A stretch of 64,000 bases of DNA from Acidobacteria bacterium SCN 69-37 (GTDB taxonomy: Bacteria > Acidobacteriota > Vicinamibacteria > Vicinamibacterales > SCN-69-37): contig MEDJ01000020.1 of the NCBI GenBank assembly GCA_001724025.1, positions 1-64,000 on the forward strand, in the 5' to 3' direction. The notes under the pieces were generated by a model. The model searched no databases and was not told where the DNA came from. It saw only the letters and a list, made by a program, of their open reading frames with translations. Within the stretch, counting starts at the first letter, position 1. Each line of letters begins with the position of its first letter. The position numbers and the translations under genes are program-made. Positions 1 through 64,000 of this stretch are shown here, piece by piece.

Positions 1-564
1 CCGGCGCCGCCCGTGGGCGACGCCGGCACGGACGCGGCCGTCGACAGCCGCGCCGATGTTGCGGCCGCCACGCACGTCGTGGCCGTGGCGCGTGAGCGCT
101 TGCGCCTGGCGAATGCGGCCGGCGTCCCCGACCTGCACGTGCAGGGCGGCGTGAAGCGGACCGCCGGGATCAACACCGGCGTCGTGGCCGTCGGCGTGGC
201 GCTGCCCGTCTTCAGCCGCAACGGGCAGGACCGCGCGCTGGCCGCGGGCGACCTGGCTGCGGCCGAGCGCGACCTCGCGGCCGTACGGCGACTGGCGCAC
301 GGCGACCTCGCCGTCGCCCGGGCCGCGGCCACCGATCTCGCGAGCCGCGCGCGCGACGTGCGCGCGCGGCTCGTCGACCCGGCTCTGGCCGCGCGCGCCG
401 CCGCGCGCGCGGCGTTTGCCACCGGCGCGGCCGATATCCTGCGCCTGCTCGACGCCGAACGCGTGGCCGCCGACGCCGAGCGTCTCGCCAACGACCTGGA
501 AATCGACGCCGTGCTGGCCGCCATCGACGCGCGCCTGGCGGCCGGGGAGGATCCACTGCCATGA
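1..564 (+). CDS. czcC: CzcC-like outer-membrane efflux protein, 3' part (partial)
   Basis: The reading frame is open from the first base, so this is the C-terminal ~187 residues of a gene that starts outside the window. It is alanine- and arginine-rich with long amphipathic helices. The segment around GVALPVFSRNGQDRA and the following helical stretch resemble the second half of TolC/CzcC outer-membrane factors, which form the periplasmic and outer-membrane exit duct of RND pumps. Its stop overlaps the start of the adaptor gene (ATGA at 561), and the metal RND pump follows, so it is very likely the exit duct of the same complex. The assignment rests mainly on context. Confidence 0.75.
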   Translation, partial: PAPPVGDAGTDAAVDSRADVAAATHVVAVARERLRLANAAGVPDLHVQGGVKRTAGINTGVVAVGVALPVFSRNGQDRALAAGDLAAAERDLAAVRRLAHGDLAVARAAATDLASRARDVRARLVDPALAARAAARAAFATGAADILRLLDAERVAADAERLANDLEIDAVLAAIDARLAAGEDPLP

Positions 565-1772
565 CCTGTTCGCGAGTTCGATACCCGCTGTCGCACCTGA
601 TGGCTGGCGTGGCGGCCGCGTGTCTCGCGGCCGCCTGCGGCAGCCCGGACGCGGCGGCACCGGCCGCGGCCGATGATCGGCCCGCCGCGGCCGGCGTCGT
701 CGCGCTGAGCGATCGCGACGCCGAGGCCGCCGGCATCACCACCACCGTTGTCCGGGTCGTCGAGCGCACGGAGCCGCTGGTGGCGACGGGCGTCGTGACG
801 TTCGACGAGCGGCGGACGGCTCGCGTCGGTGCGCGTGTCGACGGCGTCATCGCCGACGTGCGCGTGCAGCCGGGCGACCGTGTCCCCGCCGGCGCCGAGC
901 TCGGCACCATGCACAGCCACGCGCTGCACGATGCCTGGGCCGGCTACTTCAAGGCTCTCGCCGATCGTCGGCGCGCGGAGACCGAGCTCGCGTTCGCGGC
1001 CACGGCCGAGTCGCGCGCGGCGCAGCTCGTGACCGACAAGGCGCTGTCCCCGCAGGAACTGGAGCGGGCGCGCGCGGATCGGATCGCAGCGGAGAACGCG
1101 GCCGTCTCGGCGGCTGCAGAGGTCACGCGTGCCGAGATGGAACTGCACCACTACGGCCTCACGCCCACCGCCGACGTCAACCCGCACGAGAACGACGCGG
1201 TGCCGATCACCACGCCGCTCGGCGGCACGGTGGTCGAGCGCCTGATTTCCCCTGGCGCGGCCGTCACGCCGGGCACGCCGCTGTTCGTCGTGTCCGATCT
1301 CTCGCGCGTCTGGATCGCGGCCGAGATCGACGAGGCCACCATCGGCCGGCTGGCCACGGGCACCCGGGTCGAACTGACCACGGGGGCGTACGGTGACGAG
1401 CGGTTCACGGGCACGTTGACGGCCGTCGGCGACGTCATCAATCCAGCCACGCGCCGGGTGACGCTGCGTATCGAGGCCGACAACCCGCAGCGCCGGCTGA
1501 AGCCGCAGATGTTCGCCACGATCACGCTGCAGGCCGGCGCGCCGCGCCGCATGGTGATCGTGCCGTCACGCGCCGTGCAGACACTCGACGGCGAGACCGT
1601 CGTGTTCGTGCGCCAGGGCGACACGCTCACGCGCCGCGCCGTGGTCACGGGTCCGGAGATCGACGGCGACGTCATCATCGAGCGCGGCCTCGAGGACGGG
1701 GAGATCGTGGCGACGACCGGGGCGTTCCTGCTCAAGTCCGAAGTCGCCGGCCCGCCGGCCGGAGACGAGTAG
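561..1772 (+). CDS. czcB: CzcB-type RND periplasmic adaptor lipoprotein
   Basis: This 403-residue membrane fusion protein would link the inner-membrane RND pump to the outer-membrane factor. The N-terminus is a lipoprotein signal with lipobox LAAAC (Cys at about residue 26). It is followed by a barrel/lipoyl region (RVGARVDGVIADVRVQPGDRV), a helical hairpin at ~120-200, a second lipoyl half (TPLGGTVVERLISPGAAVTPG) and a beta-barrel with the usual PATRRVTLRIEADNP stretch. It starts inside the stop of the upstream gene and ends 2 nt before the GTG of the pump gene. No histidine-rich metal-binding N-terminus is seen, unlike some CzcB proteins, so the metal cannot be read from this subunit. Confidence 0.9.
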   Translation: MTCSRVRYPLSHLMAGVAAACLAAACGSPDAAAPAAADDRPAAAGVVALSDRDAEAAGITTTVVRVVERTEPLVATGVVTFDERRTARVGARVDGVIADVRVQPGDRVPAGAELGTMHSHALHDAWAGYFKALADRRRAETELAFAATAESRAAQLVTDKALSPQELERARADRIAAENAAVSAAAEVTRAEMELHHYGLTPTADVNPHENDAVPITTPLGGTVVERLISPGAAVTPGTPLFVVSDLSRVWIAAEIDEATIGRLATGTRVELTTGAYGDERFTGTLTAVGDVINPATRRVTLRIEADNPQRRLKPQMFATITLQAGAPRRMVIVPSRAVQTLDGETVVFVRQGDTLTRRAVVTGPEIDGDVIIERGLEDGEIVATTGAFLLKSEVAGPPAGDE

Positions 1773-1774
1773 TC

Positions 1775-4700
1775 GTGGGCATCGAGCGGTTTGTCCGCGC
1801 CACCTTCGGCCAGCGGATCTTCGTCCTGCTGTGCATCGCGGCGCTCGTCGTGACAGGCCTTGTCGCGTTCCGCAGCCTGCCGATCGAGGCGTTTCCCGAT
1901 CTCACCAACAACCAGGTCGTCATCATCACCGAGGCCTCGAACCTGGCCGCGCCCGAGGTCGAGCAGCGCGTGTCGTATCCCATCGAGACCGCGATGATGG
2001 GGCTGCCCGACACCGACGAGGTGCGATCGATCTCCAAGTTCGGCCTCTCGATGGTCACTGTCGTGTTCGACGACGCGGTGCCGATTTATTTCGCGCGGCA
2101 GCTCGTCACCGAACGGCTCGCCGACGTGCGCGGCCGCATTCCCGAGGGCCTGCAGCCGGTGCTCGGCCCTGTCGCGACCGCCTTCGGCGAGGTCTACCAG
2201 TACGTGCTCACCGGCGATCGGGCCGACCTGATGTCGGCCAAGACGCTGCACGACTGGGAGATCCGCACCCGGCTGCGATCGGTGCCCGGGGTGAGCGAGG
2301 TGAACTCGTGGGGCGGGCAGACCAAGCAGTTCCAGGTGACGGTGGATCCCGTCCGCCTCGAGAAATACGGGTTGGCCATCGGCGAGGTCCTGCGCGCGGT
2401 GGCGGACAACAACCACTCGTTTTCCGGCGGGTTCATCGAGCATCGTGACGAGCGGTACACGGTCCGGGGCATCGGCCTGGTGGCCAGCGTGGCGGATCTC
2501 GAGCGCGTGGTGCTGCGATCGGTCGGCGGCGCGCCGGTGCTCGTGCGCGACGTGGCCACGGTCGAGGTGGCGCCGATGCTGCGCAACGGTGCTGTGACGC
2601 GCAACGGCGAGGGCGAGGTCGTCAGCGGCATAGTGATCATGCTGAAGGGCGCCAACGCGCACGACGTGTCCGGCCGCGTGAAGACGCGGATGACCGAGAT
2701 TGCCGGGAGCCTGCCCGACGGCCTGCGGATCGAGCCCTTCTACGATCAGAGCGAGGTCATCGAGCGGACGACGCGCACGGTGACGCGGAACCTGGTGGAA
2801 GGCTGCCTGCTCGTCGTGCTCGTGCTGTTCCTGTTCCTGCGCGACGTGCGCGCGGCGCTCATCGTGGCTGCCGTCATCCCGCTGTCGATGCTCACGGGAT
2901 TCATCGGTATGCGGCTGTTCGGCGTCTCGGCCAACCTCATGTCGCTCGGCGCGATCGACTTCGGCCTGATGGTCGACGGCGCCGTCGTGATGATGGAGAA
3001 CTTCGTCAGGCGCCGGTCGCACGCCGGCGCGTCGGCGCTGCACGGCGGCGAGGGGCGGATCGCGCTCTTCCGCGATGCGGCGTCAGAAGTGGCGAGGCCG
3101 GTCCTGTTCGGCGTGCTGATCATCATTGCCGTGTACCTGCCGATCTTCGCGCTCGAAGGACTCGAGGGGAAGATGTTCCGGCCGATGGCGATCACCGTCT
3201 GTTCGGCCCTCTTCGGCGCCCTGATCCTCTCGCTCACGGGCGTCCCTGTCGTCTCGTCGTACCTGTTGAAACTCGATGGCACGCACACGGAGGAGCGCTG
3301 GTTCGTGCGCCTGCGCGGCTGGTACACCCGGCGACTGCAGGCCAGCCTGGTGCGGCCGGCCGTGGTTCTGGGATCGGCAGTGGCGATCGTGAGCGTGGCC
3401 CTCGCGTCGGTGCCGTTCCTCGGGACGGAGTTCATGCCGCGGCTCGACGAGGGGGCGATCCTGATCGAGACGCGCAAACTGCCGTCGGTCTCACTCGAGG
3501 AATCGGTGGCCATTTCCACGCGCGTCGAACGGATCCTGCTGCGCGACTTCCCGGAGATCTCGCAGGTCGTCACGAAGCTCGGGCGTCCCGATCTCGCGAC
3601 CGAGGCGATGGGCATCTACCAGGGTGACGTCTACGTGCTACTGCACCCGGACGACACGTGGACGTCCGGCCGGACGAAGGCCACGCTCATCGATGCGATG
3701 GCCGCGTCGCTGGCGCAGATGCCCGGCCTGTCGGTGAACTTCACGCAGCCGATGGCCATGCGGCTCGACGAGGTGGTCTCGGGCATCAAGGCCGACGTGG
3801 CCGTGAAGGTGTTCGGCCCGGACGCCGCCGTACTCGAGCGGCTGGGGGCGCGCATCCTCGACGTCATCGAGCACGTGCCGGGCGCTGCCGACGCGCAGGT
3901 CGAGGTCCTGTCGGGCGCGGCGCAGCTGGAGATCGTCATCGATCGCGAGGCCATCGCGCGGTACGGGCTGCACGTGGCCGACGTGCAGGAGGTGGTGGAG
4001 GCCGCGATCGGCGGCAGCCAGGCGACCGAACTGCTCGAGGGCGGCCGTCGCTTCCCCGTGGTCGTGCGGCTGCCGGACGCCGTGCGGCGCGATGCCGCCT
4101 CGATCGAAGCCATCGTCGTGCCGGCGCCCGGTGGCGAGCGGGTGCCGCTCGGCCGGATCGCGACGATTCGCGTGGCGGCCACGCCCGAGACGATCTCGCA
4201 CGAGAACGCCGAGCGGCGACTCGTCGTGCAGAGCAACGTGCGCGGTCGCGACGTGGGTGGGTTCGTGGCCGATGCGCGCGCGCGGATCGACGCGGCGGTG
4301 ACGCTGCCGTCCGGCTATTACGTCACGTGGGGCGGGCAGTTCGAGAACCAGGCCCGCGCCACCGCACGGCTCGCACTGGTCGTGCCGCTCTCGCTGGCGA
4401 TCATCCTCCTGCTGCTGATGGTCACGTTCGGCCGGGTGCGGTGGGCGCTGTTGATCCTGGTGAACGTCCCGTTCGCGGCCGTGGGCGGTATTGCGGCGCT
4501 GTGGATCCGCGGCATCACCCTGAACCTCTCGGCCTCCGTCGGGTTCATCGCGCTGTTCGGCGTCGCGGTCCTCAACGGCGTCGTCATGCTCGCGGCCATC
4601 CGGGCGCTGCGCGAGCGCGACGGCCTCGGCATCCGCGAGGCCACGATCGCGGGAGCCGCCGAGCGGCTCAAGCCCGTGCTGATGACCGCGCTGGTGGCCG

Positions 4701-4909
4701 CGATCGGTTTCCTGCCGATGGCGCTCTCGCACGGCACGGGCGCGGAGGTGCAGCGGCCGCTGGCCACGGTGGTGATTGGCGGCATCGTCACGTCGACCCT
4801 GCTGACACTGCTCGTGCTGCCCACGCTGTACGACATGATGGAGCGGTGGGTCGCGCGGCGTGAGGGCGACCGGCGCGCGAGGACCGACGATGCGGGTGCT
4901 GCTTGTTGA
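1775..4909 (+). CDS. czcA: Heavy-metal efflux RND permease, CzcA family
   Basis: This 1044-residue inner-membrane proton/metal antiporter has the full length of the HME-RND family. The N-terminus (FGQRIFVLLCIAALVVTGL) is TM1. The signature DFGLMVDGAVVMMEN (about residues 393-407, TM4) matches the CzcA-like (Co/Zn/Cd) class better than the copper CusA class, which usually reads VDAAIVM there. A second TM bundle follows at ~870-1030 (NGVVMLAAIRALRERDG). GTG start, 2 nt after the adaptor's stop. The response-regulator gene begins inside its last 20 nt, so pump and sensor are translationally coupled. Substrate is inferred from the motif only. Confidence 0.93.
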   Translation: MGIERFVRATFGQRIFVLLCIAALVVTGLVAFRSLPIEAFPDLTNNQVVIITEASNLAAPEVEQRVSYPIETAMMGLPDTDEVRSISKFGLSMVTVVFDDAVPIYFARQLVTERLADVRGRIPEGLQPVLGPVATAFGEVYQYVLTGDRADLMSAKTLHDWEIRTRLRSVPGVSEVNSWGGQTKQFQVTVDPVRLEKYGLAIGEVLRAVADNNHSFSGGFIEHRDERYTVRGIGLVASVADLERVVLRSVGGAPVLVRDVATVEVAPMLRNGAVTRNGEGEVVSGIVIMLKGANAHDVSGRVKTRMTEIAGSLPDGLRIEPFYDQSEVIERTTRTVTRNLVEGCLLVVLVLFLFLRDVRAALIVAAVIPLSMLTGFIGMRLFGVSANLMSLGAIDFGLMVDGAVVMMENFVRRRSHAGASALHGGEGRIALFRDAASEVARPVLFGVLIIIAVYLPIFALEGLEGKMFRPMAITVCSALFGALILSLTGVPVVSSYLLKLDGTHTEERWFVRLRGWYTRRLQASLVRPAVVLGSAVAIVSVALASVPFLGTEFMPRLDEGAILIETRKLPSVSLEESVAISTRVERILLRDFPEISQVVTKLGRPDLATEAMGIYQGDVYVLLHPDDTWTSGRTKATLIDAMAASLAQMPGLSVNFTQPMAMRLDEVVSGIKADVAVKVFGPDAAVLERLGARILDVIEHVPGAADAQVEVLSGAAQLEIVIDREAIARYGLHVADVQEVVEAAIGGSQATELLEGGRRFPVVVRLPDAVRRDAASIEAIVVPAPGGERVPLGRIATIRVAATPETISHENAERRLVVQSNVRGRDVGGFVADARARIDAAVTLPSGYYVTWGGQFENQARATARLALVVPLSLAIILLLLMVTFGRVRWALLILVNVPFAAVGGIAALWIRGITLNLSASVGFIALFGVAVLNGVVMLAAIRALRERDGLGIREATIAGAAERLKPVLMTALVAAIGFLPMALSHGTGAEVQRPLATVVIGGIVTSTLLTLLVLPTLYDMMERWVARREGDRRARTDDAGAAC

Positions 4910-5573
4910 GGACGATCCGGAGATCAGCGGCTTCATCGTCCGCGGCCTGACCGAGGAGCGTCATCTCGTCGATCTGGTGACCGACGGGAACGCGGCCGTC
5001 GAGATGGCGGGCGCCGAGGAATACGACGCGGTCGTGCTCGACGTGATGCTGCCTGGTGCGGACGGGTTTGCCGCGTGCCGGGCGATGCGCGACCGCGGCC
5101 TCGATGTGCCGGTGATCATGGTGACGGCCCGTGACGCGGTCGCGGACCGCATCACGGGGCTCGACGAGGGCGCCGACGACTACCTTGTCAAGCCGTTCGC
5201 GTTCGAGGAACTGCTCGCACGGCTGCGCGCGCTCTCGCGACGCGGCCGGACGCGCCACCTGACCCATCGACTCGAGTACGGGCCCATCGCCATCGATCAG
5301 CGCGCCCACACGGCCACGGTCGCCGGCGTGCCGATCGTGCTGACGGCCACGGAATACCGGCTGCTCGAGTTCCTCGTCCGGCGCGCCGGGGCGATCGTGA
5401 CGCGCGATCAGCTGGCGCAGCACGTGTGGGGCGGCGATTACGATCCGACGTCGAACAACGCGGACGTGTACGTCGGCTACGTGCGACGCAAGCTGCAGGC
5501 GCATGTCTCGGCCCCGCTCATCCACACGGTCCGCGGCCTCGGCTACATGCTGCGGCTGGAACCGCACGCATGA
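4890..5573 (+). CDS. OmpR-family response regulator (CzcR/CusR-like)
   Basis: This 227-residue two-domain regulator has a receiver with the acidic pair in LVEDDPE, phospho-acceptor D51 (VVLDVMLPGADGF), a conserved Thr in VTARD and a Lys in VKPFAFEELLARLR. A winged-helix Trans_reg_C domain follows (TATEYRLLEFLVRRAGAIVTRDQ, then NNADVYVGYVRRKL and TVRGLGYMLR). An upstream in-frame start at 4860 exists, but ATG 4890 begins exactly at the conserved MRVLLVEDD. The gene overlaps the pump upstream by 20 nt and the kinase downstream by 4 nt. By analogy with CzcRS/CusRS it probably controls the preceding efflux operon. Confidence 0.92.
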   Translation: MRVLLVEDDPEISGFIVRGLTEERHLVDLVTDGNAAVEMAGAEEYDAVVLDVMLPGADGFAACRAMRDRGLDVPVIMVTARDAVADRITGLDEGADDYLVKPFAFEELLARLRALSRRGRTRHLTHRLEYGPIAIDQRAHTATVAGVPIVLTATEYRLLEFLVRRAGAIVTRDQLAQHVWGGDYDPTSNNADVYVGYVRRKLQAHVSAPLIHTVRGLGYMLRLEPHA

Positions 5574-7021
5574 TCCGCGTCGGGTTCGCGCGCCCCGTCA
5601 CCTTTCGTGCGCGCCTGACGCTGCGATGGACGCTGGCCGTGGGCGTGCTGCTCGGCGTGGCGAACCTCGCGATCTATGCCACGGCGCGCGTCTCGCTGCA
5701 CCGCTGGCTCGACGGGCACGTGCGCACGCTGGCCGCCACCGAGGCCGCCTCGTCGACAGACGGGCTCGAGGACGTGCACCTGCACGAGAAGCCGTTCGGC
5801 CAGTTCGATGCCGGGGCGTTCACCGAAAAGCTCGTGCAGATCTTCGATGCGCAGGGACGGCTGGTGCTCCAGTCGTCGGGGCTCGAGGGACTGCCGGGCC
5901 TGATCGACGCCGGGCACATTGCCGCCGCGCTCGACGGTCGCGCACCGATGGTGTCGACCGACGTACAGGGCCGGCCGCTGCGGATCGCCGTCCTGCGGGC
6001 GATGCGCGACGACCGGCCCTTTGCCGTCGCCGTCGGGCTGTTTGCCGACGATGTCGAGGAGGGCCTGTCGCGGCTGGCCGTCATTCTCGTGACCGTCTGG
6101 GGCATCAGCCTGATCGCGACGGCCACGATCGGTGCGGGGCTCGCCGGCCGTGCGCTGGCGCCCGTGGCGCGCATCACCGAGCGGGCCGCATGGATTGCCA
6201 GGGGCAACTTCGACGCGCGGCTCGACGCACCGGTCGCGCACGACGAGGTGGGCCGGATGACGCTGCTGCTCAACTCGATGCTCGAGCGGCTCCAGGCGGC
6301 CGTCGAGGCCAACCGCCGGTTTGCCGCCGACGCGTCGCACGAACTGCGGGCGCCGCTGACCGCGATGGCCGGTGAACTCGACGTGGCGCTGCGCCACCCG
6401 CGCGAGGCGGCCGCGTATCGCGAGACGATCGCGCACGTGCGGCGTCGGCTGGATGCGCTCACGCGGCTGACGGGCGATCTGATCCTGCTCGTCCGCACGC
6501 AGGAGGGCACGCGCGATCTCGTGCGCCACGCCATCGACCTGTCGCCGCTCGTGGCCGAGACGTTCCAGCGGCATGCCGACGAGGCATCGGCGCGGCAGGT
6601 TCGCCTGTCGCAGGTCGGGATCGAGGCGGTGCGCGTCTACGCTGAACCCGGCCTGTTCGCGCGCGTCCTCGATAACGTCGTGGCCAACGCCGTGCTCTAC
6701 AACCGTGACGGTGGTGAGGTGGTCGTGACGGCGACGGTGGAGGAGCCGCCCGAAGACGGGAGCTGGACGGCACCGACGGCCGTCATCCGCGTGACCGACA
6801 CGGGAACCGGGATTCCCGCGGATCAGCGCGAGCGCGTGTTCGACCGCTTCTATCGCCTGGATCAATCGCGGGCGCGCCGCACCGGCGGCAGCGGCCTCGG
6901 CCTGGCGATCTGTCGCGAGGTGCTGGCGCTGCACGGCGGCGGCATCGAGGTCGAGCACAGCTCGCCCGACGGCACGACGATCGCGATTCGCGTGGCTGGG
7001 AATGCTGTCCCCCGAGGCTGA
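5570..7021 (+). CDS. Sensor histidine kinase (CzcS/CusS-like)
   Basis: This membrane histidine kinase (~483 aa) pairs with the upstream regulator. TM1 is LAVGVLLGVANLAIYATARV, followed by a periplasmic sensor domain. TM2 is near LAVILVTVWGISLIATATIG. Then come HAMP, a HisKA motif (FAADASHELRAPLTAMAGEL, catalytic His in SHELR), an N-box (LDNVVANAVLYNRDG) and G boxes (DTGTGIP, GGSGLGLAI). The start is ATG 5570, overlapping the regulator stop (ATGA). The 3' end is unusual: the last codons and the TGA stop lie inside a hairpin repeat (7009-7036), and the stop triplet forms most of the tetraloop. Confidence 0.92.
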   Translation: MIRVGFARPVTFRARLTLRWTLAVGVLLGVANLAIYATARVSLHRWLDGHVRTLAATEAASSTDGLEDVHLHEKPFGQFDAGAFTEKLVQIFDAQGRLVLQSSGLEGLPGLIDAGHIAAALDGRAPMVSTDVQGRPLRIAVLRAMRDDRPFAVAVGLFADDVEEGLSRLAVILVTVWGISLIATATIGAGLAGRALAPVARITERAAWIARGNFDARLDAPVAHDEVGRMTLLLNSMLERLQAAVEANRRFAADASHELRAPLTAMAGELDVALRHPREAAAYRETIAHVRRRLDALTRLTGDLILLVRTQEGTRDLVRHAIDLSPLVAETFQRHADEASARQVRLSQVGIEAVRVYAEPGLFARVLDNVVANAVLYNRDGGEVVVTATVEEPPEDGSWTAPTAVIRVTDTGTGIPADQRERVFDRFYRLDQSRARRTGGSGLGLAICREVLALHGGGIEVEHSSPDGTTIAIRVAGNAVPRG

Positions 7022-7110
7022 AGCCTCGGGGCTCCGACAGTCGGCGGTCTTCCGACACTGGCCGTTCCCGAACCGGAGAAACCGGAGCCCCGAGGCTTCA
7101 GCCTCGGGGG
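7009..7110. repeat. Inverted pair of TTCA-loop hairpin repeats
   Basis: Two copies of a palindromic element face each other about 50 nt apart. The first has stem CCCCGAGGC (7010-7018), loop TGAA and GCCTCGGGG (7023-7031). The second is its reverse complement, with stem 7088-7096, loop TTCA and 7101-7109. The loop-side flanks CTCC and GGAG are also conserved. The arrangement resembles a REP/BIME doublet and may act as a terminator between the convergent kinase and DUF4097-like genes. Confidence 0.8.
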
Positions 7111-7127
7111 AGGCAGACGCGTCGAGC

Positions 7128-7970
7128 CTACTGGCGGCTCGTCGCCGAGATCCTCACGCTGCCCCCGCTGGTATGGGCGTTCAGTCGACCGCCGCCGCCG
7201 TTGAGCGTGCCGGTCACCTGGGTGCGTGTGCGGTGCGAGGGGTTGACGGACAATCCGTCGATCGCCGCTGAACCGCCGGACGTCGAGGCGTCGAACGCCA
7301 GGTGAGCGGCCGGGTGGACGCCGACCCGTACGCTGCCGCCCGACGTGCTCACGTCCACGTCGCGCGCGCTGGCGGCCACCTCGTCGACCGTGATGCTGCC
7401 GCCGCTGGTTCGCGCCCGCAGCGTCGTGCCGGTGCGTCCGACGCGGATGCTGCCGCCCGAGGTCGAGATGTCGATCGGCGCGGGGCCGCCGTCCACGCCA
7501 ATCGATCCGCCGGACGTGTGGGCGGTCGTCGGCGCCTCGCGCCCGCCGCGAATCTCGATGGACCCGCCGTGCGTGTGGAGATCGACAGCCACGTTGGCCG
7601 GCACGGCCACCTCGGCCTCCATGTTCACGCGCACGCGTCGCCACAGGACCGAATCGAATCCCGGCGTGCGGCGGGTCACCAGCCGGACGTCGCCCGTGCG
7701 CTGGGTCAGTTCGACGGTGTACCCGGCGAACGCGGATTCGGCCTCGCGCTGGTTCGTGGTCTGCGCGCGCTGTGTGAGCCGCACCCGGACCGTGCGATCG
7801 GGGCTCGGGGTGACGGAGATACGTCCTGCCGCGAGTTCGACGGTCACGATGGCGCCGGGGGCCACTTGATAGCTGCGCTCAACGGCGCGCTCCAGCGGCG
7901 CGAACGTGCCGGGCATCAGACCAGTCGCGGCCGCGACGATGAGGGCGACGAAGTCGGCAATCAGGTCCAT
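7128..7970 (-). CDS. DUF4097-like beta-repeat protein with TSGGS repeats
   Basis: This ~280-residue protein has an N-terminal hydrophobic segment (DLIADFVALIVAAATGLMPG) and then a right-handed beta-solenoid-like region. The motif (H/S)TSGGSI recurs about every 20-27 residues: HTHGGSIEI, HTSGGSIGV, STSGGSIRV, RTSGGSITV, STSGGSVRV, STSGGSAAI and HTSGGSVRI. That is typical of the DUF4097/putative-adhesin family, whose function is unknown. A longer frame reaches 8006, but ATG 7970 precedes the hydrophobic segment directly. The gene is convergent with the kinase gene. A second member of the family with GSGS repeats is at 58208. Confidence 0.8.
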   Translation of the reverse strand: MDLIADFVALIVAAATGLMPGTFAPLERAVERSYQVAPGAIVTVELAAGRISVTPSPDRTVRVRLTQRAQTTNQREAESAFAGYTVELTQRTGDVRLVTRRTPGFDSVLWRRVRVNMEAEVAVPANVAVDLHTHGGSIEIRGGREAPTTAHTSGGSIGVDGGPAPIDISTSGGSIRVGRTGTTLRARTSGGSITVDEVAASARDVDVSTSGGSVRVGVHPAAHLAFDASTSGGSAAIDGLSVNPSHRTRTQVTGTLNGGGGRLNAHTSGGSVRISATSRQ

Positions 7971-8040
7971 GCGGCCAAGAACCCGGGGCGCGGGAGAAAG
8001 TTGCACGGATGGCAGCGGGCGGCACGGCCGCAGACTGATC

Positions 8041-8096
8041 GGAGCCCCGAGGCTTCAGCCTCGGGGGCACCCCTGGGGCTGAAGCCCCAGGGCTCC
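8041..8096. repeat. Back-to-back pair of hairpin repeats with different stems
   Basis: Left hairpin: CCCCGAGGC (8045-8053), loop TTCA, GCCTCGGGG (8058-8066). Right hairpin: CCCTGGGGC (8071-8079), loop TGAA, GCCCCAGGG (8084-8092). They are inverted relative to each other, flanked by GGAG and CTCC, and separated by 4 nt. The stems differ in sequence, but each pairs perfectly. The pair lies in the divergent space between the DUF4097-like gene and the TPR gene. Confidence 0.8.
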
Positions 8097-8147
8097 GATC
8101 GAGGCCGGCGGGCCGCGGCCGGCCGCCACGATATAAGCTGAGCAACC

Positions 8148-8843
8148 GTGCGGACATTCTGGTGGTCGGCAGTCCGGTTCGTGCCGTGGGTGACCTGTGT
8201 GACAGGTATACTGCTGACCGTCCCGGCACACGCGCAGCATCCGCAGGCCATGGTCGATCAGGCCGAGGCTGCGTTCGTGGCGGGGCGTCTCGACGAGGCC
8301 GTGGCCGGGTTCGATCGGCTCGCGGCGCGCGATCCCGAGGCCGGGCCGTGGATGTGGCAGCGCGGGATCGCACTCTACGAGCTCGGGCGGTTCGAGGACT
8401 GTGCCGCGCAGTTCGCCGCCTACCAGGGCGTGAATCCGGGCGACGTGGAGAGCGCCGTCTGGCACGCGGCCTGTGTGGCGCGTGCGCGATCGCTCGATGA
8501 GGCACGGGCCGGGATGTTCCCCCCGGGCCGCGATCCGCGCGTCATGCGCGCGGAGATCTACGAAATGTTCGCGGGCCGGCTGTCGCCGGCGGTCGTGATC
8601 GGCCGCGCGCAGCTGATGGCGGAAGTCGCGCTGTTCTACGCGTACTTCTACTCGGGCCTCTATGCGGAGGTCTCGGGCGATCAGGCCGTTGCGGCTCGGT
8701 ACCTGGAGCGGGCCACGTCGGATCGCTTCCAGGACCTGGCGGGATTCATGAACGAAGTGGCCCGCGTGCACTGGGGGCGGGCGCAGGCACGTCTGCGCGC
8801 CGCCGGTCCCGGGCCGGGCGGCCACGAAGAATCGGGGAGATGA
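8148..8843 (+). CDS. Secreted TPR-like protein of unknown role
   Basis: This 231-residue protein has an N-terminal signal peptide ending near AHAQ. A TPR-like helical pair follows (AEAAFVAGRLDEAVAGFDRLAARDPEAG, then WMWQRGIALYELGRFEDCAAQFAAY). The rest is helical, with a hydrophobic stretch around VALFYAYFYSGLYAEVSGD. GTG start. It ends 7 nt before the next gene, so the two are probably cotranscribed. Nothing in it points to a particular pathway beyond protein-protein contact through the TPR unit. Confidence 0.75.
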   Translation: MRTFWWSAVRFVPWVTCVTGILLTVPAHAQHPQAMVDQAEAAFVAGRLDEAVAGFDRLAARDPEAGPWMWQRGIALYELGRFEDCAAQFAAYQGVNPGDVESAVWHAACVARARSLDEARAGMFPPGRDPRVMRAEIYEMFAGRLSPAVVIGRAQLMAEVALFYAYFYSGLYAEVSGDQAVAARYLERATSDRFQDLAGFMNEVARVHWGRAQARLRAAGPGPGGHEESGR

Positions 8844-8850
8844 GGTCACG

Positions 8851-9711
8851 ATGAGCGACACCCTGCAACTCACACGTCGCGCGTTTCTGGCGACAACCAC
8901 GGCCGTCCCGCTGGCACGTGCGGTCGCATCCGCACAGGCGCGGACGACGCGCGTCGGACTCCAGTTGTATTCCGTGCGCGGCGCGTACGAACGCGACTGG
9001 ATGGCAACCGTCAGGTCCGTGGCCACGATGGGCTATCAGGCCGTCGAGTTCTGGGCGCCGTACATGCAGTGGAGCAATGCCCGCGCGCAGCAGGCCCGGC
9101 AACTGCTCGACGACCTGGGCATCACCTGCCCGTCCACGCACAACCCCGCGACGTCGATCAGTGGCGATGCCCTTCAGCGGGCCATCGAGCTGAATCAGGC
9201 CCTCGGCAGCCGCGCGATTATCGTGGCGAGCCCGCCGCCGAAGATGGAGACGGCGGATGCGTGGAAGGCGTTCGCCGAGGCCTGCACGCAGGCCTGCGAG
9301 ACGCTGCGGCCGCTCGGCATGACGGCCGGGTTCCACAATCACGCGGCCGAGTGGCGCGAGATCGAGGGGCAGCGGCCGATGGACATCCTGGCGGCCGGCA
9401 CGCCACGCGACTTCATCCTGCAACTCGACGTCGGCACCTGCGTGCAGGCCGGCGCCGATCCCGTGGCGTGGATCACCGCGCACCCCGGCCGCATCCGCAG
9501 CATGCACTGCAAGGACTGGGGGGCCGGCGACGGGCGGGGGTACCGGGTGGCCTTCGGTGAGGGCGATGCGCCGTGGCGCCAGATCTTCCAGGCCGCCGAG
9601 ACCGTGGGCGGTATCGAGCAGTACTACCTCGAGCAGGAAATCGCGGGCGCGCTCGGCGAACTCGGCATGGTCCAGAAGTGCCTGGATCGCTTCAGGGCGT
9701 TGAGAGCGTAG
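8851..9711 (+). CDS. Secreted sugar phosphate isomerase/epimerase-like TIM barrel
   Basis: This 286-residue AP endonuclease 2/xylose-isomerase-like TIM-barrel protein has an N-terminal export signal of Tat type (TRRAFLATTTAVPLARAVASAQA). Barrel landmarks are GLQLYSVRG (strand 1), MGYQAVEFW, STHNPATS, GFHNHAAEW, LQLDVGTCVQAG and a C-terminal YYLEQE. The acidic and histidine residues in HNH and QLDVG would form the divalent-metal site of the family. Such exported epimerase-like proteins are common in Acidobacteriota and Planctomycetota, with mostly unknown sugar substrates. RBS GGGAGATGAGG precedes the ATG. Confidence 0.85.
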   Translation: MSDTLQLTRRAFLATTTAVPLARAVASAQARTTRVGLQLYSVRGAYERDWMATVRSVATMGYQAVEFWAPYMQWSNARAQQARQLLDDLGITCPSTHNPATSISGDALQRAIELNQALGSRAIIVASPPPKMETADAWKAFAEACTQACETLRPLGMTAGFHNHAAEWREIEGQRPMDILAAGTPRDFILQLDVGTCVQAGADPVAWITAHPGRIRSMHCKDWGAGDGRGYRVAFGEGDAPWRQIFQAAETVGGIEQYYLEQEIAGALGELGMVQKCLDRFRALRA

Positions 9712-9779
9712 GAGGCGGGGAGGCGACGGGCTGGGAGGAGGCTGGAAGGCCGGGAGGCGGGGAGGCCGCCCGGGGGGCG
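9712..9779. repeat. G/A-rich intergenic repeat
   Basis: A purine-rich stretch built from GGCTGGGAGGAGGCTGGAAG-like units begins directly after the epimerase stop. Related copies lie near 15562, 16757, 21515, 33001 and 34215. The many GGG/GGGG runs would allow G-quadruplex formation. No gene is seen in it. Confidence 0.6.
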
Positions 9780-9879
9780 TGTTAGGATGCGCGGAGATTC
9801 CCGGCGGTCGTCGCTGTTCCGCGTTCCGGTGCTCCACACCGGCCCTCCGCGCCTCGTCGGGTCAGCCAAGGAGTGACGC

Positions 9880-10680
9880 ATGCGTCCGAGTACCCTGCTG
9901 CTTGCTGCGTGTTTTGCGAGCCTGTCCGTGCTGCCCGCGGCGGCGGCCGACGGCGTCCTGCTCGTGCAGACGGTCGACGACGGCGCGAAGACGACGGCGG
10001 CGTCGAGCCAGGTGCAGATGGAGCCAACCCGGATCCGCACGGAGATTCACGACGGCGATGGCCGTCGCCAGGTCGTCATCTTCAACGGCGTGACCGAGGT
10101 CCTGCACGTCGTCGATCCCGCCGCCCGCACCTATATGGAGGTGACCCGGGCGGACGCCGAGAAGCTGGGCGGCATGATGTCGGCCGCCATGGCCGCGTTC
10201 CAGCAGCAGATGGCGAACATGTCGCCGGAGCAGCGGCAGATGATGGAACAGAAGATGGCGGGCATGCTGGGCGGCGCCGCGTCCGTCGCCAGGCCCGAGT
10301 ACAAGAAGGTCGGCACCGGCAAGGCCCTCGGCCACGCGTGCGATCAGTACGAGGGCTACATGGCCGGCCGCAAGACCTCGGAGATCTGCACCGTCGCGCC
10401 TGAGACGCTCGGCTTCTCGCTGGCTGACTTTGCCGTGCTCGGGAAGCTGAGCGATTTCGTGCGGCGGATCCTGCCGCAGCTCGGCGATCAGATCGTGGGC
10501 GCCGGTTCACCCGAGCTCGGCTACGCGGGCATCCCGGTCCGGACGGCCACCACCGATCCGCGCAGCGGCCGCACCGTGACGATGCAGGTCACCGAGGCGC
10601 GCCGGGCCACCTTCGACGACGCGATCTTCGCGGTGCCGGCCGACTACAAGCAGACGGTCATGCCGACGATGGGACGGTAG
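9880..10680 (+). CDS. Secreted DUF4412-like protein
   Basis: This 266-residue protein has a signal peptide (MRPSTLLLAACFASLSVLPAAAAD). It has a LolA/LolB-like flavour: beta strands (VQMEPTRIRTEIHDGDGRRQVVIFNG, then VLHVVDPAARTYMEV), a Met/Gln-rich amphipathic segment (AAFQQQMANMSPEQRQMMEQ) and a second half (GTGKALGHACDQYEGYMAGR). This fits the DUF4412 family, whose function is unknown. RBS AAGGAGTG precedes the ATG. The Met-rich stretch could be a metal- or membrane-contact region, but that is speculation. Confidence 0.7.
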   Translation: MRPSTLLLAACFASLSVLPAAAADGVLLVQTVDDGAKTTAASSQVQMEPTRIRTEIHDGDGRRQVVIFNGVTEVLHVVDPAARTYMEVTRADAEKLGGMMSAAMAAFQQQMANMSPEQRQMMEQKMAGMLGGAASVARPEYKKVGTGKALGHACDQYEGYMAGRKTSEICTVAPETLGFSLADFAVLGKLSDFVRRILPQLGDQIVGAGSPELGYAGIPVRTATTDPRSGRTVTMQVTEARRATFDDAIFAVPADYKQTVMPTMGR

Positions 10681-10692
10681 GGCCGGTCGGTT

Positions 10693-11190
10693 CTACCGTT
10701 CGTCAGCCGAAGGCCCGTACAGGCTCGGCACCGGGATGTCGTTGAGGCGCAGGTAGACGGTGAGCTGCGCGCGGTGATGAATCACGTGGTTCAGCGCCAT
10801 CGTCCGCACGACCGCCAGTTTCGGCTGGCTGAAGACCGTCTGCCCGTTCCTCTTGAACGTCCACGACTGCTGCATCACTTCATCGGTGGCCTCGCCGAGG
10901 TGGTGACGGGCTTCGGCGACGCTGGTATCGAAGCGCTCGAGCAGCGCGGCCGTGGTCGTCATCCCGCCGGGATCGCTGCCCGGTGTGCGATCGAACTCGT
11001 CGCGCGTGAGGCCACGCGTGATCCACGCGGGCAGGCCTGCCAGGTGCCAGGCGAGCGTGCCCATCGTCATCGACTTCGGGTGCGGCTTCCAGTCGGCGAG
11101 GTGTGCGGGAACGCGCTCGAGGGCCCGGCGCGTGTTGGCCATTTCGTGATCGAACTCGGGTAGTAACAACTGGCTGATCGTCTGGGGCAT
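10693..11190 (-). CDS. DinB-family protein
   Basis: This ~165-residue four-helix DinB/YfiT-like putative metalloprotein begins MPQTISQLLLPEFDHEM. It has helix 2 with WHLAGLPAWI and the characteristic C-terminal motif NHVIHHRAQLTVYLR, whose histidines are metal ligands in the superfamily along with the upstream His of WHLAG. The frame is open to 11367, but ATG 11190 matches the normal family start. Members include thiol transferases and stress proteins; the role here cannot be told. Convergent with the DUF4412-like gene. Confidence 0.85.
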   Translation of the reverse strand: MPQTISQLLLPEFDHEMANTRRALERVPAHLADWKPHPKSMTMGTLAWHLAGLPAWITRGLTRDEFDRTPGSDPGGMTTTAALLERFDTSVAEARHHLGEATDEVMQQSWTFKRNGQTVFSQPKLAVVRTMALNHVIHHRAQLTVYLRLNDIPVPSLYGPSADER

Positions 11191-11314
11191 TGCAAATTCC
11201 TGAAGATGCGAATCAGACGATTCTACCGCTGTCTGCGCGTCGTCGGTTGCGCACCGCGCGATCGGCGGCGATAATTGCGCAGCGCAACGCCCCGGGCCGT
11301 TGCCGGGACCCGCC

Positions 11315-12358
11315 ATGATTCTGCCGAAATCGAGCCGCCTCACCCCCGCACAGCTGGAGGAAGTCACCGCGATCCTCCAGGCATTCGGCTGCCGCGTGCA
11401 GCCGATCGTCGGCGAGGTGCGGACGATCTACGCGATCGTCGGCGATGAACGCGATGAACTGATGATCAACCGCATCGAGGGGCTCGACTACATCGAGCGC
11501 ATCGATCGGATCCAGTCGCCGTTCAAGCTGATGGATCGCCGATCGGATCTGGCGACCGGACACCTGCGGATTGGCGGGGTCACGCTCGGCGAGGATCTGT
11601 TCGTGATCGCGGGGCAGTGCACGATCGATCCGAAGCATCCCGAGTACTTTCTGGAAACGGCGCAGGGCGTGAAGGCGGCTGGCGCCCACGCGCTGCGCGG
11701 CGGCGTGTGGAAGCCGAGGACGAACCCCTACAGCTTCCAGGGCGACAGCCGATCGCTCGCTGTCCTCGTCGAGGCCGGCCGGGCCACGGGCCTGCCGGTC
11801 GTGACCGAGGTGATGGAACCCGAGCACATCTCGATCGCCCTCGACGCGGGGGTCGACGTGCTGCAGATCGGGGCGCGCAACGCCCTGAACTATTCGCTGC
11901 TGCGGCAGGTGGGCCGGGCGATTGCCGGACGGCCGACCGCCGTCCTGCTCAAACGCAGTCTGCACATGGGGCCGGTGGCCGAGTTCATCGCCGCCGCCGA
12001 GTACATCGTGAACTTCGGCAACCCGAACGTGATGCTCTGCCCGCGCGGGACGGCGCCCACGCTCGATGGATATCGCAACTACCCGGACGAGAGCATCACC
12101 CCGCTCATCAAGGAACGCACCTGGGCCGCCGTCGTCGTCGACCCGTCACACTCGGTCGGCAAGGCCGCGTACGTGCCGGCGTGCGCGCTGGCCGCCGTGG
12201 CGTACGGGGCCGACGGGCTCTGCATCGAAACGCACGTCAGCCCCAGCCACGGCATCGGTGACGATCCCAAGCAGTCGATCACGCCGACCGTGCTGGCCGA
12301 CGTCATCCGCCAGGCCCGCATCATCCACGATCTGCGGCGAACGACGGTGAACAGCTGA
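11315..12358 (+). CDS. aroF: 3-deoxy-7-phosphoheptulonate synthase, type I-beta with N-terminal regulatory domain
   Basis: DAHP synthase condenses phosphoenolpyruvate and erythrose 4-phosphate in the first step of the shikimate pathway. This 347-residue protein has an N-terminal ~80-residue ferredoxin-like/ACT-like domain (LEEVTAILQAFGCRVQPIVG) and a KDO8P-synthase-like barrel: AGQCTI, ALRGGVWKPRTNPYSFQG, VTEVMEP, VLQIGARN, LLKRSLHMG, NVMLCPRG, VVVDPSHSVGK, IETHVSP. The Cys of AGQC, the KPRT loop, DPSHS and ETH are the expected catalytic or metal residues; the usual AGPC reads AGQC. Start ATG 11315. It is not homologous in subfamily to the second DAHP synthase at 15646. Confidence 0.9.
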   Translation: MILPKSSRLTPAQLEEVTAILQAFGCRVQPIVGEVRTIYAIVGDERDELMINRIEGLDYIERIDRIQSPFKLMDRRSDLATGHLRIGGVTLGEDLFVIAGQCTIDPKHPEYFLETAQGVKAAGAHALRGGVWKPRTNPYSFQGDSRSLAVLVEAGRATGLPVVTEVMEPEHISIALDAGVDVLQIGARNALNYSLLRQVGRAIAGRPTAVLLKRSLHMGPVAEFIAAAEYIVNFGNPNVMLCPRGTAPTLDGYRNYPDESITPLIKERTWAAVVVDPSHSVGKAAYVPACALAAVAYGADGLCIETHVSPSHGIGDDPKQSITPTVLADVIRQARIIHDLRRTTVNS

Positions 12359-12380
12359 TCGGTAGCCGGTGGTCGATCGT

Positions 12381-14117
12381 CTATGGCCGGTGCAGCGAGT
12401 ACACGCGGCTGTCGGTGCCGATGTACTCGACGCGCAACCAGTCATGGTACTGCGCGAACCGCGCCTCCGCGTCGGCCCGTTCCCCGGGGGCCGGATACAG
12501 ATCCGGGTGGAACACGATGTAGGTCACGCCCAGGTCCACGAGCGCGTTCAGGCTTTCTTCGTCGGGAAAGCGCACCAGCTTCGGGTGCAGTTCGGTGTAG
12601 TGCTGCGGTTCGGCGCCGCTGAAGCCGTGGACGATCTTCTGCCAGTGCGCCGTCGAGTGCAGCATGTACAACGTATTGCGCCTCGACTGCGTCACGACGT
12701 CGAGTGAGTCGGGGATCGGGATTTCGGCGACCACGAACGGCTTGGGCCGGCCGTTCAGCCAGCGGTCGGCCGACGAAGGCGCGATGGCGAACGGGGCCAG
12801 GTCCATCGATCCCGGCATGAACTCCACGACGAGCAGGAGGCCGAGGCCGGCGGCCATCAGCCCGCGTGCCGCCGGACGCATCGCCCGCGACACCCACTGG
12901 AAGCCGAAGCCGGCCAGGATGGCCACGGCCAGCACCTCGAGCAGCACGAACCGCGACGGCACCCGCAGGAAACTGAACACCGGCAGCGCGTAGGTCCAGC
13001 GCCACAAGCCAATCGGCGGGCCGAGCGTGAACCAGAACGCCAGCGCGGCCAGCAGGCCGTAGAACGGCACCGGCGCCGTCCGCCACGCCGCCAGTTTCTC
13101 CGCGCGTGACGCTGACGACGCCACGGCCGGACGCCAGGTCACCAGGGCGATCAGTGCCAGGACGATCGGCAGCACACCGATGAACAGATACGCGTCGGGC
13201 GGTGACGCGGTCACCCAGGCGGGCAGCGTCCCGAGCAGCCACTGGTGCACGGGCGTGGGCGACGAAACGTAGCTCGACAGGCTGCTGCCGTAATCGTCGA
13301 GCTCGCGCGCCAGCGCCGGGACTTCCGCCCGGGCGGCGCGATACGGCAGCAGGATGAGCACGGCCGGCAGGAGGATCAGAGCGCCCGTGATTCCGAGATC
13401 GCGCAGCCGCCTGATCGGCTGGATCGGTTCGCCGAGCACGACGCGATAGGCGAGGCAGGCGAACACCGCCACGGTCAGGAAGACGGCGCCATGGCCGCTC
13501 GCGAGAACCTGCGCCACGTAGAACAGGACCGCCAGGCGCAGGTCGCGCGGCCGCCCGGAACGGCCGAGATACGTGTGCAGGTACGCCAGGCAGAACGGCA
13601 TCCACTGGATCGTCGTCAGGTGCGCCTGCGCGATGCGGAAGAAGCGGGCCGGGGCGAAGCCGAAGACGAGGCCCGCGAGTATGGCGGCAGCCACGCTCAG
13701 GCCCAGGCGTCGCGCCAGCAGGTACGCGCCGATCGCCGAGAGGCACACCGACGAGAGCTGCACGAGGTTCATCGTGAAGACCAGGTCGCCGGTGAGCCAG
13801 ATAATAGGCGCGAACAGGAGCGAACTCCCGATCATGTTCTCCGAGTAGGCGAGCGCGTAGTGCGACGGATAGAAGATGTTCGCGTCGAAGATCGACAGCG
13901 GCTGCGTGAAAAAGGCGTGTGCGTTCCAGCCGAGCGCCCACAGCAGCAGTTCGGGATCCGTGCCCGTGTCGAGCACGTGCGTGGTGAGGCGGACGGGCAG
14001 TGGCCAGGTGAAGGCGATCGTGAGCGCCAGGAAGACCAGCACGACGGCCACGTGTCGGCCCGGGCCCGACAGCGGCGTGGGCGCGCCCGCTGGCGCGTGC
14101 GAGGGGACCGGCATCAA
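12381..14117 (-). CDS. Polytopic membrane protein, GT-C glycosyltransferase-like
   Basis: This 578-residue integral membrane protein has about 12-13 hydrophobic segments, for example VVLVFLALTIAFTWPLPVRL, LVQLSSVCLSAIGAYLLARR and FYGLLAALAFWFTLGPPIGL. The acidic DTGTDPELLLWALGWNAHA in the first loop and the HLTTIQWMPFCLAYL segment recall GT-C fold mannosyl- or arabinosyltransferase-like and YfhO-like membrane proteins. A soluble C-terminal ~130 residues follows. The family is not certain. It is convergent with the DAHP synthase gene, 22 nt apart. Confidence 0.65.
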   Translation of the reverse strand: MMPVPSHAPAGAPTPLSGPGRHVAVVLVFLALTIAFTWPLPVRLTTHVLDTGTDPELLLWALGWNAHAFFTQPLSIFDANIFYPSHYALAYSENMIGSSLLFAPIIWLTGDLVFTMNLVQLSSVCLSAIGAYLLARRLGLSVAAAILAGLVFGFAPARFFRIAQAHLTTIQWMPFCLAYLHTYLGRSGRPRDLRLAVLFYVAQVLASGHGAVFLTVAVFACLAYRVVLGEPIQPIRRLRDLGITGALILLPAVLILLPYRAARAEVPALARELDDYGSSLSSYVSSPTPVHQWLLGTLPAWVTASPPDAYLFIGVLPIVLALIALVTWRPAVASSASRAEKLAAWRTAPVPFYGLLAALAFWFTLGPPIGLWRWTYALPVFSFLRVPSRFVLLEVLAVAILAGFGFQWVSRAMRPAARGLMAAGLGLLLVVEFMPGSMDLAPFAIAPSSADRWLNGRPKPFVVAEIPIPDSLDVVTQSRRNTLYMLHSTAHWQKIVHGFSGAEPQHYTELHPKLVRFPDEESLNALVDLGVTYIVFHPDLYPAPGERADAEARFAQYHDWLRVEYIGTDSRVYSLHRP

Positions 14118-14175
14118 GTGGCATATTCTATGGGGTCTCCGGGACGACGCACACGGTCGGCGGGGGAAAGGCGTG

Positions 14176-15561
14176 GTGGCAGTGGCGGTAGCAGCGGCGA
14201 TTCGGGACGCGATCGGGGCGGCCCAGGTGATTGACGGGCCGGTGATCGACGATCGCTATCTGCGTGACTGGGTGGTGCCGCTGACCAACGGCCGGCCCTG
14301 CGCGCTCGTGCGGCCCCGCACCACCGCGGACGTGGCCGCCGTGCTGCGGATCTGCCACGCGGCCGGCGTTGTGGTCGTGCCGCAGGGCGGGCTGACGGGG
14401 CTGGCGGGCGGCGCGACGCCGATCGACGGCGGCGTCGTGCTGTCGCTCGAGCTGATGACGGGAATCGAGGAGATCGACGAGGCCGCGGCGACGATGACGG
14501 TGCTGGCCGGCACGCCGCTCGAGACGGTGCAGGACGCGGCGCGGGAAGCCGGTCTGTTCTTCGCGCTCGATCTGGGCGCCCGCGGATCCTGCCAGATCGG
14601 CGGCAACGTGGCGACCAACGCGGGCGGCAACCGGGTGATCCGGTACGGCATGACGCGCGACCTGGTGCTCGGAATCGAGGTCGTGCTCGCCGATGGCACC
14701 GTGATCACGTCGCTCAACAAGCTGATCAAGAACAACGCGGGGTTCGATCTCCGTCAGCTCTTCATCGGATCCGAGGGGACGCTGGGCGTGATCACGCGCG
14801 TGGTCCTGCGGCTCCACCCGCAGCCGCGCAGCCAGTCGACGGCATTCTGCGCAGTCGAGGACTACGACCACGTGCTCGGGCTGCTGCGGCACGCGCGCGA
14901 GTGGCTCGGCAGCACGCTGTCGGCCTTCGAGGTGATGTGGCCGGACTTCTACGACCTGATGACCGGCCCCTCGGCGGGGATCGTGAAGCCGGTGCCATCG
15001 GGGGCGGGAGCGTACGTGCTGATCGAGGCGCTCGGCACCGACGCGGTCCGCGATCCGGCGCACTTCGACGAGATGCTCGCGGCTGCGGCCGAGCGTGAAC
15101 TGGTCGTCGACGGGGCCGTCGCGCACTCGGCGGCCGAGGCGCGGCGATTCTGGGAGGTGCGCGACGCGTCAGGGGAGTTCCCGCGTCTGGGGTGGCCGAG
15201 CCTGGGCTACGACATCGGGATCCCGACGCGCGACATCGGCCGGTTCGTCGAGACATGCCGCAGCGCCGTGTGCGGGCGCTGGCCGGAGGCGCGAACGGCG
15301 TTCTTCGGGCACATCGGCGATTCGAACCTGCACCTGCACGTGAAGATGCCCGACACCGTACCGCTCGTCGACCTGCACGGCGTCGTCTATGGGCTCGTCC
15401 GCGACTGGCACGGGACCACGTCCGCCGAACACGGCATCGGCAGTCTGCGCCGGCCGTACCTCGGCTACGCGCGGACGCCGGAGGAACTCGCGCTCATGGC
15501 ACAGCTCAAGCACGCGCTCGATCCGCGCGGGATCCTGAATCCGGGAAAAGTGCTGGGATAG
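14176..15561 (+). CDS. FAD-linked oxidase, GlcD/D-2-hydroxyacid dehydrogenase type
   Basis: This ~461-residue flavoprotein of the FAD_binding_4 plus FAD-oxidase_C type is related to GlcD, D-lactate and D-2-hydroxyglutarate dehydrogenases. It has the PCMH loop VVVPQGGLTGLAGGATP, the flavin-pocket motif GGNVATNAGGNRVIRYG, SLNKLIKNNAGFDLRQLFIG with GSEGTLGVIT, and C-terminal HIGDSNLHLHVKMP and EHGIGSLRRPYL, which carry metal- and substrate-binding histidines. The frame is open further upstream, but GTG 14176 (or 14173) follows a strong GGGGAAAG ribosome-binding site, and conserved sequence starts just after. Substrate not determined. Confidence 0.87.
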   Translation: MAVAVAAAIRDAIGAAQVIDGPVIDDRYLRDWVVPLTNGRPCALVRPRTTADVAAVLRICHAAGVVVVPQGGLTGLAGGATPIDGGVVLSLELMTGIEEIDEAAATMTVLAGTPLETVQDAAREAGLFFALDLGARGSCQIGGNVATNAGGNRVIRYGMTRDLVLGIEVVLADGTVITSLNKLIKNNAGFDLRQLFIGSEGTLGVITRVVLRLHPQPRSQSTAFCAVEDYDHVLGLLRHAREWLGSTLSAFEVMWPDFYDLMTGPSAGIVKPVPSGAGAYVLIEALGTDAVRDPAHFDEMLAAAAERELVVDGAVAHSAAEARRFWEVRDASGEFPRLGWPSLGYDIGIPTRDIGRFVETCRSAVCGRWPEARTAFFGHIGDSNLHLHVKMPDTVPLVDLHGVVYGLVRDWHGTTSAEHGIGSLRRPYLGYARTPEELALMAQLKHALDPRGILNPGKVLG

Positions 15562-15569
15562 GCGGGAAG

Positions 15570-15645
15570 GCGACAGGCTGGGAGGAGGCCGGAAGGCGGG
15601 AAGTCAGGTCTTCCTGCCTCCTTCCCGCCTGCAGGCTCCCAGCCT
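15570..15645. terminator. Large G/A-rich palindrome between convergent genes
   Basis: Purine-rich left arm (GGCTGGGAGGAGGCCGGAAG) and pyrimidine-rich right arm (CCTCCTTCCCGCC, then GGCTCCCAGCCT) are imperfect inverted copies of the intergenic G/A repeat. They lie exactly between the stops of the flavoprotein and DAHP synthase genes. As RNA from either strand this would fold into a long stem and could serve as a bidirectional terminator. No T-tract is present, so termination is inferred only. Confidence 0.5.
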
Positions 15646-16734
15646 CTATCCGACTGCCTGAGTGCCGCGTCCCTCGAGGCGGCCCGACAACGCCTCTGCG
15701 GCAGCCAGCAGCATCGTCTCGGTCGTCTCCCAGTCGATGCACGCGTCGGTCACCGAGACACCGTATTGCAACTGCGCCAGGTCGGCCGGGATCGACTGGT
15801 GGCCGGCGTGCAGGTTCGACTCGGCCATCAGGCCGACGATCGAGCGGTTGCCCGCACGAATCTGCTCCACGCAGTCGCGGAACACAAGCGGCTGGCGCCG
15901 GTGATCCTTGAGCGAATTGGCGTGCGAACTGTCGACGATGATGTTCGGCGCGAGGTGGGCGGCCTGGAGGGCGGTCTCGGCGCGCGCGACGTTGGCCGCG
16001 TCGTAGTTGGGCTTGCCCCCGCCGCCGCGCAGGATCAGGTGCCCATAGCGGTTGCCGCGTGTACGGATGATCGCGGGCCGGCCGAACCTGTTGATCCCCA
16101 GGAACCCGTGCGGACGGCCGGCGGACCGAATCGCGTTGATCGCGGTGTCGAGGCTGCCGTCCGTGCCGTTCTTGAAGCCGACCGGGGCCGACAGGCCGCT
16201 GGCCATCTCGCGGTGCGTCTGCGACTCCGTCGTGCGGGCGCCGATCGTGTACCAGCTGATGAGGTCGCCGATGTACTGCGGCGACAGCGGATCGAGCGCT
16301 TCCGAGCCGGCCGGCAGGCCCATCTTTGCGAACTCGACGAGGAGGTGCCGCGCGCGGACGATCCCCTGATCGATCCGGAACGAGTCGTCCATCAGCGGGT
16401 CGTTGACGAAGCCCTTCCAGCCCGTCGACGTGCGCGGCTTCTCGAAGTAGACGCGCATGACCAGGAACAGGGTGTCTTTCACCTGATCGGCCAGTCGCCG
16501 GAGCCGGGTCGCGTATTCGACGGCCGCACCGGGATCGTGGATCGAGCACGGGCCGATGACGACGATCAGGCGTGGATCGTCGCGGTCGAGGATGCGCTGG
16601 ATGGTCGCCCGGCCGGCAGTCACGGTTTCGGCAGCGTCGGCGGGCAGGGGAACGTCGACCTTCACCTGGTCGGGAGTCGGCATCTCCTCCAGACCGGCGA
16701 CGTTCAGGTTATCGAGGGGGGGCACACTACTCAT
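15646..16734 (-). CDS. aroG: 3-deoxy-7-phosphoheptulonate synthase, class I-alpha (AroG/F/H type)
   Basis: This ~362-residue enterobacterial-type DAHP synthase has VVIGPCSIHDPGAAVEYA (PEP-binding, metal Cys), MRVYFEKPRTSTGWKGFVND, DLISWYTIGARTTESQTHRE, PVGFKNGTDGSLDTAINA, IIVDSSHANSLK and a C-terminal ITDACIDWE-like VTDACIDWETTE. All are hallmarks of the feedback-regulated AroF/G/H group. Start MSSVPP at 16734; the frame runs 15 nt further. It sits within a few kb of a type I-beta enzyme, so the organism has two structurally different entries to aromatic biosynthesis. Confidence 0.93.
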   Translation of the reverse strand: MSSVPPLDNLNVAGLEEMPTPDQVKVDVPLPADAAETVTAGRATIQRILDRDDPRLIVVIGPCSIHDPGAAVEYATRLRRLADQVKDTLFLVMRVYFEKPRTSTGWKGFVNDPLMDDSFRIDQGIVRARHLLVEFAKMGLPAGSEALDPLSPQYIGDLISWYTIGARTTESQTHREMASGLSAPVGFKNGTDGSLDTAINAIRSAGRPHGFLGINRFGRPAIIRTRGNRYGHLILRGGGGKPNYDAANVARAETALQAAHLAPNIIVDSSHANSLKDHRRQPLVFRDCVEQIRAGNRSIVGLMAESNLHAGHQSIPADLAQLQYGVSVTDACIDWETTETMLLAAAEALSGRLEGRGTQAVG

Positions 16735-16756
16735 ACGGAATCGAACCATTATCGCT

Positions 16757-16896
16757 CAAGGGAGGCTGGGAGGCGGCAGGCGGGGAGGAGGCTTGGAGCT
16801 TGGAAGCTGGGGAGCGGGGGAGGTGGCTTTCTCCGAACGGAGCCCCGGACCTTCAGGTCCGGGGGCGCTCCCCGGGTCTGAAGACCCGGGGCTCCG
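16757..16896. repeat. G/A repeat followed by an inverted hairpin pair
   Basis: 16757-16830 is a copy of the GGAGGCTGGGAGG-type purine repeat. It is followed by two hairpins. One is CCCCGGACC (16843-16851), loop TTCA, GGTCCGGGG (16856-16864). The other is CCCCGGGTC (16870-16878), loop TGAA, GACCCGGGG (16883-16891). Both keep the tetraloop and GGAG/CTCC flanks, but the stems differ from each other and from the 7-8 kb copies. The interval 16735-16990 holds no gene. Confidence 0.75.
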
Positions 16897-16990
16897 AAGA
16901 TCCGTGATCGATCGCCGATAGTTATCTCCTCTTGATCTTCGAGGGGTCGCGCCATAGGCTCTCCCTCTCGGAGTGTGAGGGGAGGGCGCG

Positions 16991-19714
16991 ATGCGACGGA
17001 TGCGGGCATGGCTGAATGCGATGTTGACGCAGTGGCGGCAGCGGCGGCGTGTCGAGCATGAACTCGACGACGAACTGCACTATCACGTTGCACAGGAAAC
17101 GGCAGCCAACGTGGCCCGTGGCCTGGCACCCGATGAGGCACGCCGCGCGGCGCTGCGCGATCTCGGCGGCCTCACGCAGACGCGCGACTCGGTCCGCGAC
17201 GTGCGCGCGACGTGGATCGACAGGCGCACCGGCGACGTCCGCGTGGCGTGGCGCCATCTGGTGCGCGACGCGCGCGCCCATACGCTGCTCGTGACCGCGA
17301 CGCTGGCCGTCGGCCTCGGCGGCGCGGCCGCCATCTTCGCGCTCGCTGATTCGGTGGTGTGGCATCCGACGCCCTTCCCGGAGGTCGATCGGCTCGTGCG
17401 GATCTCGACAGAACTGCCGCCCGAGAACGGATCGTTCCGCACGACGACTGCGTCGCCCGAGCAGGTGCTGGCGTGGCGCGATCAGCGCGATCTGTTTGAC
17501 CAGGTGGAGGCCTACCAGGCAGTCACGCTCGTGTATCAGGCCGCCGCGGAGGCGCACCTGGTGCGTGGCGCCAGCGTCACGCCGGGCCTGCTGCGGCTGG
17601 CCGGATTGATGCCGCAGGCCGGGCGCATCTTCAGCGACGAGGAGGCGTTGCCCGGAATGAACCGCGTCGTGGTCGTCAGCTACGAGTTCTGTGTTCAGCA
17701 CCTCGGACGAGCGGACGCCGTCGTCGGAGGCTCGATCGAGCTCGATAGCATTGCGTACCGCGTCGTTGGTGTGGCACCGCGGTCGTTCCGGTTTCCCGAT
17801 GCCGGCACGCGGATCTGGATTCCGGAAACGCTCGCCCCTCCCGATGTGGCCGGCGGCGATCCGAATCGGATCGCCGGATTCGGCCTTGTCGCGGGCTTCA
17901 GCAGCATGCTCAGGCCCATCGCGAAACTCTCATCGCGTGACAACGCGACATTCGATCAGATCGACGCCCAGGTGCAGGCACGAGGTGCGGCCGTGAACGA
18001 GGCGGCCGGATCGACAGCCAGGAGCGCGGGACTGGAGCCGCTCGCCGGCGCCGCCGGCCAGCGCGCGCGCCGCATCGTCGGCCTCCTTGGTGCTGGCGCG
18101 GCCGGTCTGCTCCTCGTGATCATCGTCAACGCGTCGGCCCTGATGATCTCGCGCGGCCTCGCGCGTCGGCCCATGTGGACGATGAAGGCGGCGCTCGGTG
18201 CAAGCCGCGCCACACTCGTCCGCGAGGTGATGGTCGAGCAGGCTGGCCTCGGCGCCATCGCGTGCGCAGGCGCCGTCGCGGTCGCCGTTGCGCTGGTCGC
18301 TGTGTTGCCGACAGCGATGCCGGGAGCCGTGATCAGTTCGCTCAATCCGATCGACTTCGACGCGAGAACGGCGGCGTTTGTCGTGGCCGCGTCCATCGTC
18401 GCGATCGTCATCGCCAGCGTGCCGATGTGCGTGATGGCTGCGTCGACGAGCCGCCACCTGGCTCTGCGCGAATCCGGCCGCCGCGTCTCGTCATCACGAT
18501 CCACGCGTCGCGTCGGTCGCGCGCTCATCGCGATCGAGGTCGCGCTTTCGCTGACGCTCGTGATCGGCACCGCGCTCATGGGGCGCAGCCTGCTCGCACT
18601 GCAGGCCGTGGATCGAGGATTCCGGACGGACGGCGTCGTCGCTCTCAATGTGGCGCTGCCAGCGTCTGGCTACACCTCCATGGCGGCGCGCGAGCAGTTC
18701 GTGACCGACGCGCTGGCCGTCGTGGCCTCGACGCCCGGTGTCGAAGGCGTGTCGTCTGGTGCGCTACCGCCCGGGGCGTCGATGAAACGGCTCGGGGTCC
18801 GCATGAGTGACGAGGGGCGCGCACCGGCGGAGGGAGCGCTCGACGTCATGCTCTTCGAGGTACGCCCCGGTTTCTTCGACGTCCTCGAGATGCCGGTGCT
18901 GGCCGGACGACCGTTCACCGACGCCGACGATCCGGCGGAGGCCGTTGTCGTCAACGAGGCGTTCGCAAGAACGTACTGGGCTGACGCCGAGGCCGCCGTT
19001 GGCCGTCGCTTTCAGACGGGATTCGAGGCCGGGACGTGGCGCACGGTCGTTGGCGTAGTCGGCAATGTGCGGAGCCTCGCGCCCGACGCGCGGGACTCCG
19101 AGCCGCAGGCGTACGTCCGCGCGGGCGTCTATCACATGGACATTGCCGTGGGCTTCACCAGCATCTCCACGCTTGCCGACGAGCGGACGTTCGTCGCGCG
19201 GCTGTCGGGCGACGGCGCCACGGCGCGCGATCTCGCCGCGGCCATCACCGGCATCGATCGCACGGTTGTCGTGCGTGGCATCGAGTCTGTGGACGACATC
19301 GCGCGGCGCGAATCGGCGTCCATGCGCTTCGTCTTCATGCTGGTGTCAACGTTCGGCGTGCTCGCACTCGTCGTCTCGACGATGGGGCTGTATGGGTTGC
19401 TGGCGCACGAAGTGGCGCGGCAGCGGCACGAGATTGGTGTACGCCTCGCGCTCGGCGCGTCCACACCCGCCATCGGCCGCCGCATTGTCGGTCGCGCGCT
19501 GGCGGTGACCATGGTCGGTCTTGGCACTGGCCTGTTGATCGCCGTGGCATCCGTCGACCTGATCCGATCGGAGCTCTACGTCATCTCCCCGTTCGACACG
19601 CCGTCGGTTGCGATCGCCTGCGCCGCCCTGGTGGTTGCCGCGCTGGCCGCCAGCTGGCGCCCGGCCGCGCGCGCCATGCACGTCGATCCGGTGGAGTTGT
19701 TGAGGGCAGAGTAG
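16991..19714 (+). CDS. ADOP-family MacB/FtsX-like permease
   Basis: This 907-residue permease has the layout of acidobacterial duplicated orphan permeases: an N-terminal cytosolic helical segment (WRQRRRVEHELDDELHYHV), TM1 (LLVTATLAVGLGGAAAIFAL), a MacB_PCD periplasmic domain, a first FtsX module (~370-480), a linker, then TM (VGRALIAIEVALSLTLVIGTAL), a second periplasmic domain and a C-terminal FtsX module (FMLVSTFGVLALVVSTMGLYG). There is no ATPase gene next to it, and the PadR-type regulator often found beside ADOPs is absent. RBS GGGGAGGG precedes ATG 16991. Substrate unknown. Confidence 0.9.
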   Translation: MRRMRAWLNAMLTQWRQRRRVEHELDDELHYHVAQETAANVARGLAPDEARRAALRDLGGLTQTRDSVRDVRATWIDRRTGDVRVAWRHLVRDARAHTLLVTATLAVGLGGAAAIFALADSVVWHPTPFPEVDRLVRISTELPPENGSFRTTTASPEQVLAWRDQRDLFDQVEAYQAVTLVYQAAAEAHLVRGASVTPGLLRLAGLMPQAGRIFSDEEALPGMNRVVVVSYEFCVQHLGRADAVVGGSIELDSIAYRVVGVAPRSFRFPDAGTRIWIPETLAPPDVAGGDPNRIAGFGLVAGFSSMLRPIAKLSSRDNATFDQIDAQVQARGAAVNEAAGSTARSAGLEPLAGAAGQRARRIVGLLGAGAAGLLLVIIVNASALMISRGLARRPMWTMKAALGASRATLVREVMVEQAGLGAIACAGAVAVAVALVAVLPTAMPGAVISSLNPIDFDARTAAFVVAASIVAIVIASVPMCVMAASTSRHLALRESGRRVSSSRSTRRVGRALIAIEVALSLTLVIGTALMGRSLLALQAVDRGFRTDGVVALNVALPASGYTSMAAREQFVTDALAVVASTPGVEGVSSGALPPGASMKRLGVRMSDEGRAPAEGALDVMLFEVRPGFFDVLEMPVLAGRPFTDADDPAEAVVVNEAFARTYWADAEAAVGRRFQTGFEAGTWRTVVGVVGNVRSLAPDARDSEPQAYVRAGVYHMDIAVGFTSISTLADERTFVARLSGDGATARDLAAAITGIDRTVVVRGIESVDDIARRESASMRFVFMLVSTFGVLALVVSTMGLYGLLAHEVARQRHEIGVRLALGASTPAIGRRIVGRALAVTMVGLGTGLLIAVASVDLIRSELYVISPFDTPSVAIACAALVVAALAASWRPAARAMHVDPVELLRAE

Positions 19715-19724
19715 ATTCGAGCAC

Positions 19725-19895
19725 CGACTACCGACTACCGACTGCCGGGACTGCATCAAGGCACCCTGCCCACGACGCTTGTCCCCCGGGTCTGAAGACC
19801 CGGGGCTCCGAAGATCTGTGACCGGTAGCCGGTCGTCGGTTGTCGGCCACCCGTCGCCGCGCCGCGTGCCGCCTGCCGCGCGCCGCCTGCCAGCG
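19725..19895. repeat. Short tandem repeats and one hairpin element
   Basis: Just after the permease stop the unit CGACTAC(C) repeats three times (19727-19745). A hairpin CCCCGGGTC (19784-19792), loop TGAA, GACCCGGGG (19797-19805) follows. Its 3' flank GCTCCGAAGATC is shared with the 16891 copy. The last part is a CCGCC-rich stretch. No gene is seen here. Confidence 0.6.
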
Positions 19896-21473
19896 TCAGT
19901 ACTCGCCCGTATTACTCACGAACGCCACAGTCTTCCCGTCCGGCGACCACGATGGCACGTTGATCGTGCCCTGGCCGCCGTAGACGTACGCGACGACCCG
20001 CGCGGGACCGCCGTCGATGGGCATGTGCCTCAGGTACACGTGCTTGTAGTACGGGTGCTCGGCCGGCTCGATGTCCGGCGGGAACGCGATGTAGACGAGG
20101 GACTTCCCGTCCGGCGCGATGTGGGCGAACCAGTTGTTGTATTCGTCGTGCGTGATCTGTTCGGGGGTGTCGCCTGTCGGTCCCATGCGCCAGATCTGCA
20201 TCGTCCCGCTGCGCATCGAGTTGAAATAGATGTACCGCCCATCGGGCGTGTACTCCGGCCCATCGTCGAGCCCGGGATGCCGCGTGAGGTTCTCTTCGGG
20301 ACCGCTGCCGTCGGACGGAATGCGGTAGATCTCGAACTCGCCATTGCGGCCGCCGGTGTAGACCAGCCACTTCGCATCAGGCGACCAGCCGTGCAGGTAC
20401 GACGGCGCCAGCGTCGTGATCCGCTTCGGTGTGCCGCCGGTCACGGGCACGGTATAGATCGTCGAGCCCACGCCCTGAAGACTCTGATCGCTGATGCCGA
20501 GCATGGTGCCGTCGAACGACAGCACGTGATCGTTGTTGTTGCGGAGGTTCGTGCCCGTGTCGATGAGGGTGGTCTGGCGCGTGAGCAGATCGAACCGGTG
20601 CAGCCGGCCGCGATGGTCGGCGTTGGTGCCGCTCGTGTTGTAGATGAGCGCGCGGCCGTCGGTCGTCCAGTTCGGCGCCTCGTACGGCAGCCCCTGCGGT
20701 GACCGGTGCAGCACCTCGCGCCGGCCGGTTTCGATGTCGAGCGTTTCGAGCACGGCGCCGATGTAGTCGCGATACGGCTGGAAGTCGGCGGCAGCCGGTC
20801 GCGTGAACCGGACGTTGGTGAACGTCGCCTGCTCGATCGTGTCCGCGTTGTGCGAACAGAGGAAGAGGCCGACGTAGACCTCGTCGCCGAGATCGATGTC
20901 CGCGATCTCCGACGAGATGAATGTATCGCCGAACCGTGCGACGGACATGATGTAGGTGCCGCCGCGTCGCTCGATCTGCACGACATCGGCACCCTTGACC
21001 GTTGATTCGATCTGTTCGGTGATCGCGCCCGGCGTCCGCCGGAACTGCAGCGAGATCAGGCCATCGCCGTGAATGGCGCCGTCCACATACGGCGCGTCGT
21101 CGTCGAGCGTCTTCCGGATGATGACGCCGGCCTTGCGGTGCGGATCGACGCCGTCGCCATGAAACGCGATGCGCGTGTGCAGGATGAAGTCGCCCGTCAT
21201 CTTCCGCCACGCGAACTGGAACTCGTCGCGTTCGGCCCACATGTTCTGCCCGCCGGCCGCGAGCGTGTACGCCTGTGTGGCGCCGTTGTAGACCGACGAT
21301 CCCGCGAGCGCCGGGCGACCGACGTCACCGGTGCCCTGGAAGAGTCCCACTGGCCAGATCGACGCCGCAGGCACCGACTGGCCGGAGATGGCCGTGCCCG
21401 CCGCAACGGCCAGCGCCGCGACGAGAGAGAGACACGCGACGACAGGCAAGGGACGGGACACGGGAACCTCCAT
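19896..21473 (-). CDS. Secreted TolB-like beta-propeller protein with N-terminal lectin-like domain
   Basis: This ~525-residue exported protein has signal peptide LPVVACLSLVAALAVAAGTA. The N-terminal ~200 residues look like a laminin-G/DUF1349-type beta sandwich (DFILHTRIAFHGDGVDPH, KAGVIIRKTLDDDAPYVDGA). The C-terminal half carries PD40/WD40-like TolB repeats: SPDAKWLVYTGG, TPDGRYIYFNS, APDGKSLVYIAF and SPDGKTVAFVSN. ATG 21473 is used here, but the in-frame GTG 21461 has the better ribosome-binding site (GGAGG 5 nt upstream) and may be the true start. Probably periplasmic; ligand unknown. Confidence 0.82.
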   Translation of the reverse strand: MEVPVSRPLPVVACLSLVAALAVAAGTAISGQSVPAASIWPVGLFQGTGDVGRPALAGSSVYNGATQAYTLAAGGQNMWAERDEFQFAWRKMTGDFILHTRIAFHGDGVDPHRKAGVIIRKTLDDDAPYVDGAIHGDGLISLQFRRTPGAITEQIESTVKGADVVQIERRGGTYIMSVARFGDTFISSEIADIDLGDEVYVGLFLCSHNADTIEQATFTNVRFTRPAAADFQPYRDYIGAVLETLDIETGRREVLHRSPQGLPYEAPNWTTDGRALIYNTSGTNADHRGRLHRFDLLTRQTTLIDTGTNLRNNNDHVLSFDGTMLGISDQSLQGVGSTIYTVPVTGGTPKRITTLAPSYLHGWSPDAKWLVYTGGRNGEFEIYRIPSDGSGPEENLTRHPGLDDGPEYTPDGRYIYFNSMRSGTMQIWRMGPTGDTPEQITHDEYNNWFAHIAPDGKSLVYIAFPPDIEPAEHPYYKHVYLRHMPIDGGPARVVAYVYGGQGTINVPSWSPDGKTVAFVSNTGEY

Positions 21474-21514
21474 CTCGATCGGACGACAGGAAATGGTAGA
21501 TCGACCTGTCTGAT

Positions 21515-21611
21515 AGGTGGAAGGAGGCTGGGAGGCGGCAGGCGGGGAGGAGGCCGGAAGGCCGCCAGGCGAAGGCCGTCCGTCGGAGCCCTGGGGCTTC
21601 AGCCCCAGGGG
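21515..21611. repeat. G/A repeat plus single hairpin element
   Basis: 21515-21575 is a G/A-rich copy (GGAGGCTGGGAGGCGGCAGG). The hairpin that follows is CCCTGGGGC (21589-21597), loop TTCA, GCCCCAGGG (21602-21610), with the stem seen at 8071-8092 in the opposite orientation. Beyond it (21620-21710) are short degenerate repeats of GGCTACGGG/GAGGCGAC. No gene is seen in 21474-21723. Confidence 0.7.
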
Positions 21612-21723
21612 ACGGCTCCCAGCAGGCGACAAGGCCACGAGGCGACGAGGCTACTGGGCTACGGGCGACACAGCTACGAGGCTACGGGAGCCACAAGGCT
21701 ACGGACCACGCGGCCGCGGCGCG

Positions 21724-21966
21724 TCAGGGCGCCGTCGGGTCGGGGCGGAGTGAGCAACGCTGGAGTCGCGAGGGGAGTTTCGCGGCGACCTTGCCCCAGA
21801 GCCGGGAATCGGTACTCACGAGCGCGTCGATCTCGCCCGCCGTCAGTTCGCACCCCTGCTCGGACAGCGCCGCCAGCGTCTCGAACGGCGCCTGTGAGAA
21901 GCGACGACGCAGTTCCTCGTCGGTCACGAGCCGGCCGATGAGCAATTCGACGTGGCGTTGCGACAT
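21724..21966 (-). CDS. Small Os1348/NHLP-clan-like protein
   Basis: This 80-residue protein begins MSQRHVELLIGRLVTDEELR and continues RRFSQAPFETLAALSEQGCEL and TAGEIDALVSTD. The pattern resembles Nif11/NHLP leader peptides and the Os1348-type small proteins related to RiPP precursor leaders. A basic tail follows (KLPSRLQRCSLRPDPTAP). No modification enzyme or peptidase-transporter gene is in the window. RBS GGGGACC precedes the ATG. The family recall is from sequence pattern only; an independent small regulatory role is equally possible. Confidence 0.6.
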   Translation of the reverse strand: MSQRHVELLIGRLVTDEELRRRFSQAPFETLAALSEQGCELTAGEIDALVSTDSRLWGKVAAKLPSRLQRCSLRPDPTAP

Positions 21967-21990
21967 GGCGGTCCCCTCGCGATCCGGTAG

Positions 21991-23394
21991 CTAGTCCTGC
22001 CAGCCGCCGCCGAGCGCGCGATAGATTTCGACGAACGTCGTCAGTTCGCCGAGGCGCGCGCGCACCAGCCCCAGCTCGGCGTCGAACAGCCGCGTATCGC
22101 TGTCGAGCACGTCGAGGTAGCTGCTGGCGCCGCCCTGATAGCGCAGATCGGCCAGCCGCCTGGCGTCGCGCGCGGCGTCCACGAGCGATTCCTGCACCGC
22201 GCGCAGCTCCTGCGTCTGCTGATACCCGACGAGCGCGTCGGACACCTCGCGGAACGCCTGCTGCACGGTCTGGCGATAGGCGAGCTCGGCTTCCTCCCGT
22301 CTCGCTTCGGCCAGCGCCACCTGCGATCGCGTCCGGCCCGCGTTGAAGACCGGCTGGACGGCCGAGGCCGCCGCCGTCCAGGCGCCCGCCGCGCCAGTGA
22401 ACAGCGCCGACAGCGCGGTGCTGGCCACGCCGCCCGACCCGGTCAGCGCGATCCGCGGAAAGTACGCTGCTTTCGCCACGCCGATCCCGGCATTGGCCGC
22501 GATGATCTGCTGCTCGGCGATCCGCACGTCGGGCCGGCGCTCGATCAGGTCGGACGGCAGCCCGGCCGGCACCACGGGCGCGTGCGGCTGATCGGTCAGC
22601 GCGCGGCCCCGCGCGACGGGGCCGGGATCGCGGCCCACGAGCACGCTCAACAGGTTCTCCTGCTGCGCCGTCAGCCGATCGAGGTCGACGAGACGCGCAC
22701 GCGCGCCGAGCACGAGCTGCTCGGCCTGCCGGACGTCGACGAGCGACGTGGCGCCGCCGCGCTCGCGCACCTGCGTCAGGCGCAGCGACTCCTGGCGCGT
22801 CTCGATCGTGCGCTGCGCGATCTCGCGTTCCAGGTCGAGCGCGCGCAGCGTGTAGTACGCCGACGCCACGCGACTGACGAGGCTCGCCGCCACCGCGTGG
22901 CGTCCCCACTCGGTCGCGATCAGCTGGGCGCGGGCCGACTCGGTCGCACGCCGGTAGCGACCCCAGAAGTCCAGATCCCAGCTGGCCGTCCCGCCAAGCT
23001 GGATGACGCCCGCCGTGCGCGCGTCGCCCGTGCTCGACTGCAGCGACGAGCGCTGGCCCTGGCCCACGGCCTGCGCGTCGACCGTGGGGAACTGGTTCGA
23101 TCGCGTCACGCCGAAGGTGGCCTCGGCCTGGGCGATGCGCGCGGCCGCGATGCGCACGTCGTAGTTCTCGCGCAGTGCGGTCCCGATCAGCTCCTGCAAG
23201 GGCTCGTCGACGAACACGGTGGCCCAGTGCGTCTCGGCCAGGGCGGGGGCCGTGGCGTCAGGCGCGGCCTCGGCGCCGCGAAACATGGCGGGCGGCGTTA
23301 CGTCGGGGCGTGTGTAGTCGGGACCGACGGTTGCGCACGCCGACGTCGTCAGCAGGGCGACCGCCACGGCGAGCGGGTATCCACGGCGCATCAT
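21991..23394 (-). CDS. oprN: NodT/OprM-type outer-membrane efflux lipoprotein
   Basis: This 467-residue outer-membrane factor has a lipoprotein signal ([20 protein letters not shown], lipobox TSAC) and the classical start [10 protein letters not shown]. Two OEP repeats contain ANQFPTVDA-like ([14 protein letters not shown]), [39 protein letters not shown] and [18 protein letters not shown]. It forms the exit duct of the tripartite pump with the two preceding genes. Its ATG overlaps the stop of the RND gene (ATGA, 23391-23394). Confidence 0.93.
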
Positions 23395-26300
23395 GCCGTC
23401 TCCTCGGGAACGAGATCCGTCGGCTGGTGCGTGCGTCGGGCGCCGAGGCGCTCGATGACCACGAAGAGCAGCGGGATCAGGAAGATGGCGATGAGCGTCG
23501 CCGTCAGCATGCCAGCCACGACAACCGTGCCCAGGATGCGCCGGGCCGCGGCGCCCGATCCGGACGCGGTCAGCAGCGGGACACAGCCGAGGATGAACGC
23601 GAACGACGTCATCAGGATCGGCCGCAGGCGCAGGCGCGCGCCGCCGAGGGCCGCGTCGACGATGTTCGCCCCGCGTTCGAGCTCGATCTTCGCGAATTCG
23701 ACGATGAGAATCGCGTTCTTCGCGGCCAGGCCGATGAGCACGATGATGCCGATCTGGCCGTAGACGTCGAGATCGTAGCCGCGTAAGACCAGCCCCACGA
23801 ACGCGCCGAACACGGCCACGGGCACGGTGAGCAGCACCGAGAACGGCAGCGACCAGCTCTCGTAGAGCGCGGCCAGGATCAGGAACACGAAGACGAGCGA
23901 CAGCACGAAGATCGTGTTGGCCGTTCCCGATGCCGCGCGTTCCTGGTACGACAGATCGGACCAGTCGTAGCTCATCTCGCGCGGCAGGGTCTCGCGCGCC
24001 ACGGCCTCGAGCGCGGCCATGGCCTGGCCCGAACTGTAGCCGGGCGCGGATCCACCGGTGACCTGTACCGCGCGATAGACGTTGAAGCGCGTGGTGAACT
24101 GCGGCCCGAATGCCGGCTCGGTCGTCTGCACCGACGAGAGCGGCACCATGTCGCCCGCGGCGTTGCGCACGTAGAACTGGCCGATCTGTTCCGGCACGCT
24201 CCTGTCACTGCCCTCGGCCTGCACGAACACGCGCCACTGGCGGCCGAAGCGGTTGAACTGGTTCACGTACAGCCCGCCGAGGTACGCCTGCATCGTCTGG
24301 TAGACGTCGCCGATGGCGACCCCCTGGCGCAGGGCCTTGTCGCGGTCGACGTCGGCAAAGATCTGCGGCACCGACGCGACGAAGGGCGAGGTCACGCCGG
24401 CCAGCTCGGGCCGCTGCCGCGCGGCGGCCAGGAACTTCTGCAGGTTCTCGTCGAGGAAGTCGATCGATCCGCCGCTGCGATCCTGCAGCCACATCGAGAA
24501 CCCGCCCTGGCTGCCGAGGCCGGGAATCGACGGCGGCATGATGGCCACGGCCACCGCTTCCGGAATCGTCGCGCGCATCTCGCGATTGAGCCGATCGACA
24601 ATCGCGCGCGCGTGCAGCTCCGGACGGCCGCGTTCCTCCCACGGCGACAGCCCGACGAAGTAGAAGGCCGTGTTCGACGCCGTCACGCGCGTCAGCAGGC
24701 TGAAGCCGACGATGGTGTTGAAGTTGGCCACGCCCTCGGTCTCGCGCAGCAGCGCGTCGACCTTGCGCGCCACCGCGTCGGTCCGCGCAATCGACGACGC
24801 CGGCGGCAGCTGGATGTTGAGCAGCGCGTAGCCGTAGTCCTCCTCGGGCAGGAAGCTCGTCGGCAGCTGTCGGCCCATCGCGCCACTGACGATCCAGAAG
24901 GCGAGCAGGACGCCGAGTCCGACGAGCGGCAATCGGATCAGCCGATGGCTCAACGTCACGTACCCATGCGTCGTTCGCTCGAGCCACCGGTTGAACGTGT
25001 CGAAGACGCGGCGGAGCGGTCCCTTCGACGCGCGCCGGGGCCGCAGCAGCATGGCGGAGAGCGCGGGCGAGAGCGTCAGCGCGTTGATTGTCGAGATCAG
25101 CACTGAGACGGCAATCGTGATGGCGAACTGCTGGTTGAGCAGGCCCGTGATGCCGCCCGTCATGCCGACGGGGATGAACACCGCGGCCAGGATCAGCGCG
25201 ATGCCGATCATCGGGCCCGACACTTCCTCCATCGCCCTGAGCGTGGCCTCGCGCGGGGCCATGCCCTGCTCGATGTGGTGCTCGACCGCCTCGACGACGA
25301 TGATCGCGTTGTCGACGACGAGCCCGATAGCGAGCACCAGGCCGAACAGCGACAGGGTGTTGATCGAGAAGCCGAGCATCGGGAACACGGCGAACGTGCC
25401 GATGAGCGACACCGGCACCGCGAGCATCGGGATGAGCGTGGCGCGCCAGTTCTGCAGGAACAGGTAGACGACCAGGACGACCAGGACGAGCGCCTCGACG
25501 AGCGTCTTGACGATCTCGCGGATGCCCTCGGAGACCGGCAGTGTCGTGTCGAGCGTGTAGGTGTAGTCCACGTTGGCGGGGAAGCGCTCGCGCAGCGTCT
25601 CCATCTGCGCGCGCACGCCCTGGGCCACGGCCAGCGCGTTCGATCCCGGCGCCTGGAACACGCCGATGCCGATGCCCGGCTGCCCGTTCACGCGGCCGAT
25701 CTGCTGGTAGCTCAGCGCGCCGAGTTCGATGCGTGCCACGTCCTTCAGTCGCACGAGCGATCCATCGGGGTTCGACCGCAGCACGACGTCGCCGAACGCT
25801 TCCTCGGTCTGCAGGCGGCCCGCCGATCGGACCGTGTAGGTCATTTCCTGCCCGGTCGGCACGGGAGCGGCGCCGATCTGGCCCGACGGGTTCACGGCGC
25901 TCTGCTGCCGCACGGCAGCCGTCACGTCGGGGACCGTCAGGCCGAGCGTGGCCATGCGCGAGGGCTCGAGCCAGATGCGCATGGCGTAGTCGCCGGCGCC
26001 GAAGATACGAACCTCGCCCACGCCGGGCACGCGGTAGAGCGCATCGACGATGTTGATGTTGGCGTAGTTGGCGAGGAACAGGGCGTCGTACGCGTTGGTC
26101 GGCGAGAACAGCGAGACGATCATCATCGGCAGGCCCGTCGATTTGCGCATCGTCAGGCCGTACTGCGTGACCTCGGTCGGCAGGTTCGGCTGCGCCTGCG
26201 CCATGCGGTTCTGCACGTTCACCTGATCGATGTTCGGATCGGTGTCGATGTCGAACGTCACCGTCAGCTGCACGGTGCCGTCGTTGCCGTTGGTCGACTG

Positions 26301-26534
26301 CATGTAGAGCATGTCGTCGACGCCGTTGACCTGCTGCTCGAGCGGCGTGGCCACCGACTGCTCGATGGTCACCGCGTCGGCGCCGGTGTAGGTGCCCGTC
26401 ACGATGATCTGCGGCGGCACGATGTTCGGGAACTGCGCGACGGGCAGGCCCCGCATCGCGATGAGGCCGGCGAAGACGGTGACGAGCGCGATGACGATGG
26501 CGACGATGGGCCGTCGCACGAAGAAGGCGGCCAT
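23391..26534 (-). CDS. mexF: HAE1-family multidrug RND permease
   Basis: This 1047-residue inner-membrane proton/drug antiporter has a TM1 region [20 protein letters not shown], porter domains, [20 protein letters not shown] (TM4) and [11 protein letters not shown] (TM10 Lys). It ends in an Arg-rich tail after [14 protein letters not shown]. In AcrB, TM4 carries two acidic relay residues (VDDA). Here the second is Asn (VDNA), which is visible in the sequence. The gene lies between adaptor (4 nt gap) and outer-membrane factor (4 nt overlap). Substrate unknown; organic compounds are likely from the family. Confidence 0.93.
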
Positions 26535-26538
26535 GACG

Positions 26539-27699
26539 TCAGTCTCCCTGCCGGGCGGAGGCGGCGTCGGTGTCCGCGGTGTAGGGGCGCACGTCGACCG
26601 CCGTGCCGGGCGCCAGCTGCGGGGCGTCGACGATCACGCGCGCGCCGGCCTCGAGGCCGCTCGTCACGATGCGCCGCGCCCCCACACGGCTGCCGAGGAC
26701 CACGCTGGCCAGGTGGACCGTGCCGTCGGCGCCGACGACGCGCAGCTCGCTGCGGCCCTGCGTCTCGCTGATTGCGCGCTGCGGCACCAGCAGCGCGTTG
26801 TCGACGGTGGTCGTCTCGGCCTGGACGCGGCCGTACTGGCCCGGCCGCAGCACGTGGCGGGGGTTGGGGAACGTCGCGCTGATGCGCATGGTGCCGGTCC
26901 TGGGATCGATCTGGCGATCGGCGGCGAGGAACTGGCCGCGTGCCGGGTACTCGCTGCCGTCGGCCAGCGTCAGTCGCAGGCCACCGCTCGACGACCAGAG
27001 CCGCGCGTCCGCGCGGTTGAGGTCCTCGGCGACGCGCAGGTATTCCTGCTCGCTCAGTGAGAAGAACGCCCGGATCGGATCGACCTGCGACACCGTCGTC
27101 AGGAGCGTCGAGGGGCTGACGAGGTCGCCGATCTGCGCCGTGGCAATGGCGGCGACGCCGTCGACGAGCGAGCGCACGCGGGTGAACTCCACGTTCAACG
27201 CGGCCGTGTCGACGGCCGCCTGGGCGGACTTGACCGCGGCCTGCGCGGCCAGATGCCCCTGGATGTCGTTGTCGAGCTGGCTCTGCGGAATGGCCCGTTC
27301 ACGCGCCAGCGGCGTGTCGCGTTCCACGTCGCGCGCCGCGCGTCCCAGCTCGGCCTCGGCCTGCGCCAGGTGGGCCTGGGCCTGGGCGAGGGCCGCCTCG
27401 AACGGCCGCGGATCGATCTCGAACAGCACCTCGCCGCGCCGCACGCGCGCGCCGTCGCGATAGAGCCGCCGCGTCAGGTAGCCGGACACCTGCGGGCGGA
27501 TCTGGGCGTTGACGAGCCCGTCGAGCGTGGCCACCCATTCGCTGGCCACCGAAACCGTTTCGGGCCGGACCTCGACGACCGACACGACAGGGACGGCCGG
27601 CGGCGGCGCGGGGGCGGCGTCGCTCGACGCGCCGCAGGCCTGGGTGAGCGGGAGCGCACCGGCAAGGAGCAGCAAGGACAAAGAAGACCGCAGCGTCAT
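26539..27699 (-). CDS. mexE: RND periplasmic adaptor lipoprotein (MexE/AcrA type)
   Basis: This 386-residue membrane fusion protein has signal [20 protein letters not shown] with lipobox Cys 22 and the adaptor landmarks [21 protein letters not shown] (lipoyl), a helical hairpin rich in Ala and Gln ([20 protein letters not shown]), [20 protein letters not shown] and [16 protein letters not shown] (barrel). It is the first gene of the efflux operon and is divergent from a sigma-54 activator. A -24/-12-like sequence sits only a few nt upstream of the ATG. Confidence 0.92.
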
Positions 27700-27713
27700 G
27701 GTGGTCCGAACAA

Positions 27714-27730
27714 GGCAAGCCAGGGGCCAG
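27714..27730 (-). promoter_or_regulatory. Candidate sigma-54 (-24/-12) promoter
   Basis: On the minus strand the sequence CTGGCCCCTGGCTTGCC has TGGC and TTGC elements with the exact sigma-54 spacing (GG and GC dinucleotides 10 nt apart). It lies before the efflux operon and opposite a gene for a sigma-54 activator. A weak point is that transcription would start near 27704, leaving only ~5 nt of leader before ATG 27699. Confidence 0.35.
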
Positions 27731-27836
27731 ATCGGCTGGCGGCGGGCGCAGCAGCGGCGAGCCGGGCAAAACGCCGGGAAACTCCGCGAGAAGGCCCGCC
27801 TCGCATTCGGAGCCCTGAGGCTTCAGCGTCGAGGAT

Positions 27837-27876
27837 GTGTGCCTCGAAAGTGTGCCTGTGGGCGCATGGTGTGCCT
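27837..27876. promoter_or_regulatory. Three direct copies of GTGTGCCT, possible activator site
   Basis: The octamer occurs at 27837-27844, 27850-27857 and 27869-27876 in the 210-nt divergent region. These are about 107-150 bp upstream of the sigma-54-like promoter, the usual distance for an upstream activating sequence. They are a candidate binding site for the product of the 27910 gene, and also lie just upstream of that gene's own start. Confidence 0.35.
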
Positions 27877-27909
27877 GGAGGGTCAGGTTTGTGACAGACT
27901 TCGAGGCTT

Positions 27910-29496
<1,587 letters not shown>

Positions 29497-29501
29497 CGTC
29501 G

Positions 29502-30713
29502 CTACTTCTTCAACGGCACCGGCGTGTCGTCGGCCTTCAGGTCGCCGAGCGCGTACTGGATGCCCGCGAGGATGTGCTCGAGCATGGCCGGGTTGTTGTA
29601 GTAGATCGACTCGTGGTGCCCGAGCACGTTGACGTACACGCGACCCTGGCCCTCGCGCTTGATGTAGCTCAGCGCGAAGTCGTGATCCGGCCGCTGGTTG
29701 CTCTCGAGGCCCTTGTCGCAGTCGCTCATCTGCGAGTAGTCGATGCTGGTCAGCACGCGGACGTTGTCGCGCGAGTACGAGTTCCACGCGAACGTGTAGA
29801 CCTCGTCGATCGTGTTGAACGACTGGCCCTTGAACGCGGCATTGATCGGGTTCGAGGGATCATCGATCTTCACGGTAATCGGCGTCGGGTACAGCCAGTG
29901 GAACTTGAAGTAGCCGCCGATCATCTTGTTGAAGTCGGGCCAGAGCGGGTCGCCGCCAGCCGCGGCACCCTGCGTCTGGCTGGACGTGCACGGCGGCGGC
30001 ACCGGCGGCGGGCCCTGCGGCGCGCCACCCTGACGCGCCTGTCCGGGCGCGCCACCCGCGCGTCCGGCGCGACCGGCCCCGGCCGCGAACCCGTGGTACG
30101 AGTCGGTGGCCGCGTGGATGCCGGCCACGCCCTTGCCGCTGCGGACGAAGTCCATGAAGGCCTTGCGCCGGGCGTCGGTCACGGCCTGGACCGCCGGATC
30201 GCCGAACGGGTTCGGCTCATCGAGGAACGTGCCGGTCGTGCTCGACAGGAAGATCGCATCGTAGTGGGAGAGCGTCTCGGCGTTGATGGCCGAGGCCGCG
30301 TACGTGATGTCGGTCGTCCACGCGCCCGTCTTCTTGCCCATCTCCTCCACCATCTTGGCGGCCAGCGGAATCGACGAGTGCTGGAAGCCACGCGAGGTGC
30401 CGAGCACGAGGATACGGCGCGGCTGCAGCGGCTTGGCCGGGGCTGTCGACGGCAGGGCCGCCACCATCCGCCGGACGTCGTTCTCGCACGCCTCCATCGG
30501 CGTTTTGCTGCGGCCGCCGCAGGCCTCGGTGAGCGAGAAGTCCATCGCGCTGTCGTAGAGCGGCGCGCCGCCGCGCCCGGTCGGCAGGACGAATGGCGCC
30601 TGAGTGGCCCCCTGGGCCTGCACGGGGACCGGGCTCCACACACTGCCGCCCACGGCGGCCATCACGGTGGCCGCACCAGCGGCAACCGCCATTACACAGG
30701 TTGAACGTTTCAT
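29502..30713 (-). CDS. Secreted ThuA-domain protein
   Basis: This ~403-residue protein has a signal peptide (STCVMAVAAGAATVMAAVGG, cut near VQAQ). It has a ThuA/GATase1-like domain: RRILVLGTSRGFQHSSIPLA, ALSHYDAIFLSSTTGTFLDE-like (LSHYDAIFLSSTTGTF), GVAGIHAATDSYHGF and GRVYVNVLGHHESIYYN. The IHAATD motif is the family's glutamine-amidotransferase-like elbow without a catalytic Cys. A Gly/Pro/Gln-rich insert (~200-235) interrupts it. Related proteins occur in sugar catabolism, but the reaction is unknown. Convergent with the activator gene, 5 nt between stops. A start at 30719 is also possible. Confidence 0.83.
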   Translation of the reverse strand: MKRSTCVMAVAAGAATVMAAVGGSVWSPVPVQAQGATQAPFVLPTGRGGAPLYDSAMDFSLTEACGGRSKTPMEACENDVRRMVAALPSTAPAKPLQPRRILVLGTSRGFQHSSIPLAAKMVEEMGKKTGAWTTDITYAASAINAETLSHYDAIFLSSTTGTFLDEPNPFGDPAVQAVTDARRKAFMDFVRSGKGVAGIHAATDSYHGFAAGAGRAGRAGGAPGQARQGGAPQGPPPVPPPCTSSQTQGAAAGGDPLWPDFNKMIGGYFKFHWLYPTPITVKIDDPSNPINAAFKGQSFNTIDEVYTFAWNSYSRDNVRVLTSIDYSQMSDCDKGLESNQRPDHDFALSYIKREGQGRVYVNVLGHHESIYYNNPAMLEHILAGIQYALGDLKADDTPVPLKK

Positions 30714-30937
30714 GGCCATGACTGACTCGTCTCCTCGCGGATCCGGCGGCCAGCAGTGCCGGCAGTCACCGGACGGATCGATTGATTATGAGCGGCCACA
30801 CGGTATCACTTCCGCCGGCAGAGCGCCGCGGTTTTTTGCGGTATCGCGCGCACGTTACTCCCGCCCTGTGTCTGGGGTTCGGCCCGATCCGCCCGTGTCG
30901 CCCGTGATAACGTGTGCGGCTGGAGTCTGGAGACGTT

Positions 30938-32002
<1,065 letters not shown>

Positions 32003-32027
32003 GGGCGCTCGTGATGCTCGATCGAGA

Positions 32028-32160
32028 AAGTTAGAAGTTCGAAGTGAGAAGTTCGAAGTGCGGAAAAGTTCGAAGTGCGGAAAAGTTCGAAGTGCGGAAA
32101 AGTTCGAAGTTCAAAGTTCAAACTTGGGAGCACTTCTTACTTCTCATTTCTCACTTCTAA
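32028..32160. repeat. A/T-richer tandem and inverted repeat block
   Basis: A 17-bp unit GTTCGAAGTGCGGAAAA is repeated three times in tandem (32056-32108), with variants on both sides. The block's ends are inverted: TTAGAAGTTCGAAGTGAGAA near 32031 and TTCTCATTTCTCACTTCTAA near 32142. It is clearly less GC-rich than its neighbours and could fold into a large stem-loop after the aldolase gene. Confidence 0.7.
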
Positions 32161-32178
32161 ATTGATCGGAGGTTTTCC

Positions 32179-32697
32179 ATGACCAAATCCGTCCTCGAGG
32201 CCATCACGCGGCAGATCACGGCGGAGTTCAACGCGTCGTTCTCGTACCTGGCGATGGCGGCCTGGTGCGAGCATCACAAGTTGATGGGCGCCGGGCGCTG
32301 GCTGCGGATGCAGAGCCAGGAAGAGCACGGGCACGCGATGAAGCTCTTCAATTTCGTGCTGGCGCGCGATCACGCCGTGCGGCTCCAGGGCGTCGAACAG
32401 CCGCGCAGCGACTTCGACTCCGTCGTCGCCGTGTTCGAAGCGGCGCTGGCGCAGGAGCAGGAAGTCAGCCGGAACATCGACGCGCTCTACGAACTCGCGT
32501 TCACGGAGAAGGTGTTCGCGGCCATGACCGAGCTCCAGTGGTTCATCACCGAGCAGGTCGAGGAAGAGAAGTCGGTGCGCGAGATCGTCGCCAAGTTCCA
32601 CATGGTGAAGGACGATCCGGCGTCGATCCTCGATCTCGATCGCGAACTCGGCGCGCGCGGACCCGAGGCGGGCGCCGGCAGCGGCGAGGGCGCGTGA
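32179..32697 (+). CDS. ftnA: Ferritin (bacterial non-heme type)
   Basis: This 172-residue iron-storage four-helix protein has ITAEFNASFSYLAMAAWCEHH (helix A ferroxidase Glu), MQSQEEHGHAMKLFNFVLAR (EExxH metal site) and LYELAFTEKVFAAMTELQWFI with TEQVEEEKSVREIV, matching FtnA-type ferroxidase ligands. A Gly/Ala/Glu tail of ~20 residues is added. RBS GGAGG lies 7 nt before the ATG. Cytosolic 24-mer by family. The stop overlaps the GTG of the next gene. Confidence 0.93.
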   Translation: MTKSVLEAITRQITAEFNASFSYLAMAAWCEHHKLMGAGRWLRMQSQEEHGHAMKLFNFVLARDHAVRLQGVEQPRSDFDSVVAVFEAALAQEQEVSRNIDALYELAFTEKVFAAMTELQWFITEQVEEEKSVREIVAKFHMVKDDPASILDLDRELGARGPEAGAGSGEGA

Positions 32698-32999
32698 TTC
32701 TCCAGCTCGTGCGCCTCCGCGTGAAGCCGGACGCGATCGAGGCGTTTACCGCGGCCACGCTCGACAACACCCGTCACAGCCGCCACGAGCCGGGCATCGT
32801 GCAGTTCGCCCTGGTGCGGCAGCAGGACGACCCGACGAGGTTCGTCATCATCGAGGCGTTCAAGGACGAGGCCGCCATCGCCGCCCACCGCCAGACGCCG
32901 CACTACCTGCGCTGGCGCGACACCGTGCCCGACATGCTGGCCGAGCCGCGCGACGTGGTGAAGGCCGACAGCGTCGATCCGGCCGACGCTGACTGGTAG
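32694..32999 (+). CDS. ABM-domain monooxygenase-like protein
   Basis: This 101-residue single antibiotic-biosynthesis-monooxygenase (dimeric alpha-beta barrel) domain begins MILQLVRLRVKPDAIEAFTA and contains EPGIVQFALVRQQDDPTRFV, then IIEAFKDEAAIAAHRQTPHY. It resembles YgiN quinol monooxygenase and LsrG. GTG start overlapping the ferritin stop (GTGA), so translation is coupled. ABM proteins also include heme-degrading IsdG enzymes, which would suit a ferritin partner, but the IsdG Asn/Trp/His triad cannot be confirmed here. Confidence 0.8.
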   Translation: MILQLVRLRVKPDAIEAFTAATLDNTRHSRHEPGIVQFALVRQQDDPTRFVIIEAFKDEAAIAAHRQTPHYLRWRDTVPDMLAEPRDVVKADSVDPADADW

Positions 33000-33000
33000 A

Positions 33001-33066
33001 GAGGCGGGAAGGCTGCAGGCAGGAAGGCCTTCCAGCCTCCTCCCAGTCTGTCGCCTCCCAGCCTGT
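33001..33066. terminator. G/A repeat with inverted arm
   Basis: A copy of the intergenic purine repeat (GAGGCGGGAAGGCTGCAGGC) is followed by its pyrimidine-rich inverse (CAGCCTCCTCCCAGTCTG, then CGCCTCCCAGCC). It fills the gap between the ABM and dehydrogenase genes and can fold into a long stem. Transcription stop function is inferred. Confidence 0.4.
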
Positions 33067-33067
33067 C

Positions 33068-34216
33068 ATGTCTTTTGCCTTCTCGACTCCCCGTGTCCTC
33101 GTCGGCCGCGGCGCCGCCCGTGAGGTCGGCGCCGCGGCCGTGGCGTCTGGACGTCAGGTGTGCCTGGTCACCGGTCGCACGCCCCGCCGCGCGGCGCGCG
33201 TGCGGGACGTGCTCGAGGCGGCCGGCGCCACGGTCACCGTCTGGCCGACGAACGGCGAGCCGTCGCTCGACGACATCACACGCGGCGTCACGGCGGCCCG
33301 CGACGCCGCGTGTGACGTCATCGTCGCCGTCGGCGGCGGCAGCGTGCTCGACGCGGGCAAGGCCATCGCCGCGCTCGCCACCAACGACGGCGCGCTGCTC
33401 GACTATCTCGAGGTCATCGGCGCCGGCCGGCCGCTGGAGCGGCCTGCGCTGCCGGTGGTGGCCGTGCCGACCACGGCCGGCACCGGCAGCGAGGTCACCC
33501 GCAACGCCGTGCTCGCCTCGCGCGAGCACGGCGTGAAGGTCAGCCTGCGCAGCACCCACATGCTTCCGCGCGTCGCCATCGTCGATCCCGAGTTGACGAT
33601 GGACGTGTCGCGCGAGGTGACGGCCACCACGGGCCTCGATGCGCTGACACAGCTCATCGAGGCCTTCGTGTCGGTGCGTGCCACTCCGATGACCGACGCG
33701 CTCGCTGTCGCCGGCATCCCGCGCGCGGCTGCCGCGCTGCCGCGCGTGTGGCGCAACGGGCACGACCTCGACGCGCGCGAGGACATGGCCATCGCCAGCC
33801 TCTGGAGCGGCATGGCGCTGGCCAACGCCGGGCTGGGCGCCGTGCACGGTTTCGCCGGCCCGATCGGCGGTCTGTTCGAGGCGCCGCACGGCGCGATCTG
33901 CGCCGCGCTGCTGCCGCCCGTCATGGCGGCCAACATCGCGGCACTGCGCCGCGCCGGCAACGACGCGGCGCTCGCGCGCTTCGATCGCGTGGCGCAGCTC
34001 GTCACCGGATCACGCGACGCCGTCGCGGGCGACGGCGTCGCGTGGGTGGAGCAGTTGTGCCACGACCTCGGCATCCCGGGCCTCGCGCAGTTCGGCATCA
34101 CCCCGCGCGACATCGCCCGCATTGTCCCGCATGCCCGCCGCGCGAGCAGCATGAAGGGAAACCCGATCGAACTCGGCGACGACGAACTCTCATCGATTCT
34201 TGCCGCCGCGATGTAG
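33068..34216 (+). CDS. Iron-type (group III) alcohol dehydrogenase family protein
   Basis: This 382-residue group III ADH-fold oxidoreductase has an NAD-binding N-terminal part (GGGSVLDAGKAIAAL, VPTTAGTGSEVTRNAVL) and a helical metal domain. Of the four usual metal ligands, Asp in LDALTQ, the first His of HGFAGPIGG and the His of APHG are present. The His of the canonical DALTHA is Gln here, and the second His of HGxAH is Gly. So it belongs to a subgroup with an altered metal site; it may use another metal or none. Substrate not predictable. Confidence 0.85.
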   Translation: MSFAFSTPRVLVGRGAAREVGAAAVASGRQVCLVTGRTPRRAARVRDVLEAAGATVTVWPTNGEPSLDDITRGVTAARDAACDVIVAVGGGSVLDAGKAIAALATNDGALLDYLEVIGAGRPLERPALPVVAVPTTAGTGSEVTRNAVLASREHGVKVSLRSTHMLPRVAIVDPELTMDVSREVTATTGLDALTQLIEAFVSVRATPMTDALAVAGIPRAAAALPRVWRNGHDLDAREDMAIASLWSGMALANAGLGAVHGFAGPIGGLFEAPHGAICAALLPPVMAANIAALRRAGNDAALARFDRVAQLVTGSRDAVAGDGVAWVEQLCHDLGIPGLAQFGITPRDIARIVPHARRASSMKGNPIELGDDELSSILAAAM

Positions 34217-34433
34217 GGAGGCGGGGAGCCTGCAGCCTGGAAGGAGGCCGGAAGGCCGGGGGAGGATGCGATGTCCGGCATCATGGCGCGGATGAGCCCG
34301 AACGCAAGCGCCGGCTCGGCAGTACGCGTGATCTGGCGCCATAGACAGGTCGCGCGGATTGAAGGCGACGAGTTGAAGAGGCCAGGTCTCGCGGCCGGGG
34401 CGAGCCCAGGCGCTGCCACCATTCCCGACTAGA

Positions 34434-35711
34434 ATGACTCCCACCATGACGCCAACATCCTCGCGTGCGTTCGTCATCCTCACCGGCACGTTGTGTCTGT
34501 CGGTCGCGTCGTTCGTGCCCCTCGCCGCCCGGCAGGCGCCGCCGGCCGCACCAGCTGCCGCACCGGCCCCCGGGCAGGGCCGCGGCGGACAGCAGACGCC
34601 GCAGGTGGTGTCGCCCGAGGTGAACGCGCGGCGGATCACGTTCCGGCTCTATGCCCCGGACGCCAGGGCCGTGCGCGTGAATGCCGGGGATATCCCGGAT
34701 CTCGGGCAGACGGGCGTCATGACCAAGGACGATCGCGGCGTCTGGTCGTTCACGACGACGGATCTCCCGGCCGGGGCGTATCGCTACACCTTCAACGTCG
34801 ACGGGGTCTCGGTCGTCGATCCGCGAAGCCCCGCGACGAGCCTCTCCAACAACAACGTGTGGAGTGTGGCGCTCGTCTCCGGATCGGAAGTCTTCGACAC
34901 GCGGAACGTCCCGCACGGCGCGGTCGCGACCGTCACCTACTATTCCGCGCCGCTGTCGCGCCATCGTCGCATGCACGTATACACGCCGCCCGGCTACGAG
35001 GCGGGCACTGCGCGCTATCCGGTGCTCTACCTGCTGCACGGCGCGAGTGATTCGGACGATTCGTGGACGTCGGTTGGACGTGCCGCGGTGATCCTCGACA
35101 ACCTGATCGCGGACAAACGCGTGGCACCGATGATTGTGGTGATGCCCGCCGGCCATACGAACGGTCCGACGCCTGGTGTGGGAGGTCCGGCGCCGGCGCT
35201 GACCGTGGCGCCCGGATCGCCGGACGAGTTCACGCAGGACTTCACGGGCGCCATTCGTCCCTACGTCGAGCGCCACTACCGCGTGCTCGCCGATCGCCAG
35301 CACCGCGCGATTGCCGGTTTGTCGATGGGCGGCAGCCAGACGCTGAACATCGCGGTGCCGCACCTGAACGACTTCGCGTACATCGGCGTCTTCAGCTCGG
35401 GACTCCTCGGGGGCGGTGGACGCGGCCGGGGAGCGGGCGCGGCGCCGGCCGCCGCGCCCCCACCGCCGTTCGGCGCGGCGTGGGAGCAGCAGCACGCGTC
35501 GATCCTGGACAACGCGGCGGCGAAGAAGGGGCTGCGCCTGGTCTGGTTCGCCACAGGGAAGGACGACTTCCTGCTCGACACGAGCCGCTCGACGGTGGAC
35601 CTGCTGAAGCGGCACGGGTTCGACGTCGACTACACCGAGACCGACGGCGGGCACACGTGGCTGAACTGGCGCGACTACCTGGCCGCGTTCGCGCCGCGGC
35701 TGTTCCGCTAG
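34434..35711 (+). CDS. Secreted esterase with N-terminal CBM48-like domain
   Basis: This 425-residue exported esterase of the Fes/feruloyl-esterase D type begins with a signal peptide and a Pro/Ala/Gly-rich linker. An immunoglobulin-like CBM48/E-set domain follows (ITFRLYAPDARAVRVNAGDI, then AGAYRYTFNVDGVSVVDPRS). The alpha/beta hydrolase has VLYLLHGASDSDDSWT, nucleophile elbow AGLSMGGSQTL (GxSxG) and the C-terminal His in DGGHTWLNWRDYL. Such enzymes release hydroxycinnamates or acetyl groups from plant xylans. A Gly/Ala-rich insertion sits near residue 325-345. Confidence 0.87.
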   Translation: MTPTMTPTSSRAFVILTGTLCLSVASFVPLAARQAPPAAPAAAPAPGQGRGGQQTPQVVSPEVNARRITFRLYAPDARAVRVNAGDIPDLGQTGVMTKDDRGVWSFTTTDLPAGAYRYTFNVDGVSVVDPRSPATSLSNNNVWSVALVSGSEVFDTRNVPHGAVATVTYYSAPLSRHRRMHVYTPPGYEAGTARYPVLYLLHGASDSDDSWTSVGRAAVILDNLIADKRVAPMIVVMPAGHTNGPTPGVGGPAPALTVAPGSPDEFTQDFTGAIRPYVERHYRVLADRQHRAIAGLSMGGSQTLNIAVPHLNDFAYIGVFSSGLLGGGGRGRGAGAAPAAAPPPPFGAAWEQQHASILDNAAAKKGLRLVWFATGKDDFLLDTSRSTVDLLKRHGFDVDYTETDGGHTWLNWRDYLAAFAPRLFR

Positions 35712-35871
35712 CGTTCCGCTCCGGAGGCTCGCGGACGAATCCCGGTGCGTGGCGTCCGACCGGCCAGGTGCGACGACCGGGAATATGGCGAACATTCGAG
35801 GGAGGCGCAACGCCGCGAGGCGGGATGGAGCGCCGGCCGAATGCCGGCGGGGTTGATGAGACGGGTTCGAG

Positions 35872-36089
35872 ATGGCATCGATTACGACTGTCGGGTTCGA
35901 CGCCGACGATACGCTCTGGCAGAACGAGCAGTTCTATCACCTGACGCACAGGCGGTTTGCGGATCTGCTCGGCTCCTACAGCGACGCCGAGGCGCTGGAT
36001 CAGCGCCTGCTCGAGGCCGAGACGCGCAACGTCGGTCTGTACGGCTTCGGCGTGAAGAGTTTCACGCTGTCGATGATCGAGACCGCCAT
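35872..36089 (+). pseudogene. HAD-family hydrolase, N-terminal fragment cut by IS insertion
   Basis: About 72 residues remain: MASITTVGFDADDTLWQNEQ (HAD motif I, DxD plus T), followed by a cap-like helical part that ends at MIETAIDV where the IS3-type left end begins. The normal protein is ~220 residues, and the rest is not found downstream in the window. The preceding 35712-35871 interval has no gene. Confidence 0.8.
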
Positions 36090-36154
36090 TGACGTCCTCC
36101 CCATTCTGAGTAGCGTTTCGGTTTAGAGTCCGGCCTAGCCGAAAGGGTTGGACG

Positions 36155-36418
36155 ATGAAGAAGCGGTTCACGGAAGCACAGATTGTCGGGTTCCTGCGGG
36201 AGGCCGATGCCGGGGTGGCGGTGAAGGACCTGTGCCGGAAGCACGGGTTCTCGGCGGGCAGCTACTACCTGTGGCGGAGCAAGTTCGGTGGCATGAGCGT
36301 GTCGGATGCCAAGCGCCTGAAGGAGCTGGAACTGGAGAACGCCCGGCTGAAGAAGCTCTTGGCCGACTCGCTGCTCGAGAACGAGGTGACCCGCGAGGCC
36401 CTCCGCCGAAAATGGTGA
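36155..36418 (+). CDS. IS3-family OrfA transposase subunit
   Basis: This 87-residue protein has a HTH_Tnp_1 helix-turn-helix (KKRFTEAQIVGFLREADAG, then VAVKDLCRKHGFSAGSYYLW) and a leucine-zipper-like coiled coil (LKELELENARLKKLLADSLL). It is complete. The orfB ATG lies inside its last codons in the -1 frame (ATGGTGA at 36412-36418), the standard arrangement for IS3 fusion by frameshifting or coupling. Confidence 0.92.
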   Translation: MKKRFTEAQIVGFLREADAGVAVKDLCRKHGFSAGSYYLWRSKFGGMSVSDAKRLKELELENARLKKLLADSLLENEVTREALRRKW

Positions 36419-37104
36419 CCGCACCGGCCCGCCGCGTCCTGGTGCGGAGCATGGTCGAACGCGGCCTCAGCGAGCGACGCGCCCTGGCGGTGGTGGGCAT
36501 GAGCGCCTCGGCCTTGCGCTACACCCCTGGCCCCGACCGGAATGCCGCCCTGCGGGCGCGGATCGTCGCGCTGGCGCATCGGCATCGCCGGTACGGCGCC
36601 GGCATGATTCATCTGAAGCTGCGCCAGGCCGGCGAGGCGGTGAACGCCAAGCGCGTGCATCGCCTCTACGTCGAGGAGCGGCTCCAGATCCGCCGACGAC
36701 GGCGCAAGAAGGTCCCGATTGCCGAGCGCCAGCCACTCGTCACGCCGACGGCGCCGAACGACGTGTGGTCCGCCGACTTCGTGTTCGACCGGACGGCCGA
36801 CGGCCGCGTGCTCAAGTGCCTGACCATTGTGGACGACGCGACCAAGGAGGCCGTCGCCATCATCCCGGCACGCGCCCTGGGCGGCGTGGCGGTGACGCGG
36901 GTGCTCGACCGGCTGGCCGCCACGCGCGGGCTCCCGCGGGTATTGCGCACGGATAACGGCTTGGAGTTCTGCGGGAAGGCGATGCTGACGTGGGCGCACG
37001 AGCGGCGTGTCACGCTGCGGCTCATCGAGCCAGGGAAGCCGACCCAGAACGCCTACATCGAATCGTTCAACGGGCGCTTCCGCGACGAGTGCCTGAACGG
37101 GGGG
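36412..37104 (+). pseudogene. IS3-family OrfB transposase, 3'-truncated
   Basis: About 230 residues of the rve integrase-type transposase. The first part is HRRYGAGMIHLKLRQAG. The DDE triad is intact: WSADFVFD (D), LRTDNGLEF (D) and NAYIESFNGRFRDECLN (E). Homology stops right after RDECLN, where an OrfB usually continues ~30-40 residues. The reading frame then runs as nonsense into the antisense of istA. Confidence 0.87.
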
Positions 37105-38044
37105 AGACGGGCGGCTCCAGCACGAACGACGAGTACGGCTGCCGCGCCAAGGGCTGCAACTGCAGTCGCTCCTCGCGATCGAAGCGCGCGCGTGGGGACT
37201 CCTGCATGGTCGCATGCACGCGGACATTGGCGACGCCCTCGAGCCACTGCTCGCACTGCGCCGCCAGATCGGCATCGTGGAGAAACGTCCGGCCGTAGAC
37301 GAAATTGCCGCGCAGATAGCGCACGGGGCGCTCGACCTTGCCCTTGGTCTGCGCGCGATACGGCCGACACGCCCGCGGCGCGAAGCCCCAATGCGCGGCG
37401 AAACGGAGGAATTCGAGATTGCGGATGAGCGCGCCGCCCTGGAGCCGGAGATCGCGCGTGATGACGGCCTTCATTTGATCGAACAGCATCTGCTGCGGCA
37501 CGCCGCCGAAGTATCGAAAGGCGTCCTCGAGTCCGCTCACCAGCGTGCGCATGTCCTGGCGCGCATAGAACCGACACCACAACAGGCGGGAGTAGCCGAG
37601 GACGACGAGCAAGGCGTAGCGGACGCCGAACGGAAAGCGGAAGTGCGCGAAGTCCACTTGCGCCTGCTTGCCCGCCGGCGTCTCGAAGCGGATCACCGGA
37701 GCAGGGGCAGGCCTCGGCCGCACCTGTCGCACCCACGCGGTGAGCTGCGAATACCCGCCGGTATACCCGGCCGCGCGAATCTCGGCCAGCAACCGCACGG
37801 CGGACAACTCGGGATACGTCGTCAGCCGCGCCTCGATGATCGCCTTGTACGCGTCGAGCTTGGTCGGGACCGACGGCCGAGGCCCGTAGCCGATCGGGGC
37901 GTCGAGATCGCGATCCAGATCGCCCGTGCGAATCCAGCGGTGCACCGTGTCGCGGCTGAGGCCGAGCTGCCGCGCCAGCGCGCTCTTGCTGCCGCCCTGC
38001 GCCAAGGGAATCGTGTAGGCGCGATACGCGACGCTGCTCGTGCC
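37105..38044 (-). pseudogene. IS21-family IstA transposase fragment
   Basis: About 310 residues, truncated at both ends. The N-terminal part is GGSKSALARQLGLSRDTVHRW (HTH). The integrase core carries KQAQVDFAHFRFPFG (D), PQQMLFDQMKAVITRD (D) and YRAQTKGKVERPVRYLRGNF (E). The C-terminal part ends at SSFVLEPPV, where it meets IS3 DNA. The partner gene istB and both terminal repeats are missing. The N-terminal side runs within ~25 nt of the last CRISPR repeat without a start codon. Confidence 0.85.
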
Positions 38045-41000
38045 GGGTGCATCCCCGCGAGCGCGGAGGAATCTGCGACGACGTGAAGTCCACCGACGTA
38101 TTCGAGGGTGCATCCCCGCGAGCGCGGGGGAATCGATCCGAATGAGTTGGGCGCGCTCTGGCTGAAGGGTGCATCCCCGCGAGCGCGGGGGAATCCTCGA
38201 CGCCGGTCTCGTCGGTGAGAAAGCCGAAGGTGCATCCCCGCGAGCGCGGGGGAATCCACAGACCGGCGTGAATAGGGATGGCAAGCGGAGGTGCATCCCC
38301 GCGAGCGCGGGGGAATCGCTGGCGCGAAGTGTGGAGTGTCGTCTAGACCGGGTGCATCCCCGCGAGCGCGGGGGAATCCGCGCGGTCCTGTCCGCGCTCG
38401 CGGAGGGCCGGGGTGCATCCCCGCGAGCGCGGGGGAATCCGCGTTGTCGAGCCGGACTCGCCGAGAGAGCAGGGTGCATCCCCGCGAGCGCGGGGGAATC
38501 GATGCCACGACAGAGGATGCCAACCTTCGGTAGGGTGCATCCCCGCGAGCGCGGGGGAATCTCGTCCTCGACGTGGATCGCGGTGCTCGACGCGGGTGCA
38601 TCCCCGCGAGCGCGGGGGAATCGACTCGATGTGCTCGCGTGTGTAGCGATGCCCGGGTGCATCCCCGCGAGCGCGGGGGAATCCGGAGCAGTTGACGTCG
38701 AGAGGAGGCGGGCATGGGTGCATCCCCGCGAGCGCGGGGGAATCGCGGACGCGGATGGTGCCCGTCTGGTCGGGGTAGGGTGCATCCCCGCGAGCGCGGG
38801 GGAATCGCGTTCGGGCTGACGCCGCTGGACCGGAGCCGGGGTGCATCCCCGCGAGCGCGGGGGAATCAGCCTCGACGCTGAACAACTTCAGGTCGTGGAG
38901 GGTGCATCCCCGCGAGCGCGGGGGAATCTCGCGCCGATGCTCGGGAACGCGGCGCCGCCGGGGTGCATCCCCGCGAGCGCGGGGGAATCTGACGCGCCCT
39001 TCGATATCACCGAGTCCACGAGGGTGCATCCCCGCGAGCGCGGGGGAATCGCGTGCGTGTCGGAGCGGGACGACGATGCCGTGGGTGCATCCCCGCGAGC
39101 GCGGGGGAATCGTCATCCGGCAGGCGCGGAAGGATGGCCGGCAGGGTGCATCCCCGCGAGCGCGGGGGAATCGATCCGCGGTTCCCGCGTGCGCTGCCGG
39201 ATCGGGGTGCATCCCCGCGAGCGCGGGGGAATCGTCCAGCTGCTCGTACCGCATGACGGCCTGGAGGGTGCATCCCCGCGAGCGCGGGGGAATCGTCGAA
39301 GAGACGCTGAAGGGCGTAGACGCCACGGGTGCATCCCCGCGAGCGCGGGGGAATCCCGGATCGCGCGAATGTCCGACGCTTTGCGCAGGGTGCATCCCCG
39401 CGAGCGCGGGGGAATCCGAGCCGCCGAACGATCCTGAAATTCCGGATGGGGTGCATCCCCGCGAGCGCGGGGGAATCTCCGCGATGGTGTCTACGATCGG
39501 CTGTGCGAGGGGTGCATCCCCGCGAGCGCGGGGGAATCTCGTAGCCGCGGAAGTAGGCGCGATCCTCCTCGGGTGCATCCCCGCGAGCGCGGGGGAATCC
39601 CGGTCGTCGAACCTGTAAGCCCGCCTTACACGGGTGCATCCCCGCGAGCGCGGGGGAATCTGTGGCAGCGTGTAGGCGAGGCTGGTGCGGCGGGGTGCAT
39701 CCCCGCGAGCGCGGGGGAATCGCCTCCCGCTGGTTCCCTGAGGACATCCACGCGGGTGCATCCCCGCGAGCGCGGGGGAATCTCTACGCCGTCGCCGCGG
39801 AATCCCGCACCTTTGGGTGCATCCCCGCGAGCGCGGGGGAATCAGCGAAAGACCAGCCCGGAGTCAGCAGCGTGACGGTGCATCCCCGCGAGCGCGGGGG
39901 AATCGCCGCCTATCGCAAGGTGGTCCACGCCGGGCAGGGTGCATCCCCGCGAGCGCGGGGGAATCGATGACTTGCTTGCGAACGACATCCGTCACAGGGG
40001 TGCATCCCCGCGAGCGCGGGGGAATCCGCCGATGCCAGCCTCGCCGCCCTCACGGGCAGGGTGCATCCCCGCGAGCGCGGGGGAATCTTCCTCAGCCTGG
40101 CTCATAACGGCCGTTGTCAGGGTGCATCCCCGCGAGCGCGGGGGAATCCCGAACACCTCTCCCTTGCGCGACTTCAGCGGCGGTGCATCCCCGCGAGCGC
40201 GGGGGAATCTCTGGCAAGAGGCGGCCGATGCCATCGCCAAACGGTGCATCCCCGCGAGCGCGGGGGAATCGACCGTCGCCGGCATGGACGACGCGACATG
40301 CAGGGTGCATCCCCGCGAGCGCGGGGGAATCGAGGCGCGCCTGCAGACGGCGATCTACGCACAGGGTGCATCCCCGCGAGCGCGGGGGAATCCTGTTTCC
40401 GACGTTCTGCGTCCTTTGCCAACTGGGTGCATCCCCGCGAGCGCGGGGGAATCGATCGGCTGCGCTCGATGCGGCCTGACGAAGCGGGTGCATCCCCGCG
40501 AGCGCGGGGGAATCGCGGTGTCGCTGGTGGAGCCGTTCCTCGTGTCGGGTGCATCCCCGCGAGCGCGGGGGAATCTCGAGCGTCGCCTTCTTCCCGTCGG
40601 CCAGCGCGGGTGCATCCCCGCGAGCGCGGGGGAATCTGCCGCCAGCTCAGCCGCCAGCCGCCGATATTGGGTGCATCCCCGCGAGCGCGGGGGAATCATG
40701 GCTGCACGAGGCCAAAACGCTCAGTGCACGGGTGCATCCCCGCGAGCGCGGGGGAATCCCTGATCCCGAGAACACGAGGATGCCCTCGACGGGTGCATCC
40801 CCGCGAGCGCGGGGGAATCTTGTACGCCTCAGCCAGCGCATCGGTATCGCGCGGTGCATCCCCGCGAGCGCGGGGGAATCGAGACAACGACGCGGACGCG
40901 TCAACACACACCGGGTGCATCCCCGCGAGCGCGGGGGAATCGGTCCGTCGATCCGCTTCATCGCCGGCAGCGGGGGTGCATCCCCGCGAGCGCGGGGGAA

Positions 41001-44000
41001 TCGTCGCGACGCGTCAGCACGGCGATGGCATTTAGGGTGCATCCCCGCGAGCGCGGGGGAATCTAACTCGCCCCCTCGGCGCGTCCGCCCCGCGAGGGTG
41101 CATCCCCGCGAGCGCGGGGGAATCTGGTCGAGCATCGGATGGGTGAGCACGTCGCCGGGTGCATCCCCGCGAGCGCGGGGGAATCAGGCGCATTCTGGCG
41201 CATGTCCGATAACGTAGGGGTGCATCCCCGCGAGCGCGGGGGAATCCGGTTTCGCGGCACCGGCGATCGAACGGCGGCGGGTGCATCCCCGCGAGCGCGG
41301 GGGAATCGGAGGGCAAGGATGACGCACCCTGTGCGATTCGGGTGCATCCCCGCGAGCGCGGGGGAATCGCAAACTGAATGTATAGGCGCCAGTCCCGAAC
41401 GGGTGCATCCCCGCGAGCGCGGGGGAATCACCGCAGCAGCGGGGGGCACTCGCGCCGGGGAGGGTGCATCCCCGCGAGCGCGGGGGAATCGTCCATGCCT
41501 TGCCGACGTGCATCAGGCAGAAGGGTGCATCCCCGCGAGCGCGGGGGAATCAGCCCCGCCGAATCTCCTCCGTGTGGCTTGTGGGGTGCATCCCCGCGAG
41601 CGCGGGGGAATCGGCGCGAACTTCCGGACGGTCGGCGACGAATGGGGTGCATCCCCGCGAGCGCGGGGGAATCGCCGGAGTCGCGAAGGTCTGACATCGT
41701 CGGCCGGGTGCATCCCCGCGAGCGCGGGGGAATCCGGAGAGCGAAGCCGCTGTCGCCATCCCGGCGCGGTGCATCCCCGCGAGCGCGGGGGAATCGCCCG
41801 CAACCAGTTCGTCGATCTCGGATTGGAGGGTGCATCCCCGCGAGCGCGGGGGAATCTACAGGAACCTCCGGCGGCGCGACACGCTACGGGGTGCATCCCC
41901 GCGAGCGCGGGGGAATCAAGACACCGACGTATCGGCTGAAGGCGAAATGGGGTGCATCCCCGCGAGCGCGGGGGAATCGAATCGCGCCAAATGGCAGACG
42001 ACTTTGACCCGGGTGCATCCCCGCGAGCGCGGGGGAATCGTGGACGGGCGGTTTCGGTGCCACCGATGCCCGGGTGCATCCCCGCGAGCGCGGGGGAATC
42101 CACGGATGCGATCCGTGACGTGCGAGTGGCCCGGGTGCATCCCCGCGAGCGCGGGGGAATCGTGAGCGTCGTGCCCACACGCAAGACCTCCGTGGGTGCA
42201 TCCCCGCGAGCGCGGGGGAATCCGACCACGACTCTTTTTTTTGATGGGCTGAATGGGTGCATCCCCGCGAGCGCGGGGGAATCGCGAGGACCATGTACGT
42301 GCCGCGGCCGGCGAAGGGTGCATCCCCGCGAGCGCGGGGGAATCTACGCGCGATCTGGCCTTCGCCTGCGCGAAGGAGGTGCATCCCCGCGAGCGCGGGG
42401 GAATCTGAACGTCGCGGTTGCCTGGGTGCGCCGGACGGGGTGCATCCCCGCGAGCGCGGGGGAATCAGCGCCTCGGCGAGCGCGTAGACCCGATCCGTGG
42501 GTGCATCCCCGCGAGCGCGGGGGAATCACGCTGGGGGGACTGGCAGCCGCGCAGCGGACGGGTGCATCCCCGCGAGCGCGGGGGAATCGACGCGCTCCTC
42601 AGTAGCGACGCCACCTTCGAGGGTGCATCCCCGCGAGCGCGGGGGAATCTGGACGGCGCGCGCGCGGGGCGAGGATGCCCGGGGTGCATCCCCGCGAGCG
42701 CGGGGGAATCATCGCGGTCGACCGAATCCGCTCCATCTGCTCGGGTGCATCCCCGCGAGCGCGGGGGAATCGCGGCCCGGCACCGGCTGCGGCGCCAGAT
42801 CGAGGGTGCATCCCCGCGAGCGCGGGGGAATCTTTCGCAGGCGCGGGCGCATCCTAGCGATCCCGGGTGCATCCCCGCGAGCGCGGGGGAATCCGTCAGA
42901 TCGATCGGGCGTGGTGTCGTCGATGGGGTGCATCCCCGCGAGCGCGGGGGAATCTCATTACTTCAGTCGGCACGGAATCCCCATAGGGGTGCATCCCCGC
43001 GAGCGCGGGGGAATCTCGTCGGGCTTCACCGAGATCCCGTAGTGCGGGGGTGCATCCCCGCGAGCGCGGGGGAATCTGTTTGTGCTCTTCATGCGCGCGG
43101 TCGTGCGAGGGTGCATCCCCGCGAGCGCGGGGGAATCTCTGTCGCTGAGGAGGCGGCGTTCGATACATGGGGTGCATCCCCGCGAGCGCGGGGGAATCGC
43201 CGTCGATGGTGGCCTCGATTGAAGCCATGCGGGTGCATCCCCGCGAGCGCGGGGGAATCAGTATCTGCCCGTCGCCGATGGCGCGCGCCTTGGGTGCATC
43301 CCCGCGAGCGCGGGGGAATCGGCACGCGGCGCAGGTCGATCGACGCGTCGCCGGGTGCATCCCCGCGAGCGCGGGGGAATCTACTCCCAGGTGCCGGCGC
43401 TGTAGCCAGCTGGGGGTGCATCCCCGCGAGCGCGGGGGAATCTCCCACACGAGGTCCGCCTTGCGCACTTCGGCGGGTGCATCCCCGCGAGCGCGGGGGA
43501 ATCGCGAAGCCAGGCGCGCCGTTCTGCTCTCGCTGGGGTGCATCCCCGCGAGCGCGGGGGAATCCGGTCATCGGGAGTCATGCGTTCTTCGCGGGGGGGT
43601 GCATCCCCGCGAGCGCGGGGGAATCACGAGCGCGCCGATTGCGGTGGGCACTTGGCAGGGTGCATCCCCGCGAGCGCGGGGGAATCCGGACACGCGCGAC
43701 GATCTTCGTCTTCACTGCGGGTGCATCCCCGCGAGCGCGGGGGAATCGCGCTGATGCTGCCGAGCGTGAGACCGGGCCGGGGTGCATCCCCGCGAGCGCG
43801 GGGGAATCTCGTCGATCTCGAAGATGACCTCGTCTCCATCGGGTGCATCCCCGCGAGCGCGGGGGAATCCCAGACGCCGTCGCTCCGGCGGTATGGCCGA
43901 CGGGTGCATCCCCGCGAGCGCGGGGGAATCAACGACACCGGCACGTAGGTCAGGACGAACGAGGGTGCATCCCCGCGAGCGCGGGGGAATCGCGAGCAGA

Positions 44001-47000
44001 CGGCCATCAGACGGCGAGCCTCAGGGTGCATCCCCGCGAGCGCGGGGGAATCGGGCCGGGCACGTAGGCGAGCTGACTCGCGCAGGGTGCATCCCCGCGA
44101 GCGCGGGGGAATCGACGCCGGGCAGCAACTCGCGCGCAAGGTCGAGGGTGCATCCCCGCGAGCGCGGGGGAATCGCCATCTGCTCCCAGATCGGGGCCGT
44201 CGCCTTGGGTGCATCCCCGCGAGCGCGGGGGAATCTGGTCTTCATGGTCGTCATCACGAGATCCTCAAGGTGCATCCCCGCGAGCGCGGGGGAATCCATG
44301 TCGTGAAGTTCACGCCATCGACGAGCGTGGGTGCATCCCCGCGAGCGCGGGGGAATCGCGTTAGTCTCCAGGCGGGCGGCGATCATCGACGGTGCATCCC
44401 CGCGAGCGCGGGGGAATCTTCAACGCCGAAGTCGGCCTCTATATTCGGATGGGTGCATCCCCGCGAGCGCGGGGGAATCAACTACGGACGCGTGGCGGTG
44501 CTCGCCGGCGAGGGTGCATCCCCGCGAGCGCGGGGGAATCTTCCTCCGATGGCTGCTCGCGCACGGCGTCGAGGGTGCATCCCCGCGAGCGCGGGGGAAT
44601 CTTAGGATGAAGGCGGTGGAGGTGCGCGAGTCAGGGTGCATCCCCGCGAGCGCGGGGGAATCGGGAACGAGCTGCCGGAGGCCGCTCGCATTGTGGGTGC
44701 ATCCCCGCGAGCGCGGGGGAATCGCGATCGACTCGGCCGCTTGGTCAGCCGTGACGGGTGCATCCCCGCGAGCGCGGGGGAATCCGGACTAGGTCTGCCC
44801 GAGGCCCAAGGGACAAGGGTGCATCCCCGCGAGCGCGGGGGAATCACTGACGGCGGTGACATGGGAAAAGCCCCAGCGGGTGCATCCCCGCGAGCGCGGG
44901 GGAATCGACGTCGCGCGCACCCACACGCCATAGGTGTAGGGTGCATCCCCGCGAGCGCGGGGGAATCCCCAGCACTCGGCGCACTGAAGGCCGCGCCCAG
45001 GGTGCATCCCCGCGAGCGCGGGGGAATCTTGGCCGAGAAGGGCGGGGGGGGATATCAAAAGGGTGCATCCCCGCGAGCGCGGGGGAATCAGCGGGCGCGG
45101 GCCATCGAGCGGAGCGTAGGACGGTGCATCCCCGCGAGCGCGGGGGAATCTTCGACACGTTCCATGCCAGCACCGGATGGCCGGGTGCATCCCCGCGAGC
45201 GCGGGGGAATCGCATCCGCCCACGGCGCCCACTGATACGCATCGGGTGCATCCCCGCGAGCGCGGGGGAATCTCCATCGGCCGATCTGCCACCCAGCGAA
45301 CGCGGGGTGCATCCCCGCGAGCGCGGGGGAATCGATTGGCTCCTGCGTCGTGGCCTTCGTCGTCAGGGTGCATCCCCGCGAGCGCGGGGGAATCTACTGG
45401 GCACTGGGTGGCCGGTATGTTGGGTCGGGTGCATCCCCGCGAGCGCGGGGGAATCGCATCACGCTTCGCCAGCGCCGCCAGCGAGTAGGGTGCATCCCCG
45501 CGAGCGCGGGGGAATCGGGCACAGCGGCGTCAGCCCCTCCCACGCCCAGGGTGCATCCCCGCGAGCGCGGGGGAATCGAGTGAACACGCGGCTAGCACCA
45601 TCAACAGCGGGGTGCATCCCCGCGAGCGCGGGGGAATCGCCCGCGAACGACGACTCGAAGTCCATCGACAGGGTGCATCCCCGCGAGCGCGGGGGAATCT
45701 CGGCTGGCGTGTACCACTCGTTGTTTCCGCTGGGTGCATCCCCGCGAGCGCGGGGGAATCGTCCGCATCGGCCGGCCGCTGTGGTTTGGCTGGGGTGCAT
45801 CCCCGCGAGCGCGGGGGAATCGTGCCGAGGCACGGGCCGAGATGCCCGACGCCGGGTGCATCCCCGCGAGCGCGGGGGAATCCGAACCAACACGACGACA
45901 ATGGCACCGCGTCGAGGTGCATCCCCGCGAGCGCGGGGGAATCCCGCGTGCGGCGCGCACGTGGGCGGGCATCGAGGGTGCATCCCCGCGAGCGCGGGGG
46001 AATCTTCGCCCCGCGTCGCGATGCCGACAGCCCGCCGGGTGCATCCCCGCGAGCGCGGGGGAATCGTGCCCGGAATGGCACGCTGACGGTTTCAACAGGG
46101 TGCATCCCCGCGAGCGCGGGGGAATCGGACCGCCCTGCGCCATACGCAAGATCTGCGTGGGTGCATCCCCGCGAGCGCGGGGGAATCGCGACTTCATCCG
46201 ATCAGCCGCGCTGCTCGCCGGGTGCATCCCCGCGAGCGCGGGGGAATCCACGCCACCATGACGTGGAGAGCGTGGGGATCGGGTGCATCCCCGCGAGCGC
46301 GGGGGAATCCGAGCCCGCCAAACTCACCGCAGTCGTGCGTCGGGTGCATCCCCGCGAGCGCGGGGGAATCGACGGAGGGAGAGAGCGATGCGAGTGAATA
46401 GAGGGTGCATCCCCGCGAGCGCGGGGGAATCAAGTGCGGCCGCTCGATTTCGAGCGTGATGAAGGGTGCATCCCCGCGAGCGCGGGGGAATCCGTTGAAC
46501 GCCGCCCCCGGCTGAATGGCGCCGGGGTGCATCCCCGCGAGCGCGGGGGAATCTCGTCGATGCGGTCCACGAGCCGAATCGACGACGGTGCATCCCCGCG
46601 AGCGCGGGGGAATCGGCTGGATGAGCATGTCCTGCCCCCATAACACGGGTGCATCCCCGCGAGCGCGGGGGAATCGACCGTCGCCGGCATGGACGACGCG
46701 ACATACAGGGTGCATCCCCGCGAGCGCGGGGGAATCGTCCTCACCTCGACGAAGGCCCTCCAGGCGCAGGGTGCATCCCCGCGAGCGCGGGGGAATCGGC
46801 ATCGGTCCCGCGGGCGCGCGCCGTCCACCGGGTGCATCCCCGCGAGCGCGGGGGAATCGCCCAGCTGCTGCAGATCGACGAGCAGGTGTAGGGTGCATCC
46901 CCGCGAGCGCGGGGGAATCTGGGCGGATCTGAGTCTGTCGTCTCATAGCTAGGGTGCATCCCCGCGAGCGCGGGGGAATCGTGCCGGCGATCACGCGCAC

Positions 47001-47041
47001 GCCGCGCGAGCAGGGTGCATCCCCGCGAGCGCGGGGGAATC
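38045..47041 (-). CRISPR. Type I-E CRISPR array, 148 repeats and 147 spacers
   Basis: The 29-bp repeat is, in crRNA sense (minus strand), GATTCCCCCGCG, then CTCGCGGGG, then ATGCACC plus one variable base. It has a CCCCGC/GCGGGG stem and an 8-nt handle ATGCACCC, matching E. coli-type I-E repeats. The period is 61 bp throughout (32-bp spacers), except for one 33-bp spacer between repeats at 38717 and 38779. Repeats are identical apart from the leftmost, which has one change (GCGGAGG, 38063-38071), marking it as the old end. The leader and cas genes are on the right. Long open frames through the array are artefacts of the repeat. Confidence 0.98.
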
Positions 47042-47119
47042 TCTAGAATCACGCCTGATTCTTGAGAGTCGTGCGAGCGCAGCCCGCACGAACGAATTGT
47101 AGACTGCCTGGGGCGACTC
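47042..47119 (-). promoter_or_regulatory. CRISPR leader with two inverted repeats and array promoter candidate
   Basis: Only 78 nt separate the newest repeat from the exonuclease start codon. They contain GAATCA-CGCC-TGATTC (47046-47061) next to the repeat, and TCGTGCG-N9-CGCACGA (47069-47091). On the minus strand a -10-like TACAAT lies at 47096-47101, with a weak -35 (TTCATG, 47119-47124) 17 nt away that overlaps the ATG of the divergent exonuclease. Transcription would start near 47089, so the 7-bp palindrome would form a 5' hairpin on pre-crRNA. Confidence 0.5.
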
Positions 47120-47614
47120 ATGAAACCGTTCGTTGCTCTCGACGTTGAGGTCGCGTCTCGCACTCCGATGCGCATCTGTGCCATCGGAGCCGTCCGTGTC
47201 GAGTCCGGGCGCGAGGTCGATTCGTACTACTCACTCGTTCGATCGGACGGCCGAGTGCGATTCACCCACATCCACGGCCTCACGGCTGCGGACCTGATGG
47301 ACGCTCCTCTCTGGCCAGTGGCCTGGCAAGGTGTACGAGCGCTGCTCGGCGATATTCAGACAGTCGTCGCGTTTCGAGCAAGCTTCGATCGCGGGGCTAT
47401 CCTGTCCGTCTGCGGCCGTCACGGCATACGACTTCCACGGTTGCGGTTCGTGTGTGCAGCCCAGATGTTCAAGCGGCAATACGGCCGCGACATGACGCTC
47501 CGCGCCTCGCTCGACCACTTGGGGCTCACGTTTCCCGGGCAGCCGCACCATGCGCTTGCGGACGCAAGAGCCGCGGCCACTATCGCGCTGGCCTGCTCGC
47601 CCGGCGAGGAATGA
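47120..47614 (+). CDS. Stand-alone DnaQ-like DEDDh 3'-5' exonuclease in the cas locus
   Basis: This 164-residue single-domain exonuclease has motif I ALDVEVAS (D8, E10), motif II VAFRASFDRGA (D90) and motif III HHALADARAA (H143, D148), a complete DEDDh set. It lies between the leader and cas2 on the strand opposite to the cas operon. Its stop is 6 nt from the cas2 stop, and its start codon overlaps the probable array promoter. In several type I-E systems a DnaQ domain is fused to Cas2 and trims prespacer 3' ends before integration. Here Cas2 is short and the exonuclease separate, so a role in spacer acquisition is inferred from position. Confidence 0.85.
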   Translation: MKPFVALDVEVASRTPMRICAIGAVRVESGREVDSYYSLVRSDGRVRFTHIHGLTAADLMDAPLWPVAWQGVRALLGDIQTVVAFRASFDRGAILSVCGRHGIRLPRLRFVCAAQMFKRQYGRDMTLRASLDHLGLTFPGQPHHALADARAAATIALACSPGEE

Positions 47615-47620
47615 AGGTGG

Positions 47621-47941
47621 CTATTCAGTTGTCACAGAGCTGTCGGAGACGCCACGATCAAGCCACATGCCAGCGGCCTCGACGAACTCCTTCTTCGGCC
47701 AGCCGAGTAGGCGGACCGCCTGACCGCTCGGCGACTCTTTGTCCCGCCAGGTCATCAACACGCCGCCGTCGTCCGGCAGCGCACCGGCCCATTCGCAACA
47801 CACGTCCCAGACGCGTTCCCTCACGCCCGCACTCATCTTCGGACTGGCATAGACACCGGGCGCCAGTTCCAGCATGCAACTCGCCAGAAATCCCCGATAC
47901 CGTTCCGGCACGTTGCGCGTCACGACGACGGTCATGCTCAT
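47621..47941 (-). CDS. cas2: CRISPR-associated Cas2e
   Basis: This 106-residue type I-E Cas2 (CasI-E/ygbF family) begins MSMTVVVTRNVPERYRGFLA and contains LELAPGVYASPKMSAGVRER. These are hallmarks of Cas2e, the dimeric scaffold of the Cas1-Cas2 integrase. It lacks the C-terminal DnaQ extension found in fused forms and ends SDSSVTTE. Last gene of the operon; its ATG overlaps the cas1 stop (ATGA). Confidence 0.95.
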   Translation of the reverse strand: MSMTVVVTRNVPERYRGFLASCMLELAPGVYASPKMSAGVRERVWDVCCEWAGALPDDGGVLMTWRDKESPSGQAVRLLGWPKKEFVEAAGMWLDRGVSDSSVTTE

Positions 47942-48813
47942 GGAGACGTCCCGGCCTGGTTGAACAGGGATTTGATGCGGTCGATCATGGAGGGGATGAC
48001 CTGCTGGTCGGTCAGGGCGCGTGCCGAGGCCCGTCGTGCCAGGCGCTCGAGCGGCTCACCGGGAGACCGTTCGGACTCCCGCACCGCACGAAACGCGGCT
48101 GGCAGGCACACGCTCTCGCGATACAAGTCGGCGATATCGAGGCAGAACGCGTAGCTCGAATCCTCGTGAATGAACCCCAGTTGCGGAATCGTTGACGTGG
48201 CCGCGACAGCAACCATCGCGGCCGCACGGATGGCTGCCGATCCATGATTGACGGCCTGATTGACACGGTCAGTGGCTTCCGGGTCGTTTCGGTCGTATCG
48301 CCTTCCCGCCCAGTTCAAGCCAAACTGACGCGCGAGACTTCGGTACAGCGTCTTCACGCGCGCGCCTTCGATGCCGCGCAGCACGTTGAGGTCGTCGGAC
48401 GGCAGAACTTCGCCGAGCCGCCACGCGTACATGCGTCGCGCCACGTGCAGGCGCTTCTCGGCGTCGGACCACGTGCGAACCTGAGAGCGGGCCAGCGCGC
48501 TATCGTCCTGGCCGAACGGCATGGACGCGTAGAAGCGAACGCCTTCCTCGCCGGTCACGATGAGGCCGGTTCCGTGGCGCGCCAGGAGCCGAAGCGCATC
48601 ATGACTGATCGTCGAGCCAGGCTCCAGAACGATGACGCTGACCGTTTGAAACGGGATCCCGTAGTCGCCAGCGGCCAGTGCGTCGCTGCCGGCCGTTCTG
48701 AATCGGAGCGTGCCACCCTCGACGGTGAGGTTGCCTCGACGGAGCCAAAGACAGCCGTGTCGATCCGCGTGAGGCACGCGAGCCGTTTCAAGACCCAGGC
48801 GGCCTTTGAGCAT
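47938..48813 (-). CDS. cas1: CRISPR-associated Cas1e integrase
   Basis: This 291-residue spacer integrase has catalytic residues matching E. coli Cas1: E149 (LRGIEGARVK), H216 (GFIHEDSSYAF) and D226/D229 (LDIADLYRE). Start ATG 48813 (MLKGRLGLETARVPHADRHG) is one nt after the cas6e stop; the longer open frame to 48969 overlaps cas6e and is not conserved in character. A Pro/Arg-rich tail (SLFNQAGTSP) closes the protein. Works with Cas2 and probably the adjacent exonuclease. Confidence 0.96.
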   Translation of the reverse strand: MLKGRLGLETARVPHADRHGCLWLRRGNLTVEGGTLRFRTAGSDALAAGDYGIPFQTVSVIVLEPGSTISHDALRLLARHGTGLIVTGEEGVRFYASMPFGQDDSALARSQVRTWSDAEKRLHVARRMYAWRLGEVLPSDDLNVLRGIEGARVKTLYRSLARQFGLNWAGRRYDRNDPEATDRVNQAVNHGSAAIRAAAMVAVAATSTIPQLGFIHEDSSYAFCLDIADLYRESVCLPAAFRAVRESERSPGEPLERLARRASARALTDQQVIPSMIDRIKSLFNQAGTSP

Positions 48814-48814
48814 G

Positions 48815-49576
48815 TCAGTCGCTCGCTGGTCGCACGAGCAGCATGCCGAAGCCGAACGCGCGATGCCGCCCGACACCGCGAATAAGAAGCTTGCGGAACT
48901 CTGCGGGGACACCGACCGACAATCTGCCTTCCATGACCGCGTTCGGGCGTTCGAGTTTCGCGTCGCCACCGCGCCGCATCGTTTCTCGTCTGAACTCCGC
49001 CAATGAAGCGTCCTTGACGGAACAGGCGCCGTCTCGCTCCATCTGACTCTTCAGCCAATGCACGTACACGTCTTCCCGATCGACTGTGGCTCCGTCAGGT
49101 GCATTGAGGGCGGAATGAATGAACGCATCGAGCTCTCTATGCTTGGGCCGGCCACTCCGGCCGACATCCAGCGGCCGGGTACCGGGCTGCCTGGTACGGA
49201 CGACGGGGCATGTGCGGGTGCGGAAGGCGACCAGCTGGCCGTCAACGAGGGGGGGCATTTCCCGCGTCTTACAGTCGTGAAGGAGATCGGCGGCTGACGG
49301 CCCCATCGCCTCTTCTAACTGGTGCTCATCCATGTCCGCGTATGCTAAAAGGAAGAGCAAGTCGGGCCGTTTCGATGACGCCTCGCACACGTCGTCAATG
49401 GCAAAGGTGAAGAGCGGAACGTCGGCGCGGTCCGTCGACTTCGCGAACAACTGGGAGAGGCCGGCATGAAGCAGGGCTCCGTCGTCGACCGATCGTCCGA
49501 GACGATGACGGACGCCTACTCTGAGCAGCGCGCGTCGGTCGAGCACGAGACGGACCAAGAATAGCGGGGAAGTCAC
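48815..49576 (-). CDS. cas6e: Cas6e crRNA endoribonuclease
   Basis: This 253-residue Cas6e/CasE begins MTSPLFLVRLVLDRRALLR. The two-RRM fold ends in the glycine-rich loop IRGVGRHRAFGFGMLLVRP typical of the family; the segment LSVGVPAEFRKLL precedes it. It cleaves pre-crRNA at the base of the repeat hairpin and stays bound in Cascade. The start overlaps the cas5 stop by 4 nt (ATGA). His residues near the N-terminus (e.g. VRHRLG) could be the catalytic His. Confidence 0.93.
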   Translation of the reverse strand: MTSPLFLVRLVLDRRALLRVGVRHRLGRSVDDGALLHAGLSQLFAKSTDRADVPLFTFAIDDVCEASSKRPDLLFLLAYADMDEHQLEEAMGPSAADLLHDCKTREMPPLVDGQLVAFRTRTCPVVRTRQPGTRPLDVGRSGRPKHRELDAFIHSALNAPDGATVDREDVYVHWLKSQMERDGACSVKDASLAEFRRETMRRGGDAKLERPNAVMEGRLSVGVPAEFRKLLIRGVGRHRAFGFGMLLVRPASD

Positions 49577-50244
49577 GATCGGGTCTCCTCTGGTACTGCC
49601 GGCCGCTTGATCCAGTCCGTGATGACGTAGCGACGCGCGTGACGTCGTTCAACACGAGAGAACGAGACTGGGACGTCGCTGCGTGCGTCGCCGCTGTCGC
49701 CGGTCGATTCGACAACGATTCGGTACGGCGGTTCGTCTGGGCGGTCGCAGAGAGGGGCCGCCAGCAAGGCACTCCGCATGTCGCCGTCGACGATACCGAT
49801 CAGGGGAACCACCGACGGCGGACAGGACCTGCGCCCGAGGAACAGTGGATATCGAGGCGAGTACAGGGCATCGGCGATGCGCCCGAGTAGCGTCGTGTCG
49901 CCTTCGAGCGCGGCGACAAAGCTGGCGTCCTGCAGGTAGTAACGATGGGAAACCACCGTGCCCTTGGTGCCGTACACGCTGTACTCCCGTCCTCGGAAGG
50001 CACCTCCCCCGGCGGTGTGGTAGTCGTGAAGCAGCGTACCTGCCCGGTCCACGCGGACGCCCATTCGGACTGTGCTGAGCTCCGAAACACGATCATCGTC
50101 GTCGCGCTGCACGCCGAGCGCCGCGGCGATGAGGCCAATCACGCCGCTCTTCGTCGGTTCTCGCTCTGTGTCTCTGATTCCCATCCTGCCCTGTGTCGAC
50201 CACGCCTGAAGGGGACCCTCGAGACGAACGACGAGCACGCTCAC
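49573..50244 (-). CDS. cas5e: Cascade subunit Cas5e
   Basis: This 223-residue Cas5e/CasD starts with the RAMP strand MSVLVVRLEGPLQAWSTQGR and the family segment RDTEREPTKSGVIGLIAAALG. It also has HDYHTAGGGAF and LGRRSCPPS. It caps the 5' handle of crRNA in Cascade. Overlaps cas7 upstream and cas6e downstream by 4 nt each. Confidence 0.95.
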   Translation of the reverse strand: MSVLVVRLEGPLQAWSTQGRMGIRDTEREPTKSGVIGLIAAALGVQRDDDDRVSELSTVRMGVRVDRAGTLLHDYHTAGGGAFRGREYSVYGTKGTVVSHRYYLQDASFVAALEGDTTLLGRIADALYSPRYPLFLGRRSCPPSVVPLIGIVDGDMRSALLAAPLCDRPDEPPYRIVVESTGDSGDARSDVPVSFSRVERRHARRYVITDWIKRPAVPEETRS

Positions 50245-51449
50245 GACGAGGCTCCACCACCACGCACGTGATCTTCGACAGTTCGATAGAACTCGTCGAT
50301 TGTCGTGATTCTGCGAGGCGCGGATTCATCGGTCGGCAGATCACGATCCGCCCAGGTGATGCGCTCGGCTTCGCCGAGCACGCCCTGCAACCTCGCGGCG
50401 TAAGACTCCAGCTTCTGGATCGAGTCATCCACGAGGTCTGCGTCGTCTCCCTTTGGTCGGGCCGGCTTCAGGAAGGCATTCGCTAGCGAGAGCGGCTGAC
50501 CTTTGTCGCGGATCACCGCCAGGGCATAGCTCGGAAAGTTGTGAGCGGCCATGCTGTTCTGCTTGCCCGTGGGGATGGCGCTAACGAACGCCTGCGCGAA
50601 GGCCCGGACCGCACGCTTCAGAAGGACATCGTCATCGTTGTCGAGGTTGGTACGGAGAGAATCGACATCGATGACGGTATAGCGGTAGAAGCAGGACGAG
50701 TTGAACTGGACGGTCCCCATCATGTCGGAGCCGGCTGTGTCCTTTGGCTTGAGGTCGTCAACAGCGGTGAAGAAGTCGAAGTCCATTTGGACGCGGTTCG
50801 TGGAGATGGCGTGCGCTACCTGACAGGATGCGTCCACGTTCCAGTCGGGTTTGTCGGCGATCATGCGGCCGAAGAGCGCGATATCCACCGTTCCCTTGGC
50901 GGTTCTCAGCAGCTCATCCAGTCTTGCTTTGAGTTCCTTCGGATACGCGCTCTCAGCGGCCTTCTTCGCGTCCCGACCGCTCCGCTTCTTCTCGTCCTTG
51001 GCAGGCGGCTCGTTGGGGACTGTAGTCGGTGCGAGCGCCGCACGGTGCTCGTTCAGTACGCTCGCGATGTCGCGAATGATGCGGCGAGGAACGAACAGAA
51101 GATACTCCGTCTTCTGCTGGTCGTCTTCGTCGCCCTTCTTGCTTCTGCCAAGTCCCACGCCATCAATGGCGCCAGTCGCCAAGGCGAGCGCTTCCTCAGT
51201 CGAGTGGCCAAACTCGTTTCGAAGGACGTCGGCGATGCTGTGGGCCAACCGCTTGGTGCGGGCGCCACGATTGTCGTCGTCAACAAGCCGCTCGAGTTCG
51301 AACATCTGGCGGATGGCCCGCTTCTGGGTCTGACTCGAGAGACGGGCGCGGCGGTGACCGCCGAACTCACAGTCTTTCGGAGCCCCCGTATCGTCTCGAT
51401 TCAGGTTCGACGGCGCAAAATTCTGGAGGATGTGCAGCTCGATCTTCAC
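50241..51449 (-). CDS. cas7e: Cascade backbone subunit Cas7e
   Basis: This ~402-residue Cas7e/CasC forms the hexameric crRNA backbone. It starts at GTG 51449 (KIELHILQNFAPSNLNRDDT, then RRARLSSQTQKRAIR), 8 nt after AAAGGA. The in-frame extension to 51695 covers cas11 and is not real. Further landmarks are FGRMIADKPDWNVDASCQVA, TAGSDMMGTVQFNSSCFYRY and NSMAAHNFPSYALAVIRDKG. At ~400 residues it is a little longer than the E. coli protein; a Lys/Arg-rich insert (AKDEKKRSGRDAKKAAE) accounts for it. Confidence 0.95.
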   Translation of the reverse strand: MKIELHILQNFAPSNLNRDDTGAPKDCEFGGHRRARLSSQTQKRAIRQMFELERLVDDDNRGARTKRLAHSIADVLRNEFGHSTEEALALATGAIDGVGLGRSKKGDEDDQQKTEYLLFVPRRIIRDIASVLNEHRAALAPTTVPNEPPAKDEKKRSGRDAKKAAESAYPKELKARLDELLRTAKGTVDIALFGRMIADKPDWNVDASCQVAHAISTNRVQMDFDFFTAVDDLKPKDTAGSDMMGTVQFNSSCFYRYTVIDVDSLRTNLDNDDDVLLKRAVRAFAQAFVSAIPTGKQNSMAAHNFPSYALAVIRDKGQPLSLANAFLKPARPKGDDADLVDDSIQKLESYAARLQGVLGEAERITWADRDLPTDESAPRRITTIDEFYRTVEDHVRGGGASS

Positions 51450-51465
51450 GTTTGAGGTCCTTTCG

Positions 51466-51978
51466 TCAGGAAGCTGTGGTCGGGAGAGAGTCGTCTGAGT
51501 CGTGAATCCAGAAGGCGCGCGCCCATCTGCGGCGAGTGTTGTTTGAAGGGTGATTCCAGAATCGAATGGCCCGATGAAGGTCCACCCAGTCAAGTCCGAT
51601 TCCGGTGCTGGCCACCAGGCCGACCGCGTGCCGAAGATGCGGGCCGAGATCGACTCTATCTGCGCCAAGCAATGCCCGGAATCTGAGTTCGACACTGTCG
51701 CTGACCTGGGCGAGGAGTCTCAGGGCCGAGGGAAGAGATGAGCTGCCCGACTCGGGGTGCAGTGCAAACAGGCCCGCGAGCAGCAGCGCATCGTCTTCCG
51801 CCTGTCTCGTCGAAGTGTTGCGTGACGAGACGAACGGGAGAACGATTGGCAGGCCTTCTAGAGCCCGATTTTCCTGAAGGCTGGCTCGAAGGCGCGCCAA
51901 CGCCGCGCGTTCCTGTCGGGAGGCGAGGGTTTCCAGGTGATGCACGAGAAGGTCGCGATGTTCTTCGGGCGTAGTCAT
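51466..51978 (-). CDS. cas11: Cascade small subunit Cas11 (Cse2)
   Basis: This 170-residue helical Cse2/CasB starts at MTTPEEHRDLLVHHLETLAS, then RQERAALARLRASL. Its C-terminal part is LHRAIRFWNHPSNNTRRRWARAFW, the family's basic end. Two copies bridge the Cas7 filament in Cascade. ATG 51978 overlaps the cas8e stop (ATGA). The frame reaching 52080 lies inside cas8e and is not used. Confidence 0.92.
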   Translation of the reverse strand: MTTPEEHRDLLVHHLETLASRQERAALARLRASLQENRALEGLPIVLPFVSSRNTSTRQAEDDALLLAGLFALHPESGSSSLPSALRLLAQVSDSVELRFRALLGADRVDLGPHLRHAVGLVASTGIGLDWVDLHRAIRFWNHPSNNTRRRWARAFWIHDSDDSLPTTAS

Positions 51979-53549
51979 GTGAGGGAGTCTCCTACGGTCG
52001 ATGCGGGCGTGGTCGACGCGGTGAGTCTGGATAGCGCGGCTCGGAAGGACTGTTCCGCCAAGGCTCTGGCTTTGAGCCACCGTCCGGTCGTTTCTGTCCG
52101 CTCGGTCGCGTTGTGAAACACGCCGGTGACGACGCGTGTCGCTTCGCGCTGGAACTCTTCCAGCGCGTCCTGTGGGTCGTCTGCGAGTCGTCTCATAAAG
52201 TGGTCGAAGACAACGCCGAGACCACTCCAGGCAGCGGGTGCGGCTCCAAAGGAGTCGGCAAGCGCGCGCACATCGTCGGTGGCGGGATCGCGCTCCCCTG
52301 GGGCGAGCGCGACGCGTGCGTATCGAAATAGAGCGGCGCTCAGCGAAGACACGCTCTGCTCGGCTACTCGGATGGCTTCCCGTACCGCTGAGGCTGCTTC
52401 GGGGTCGTTGAAGCAGCGGCCCTGCGCTTGGACACGTTCTGCACGTACAGCATCGATCCGAGACTTCTCGGCGGCCATGCCCAGAACTTCGATGTCGAAC
52501 GTGACGCTACCGAGAGTCTCGACGGCCTCGTTGCTGGCGACGAGGTCGATCGCATGAGGTCGTTCGAACGCCGAGGAGTCGCTGCGGGCCGCCTCGAACA
52601 GTGCGGCGGAGCTTCGCCAAAATGCGCGGTCGACATCAACGCCGATAGGAAGCCACCCCAGCTTCTCGTGTCGACGATAGGCGAGCATGGGATCGCGGGG
52701 GGCAGCGTCAGGGAGGCCCTGCCAGACGGCATTGACGAAGTGGGTGACCGTCCCTTCGTCGTGGACGAGCTCGACGCGGCGACTCAGCCGCGTCAAGAGG
52801 TCGAGATAGCCGAGCGGCGGATACTTCGGCTCACTGGACAGGCGCAGTTCGGTCGGCGGCGGCTCTTGCTCCCAGGCGCACGCGTCGCGTGCGCCGCCGG
52901 TCGGCACAGGTTCGCTGTCCCCGTACTTCAGAAGGTTGGCGGCGAGTGTTTCGAAGAGAGTCCTGCCACGGACGACGATCACGGCACCGCGAACGAGGGG
53001 CGCCGCCGTTGCTGCCGTTGGTTCCCCCGGCTTTCTCACTAGGCCACCGGTCGCAAAGGCGTGATACGCAAGCAGGGCGCGGGCGGCACGCCTCGGGGAC
53101 ATCGACGGTGAAATTGAGGCTGGTCGATGCTGGAAGAGTTCCCGAGCCCCACCCCACCGGGCCCGCGCGACTTCGAGTTCGTCGATTGGCGTCAGGTAGT
53201 CACTGAACTGCGCCAGGAGCCCACGTGTCTGCGCAAACGGCCGCGTGGGGTGAAAGAGGTCCATGCGGTCCTCGACCGAATCCAGATACGCGTGCACTTT
53301 GGCGGCTTCGAACGCTCCAGAGGACGCGATGGCCGCCCATTCCTTCATGGAGCGGGGGCCATCGTACGCTCGATGGAGCACCGCGAGAAGATGCCGCGTC
53401 AGTGCGGCGATCGCCAGAGGAGAGACGTCGGCCAGTGCGCGGATGTGATGCGCGTTGGCGAGGGCATCTCGAGTTGACATCTCGGTCACCGTGCCATCGG
53501 GGAGTTCGACTTGGAGCCAGGGACGACTGGTGAGGTTGAAGGATGCCAT
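51975..53549 (-). CDS. cas8e: Cascade large subunit Cas8e (Cse1)
   Basis: This ~524-residue Cas8e/CasA recognises the PAM and recruits Cas3. It begins MASFNLTSRPWLQVELPDGT, the standard Cse1 start. Next come LADVSPLAIAALTRHLLAVL and HPTRPFAQTRGL, and the C-terminal four-helix bundle is near YARVALAPGERDPATDDVRAL. ATG 53549 lies inside the end of cas3 (64-nt overlap), with no strong ribosome-binding site, which suggests translational coupling. Confidence 0.94.
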   Translation of the reverse strand: MASFNLTSRPWLQVELPDGTVTEMSTRDALANAHHIRALADVSPLAIAALTRHLLAVLHRAYDGPRSMKEWAAIASSGAFEAAKVHAYLDSVEDRMDLFHPTRPFAQTRGLLAQFSDYLTPIDELEVARARWGGARELFQHRPASISPSMSPRRAARALLAYHAFATGGLVRKPGEPTAATAAPLVRGAVIVVRGRTLFETLAANLLKYGDSEPVPTGGARDACAWEQEPPPTELRLSSEPKYPPLGYLDLLTRLSRRVELVHDEGTVTHFVNAVWQGLPDAAPRDPMLAYRRHEKLGWLPIGVDVDRAFWRSSAALFEAARSDSSAFERPHAIDLVASNEAVETLGSVTFDIEVLGMAAEKSRIDAVRAERVQAQGRCFNDPEAASAVREAIRVAEQSVSSLSAALFRYARVALAPGERDPATDDVRALADSFGAAPAAWSGLGVVFDHFMRRLADDPQDALEEFQREATRVVTGVFHNATERTETTGRWLKARALAEQSFRAALSRLTASTTPASTVGDSLT

Positions 53550-56278
53550 ATGGAAGATTCTGGACGGATTTTGCGAACGAGAAGGCCGAGTTCCGGATCG
53601 AGCTCGAGCCGGTGTTCGCCTACAAACGCAATGTTGTCGTGGAAGGCGACTGCGCGGCGGTACCGGAGGGCTGCGCGGCTCGTCCAAGAGGGCGGCGAGT
53701 AGGCGGAGTCGTTCAATAGTGCCCGAACGACAGCTGGCCGAGACACCGAGATCGTCCGCTGTGCCAGTCGACGCGTGACGGTCCAGTCCGGCTCAAGGCT
53801 CAGATCAAATGGATCTGCGTCCTGCTCTGACAGGAATACCTGTCCGTTTCGACCGACAAGGCAGACCACCTGGACAGACAGATCGACGTCGCGAGTCAGT
53901 GCCTTCAGCTCTTCGTGAATCTGAGGGTCTTCGTCGTCGCCGAACGGCATTCGAAGGTCCCCGAAAAGGTCATCCTCGTCGTATGGTGACGGCACCAACC
54001 GCGTCTGAGCCATCTGAGTCTTGGCGATGGACGTTCCCAGATAGTCGTTGTGTGCCTCGATGAGGGAGTCATCGGCCGGCGGCGCGCCCGAAAGGTACAC
54101 CTCGTCCACGAGTGATTCGATCTCGGCCGGCAGTGACATCGTGGTACGCCCCTGCAGAACCTTGAGCGTGCGGCGGACCAACCACTCCGCGTAGACTCCG
54201 GCGACCTCGCGAATGGGGACACTATCGAACGACCCTGCCGGATATGCGATCCAGAGTCGAGGCGTGTCGTGGCCTGCCGATCGATTGGTCCTGTCCTGGT
54301 GTCGATGGAGTCGCCCTGCTCTCTGCAGCAGCAGGTCGATCGGGGCAAGGTCCGTGACGAGAAGGTCGAAGTCGACATCCAGGCTTTGTTCGATGACCTG
54401 TGTGCCGATGACGAGATGGCGTTCCGGCCGTTGAGCGCCACGGCGCTGCGGTCCGAGAAGGTGCTCCAAGCGCTCCTCGCGGGCCTGACGATCAGCGGGG
54501 AGCATGCTCGCATGCAGCAGTGTGCCCGGCACCTCTGGCGCGAGGCGCGCGACGGCTGCGCGCGCCGATTGGGCCCGCGCGATCGTGTTGCAGATCCAAC
54601 CGACACATCCCCCGTCGCGAACGGCATCTACCGTGAGTCGAGCGATGGTTTCGATGTCCGGATCGATGCGCTCGATCTTGACGCTGATCGGTTGCCCTCG
54701 TGGAGACACGTGCCGCGCCGAGACGTGGTCGAGGCTGATCGTCGTGATTCGCGGGTAGCTGGCCTCAGGGAACGTCGGCAACTCGCGAGAGAGTCCGAGG
54801 CCGTTTCGATAGGCCGTCAGAAGGCGTTGCCTCCGCAGACGCGGTAATGTGGCCGACAGCAGCACAACGGTCGTCCCCATAGCTGCGAGCCACTCAAGCA
54901 GCCGATCAAGAATTGCACTGGTGAACGCGTCGTATGCGTGAACCTCATCAAGCACAACAGTCTTGCCAGCCAGTCCGAACAGACGGACGAAGGCATGGCG
55001 CGTCCGGAGGACGCCCAGTAGCGCCTGGTCAACCGTACCGACGCCGTACTCGGCCAACAGGGCGCGCTTCTTGGGGAGAAACCATTCTTCGGCGCGAACG
55101 CCGCCGAGGCGGACTGAGTCGTCATCATGAACTGCCCGTATCGAGCGAAAGGCCTCGACTGAATCTGCGTCTGCATGGGCAAGAACCAACGTCGACGCAA
55201 CCATGGGTTCACTGTCGTTCAGAAACGTCCTGGTACGCCCGAACATCTGATTGGCCGTGGCTCGAGTGGGGAGACCAACGTATAGACCGTGCTGGCCCAA
55301 TCGGCTGGCTGCCGCCTGAGCAATGAGAAGCGCGGCCTCAGTCTTGCCTTCTCCCATCGGGGCCTCGATAACCACCAAGGATGGCGACGCCAATGTCGTG
55401 GCTACATCTTCAGCCGCGACATGAAGCGGCCAGGGGGACAGGAAAGGGAACAGCTCGCCAAAGCCACGATTCGACCGCGTAGCGGGAGGCCGCATGCCGA
55501 CAGCTTCGAGCGCTTCCAGGGCCCGCTTCAGAGCGAGGGGCCAATACACCTCGAGCGGCACTTCCGGCAGCTCGTAGGGAAAGCAGTCCTCCATGGAGCC
55601 GATCCAGTCGGCGACCGATGTCATGCCTGCGAGGCACATGACGTAGCCGTGGTCGATCGCTGACGGGACCTCTGGGCCGACGTCAAAATGCCGGCGTAGC
55701 AGGTCGATCGCATCTCGCCGAGCCTCGTCCCAGCAAGGGCGCTCGCCGCGTTCACGCCTGCTCATGGGGGCTCTGTTCAGGGAGGCGTCGGTCGGAAACT
55801 CACCATGATGGGCCGCGACAGCCCGCGCGATCGATCGCGACACCGCCTTGGATGCGCCCAGGGCGAGCAGCGCCTCGCACACGAATCCGACACCTGCTGG
55901 GCCATGGCGCTTGGAGAGAGTTGGCGGATTGAGGTCAAAGCCGCGGGCTGCGAGCAGGCGCCTGGCCCAATCAACCTTCGCCTGGAACGCGGGCGTATAT
56001 TTCCCTATGTCATGGAGGGCGATTACGAAGAGGAGAAGTCTCAGGGACGCCGGTTCGTCGGGCAGGAGACTCAGGAGCCGACGACGTAGCGCTCGCGGGG
56101 CATGTGTCGTGAGAAGGTGGTGAGCTACCGCGGCAACATCCAGCATGTGGTACAGCAATGGATGCGCCGGACAGCGGCCGGTAGGCTGGGCCTTCCCCCA
56201 GCACTCCCAGGCTGGACGGCCGGCCGCGACCGCGATCCAGGCGTCAGGACTGATGAACGCGGTCTGGGACCGATTCAC
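53486..56278 (-). CDS. cas3: Cas3 HD nuclease-helicase
   Basis: This 930-residue protein fuses the HD nuclease and the SF2 helicase. HD: H44, H89-D90 (VIALHDIGKYTPAFQAK), HH at ~157-158 and D224 (SVADWIGSME). Helicase: Walker A APMGEGKT (306-313), box II VVLDEVHAYD (444-447 DEVH), SAT at 475-477. C-terminal helicase motifs are in EQSLDVDFDLLVTDLAPIDL and QRAGRLHRH. GTG start 56278 with GAGG 7 nt upstream. First gene of the operon. It degrades DNA bound by Cascade, acting 3' to 5' by family precedent. Confidence 0.97.
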   Translation of the reverse strand: MNRSQTAFISPDAWIAVAAGRPAWECWGKAQPTGRCPAHPLLYHMLDVAAVAHHLLTTHAPRALRRRLLSLLPDEPASLRLLLFVIALHDIGKYTPAFQAKVDWARRLLAARGFDLNPPTLSKRHGPAGVGFVCEALLALGASKAVSRSIARAVAAHHGEFPTDASLNRAPMSRRERGERPCWDEARRDAIDLLRRHFDVGPEVPSAIDHGYVMCLAGMTSVADWIGSMEDCFPYELPEVPLEVYWPLALKRALEALEAVGMRPPATRSNRGFGELFPFLSPWPLHVAAEDVATTLASPSLVVIEAPMGEGKTEAALLIAQAAASRLGQHGLYVGLPTRATANQMFGRTRTFLNDSEPMVASTLVLAHADADSVEAFRSIRAVHDDDSVRLGGVRAEEWFLPKKRALLAEYGVGTVDQALLGVLRTRHAFVRLFGLAGKTVVLDEVHAYDAFTSAILDRLLEWLAAMGTTVVLLSATLPRLRRQRLLTAYRNGLGLSRELPTFPEASYPRITTISLDHVSARHVSPRGQPISVKIERIDPDIETIARLTVDAVRDGGCVGWICNTIARAQSARAAVARLAPEVPGTLLHASMLPADRQAREERLEHLLGPQRRGAQRPERHLVIGTQVIEQSLDVDFDLLVTDLAPIDLLLQRAGRLHRHQDRTNRSAGHDTPRLWIAYPAGSFDSVPIREVAGVYAEWLVRRTLKVLQGRTTMSLPAEIESLVDEVYLSGAPPADDSLIEAHNDYLGTSIAKTQMAQTRLVPSPYDEDDLFGDLRMPFGDDEDPQIHEELKALTRDVDLSVQVVCLVGRNGQVFLSEQDADPFDLSLEPDWTVTRRLAQRTISVSRPAVVRALLNDSAYSPPSWTSRAALRYRRAVAFHDNIAFVGEHRLELDPELGLLVRKIRPESSIWHPSTSPVVPGSKSNSPMAR

Positions 56279-56372
56279 GTGACAACCTCATGCAAGCGAG
56301 CGTTGTTCGGCCGGTGGTCGAGGCTGAGCCCGCTCGCTGCCTGGCGAGGAGACTTGATGCTGTCATAGTGAC

Positions 56373-56383
56373 CTATCCGATAG
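56373..56383. promoter_or_regulatory. Palindrome CTATCCGATAG upstream of cas3, possible operator
   Basis: A perfect 5+1+5 palindrome lies 95 nt upstream of the cas3 start codon. On the minus strand its left side overlaps a -10-like TATACT, so a protein bound here could block cas transcription. It is a candidate site for the WYL regulator encoded next door. The remaining 56279-56456 interval shows no convincing gene. Confidence 0.35.
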
Positions 56384-56456
56384 TATAGAAGAGCCATCAT
56401 GGAAGGCCAGGCACAACCGTCCGGATCGGACCGGATGAGTCGTGCAGTCGCTTTCA

Positions 56457-57476
56457 TCACCGCGGCCCTCTATCGACTGGGCCTGACGCGGAGTCACCGG
56501 AAGTCGTCGCACGGTATCGTGTGAGCGCCTCTCTCATCTCTCTCTCCACCTCGCTCCTCAACCCCCGCGGCTTCACCACCTCCGCCTCGGCGCCGAACTG
56601 CATCACCCAGCGTTTGACCTCGCCGAGGCCGCTGACGCGCACTTGGAGCACGCAGCCGCCGTCGACGGTGTCCTGGACGCGGGCGGTCGGGTGCCACTGG
56701 CGCTCGCGGATCCAGCGCGCCTGCCGCGGCGCAAAACGGATCGCCACCTCGACGGGCCGTCGACCCTTCTCGATCGCGAACGCGCCGGCCGCGTAGCGCC
56801 GGTAGTCGAAGTCGGCCGGAATCTCGTAGCCGTCAGTGATCTGGGTAACCCGGAGGATACGATGAATCGCGAAGTCCCGCACCTGCCGCCGGGTGTCGTC
56901 CCACGCGGCCACATACCAGTCGCCGCGATGGTTGAACACATGCCACGGCCGGATGCGCCGGCTCGTCGTCCGATTGCGCGAGAGGCTGCGATAGTCGATC
57001 GCGGCCACGCAGCGACGGCTGAAGGCCTCGAGCACGGCCGCGAACACCGCGGGATCGCTCCGATACGTGGGGCCGACATCGAGCGAGAGTCCGGCGTCGA
57101 TCAGCCCGGGTGATACGGAGATGGGCTCCGGCAACATGTCGCGCATCTTCCGGAGCGCGGTCTCGAGGTCGGCCTCGAACGGCGTGCCGCGATACTGGTG
57201 CAGCACCTTCTCGGCGAAGAACAGCGCGACGACCTCGCCGCGGCTGAGCGTGACCGGCGCGACGAGCGCCGCGGGCTCGGTCAGCCGGTACGTGGCCCGC
57301 GTGTGGTCGAACTCGATCGGCACGGCCCAGTCGTCGCGCAGGAAATCGAAGTCGCGATACGCGGTCCGCACACTGACCTCGAAGTGCCCGGCCAGATCGG
57401 TCGCGGTGACCGGACGCCCGGCCTGCAACTGCGCCAGCGCCCAGAGCGCCCGGCGGAGCAGGCGACGGCTCGGCAT
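56457..57476 (-). CDS. WYL-domain transcriptional regulator
   Basis: This ~339-residue regulator has an N-terminal HTH_11/DeoR-like winged helix (RRALWALAQLQAGRPVTATD, LAGHFEVSVRTAYRDFDFL), a WYL domain (CVAAIDYRSLSRNRTTSRRI, RGDWYVAAWDDTRR) and a C-terminal WCX-type domain (VQDTVDGGCVLQVRVSGLGE). Start chosen at MPSRRLLRRAL (57476); the frame runs to 57554. It has the same orientation as cas3 and lies just upstream. WYL proteins control several prokaryotic defence loci, so regulation of the cas operon is plausible but inferred. Confidence 0.87.
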   Translation of the reverse strand: MPSRRLLRRALWALAQLQAGRPVTATDLAGHFEVSVRTAYRDFDFLRDDWAVPIEFDHTRATYRLTEPAALVAPVTLSRGEVVALFFAEKVLHQYRGTPFEADLETALRKMRDMLPEPISVSPGLIDAGLSLDVGPTYRSDPAVFAAVLEAFSRRCVAAIDYRSLSRNRTTSRRIRPWHVFNHRGDWYVAAWDDTRRQVRDFAIHRILRVTQITDGYEIPADFDYRRYAAGAFAIEKGRRPVEVAIRFAPRQARWIRERQWHPTARVQDTVDGGCVLQVRVSGLGEVKRWVMQFGAEAEVVKPRGLRSEVEREMREALTRYRATTSGDSASGPVDRGPR

Positions 57477-57590
57477 GACTCGTCCGCGAAACGGAGCGGC
57501 CGGCAGCGACAGGGACGCGGCGAGCGGGCGTCGACTGACCATGTGATTCGTCAATCGGCCGCCGCGCCGCTGTCTTCAGTCCCCGCGCTG

Positions 57591-58106
57591 TCAGTCGATA
57601 GGCCTCAGCGCCACCGATACCTCTACGCGTGGGTCGAGCGCCCGCACGTCGAAGGCCGCATCACCTCGACCTGCCTCGTGACGAACGGCCACGATCACCT
57701 GCTCGGGGCCGGGCCCCTCGGCCGCCAGCCGCTCGAGCACCACAGTGTTGTACTCTGGCGAAAGGCTGTACCAGGCGCCCGTGGCCGCATCGACCACCAC
57801 GGGCACGAGACCGAACACGATGTCGAGCACGACGATGCCGGCGCGGATCGATCGCTGGATGTCGATCGTCCGCGAGGTGTAACCGGGGGCGGACACGGTC
57901 ATGGCATAGCTCCGGTTCCGCTGCAGGCTGAACGACGCCGGCGTGGCGTAGGTCGTTGTGGAGGGATCGGTCGCGACGGACGCGCCGACCGGGGTGGATT
58001 CGACGCGAATCATTTGTCGGGTGCCGCCGAACACCAGGCCGCAGGCCGACGACGAGAAGGCAACGAGCAGGACGAACGACGCGAAGAGAAGGCTTCTGCG
58101 AATCAC
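57591..58106 (-). CDS. Lipoprotein with PEGA-like domain
   Basis: This ~171-residue lipoprotein has signal LLFASFVLLVAFSSSACG with lipobox SSAC. A PEGA-like beta domain follows (IRVESTPVGASVATDPSTTT, RNRSYAMTVSAPGYTSRTI) and then a hydrophobic segment (AGIVVLDIVFGLVPVVVDAA), as in small outer-membrane lipoproteins with a short membrane-associated hairpin. GTG 58106 is chosen because AAAGGAG lies 7 nt upstream; the longer frame to 58160 is less likely. Function unknown. Confidence 0.7.
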   Translation of the reverse strand: MIRRSLLFASFVLLVAFSSSACGLVFGGTRQMIRVESTPVGASVATDPSTTTYATPASFSLQRNRSYAMTVSAPGYTSRTIDIQRSIRAGIVVLDIVFGLVPVVVDAATGAWYSLSPEYNTVVLERLAAEGPGPEQVIVAVRHEAGRGDAAFDVRALDPRVEVSVALRPID

Positions 58107-58207
58107 GAGTGGACTCCTTTGTCGATGACAGGAGCCAGCGTGAACCGGTCCCCCTGACAAACGGTGTCAGGGGCGACGCCCTCGTTCCGCGCTCACGGGA
58201 GACGCAC

Positions 58208-59191
58208 ATGCGCAGGATCGCCATCGTCATCGGCCTCGTGCTCGTCGGACTGACGTCCGCGGCCGCCGTGGCCGCGGCTCAGGGGCTCGGACGATTCGAG
58301 CGCACCCTCACCGCGGCCGATCCCGTGGCGCTGTCGATCGCGTCGGGCAGCGGAAGTGTCGTGGTGCAGCCCGGGGCGGCGCACACGGTGCGCATCGTCG
58401 GCATCATTCGCGCGGCGAGCCCGTGGCGCGCGGACGAGGACGCGCTGCGTCGTGCAGTGCGCAGTGTGGAAGCGAATCCTCCGATCGTGCACGAGGGGAG
58501 TTGCGTCGACCTGGGCCGAATCGTCGACGAGGACGTGGCACGACGCGTGGCGATCAGCTACGAGGTCGTCGTCCCGCGGAACGCGCGCGTGACAGTGACG
58601 ACTGGATCGGGCTCGCAGAAGATCGGCGCGCTGGCCGGTCCGGCGTCCGTATCGAGCGGCTCCGGTGCGGTCGAGGTTGGTGCCATCGGCGGGGATGTGG
58701 ACGTGTCGACGGGCTCCGGCTCGATCAAGGTCGAGGCCGGACGCGGCCGGATGGCGATCGAGACGGGCAGCGGCACGGTGAACGTCGGCGCGGTCGACGG
58801 AGATCTGCACATCCACACCGACAGCGGCGGCATCTACGTCGAGCGCGTGACCGGTGAGGTGACGGACCTGCGATCCGGCTCGGGCTCGATTGCCGTCAGG
58901 CACCTGACCGGTGGCCTGAGCACGGAAACCGGCAGCGGATCGATCGCCGTGTCGGGCGTGCCGACGCGCGATTGGACGCTCGAATCCGGCTCCGGGCAGA
59001 TCACCCTGCGTATTCCGGCGGGCACGGGATTCCGCATCCAGGCTCACAGCAATTCCGGCCGCATCGAGACGGACCATGACGTGCAGGCACGCACGACCGG
59101 CCGGCGCGACCTGGCCGGCACCGTGGGCCCGGGCGGACCGCTCGTGACGGCACGCACAGCATCGAGCCGGATCGTGATCAGAAAAGACTGA
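58208..59191 (+). CDS. DUF4097-like beta-repeat protein with GSGS repeats
   Basis: This 327-residue secreted protein has signal RIAIVIGLVLVGLTSAAAVA. A solenoid-like region has a TGSGSI-type motif about every 18-20 residues: TTGSGSQKI, SSGSGAVEV, STGSGSIKV, ETGSGTVNV, HTDSGGIYV, RSGSGSIAV, ETGSGSIAV, ESGSGQITL and HSNSGRIET. It is the same fold class as the 7128-7970 protein but with GSG in place of SGG. ATG 58208; the upstream frame is antisense to the lipoprotein gene. Function unknown; probably cell-surface or periplasmic. Confidence 0.8.
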   Translation: MRRIAIVIGLVLVGLTSAAAVAAAQGLGRFERTLTAADPVALSIASGSGSVVVQPGAAHTVRIVGIIRAASPWRADEDALRRAVRSVEANPPIVHEGSCVDLGRIVDEDVARRVAISYEVVVPRNARVTVTTGSGSQKIGALAGPASVSSGSGAVEVGAIGGDVDVSTGSGSIKVEAGRGRMAIETGSGTVNVGAVDGDLHIHTDSGGIYVERVTGEVTDLRSGSGSIAVRHLTGGLSTETGSGSIAVSGVPTRDWTLESGSGQITLRIPAGTGFRIQAHSNSGRIETDHDVQARTTGRRDLAGTVGPGGPLVTARTASSRIVIRKD

Positions 59192-59220
59192 ACGGGATCA
59201 GACTGTTCGGGGAGGTCATC

Positions 59221-59928
59221 ATGCGCCGCTACTTCCATACCGCGATGCTGCTCGGCATCCTGTCCTGTGTGGTGTCGCCGATCGCCGCGCAGACGACGCT
59301 GGCCGGGACGTCGTGGCAGCTCGTGCGATTCCAGGGGGGCGACGATACGGTGCTGACGCCGCCGGATCGCTCGGCCTATACGCTCACGTTCGATGCGACC
59401 GGTAACGGGGTCGCCGTGCGGATTGATTGCAATCGCGGCCGCGGAACGTGGACGTCTGCGGGCGACGGGCGGATCGAGTTCGGCGCACTCGCGCTGACGC
59501 GTGCCCTGTGTCCGGCCGGGTCGCTGCACGATCAGATCGTGAAGCAGTTCGGCTCCATCCGCAGCTACGTGCTGCGCGACGGGCGGCTCTTCCTCTCGCT
59601 GATGGCCGACGGTGGAATGTACGAATTCGAGCCGCTCGGTTCGTCGTCGCCGGCATTCCGGACACCCGTGGCCGTGCGCGGACCGCTGACGTGGACCTGC
59701 ACCAGCGGCGCGGCGACCGCAGGGACAGGTGAGCCGCTGCGGTTCACGCACTACGCGACCGATCCGGCGCTGATCCTGCTCGAGTATCGCGGCACCACGA
59801 AGGCTGCATTCCAGGTACGGTCAGCCTCCGGCGCCCGCTACGAGGGCGACGACGTCCAGTTCTGGGAAGCCCGCGGCGAAGCCTCGCTCGACTGGAACGG
59901 GACACGCACGACGTGTCGGCCGTCGTAG
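59221..59928 (+). CDS. Secreted META-domain protein with MliC-like C-terminus
   Basis: This 235-residue protein has a signal peptide (TAMLLGILSCVVSPIAAQ). A META/HslJ domain (TLAGTSWQLVRFQGGDD, RIDCNRGRGTWTSAGDGRIE, ALTRALCPAG, then LRDGRLFLSL) is followed by a second domain resembling MliC lysozyme inhibitors (LTWTCTSGAATAGTGEPLRF and YEGDDVQFWEARGEASLDW). META proteins are linked to heat-shock and novobiocin resistance (HslJ). It is 29 nt after the DUF4097-like gene with a GGGGAGG ribosome-binding site, so the two are likely cotranscribed. Confidence 0.8.
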   Translation: MRRYFHTAMLLGILSCVVSPIAAQTTLAGTSWQLVRFQGGDDTVLTPPDRSAYTLTFDATGNGVAVRIDCNRGRGTWTSAGDGRIEFGALALTRALCPAGSLHDQIVKQFGSIRSYVLRDGRLFLSLMADGGMYEFEPLGSSSPAFRTPVAVRGPLTWTCTSGAATAGTGEPLRFTHYATDPALILLEYRGTTKAAFQVRSASGARYEGDDVQFWEARGEASLDWNGTRTTCRPS

Positions 59929-59940
59929 TCCCGGCAGCCG

Positions 59941-61545
59941 TCAGTGCGCGTCGACCGCGGCTGCGGCGCGACGGCTGGGCTTGCGCAGCAGGAACACGGC
60001 CGGAATGACGACGACGAACGAGATGAGGAGCAGCATCCAGGCGTCGTTGTAGGCGAGCATCGCCGCCTGGCGCATCATCGTCCCGTCGAGCACGGCGAGC
60101 GCCTTCTGCTGGGCCTCGACAAGAGATGCGCCCTGCGCCTGGAGGCCGCCGACGAGCATCTGGTAGCGCTCGTCGAACGGCGCGTGTCCCGGCGTCATGT
60201 ACGTCACGAGGTCGGCGCGGTGATAGGCGATGTGGCGCGTGAGATACGCGCCGAGCACGGCAATTCCCAAGCTGCCGCCGATCTGTCGCGCGAGGTTGAT
60301 CAGGCCCGACGCCTGCTGCGCGTCTTCGGGCCGGAGATTGCCGAACGCCACGTTGTTGATGGGCGTGAAGAGCAGGCCCAGTGACGCGCCGCGGATGAGC
60401 AGCGCCCACTGCGCGTCGGCTTCCCCGGCCTGCGTCGTCAGGTGGCCGAGCGACCACATGGCGGCCAGCATCAGGCCCATCCCGGCCAGGATGAGCAGGC
60501 GCGCATCCACGCGCGGGGTCGCTCCGTTGAGCATCCAGCCGCAGCCGAGCGCGACGATCGCCGTGGCGATGCCGCCGGGCATCATGGCCAGGCCGGTCTG
60601 CGTGGACGAGAACCCGAGCAGGCTCTGCGCGAAGAGCGGAAAGATCAGCACGCCCCCGTACAGACCGAAGCCGAGCACGACGAAGAGGATGATCGACGCG
60701 ACGAGATCGCGGTTGCGCAGCACGCGGAACTGGATCACGGGCCGCACGTTGCGCGACGAGAGCTGCCACCAGACGAGCACCGCGAGCGAAATGGCGGAGA
60801 GCCACATCAGCCAGACGAGCAGCGGACTCTCGAACCAGTCGCGGATGTTGCCTTCCTCGAGCACGAACTGCAGCGAACCGACGCCGATGACGAGCAGGCC
60901 GATGCCGAGCCAGTCGACGCCGCCCGTACGCCGCGCCTGTGCGGGCGGATCGTGCAGATACTGCCGCACGGCGAGCACCGAGACGATGCCGATGGGCACG
61001 TTGATGAAGAAGCACCAGTGCCAGCTCGCGTTGTCCGTGATGTAGCCGCCGAGCGTCGGCCCCAGCGTCGGCGCCACGATCACGCCGAGCAGGAAAATGG
61101 CCTGGACGATGCCCTGCTCCTCGCGCGGGAAGACCTGTCGAAGGGTGGCCTGCGCGGTCGAGAGCAGCGCTGCACCCCCGGCGCCCTGGACGAGCCGCCA
61201 GCAGACGAGCGCCCCGAGGCTCGTGGCCAGGCCGCATCCGATCGACGCAGCGATGAAGATGACGATGGATGCGCTGAGGTACCGCTTGCGGCCGAACACC
61301 TCGGTGAAGAACGCCGTCATCGGCAGGACGATGACGTTGGCGAGGATGTAGGACGTGGCCACCCACGCGACTTCCTCGCGTGTGGCCCCGAGGTTCCCGG
61401 CCATCTGCGGCAGCGCGACGTTCACGATGGTGGTGTCAAGCACCTCCATCACGGCCGCCGTGATCAGGCCGAGGAGGATGAACCAGCGGCCGGCGACAGC
61501 TGTCGCAGGGGCGGACGCAGGGACCGCGTGGGCAGAGCCGGACAT
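59941..61545 (-). CDS. emrB: EmrB/QacA-type DHA2 MFS transporter
   Basis: This 534-residue MFS permease with about 14 TM helices has the DHA2 motifs LDTTIVNVALPQMAGNLG (motif D1), FGRKRYL-type loop (EVFGRKRYLSASIVI), GAGGAALLSTAQATL and GPTLGGYITDNASWHWCFFI (motif C). It exports drugs or fatty-acid-like compounds by proton antiport. Part of a tripartite operon with the adaptor and TolC homologue upstream; 16 nt gap to the adaptor stop. The long second-half loop near ARQIGGSLGIAVLGAYLTRH is typical of EmrB. Confidence 0.93.
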   Translation of the reverse strand: MSGSAHAVPASAPATAVAGRWFILLGLITAAVMEVLDTTIVNVALPQMAGNLGATREEVAWVATSYILANVIVLPMTAFFTEVFGRKRYLSASIVIFIAASIGCGLATSLGALVCWRLVQGAGGAALLSTAQATLRQVFPREEQGIVQAIFLLGVIVAPTLGPTLGGYITDNASWHWCFFINVPIGIVSVLAVRQYLHDPPAQARRTGGVDWLGIGLLVIGVGSLQFVLEEGNIRDWFESPLLVWLMWLSAISLAVLVWWQLSSRNVRPVIQFRVLRNRDLVASIILFVVLGFGLYGGVLIFPLFAQSLLGFSSTQTGLAMMPGGIATAIVALGCGWMLNGATPRVDARLLILAGMGLMLAAMWSLGHLTTQAGEADAQWALLIRGASLGLLFTPINNVAFGNLRPEDAQQASGLINLARQIGGSLGIAVLGAYLTRHIAYHRADLVTYMTPGHAPFDERYQMLVGGLQAQGASLVEAQQKALAVLDGTMMRQAAMLAYNDAWMLLLISFVVVIPAVFLLRKPSRRAAAAVDAH

Positions 61546-61561
61546 GGGCGCGGCGTCCTTT

Positions 61562-62797
61562 CTAGCGCAGGTAGACCGTGGCGGTGACGGACATGCCGGG
61601 CCGCAGCGGGTTGGTCGCGTCCGTCATGCCGGCCGCGTCGTCGAACACGATCTTGACCGGCACGCGCTGCACGACCTTCACGAAGTTGCCCGTGGCGTTG
61701 TCGGGCGGCAGCAGGCTGAACGTGGCGCCCGTGGCCCCGGCAATCGACTCGATGCGGCCGGCGTACCGGCGGCCGTCGAACGCGTCGACGGCAATCTCGG
61801 CGCGCTGGCCGGGCGCCATCGAGGCGAGCTGGGTTTCCTTGAAATTCGCCGTCACCCACACATCGTGGAGCGAGGTGATCGACATCAGCGCCTGGCCGGC
61901 CTGGACGACCTGGCCGACTTCGACCGTGCGGCGACTGACCACGCCATCGGCCGGCGCGCGCACGACCGTGCGTTCGAGATTCAGCTGGGCCTGATCGAGG
62001 GCCGCACGCGCGAGCTGGACCTGCGCATCGGCGCCCGCAGCGCGTGCCTGAATCAGCGCGATCTGCTGTGGCGCCGTGGCCGCGGCCCGGGCCTGCGATC
62101 GCGATTGCTCGACGAGCCCGGCGGCCTGCGCGCGGCGCGCTTCGACCACCTGGAGGCCCGCCTGGGCCTCGCGCACGGCGGCCTCCGCGGACGCGACCGC
62201 GGCGTCGGCGGCCTGGGCATCGGCGGTTGCCGCGTCGAGCTGCTGGCGCGGGATCTCGTCCTTGGCCGCCAGGGGCTGCAGCCGCGTCAGATCCTGCTGC
62301 GCGCGCGTGTGGCGCGCCTGGGCCTCGGCCAGCCGGGCCTGCGCCGAGGCGGTCTTCGCCTGCGCCGCGTCCACCTCGCGCTCGGCCGCCACGAGCCCGG
62401 CATCCGCGTTACCCGCCGCCGCGTTGGCCACCTGCTGGCCGCTGGTTGCGCTGGCCGACGTGATCGGCACGTCGGTGTGCGCGGCCCGCGCGGCCGCTTC
62501 GGCAATCGCGAGATCGGCCTCGGCGCGCGTGACGGCGAGCTGGTAGTCGCGCGGATCGAGCTCGACGAGCACGTCGCCGGCCTTCACCATCTGGTTGTCG
62601 ACGACGGCAATGGTCGCTACCGTGCCGCCCACGCGCGTGGCGGCCGGACTCACGTGGCCGCTCACCTGTGCATCGTCGGTGTCTTCGCTCGGCGAGAGCG
62701 TGCGCCAGGCGACATAGCCGATGACGAGAACCGCGACGACGGCCGCCGCGGCGACGAGGCGACGACGCGTACCGGTCTGTGATGCTTCCGTGGCCAT
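61562..62797 (-). CDS. emrA: EmrA-like HlyD-family adaptor
   Basis: This 411-residue membrane fusion protein has a single N-terminal TM (LVAAAAVVAVLVIGYVAWRT), lipoyl half (DDAQVSGHVSPAATRVGGTV), a long Ala/Gln/Arg coiled coil (~110-250), LERTVVRAPADGVVSRRTVEVGQ, VTANFKETQLASMAPGQRA and SLLPPDNATGNFVKVVQRVP. The last is the conserved EmrA segment. ATG 62797 is chosen because the frame upstream belongs to the TolC gene. Connects EmrB to the outer-membrane duct. Confidence 0.93.
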   Translation of the reverse strand: MATEASQTGTRRRLVAAAAVVAVLVIGYVAWRTLSPSEDTDDAQVSGHVSPAATRVGGTVATIAVVDNQMVKAGDVLVELDPRDYQLAVTRAEADLAIAEAAARAAHTDVPITSASATSGQQVANAAAGNADAGLVAAEREVDAAQAKTASAQARLAEAQARHTRAQQDLTRLQPLAAKDEIPRQQLDAATADAQAADAAVASAEAAVREAQAGLQVVEARRAQAAGLVEQSRSQARAAATAPQQIALIQARAAGADAQVQLARAALDQAQLNLERTVVRAPADGVVSRRTVEVGQVVQAGQALMSITSLHDVWVTANFKETQLASMAPGQRAEIAVDAFDGRRYAGRIESIAGATGATFSLLPPDNATGNFVKVVQRVPVKIVFDDAAGMTDATNPLRPGMSVTATVYLR

Positions 62798-64000
62798 TAC
62801 TGTTGTCCTCCCACCCACGCGACGAAGTACGTTTCCACCTGGCCAAGCGCGCGGACCAGGGCGCCCGTAGCCGCCGCGTGCGCATACACGCTGGTGATGT
62901 ATTGCTCGGCTGACGCGGCCACCGATTCCTGCGCCTGGACCAGTTCGAGGGAACTGGCGACGCCGGCACGGAATCGATCCCGGGCCTGTTCGAGTTCCTG
63001 CTGCGAGAGGGCGCGCGCCGCGTCGGCGACGGCCACACTGGCGTCGGTCGCCTTGATATCGAGCAGGGCCGCCTCGACCTCGTAGCGCACGCCGTTCGTC
63101 AGGTCCGCGAGTTCGGCCTCGCGGGCGCGCAGGTCGGCCGTGGCCCGTGCCGTGCGGGCCTGTGTGGCGCCGCCCTCGAAGATCGGCACGTGCAGGCTCG
63201 CCGTCACCGACCACGTCCGATCGATGGCCGAGGTGCTGCGGCCGATCCCGCCCACGTCGGCGTCGACGTGCACGCTCGGCAGCGTGCCGGCGCGTTCGGC
63301 CCCGCGAAGTGCGCGCGCGGCCTCGAGTCGTGCCTGCGCGGCGGCCAGATCCCGGCGGTTGGCCAGCGCCTCGTTCACGGCCTCGTCGGTCGTGAGCGGG
63401 GGCGTGGGCACGAAGTGCGGGGTATCGGTGAGCGTGAACGCCTGGCCGGCGGGCAGGCCGATGGCGCGGGCGAGCGTGATCTTGCGCTTGTCGCGGACGT
63501 TCTCGGCGTCGATCAGGCGGGCGCGCGCCGATTGCAGCTGCACCTGCTGGCGCAGGACATCGACGCCGGCCACCAGGCCCGCGGTGCGCTGATCGTCGGC
63601 CAGCCGCACGAGCGCGTCGGCCGTGTCGACCTGCGCACGCGCCGAGGCCACGCGTGCCTCGTCGGCTTCGGTCTGCAGATACAGGACGCCGACGGCCAGC
63701 GCCACGGCTTCGCGCATCTCGCGCACATCGGCCCGGCCGGCCCGTGTGAGCGCGCGGCTGCCCTTCAAGCCGCCGATGGCGCGCGCGTCGAAGAGCGCGG
63801 TCGAGACGCCGAGCCGCGCATCGAACAGGTCGAACGGGCCGACGAGCGACGGCAGGCCGGGAAAGTCGAACCCGAAGGCGGCGGTGCTGACGACCTGCCG
63901 GACCTGGCGGACCGATCCCGAAAGGTGCGGCAGCAGGGCACTCATGGCCTCGCGGTTGGCGCTCTCGGTCGAGGCCAGGTGCTGCTGCTCGAGGATGATC
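62797..64000 (-). CDS. tolC: TolC-family outer-membrane efflux protein (5' end outside window)
   Basis: The frame is open to the window edge, giving at least 400 residues; the natural start lies beyond 64000. It is an OEP-family protein: TRAGRADVREMREAVALAVG (coiled-coil), GVDVLRQQVQLQSARARLID, NRRDLAAAQARLEAARALRG and VSVADAARALSQQELEQARDRFRAG-like. The stop (TAA 62797-62799) overlaps the first base of the adaptor ATG, so it heads the three-gene efflux operon. Probably the exit duct for the EmrAB-type pump. Confidence 0.87.
   Translation of the reverse strand, partial: IILEQQHLASTESANREAMSALLPHLSGSVRQVRQVVSTAAFGFDFPGLPSLVGPFDLFDARLGVSTALFDARAIGGLKGSRALTRAGRADVREMREAVALAVGVLYLQTEADEARVASARAQVDTADALVRLADDQRTAGLVAGVDVLRQQVQLQSARARLIDAENVRDKRKITLARAIGLPAGQAFTLTDTPHFVPTPPLTTDEAVNEALANRRDLAAAQARLEAARALRGAERAGTLPSVHVDADVGGIGRSTSAIDRTWSVTASLHVPIFEGGATQARTARATADLRAREAELADLTNGVRYEVEAALLDIKATDASVAVADAARALSQQELEQARDRFRAGVASSLELVQAQESVAASAEQYITSVYAHAAATGALVRALGQVETYFVAWVGGQQ

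Follow-up and report, generated by a model that had tools for sequence, protein, structure and literature searches.

Two near-identical spacers far apart in a type I-E CRISPR array probably record repeated sampling of one site in a variable element

We analyzed a window of 64,000 nucleotides (the whole stretch of DNA under study) from Acidobacteria bacterium SCN 69-37 and found that spacers 37 and 142 of its type I-E CRISPR array share strand and register and agree at every one of their 32 positions except crRNA nucleotide 3, which is C in the older copy and T in the younger. In all likelihood these spacers stem from two separate acquisitions by the type I-E system at the same site of a variable element. 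Double capture is favoured because the gap between the copies spans 105 units, their neighbours are unduplicated and mutation within arrays is too rare; from this we infer two captures and a variable source. In the mechanism that we propose, a single element lineage that recurred, whether virus or plasmid, would have yielded a spacer twice from one PAM-defined site. That lineage would have had C when first sampled and T when sampled again, 104 other spacers having been gained and kept in between, and the second capture would have supplied a crRNA exactly matching the T variant.

The array occupies positions 38046-47041 on the minus strand and is read from its high-numbered end. It comprises 148 repeats of 28 nt, each with a PAM-like 29th nucleotide, and 147 spacers, of which 146 are 32 nt long and one is 33 nt. 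Recomputed from the raw window, the repeat is GGTGCATCCCCGCGAGCGCGGGGGAATC, and 147 of the 148 copies are perfect; the exception, a degenerate leader-distal repeat with one mismatch (38046-38073, minus strand), marks the old end. At the 29th repeat position, 134 of the 147 units have C, 8 have G and 5 have T. The probable leader, of about 78 nt (47042-47119, minus strand), was assigned from the array orientation and by position only, as the interval from the first repeat to a gene for a DEDDh-family exonuclease. Two landmarks place it at the high end: the degenerate repeat occupies the low end, and the cas operon, including cas2, lies beyond the high one. Further type I-E loci of the phylum support this orientation through the same layout, their arrays likewise beginning beside cas2. 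No second array of this kind occurs in the 4.43-Mb genome. An ORF encoding an IS3-like transposase with an integrase core (36148-37428, plus strand) adjoins the old end and may have removed older spacers from the array. Within the array, spacers 76 (42650-42681) and 144 (46798-46829) show a partial likeness on opposite strands (24/30), which perhaps reflects a diverged homologous site or else GC-rich chance.

Beyond the high end of the array lies a complete type I-E cas set of eight genes, all on the minus strand (47621-56278), the subtype named also in an earlier, sequence-only reading of this DNA. In order from the array these are cas2e (47621-47941; PF09707), cas1e (47938-48969; TIGR03638, 282 bits), cas6e or casE (48815-49576; TIGR01907, slightly under the curated cut-off), cas5e or casD (49573-50244; TIGR01868), cas7e or casC (50241-51695; TIGR01869), cse2 or casB (51466-52080; PF09485), cse1 or casA (51975-53687; TIGR02547) and the gene for the helicase-nuclease Cas3 (53486-56278; TIGR01587 and TIGR01596), with uncertain starts for cas1e, cse2, cse1 and cas3. 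The genome contains one cas1 gene, matched as two pieces of one ORF. Because so few genomes of the order (only 4 of 162), and none of the other tested genomes of the family, have a cas1 that passes the type I-E cut-off, the whole locus (47621-56278) was probably gained horizontally.

A stand-alone gene for a DnaQ/DEDDh-family exonuclease (47120-47614, plus strand; PF00929) separates cas2 from the leader and runs opposite to the cas genes. In the PDB its product matches chains of DEDDh and Cas2-DEDDh type (8fyc and 8fy9); 8fy9, one of its closest solved relatives, is the Cas2-DEDDh protein of a CRISPR trimmer-integrase (PMC10284694). DEDDh-like ORFs, recognized by eye from the motif DTETTGLGPYD, also lie between cas2 and the array in the type I-E loci L085 (2990-3619) and L107 (3190-3816) of this phylum; those are on the cas strand, whereas the gene here is inverted relative to cas. 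Judging from these matches, the DEDDh protein may act as a prespacer trimmer, in which case it would help to fix the identical boundaries of both captures.

Spacer 37 (40271-40302, minus strand; crRNA sense TGCATGTCGCGTCGTCCATGCCGGCGACGGTC) is the 111th from the leader, and spacer 142 (46676-46707, minus strand; crRNA sense TGTATGTCGCGTCGTCCATGCCGGCGACGGTC) is the 6th. The variable base is found on the minus strand at 40300 in spacer 37 (C in the crRNA, G on the plus strand) and at 46705 in spacer 142 (T in the crRNA, A on the plus strand). The sequence-only reading had given the same spacer numbers, coordinates and ranks, and these proved correct on recomputation from the raw window, as did the 31/32 identity with its single C/T difference at nucleotide 3. 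The match is not due to chance, since all other same-register pairs in the array show at least 11 mismatches (the next closest has exactly 11) and the minimum among column-shuffled spacers never fell below 11 in 20 shuffles. The two spacers are separated by 104 others, and their neighbours are unrelated and not duplicated; the sequences, order and orientation of the pair are, like the complete cas set, direct observations. Both units carry C at the 29th repeat position, which is non-discriminating because 134 of the 147 units share it, and the two sites have an exact 57-nt stretch in common. The C/T change is non-synonymous in five of the six reading frames, including the two likeliest by codon usage, in which HVASSMPATV becomes YVASSMPATV and TVAGMDDATC becomes TVAGMDDATY, respectively.

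We compared the pair with 31 other arrays, comprising 1,254 spacers and 48,269 spacer pairs. Exact copies within these arrays, seen in L079, L080, L089 and L099, lie 1-3 units apart. Two pairs, both in type I-E arrays of this phylum, resemble 37/142 in having the same strand, the same boundaries, a homologous site and non-adjacent positions. Spacers 12 and 61 of L087 are identical at 26 of 32 positions in the same register, 49 units apart, with a conserved frame (QLEIVHLYD/QLELVHLYD), while spacers 9 and 19 of L104 share 27 of 32 positions in the same register, 10 units apart (AWCLHGKFHR/EWRLHGKLQR). To judge from these sequences, each of the two pairs apparently represents the same site sampled from diverged relatives. 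They differ from 37/142, with its single difference over 105 units, in showing 5-6 differences over 49 and 10 units. This same-register re-capture of homologous sites in L087 and L104 speaks for double capture in SCN 69-37, a route that calls for nothing out of the ordinary.

Two further arrays contain recurrences of other kinds. In L089 (genome G084, at about 9770-10110), spacers 16/20 and 17/21 are neighbours that recur four units on in the same order, with one SNP each (positions 17 and 23), and all 130 repeats of that array are perfect. Either two sites were re-captured there from a variant element, or arrays of different strains recombined, two origins that sequence alone cannot separate. 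Spacers 41 and 51 of L109 are similar with a one-base shift (27/31), and their differences are found only near one end.

The sequence-only reading had suggested looking for both protospacers in phage and prophage sequence. That search was run, and no protospacer of either variant was found in the host genome, in the genomes of its relatives, among GenBank phages or in IMG/VR, where exact, core and wobble-degenerate patterns were used. Searches with all 147 spacers against the host genome and 298 genomes of relatives returned no self-target and no convincing prophage target. A prophage-like IMG/VR contig (L042) retrieved by a 21-mer core match agreed with the spacer at only 24 of 32 positions, the first six all being mismatched, and was rejected. 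When 84,980 genomes were scanned with one wobble pattern, the sole match lay where a chromosomal gene of Paracidovorax anthurii begins and was judged to be chance. The only phage matches by blastn, those of spacer 142 to Arthrobacter phage Yang and Brevundimonas phage Kikimora, had E values of about 8 and were likewise rejected, and the blastn matches in plasmids appear, from their many joined pieces, to be CRISPR arrays whose repeats are similar. Given that the 29th base is mostly C, that the ends of repeats correlate with PAMs and that AAC is among the catalogued type I-E PAMs (PMC8482600), the PAM may reasonably be guessed to be AAC-like.

Several points count against double capture: the source element and its variation were not seen in any search for the protospacer, L089 shows that near-copies may arise by block events as well as by re-capture, and the prior favours duplication, given a published survey in which most repeated spacers were in-array duplications and about 1% were re-acquisitions (PMC11472070, Table 2). 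That survey and the exact copies 1-3 units apart in L079, L080, L089 and L099 speak for a copy of spacer 37 having arisen by slippage or recombination, been placed near the leader and diverged by mutation of one of the two. We nevertheless consider such copying improbable here, as the two spacers are neither adjacent nor part of a shared block, the younger one has the leader-proximal place that acquisition would give it, and a further mutation would be needed. In the internal repeats of the large type I-E arrays, 9 substitutions were counted over 34,435 nt, a rate at which array mutation or consensus error would affect a 32-nt spacer ~0.8% of the time; about 1.7% is expected over 64 nt. An error of sequencing or assembly, with the single base being a consensus error or a swap between copies, is very improbable indeed: the shared 57-nt stretch could let a short-word assembler exchange C and T or the flanks, but the 147 perfect repeats show errors to be very rare, each of the two alleles is resolved, and even after a swap the array would contain both variants. 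Spacers that SpacerPlacer classes as re-acquired or independently re-inserted (PMC11472070) likewise show one target taken twice at non-adjacent positions with the younger copy near the leader, and the pair 37/142 has just these features of a re-acquisition, being two copies that are neither in tandem nor in a block, the younger near the leader. Unlike those spacers, the copies here are not identical: a single base differs, and a variant would thus have been sampled the second time; moreover, the SpacerPlacer classes were reconstructed from groups of arrays, whereas 37/142 is read from a single array.

Double capture itself could have come about in two ways, each a special case of it. Related viruses or plasmids may have differed at nucleotide 3 independently of the array, each being sampled once at a favoured site, and to this we give a little under an even chance. 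The L087 and L104 pairs, diverged across the whole spacer with conserved frames, indicate that naturally diverged relatives do get sampled. Birthday arithmetic, too, makes one coincidence unsurprising: 147 spacers form 10,731 pairs, and with about 10,000 eligible sites one of these pairs should hit the same site. Changes between drifted relatives are, however, mainly silent as a rule, and the two spacers differ just once in 32 positions, in a way that alters the amino acid in the likely frames. The other way is that put forward in the sequence-only reading, namely that a virus escaped spacer 37 by a seed mutation and was later re-sampled at the same site. Of this, the double capture, far apart in the array and from an element varying at nucleotide 3, found support, but the escape is not demonstrated, because capture order leaves the mutation undated (array order dates captures, not mutation) and two coexisting lineages would give the same pattern. 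It is possible, though we would put it well short of even, that a C-form virus targeted by spacer 37 escaped by the C-to-T change at seed position 3, spacer 37 thereby selecting the T variant, and that the mismatched crRNA 37 primed re-capture as spacer 142.

Nucleotide 3 does fall within the type I-E seed (positions 1-5, 7 and 8), as had been claimed; Semenova (2011) reportedly identified position 3 as a seed position, and Datsenko (2012) and Fineran (2014) reportedly described primed adaptation from escape protospacers in the type I-E system of E. coli, all three being cited in PMC5005344. The complete cas set is in place, and the non-synonymous change in five of the six frames, the two likeliest included, is mildly favourable, being less typical of silent drift. 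Escape is also mechanistically sound given that, in E. coli type I-E, a point mutation in the seed restores plasmid transformation yet stimulates primed adaptation (PMC5005344). That system is of the same subtype, and new acquisition from a target with one mismatch in the seed would lead to the same end product, but 37/142 is known from the array alone and priming is not demonstrated here. On the other side, a random single difference lands in the seed with a probability of 7/32 (22%), and seed location multiplies the odds of escape by at most about 4.6. One of three single-SNP pairs in these arrays has its difference in the seed, where at least one is expected by chance 52% of the time. Of the 14 mismatches in the pooled re-captured pairs, 5 lie in the seed (P=0.17), or 4 of 13 (P=0.31) when 37/142 is left out, so that no enrichment is seen in this small sample; the 31 comparison arrays, with their 1,254 spacers, hold too few pairs to decide on seed clustering. 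Further against escape, neither variant has a protospacer among the sequences searched, the 104 intervening spacers reveal no tight coupling in time, and priming needs no second capture of the same site.

The re-acquired spacer is a kind of event already known. It seems doubtful, if conceivable, that the array documents, at one nucleotide, an arms race that went through a full cycle in nature, in which a seed escape was followed, some 100 acquisitions later, by a same-register update taken from the virus that had escaped, possibly with priming by the spacer that had failed. If the escape is true, a single genome keeps both sides of it, in order; even without escape, the pair 37/142 would stand as a clean case of a type I-E system sampling one site twice.
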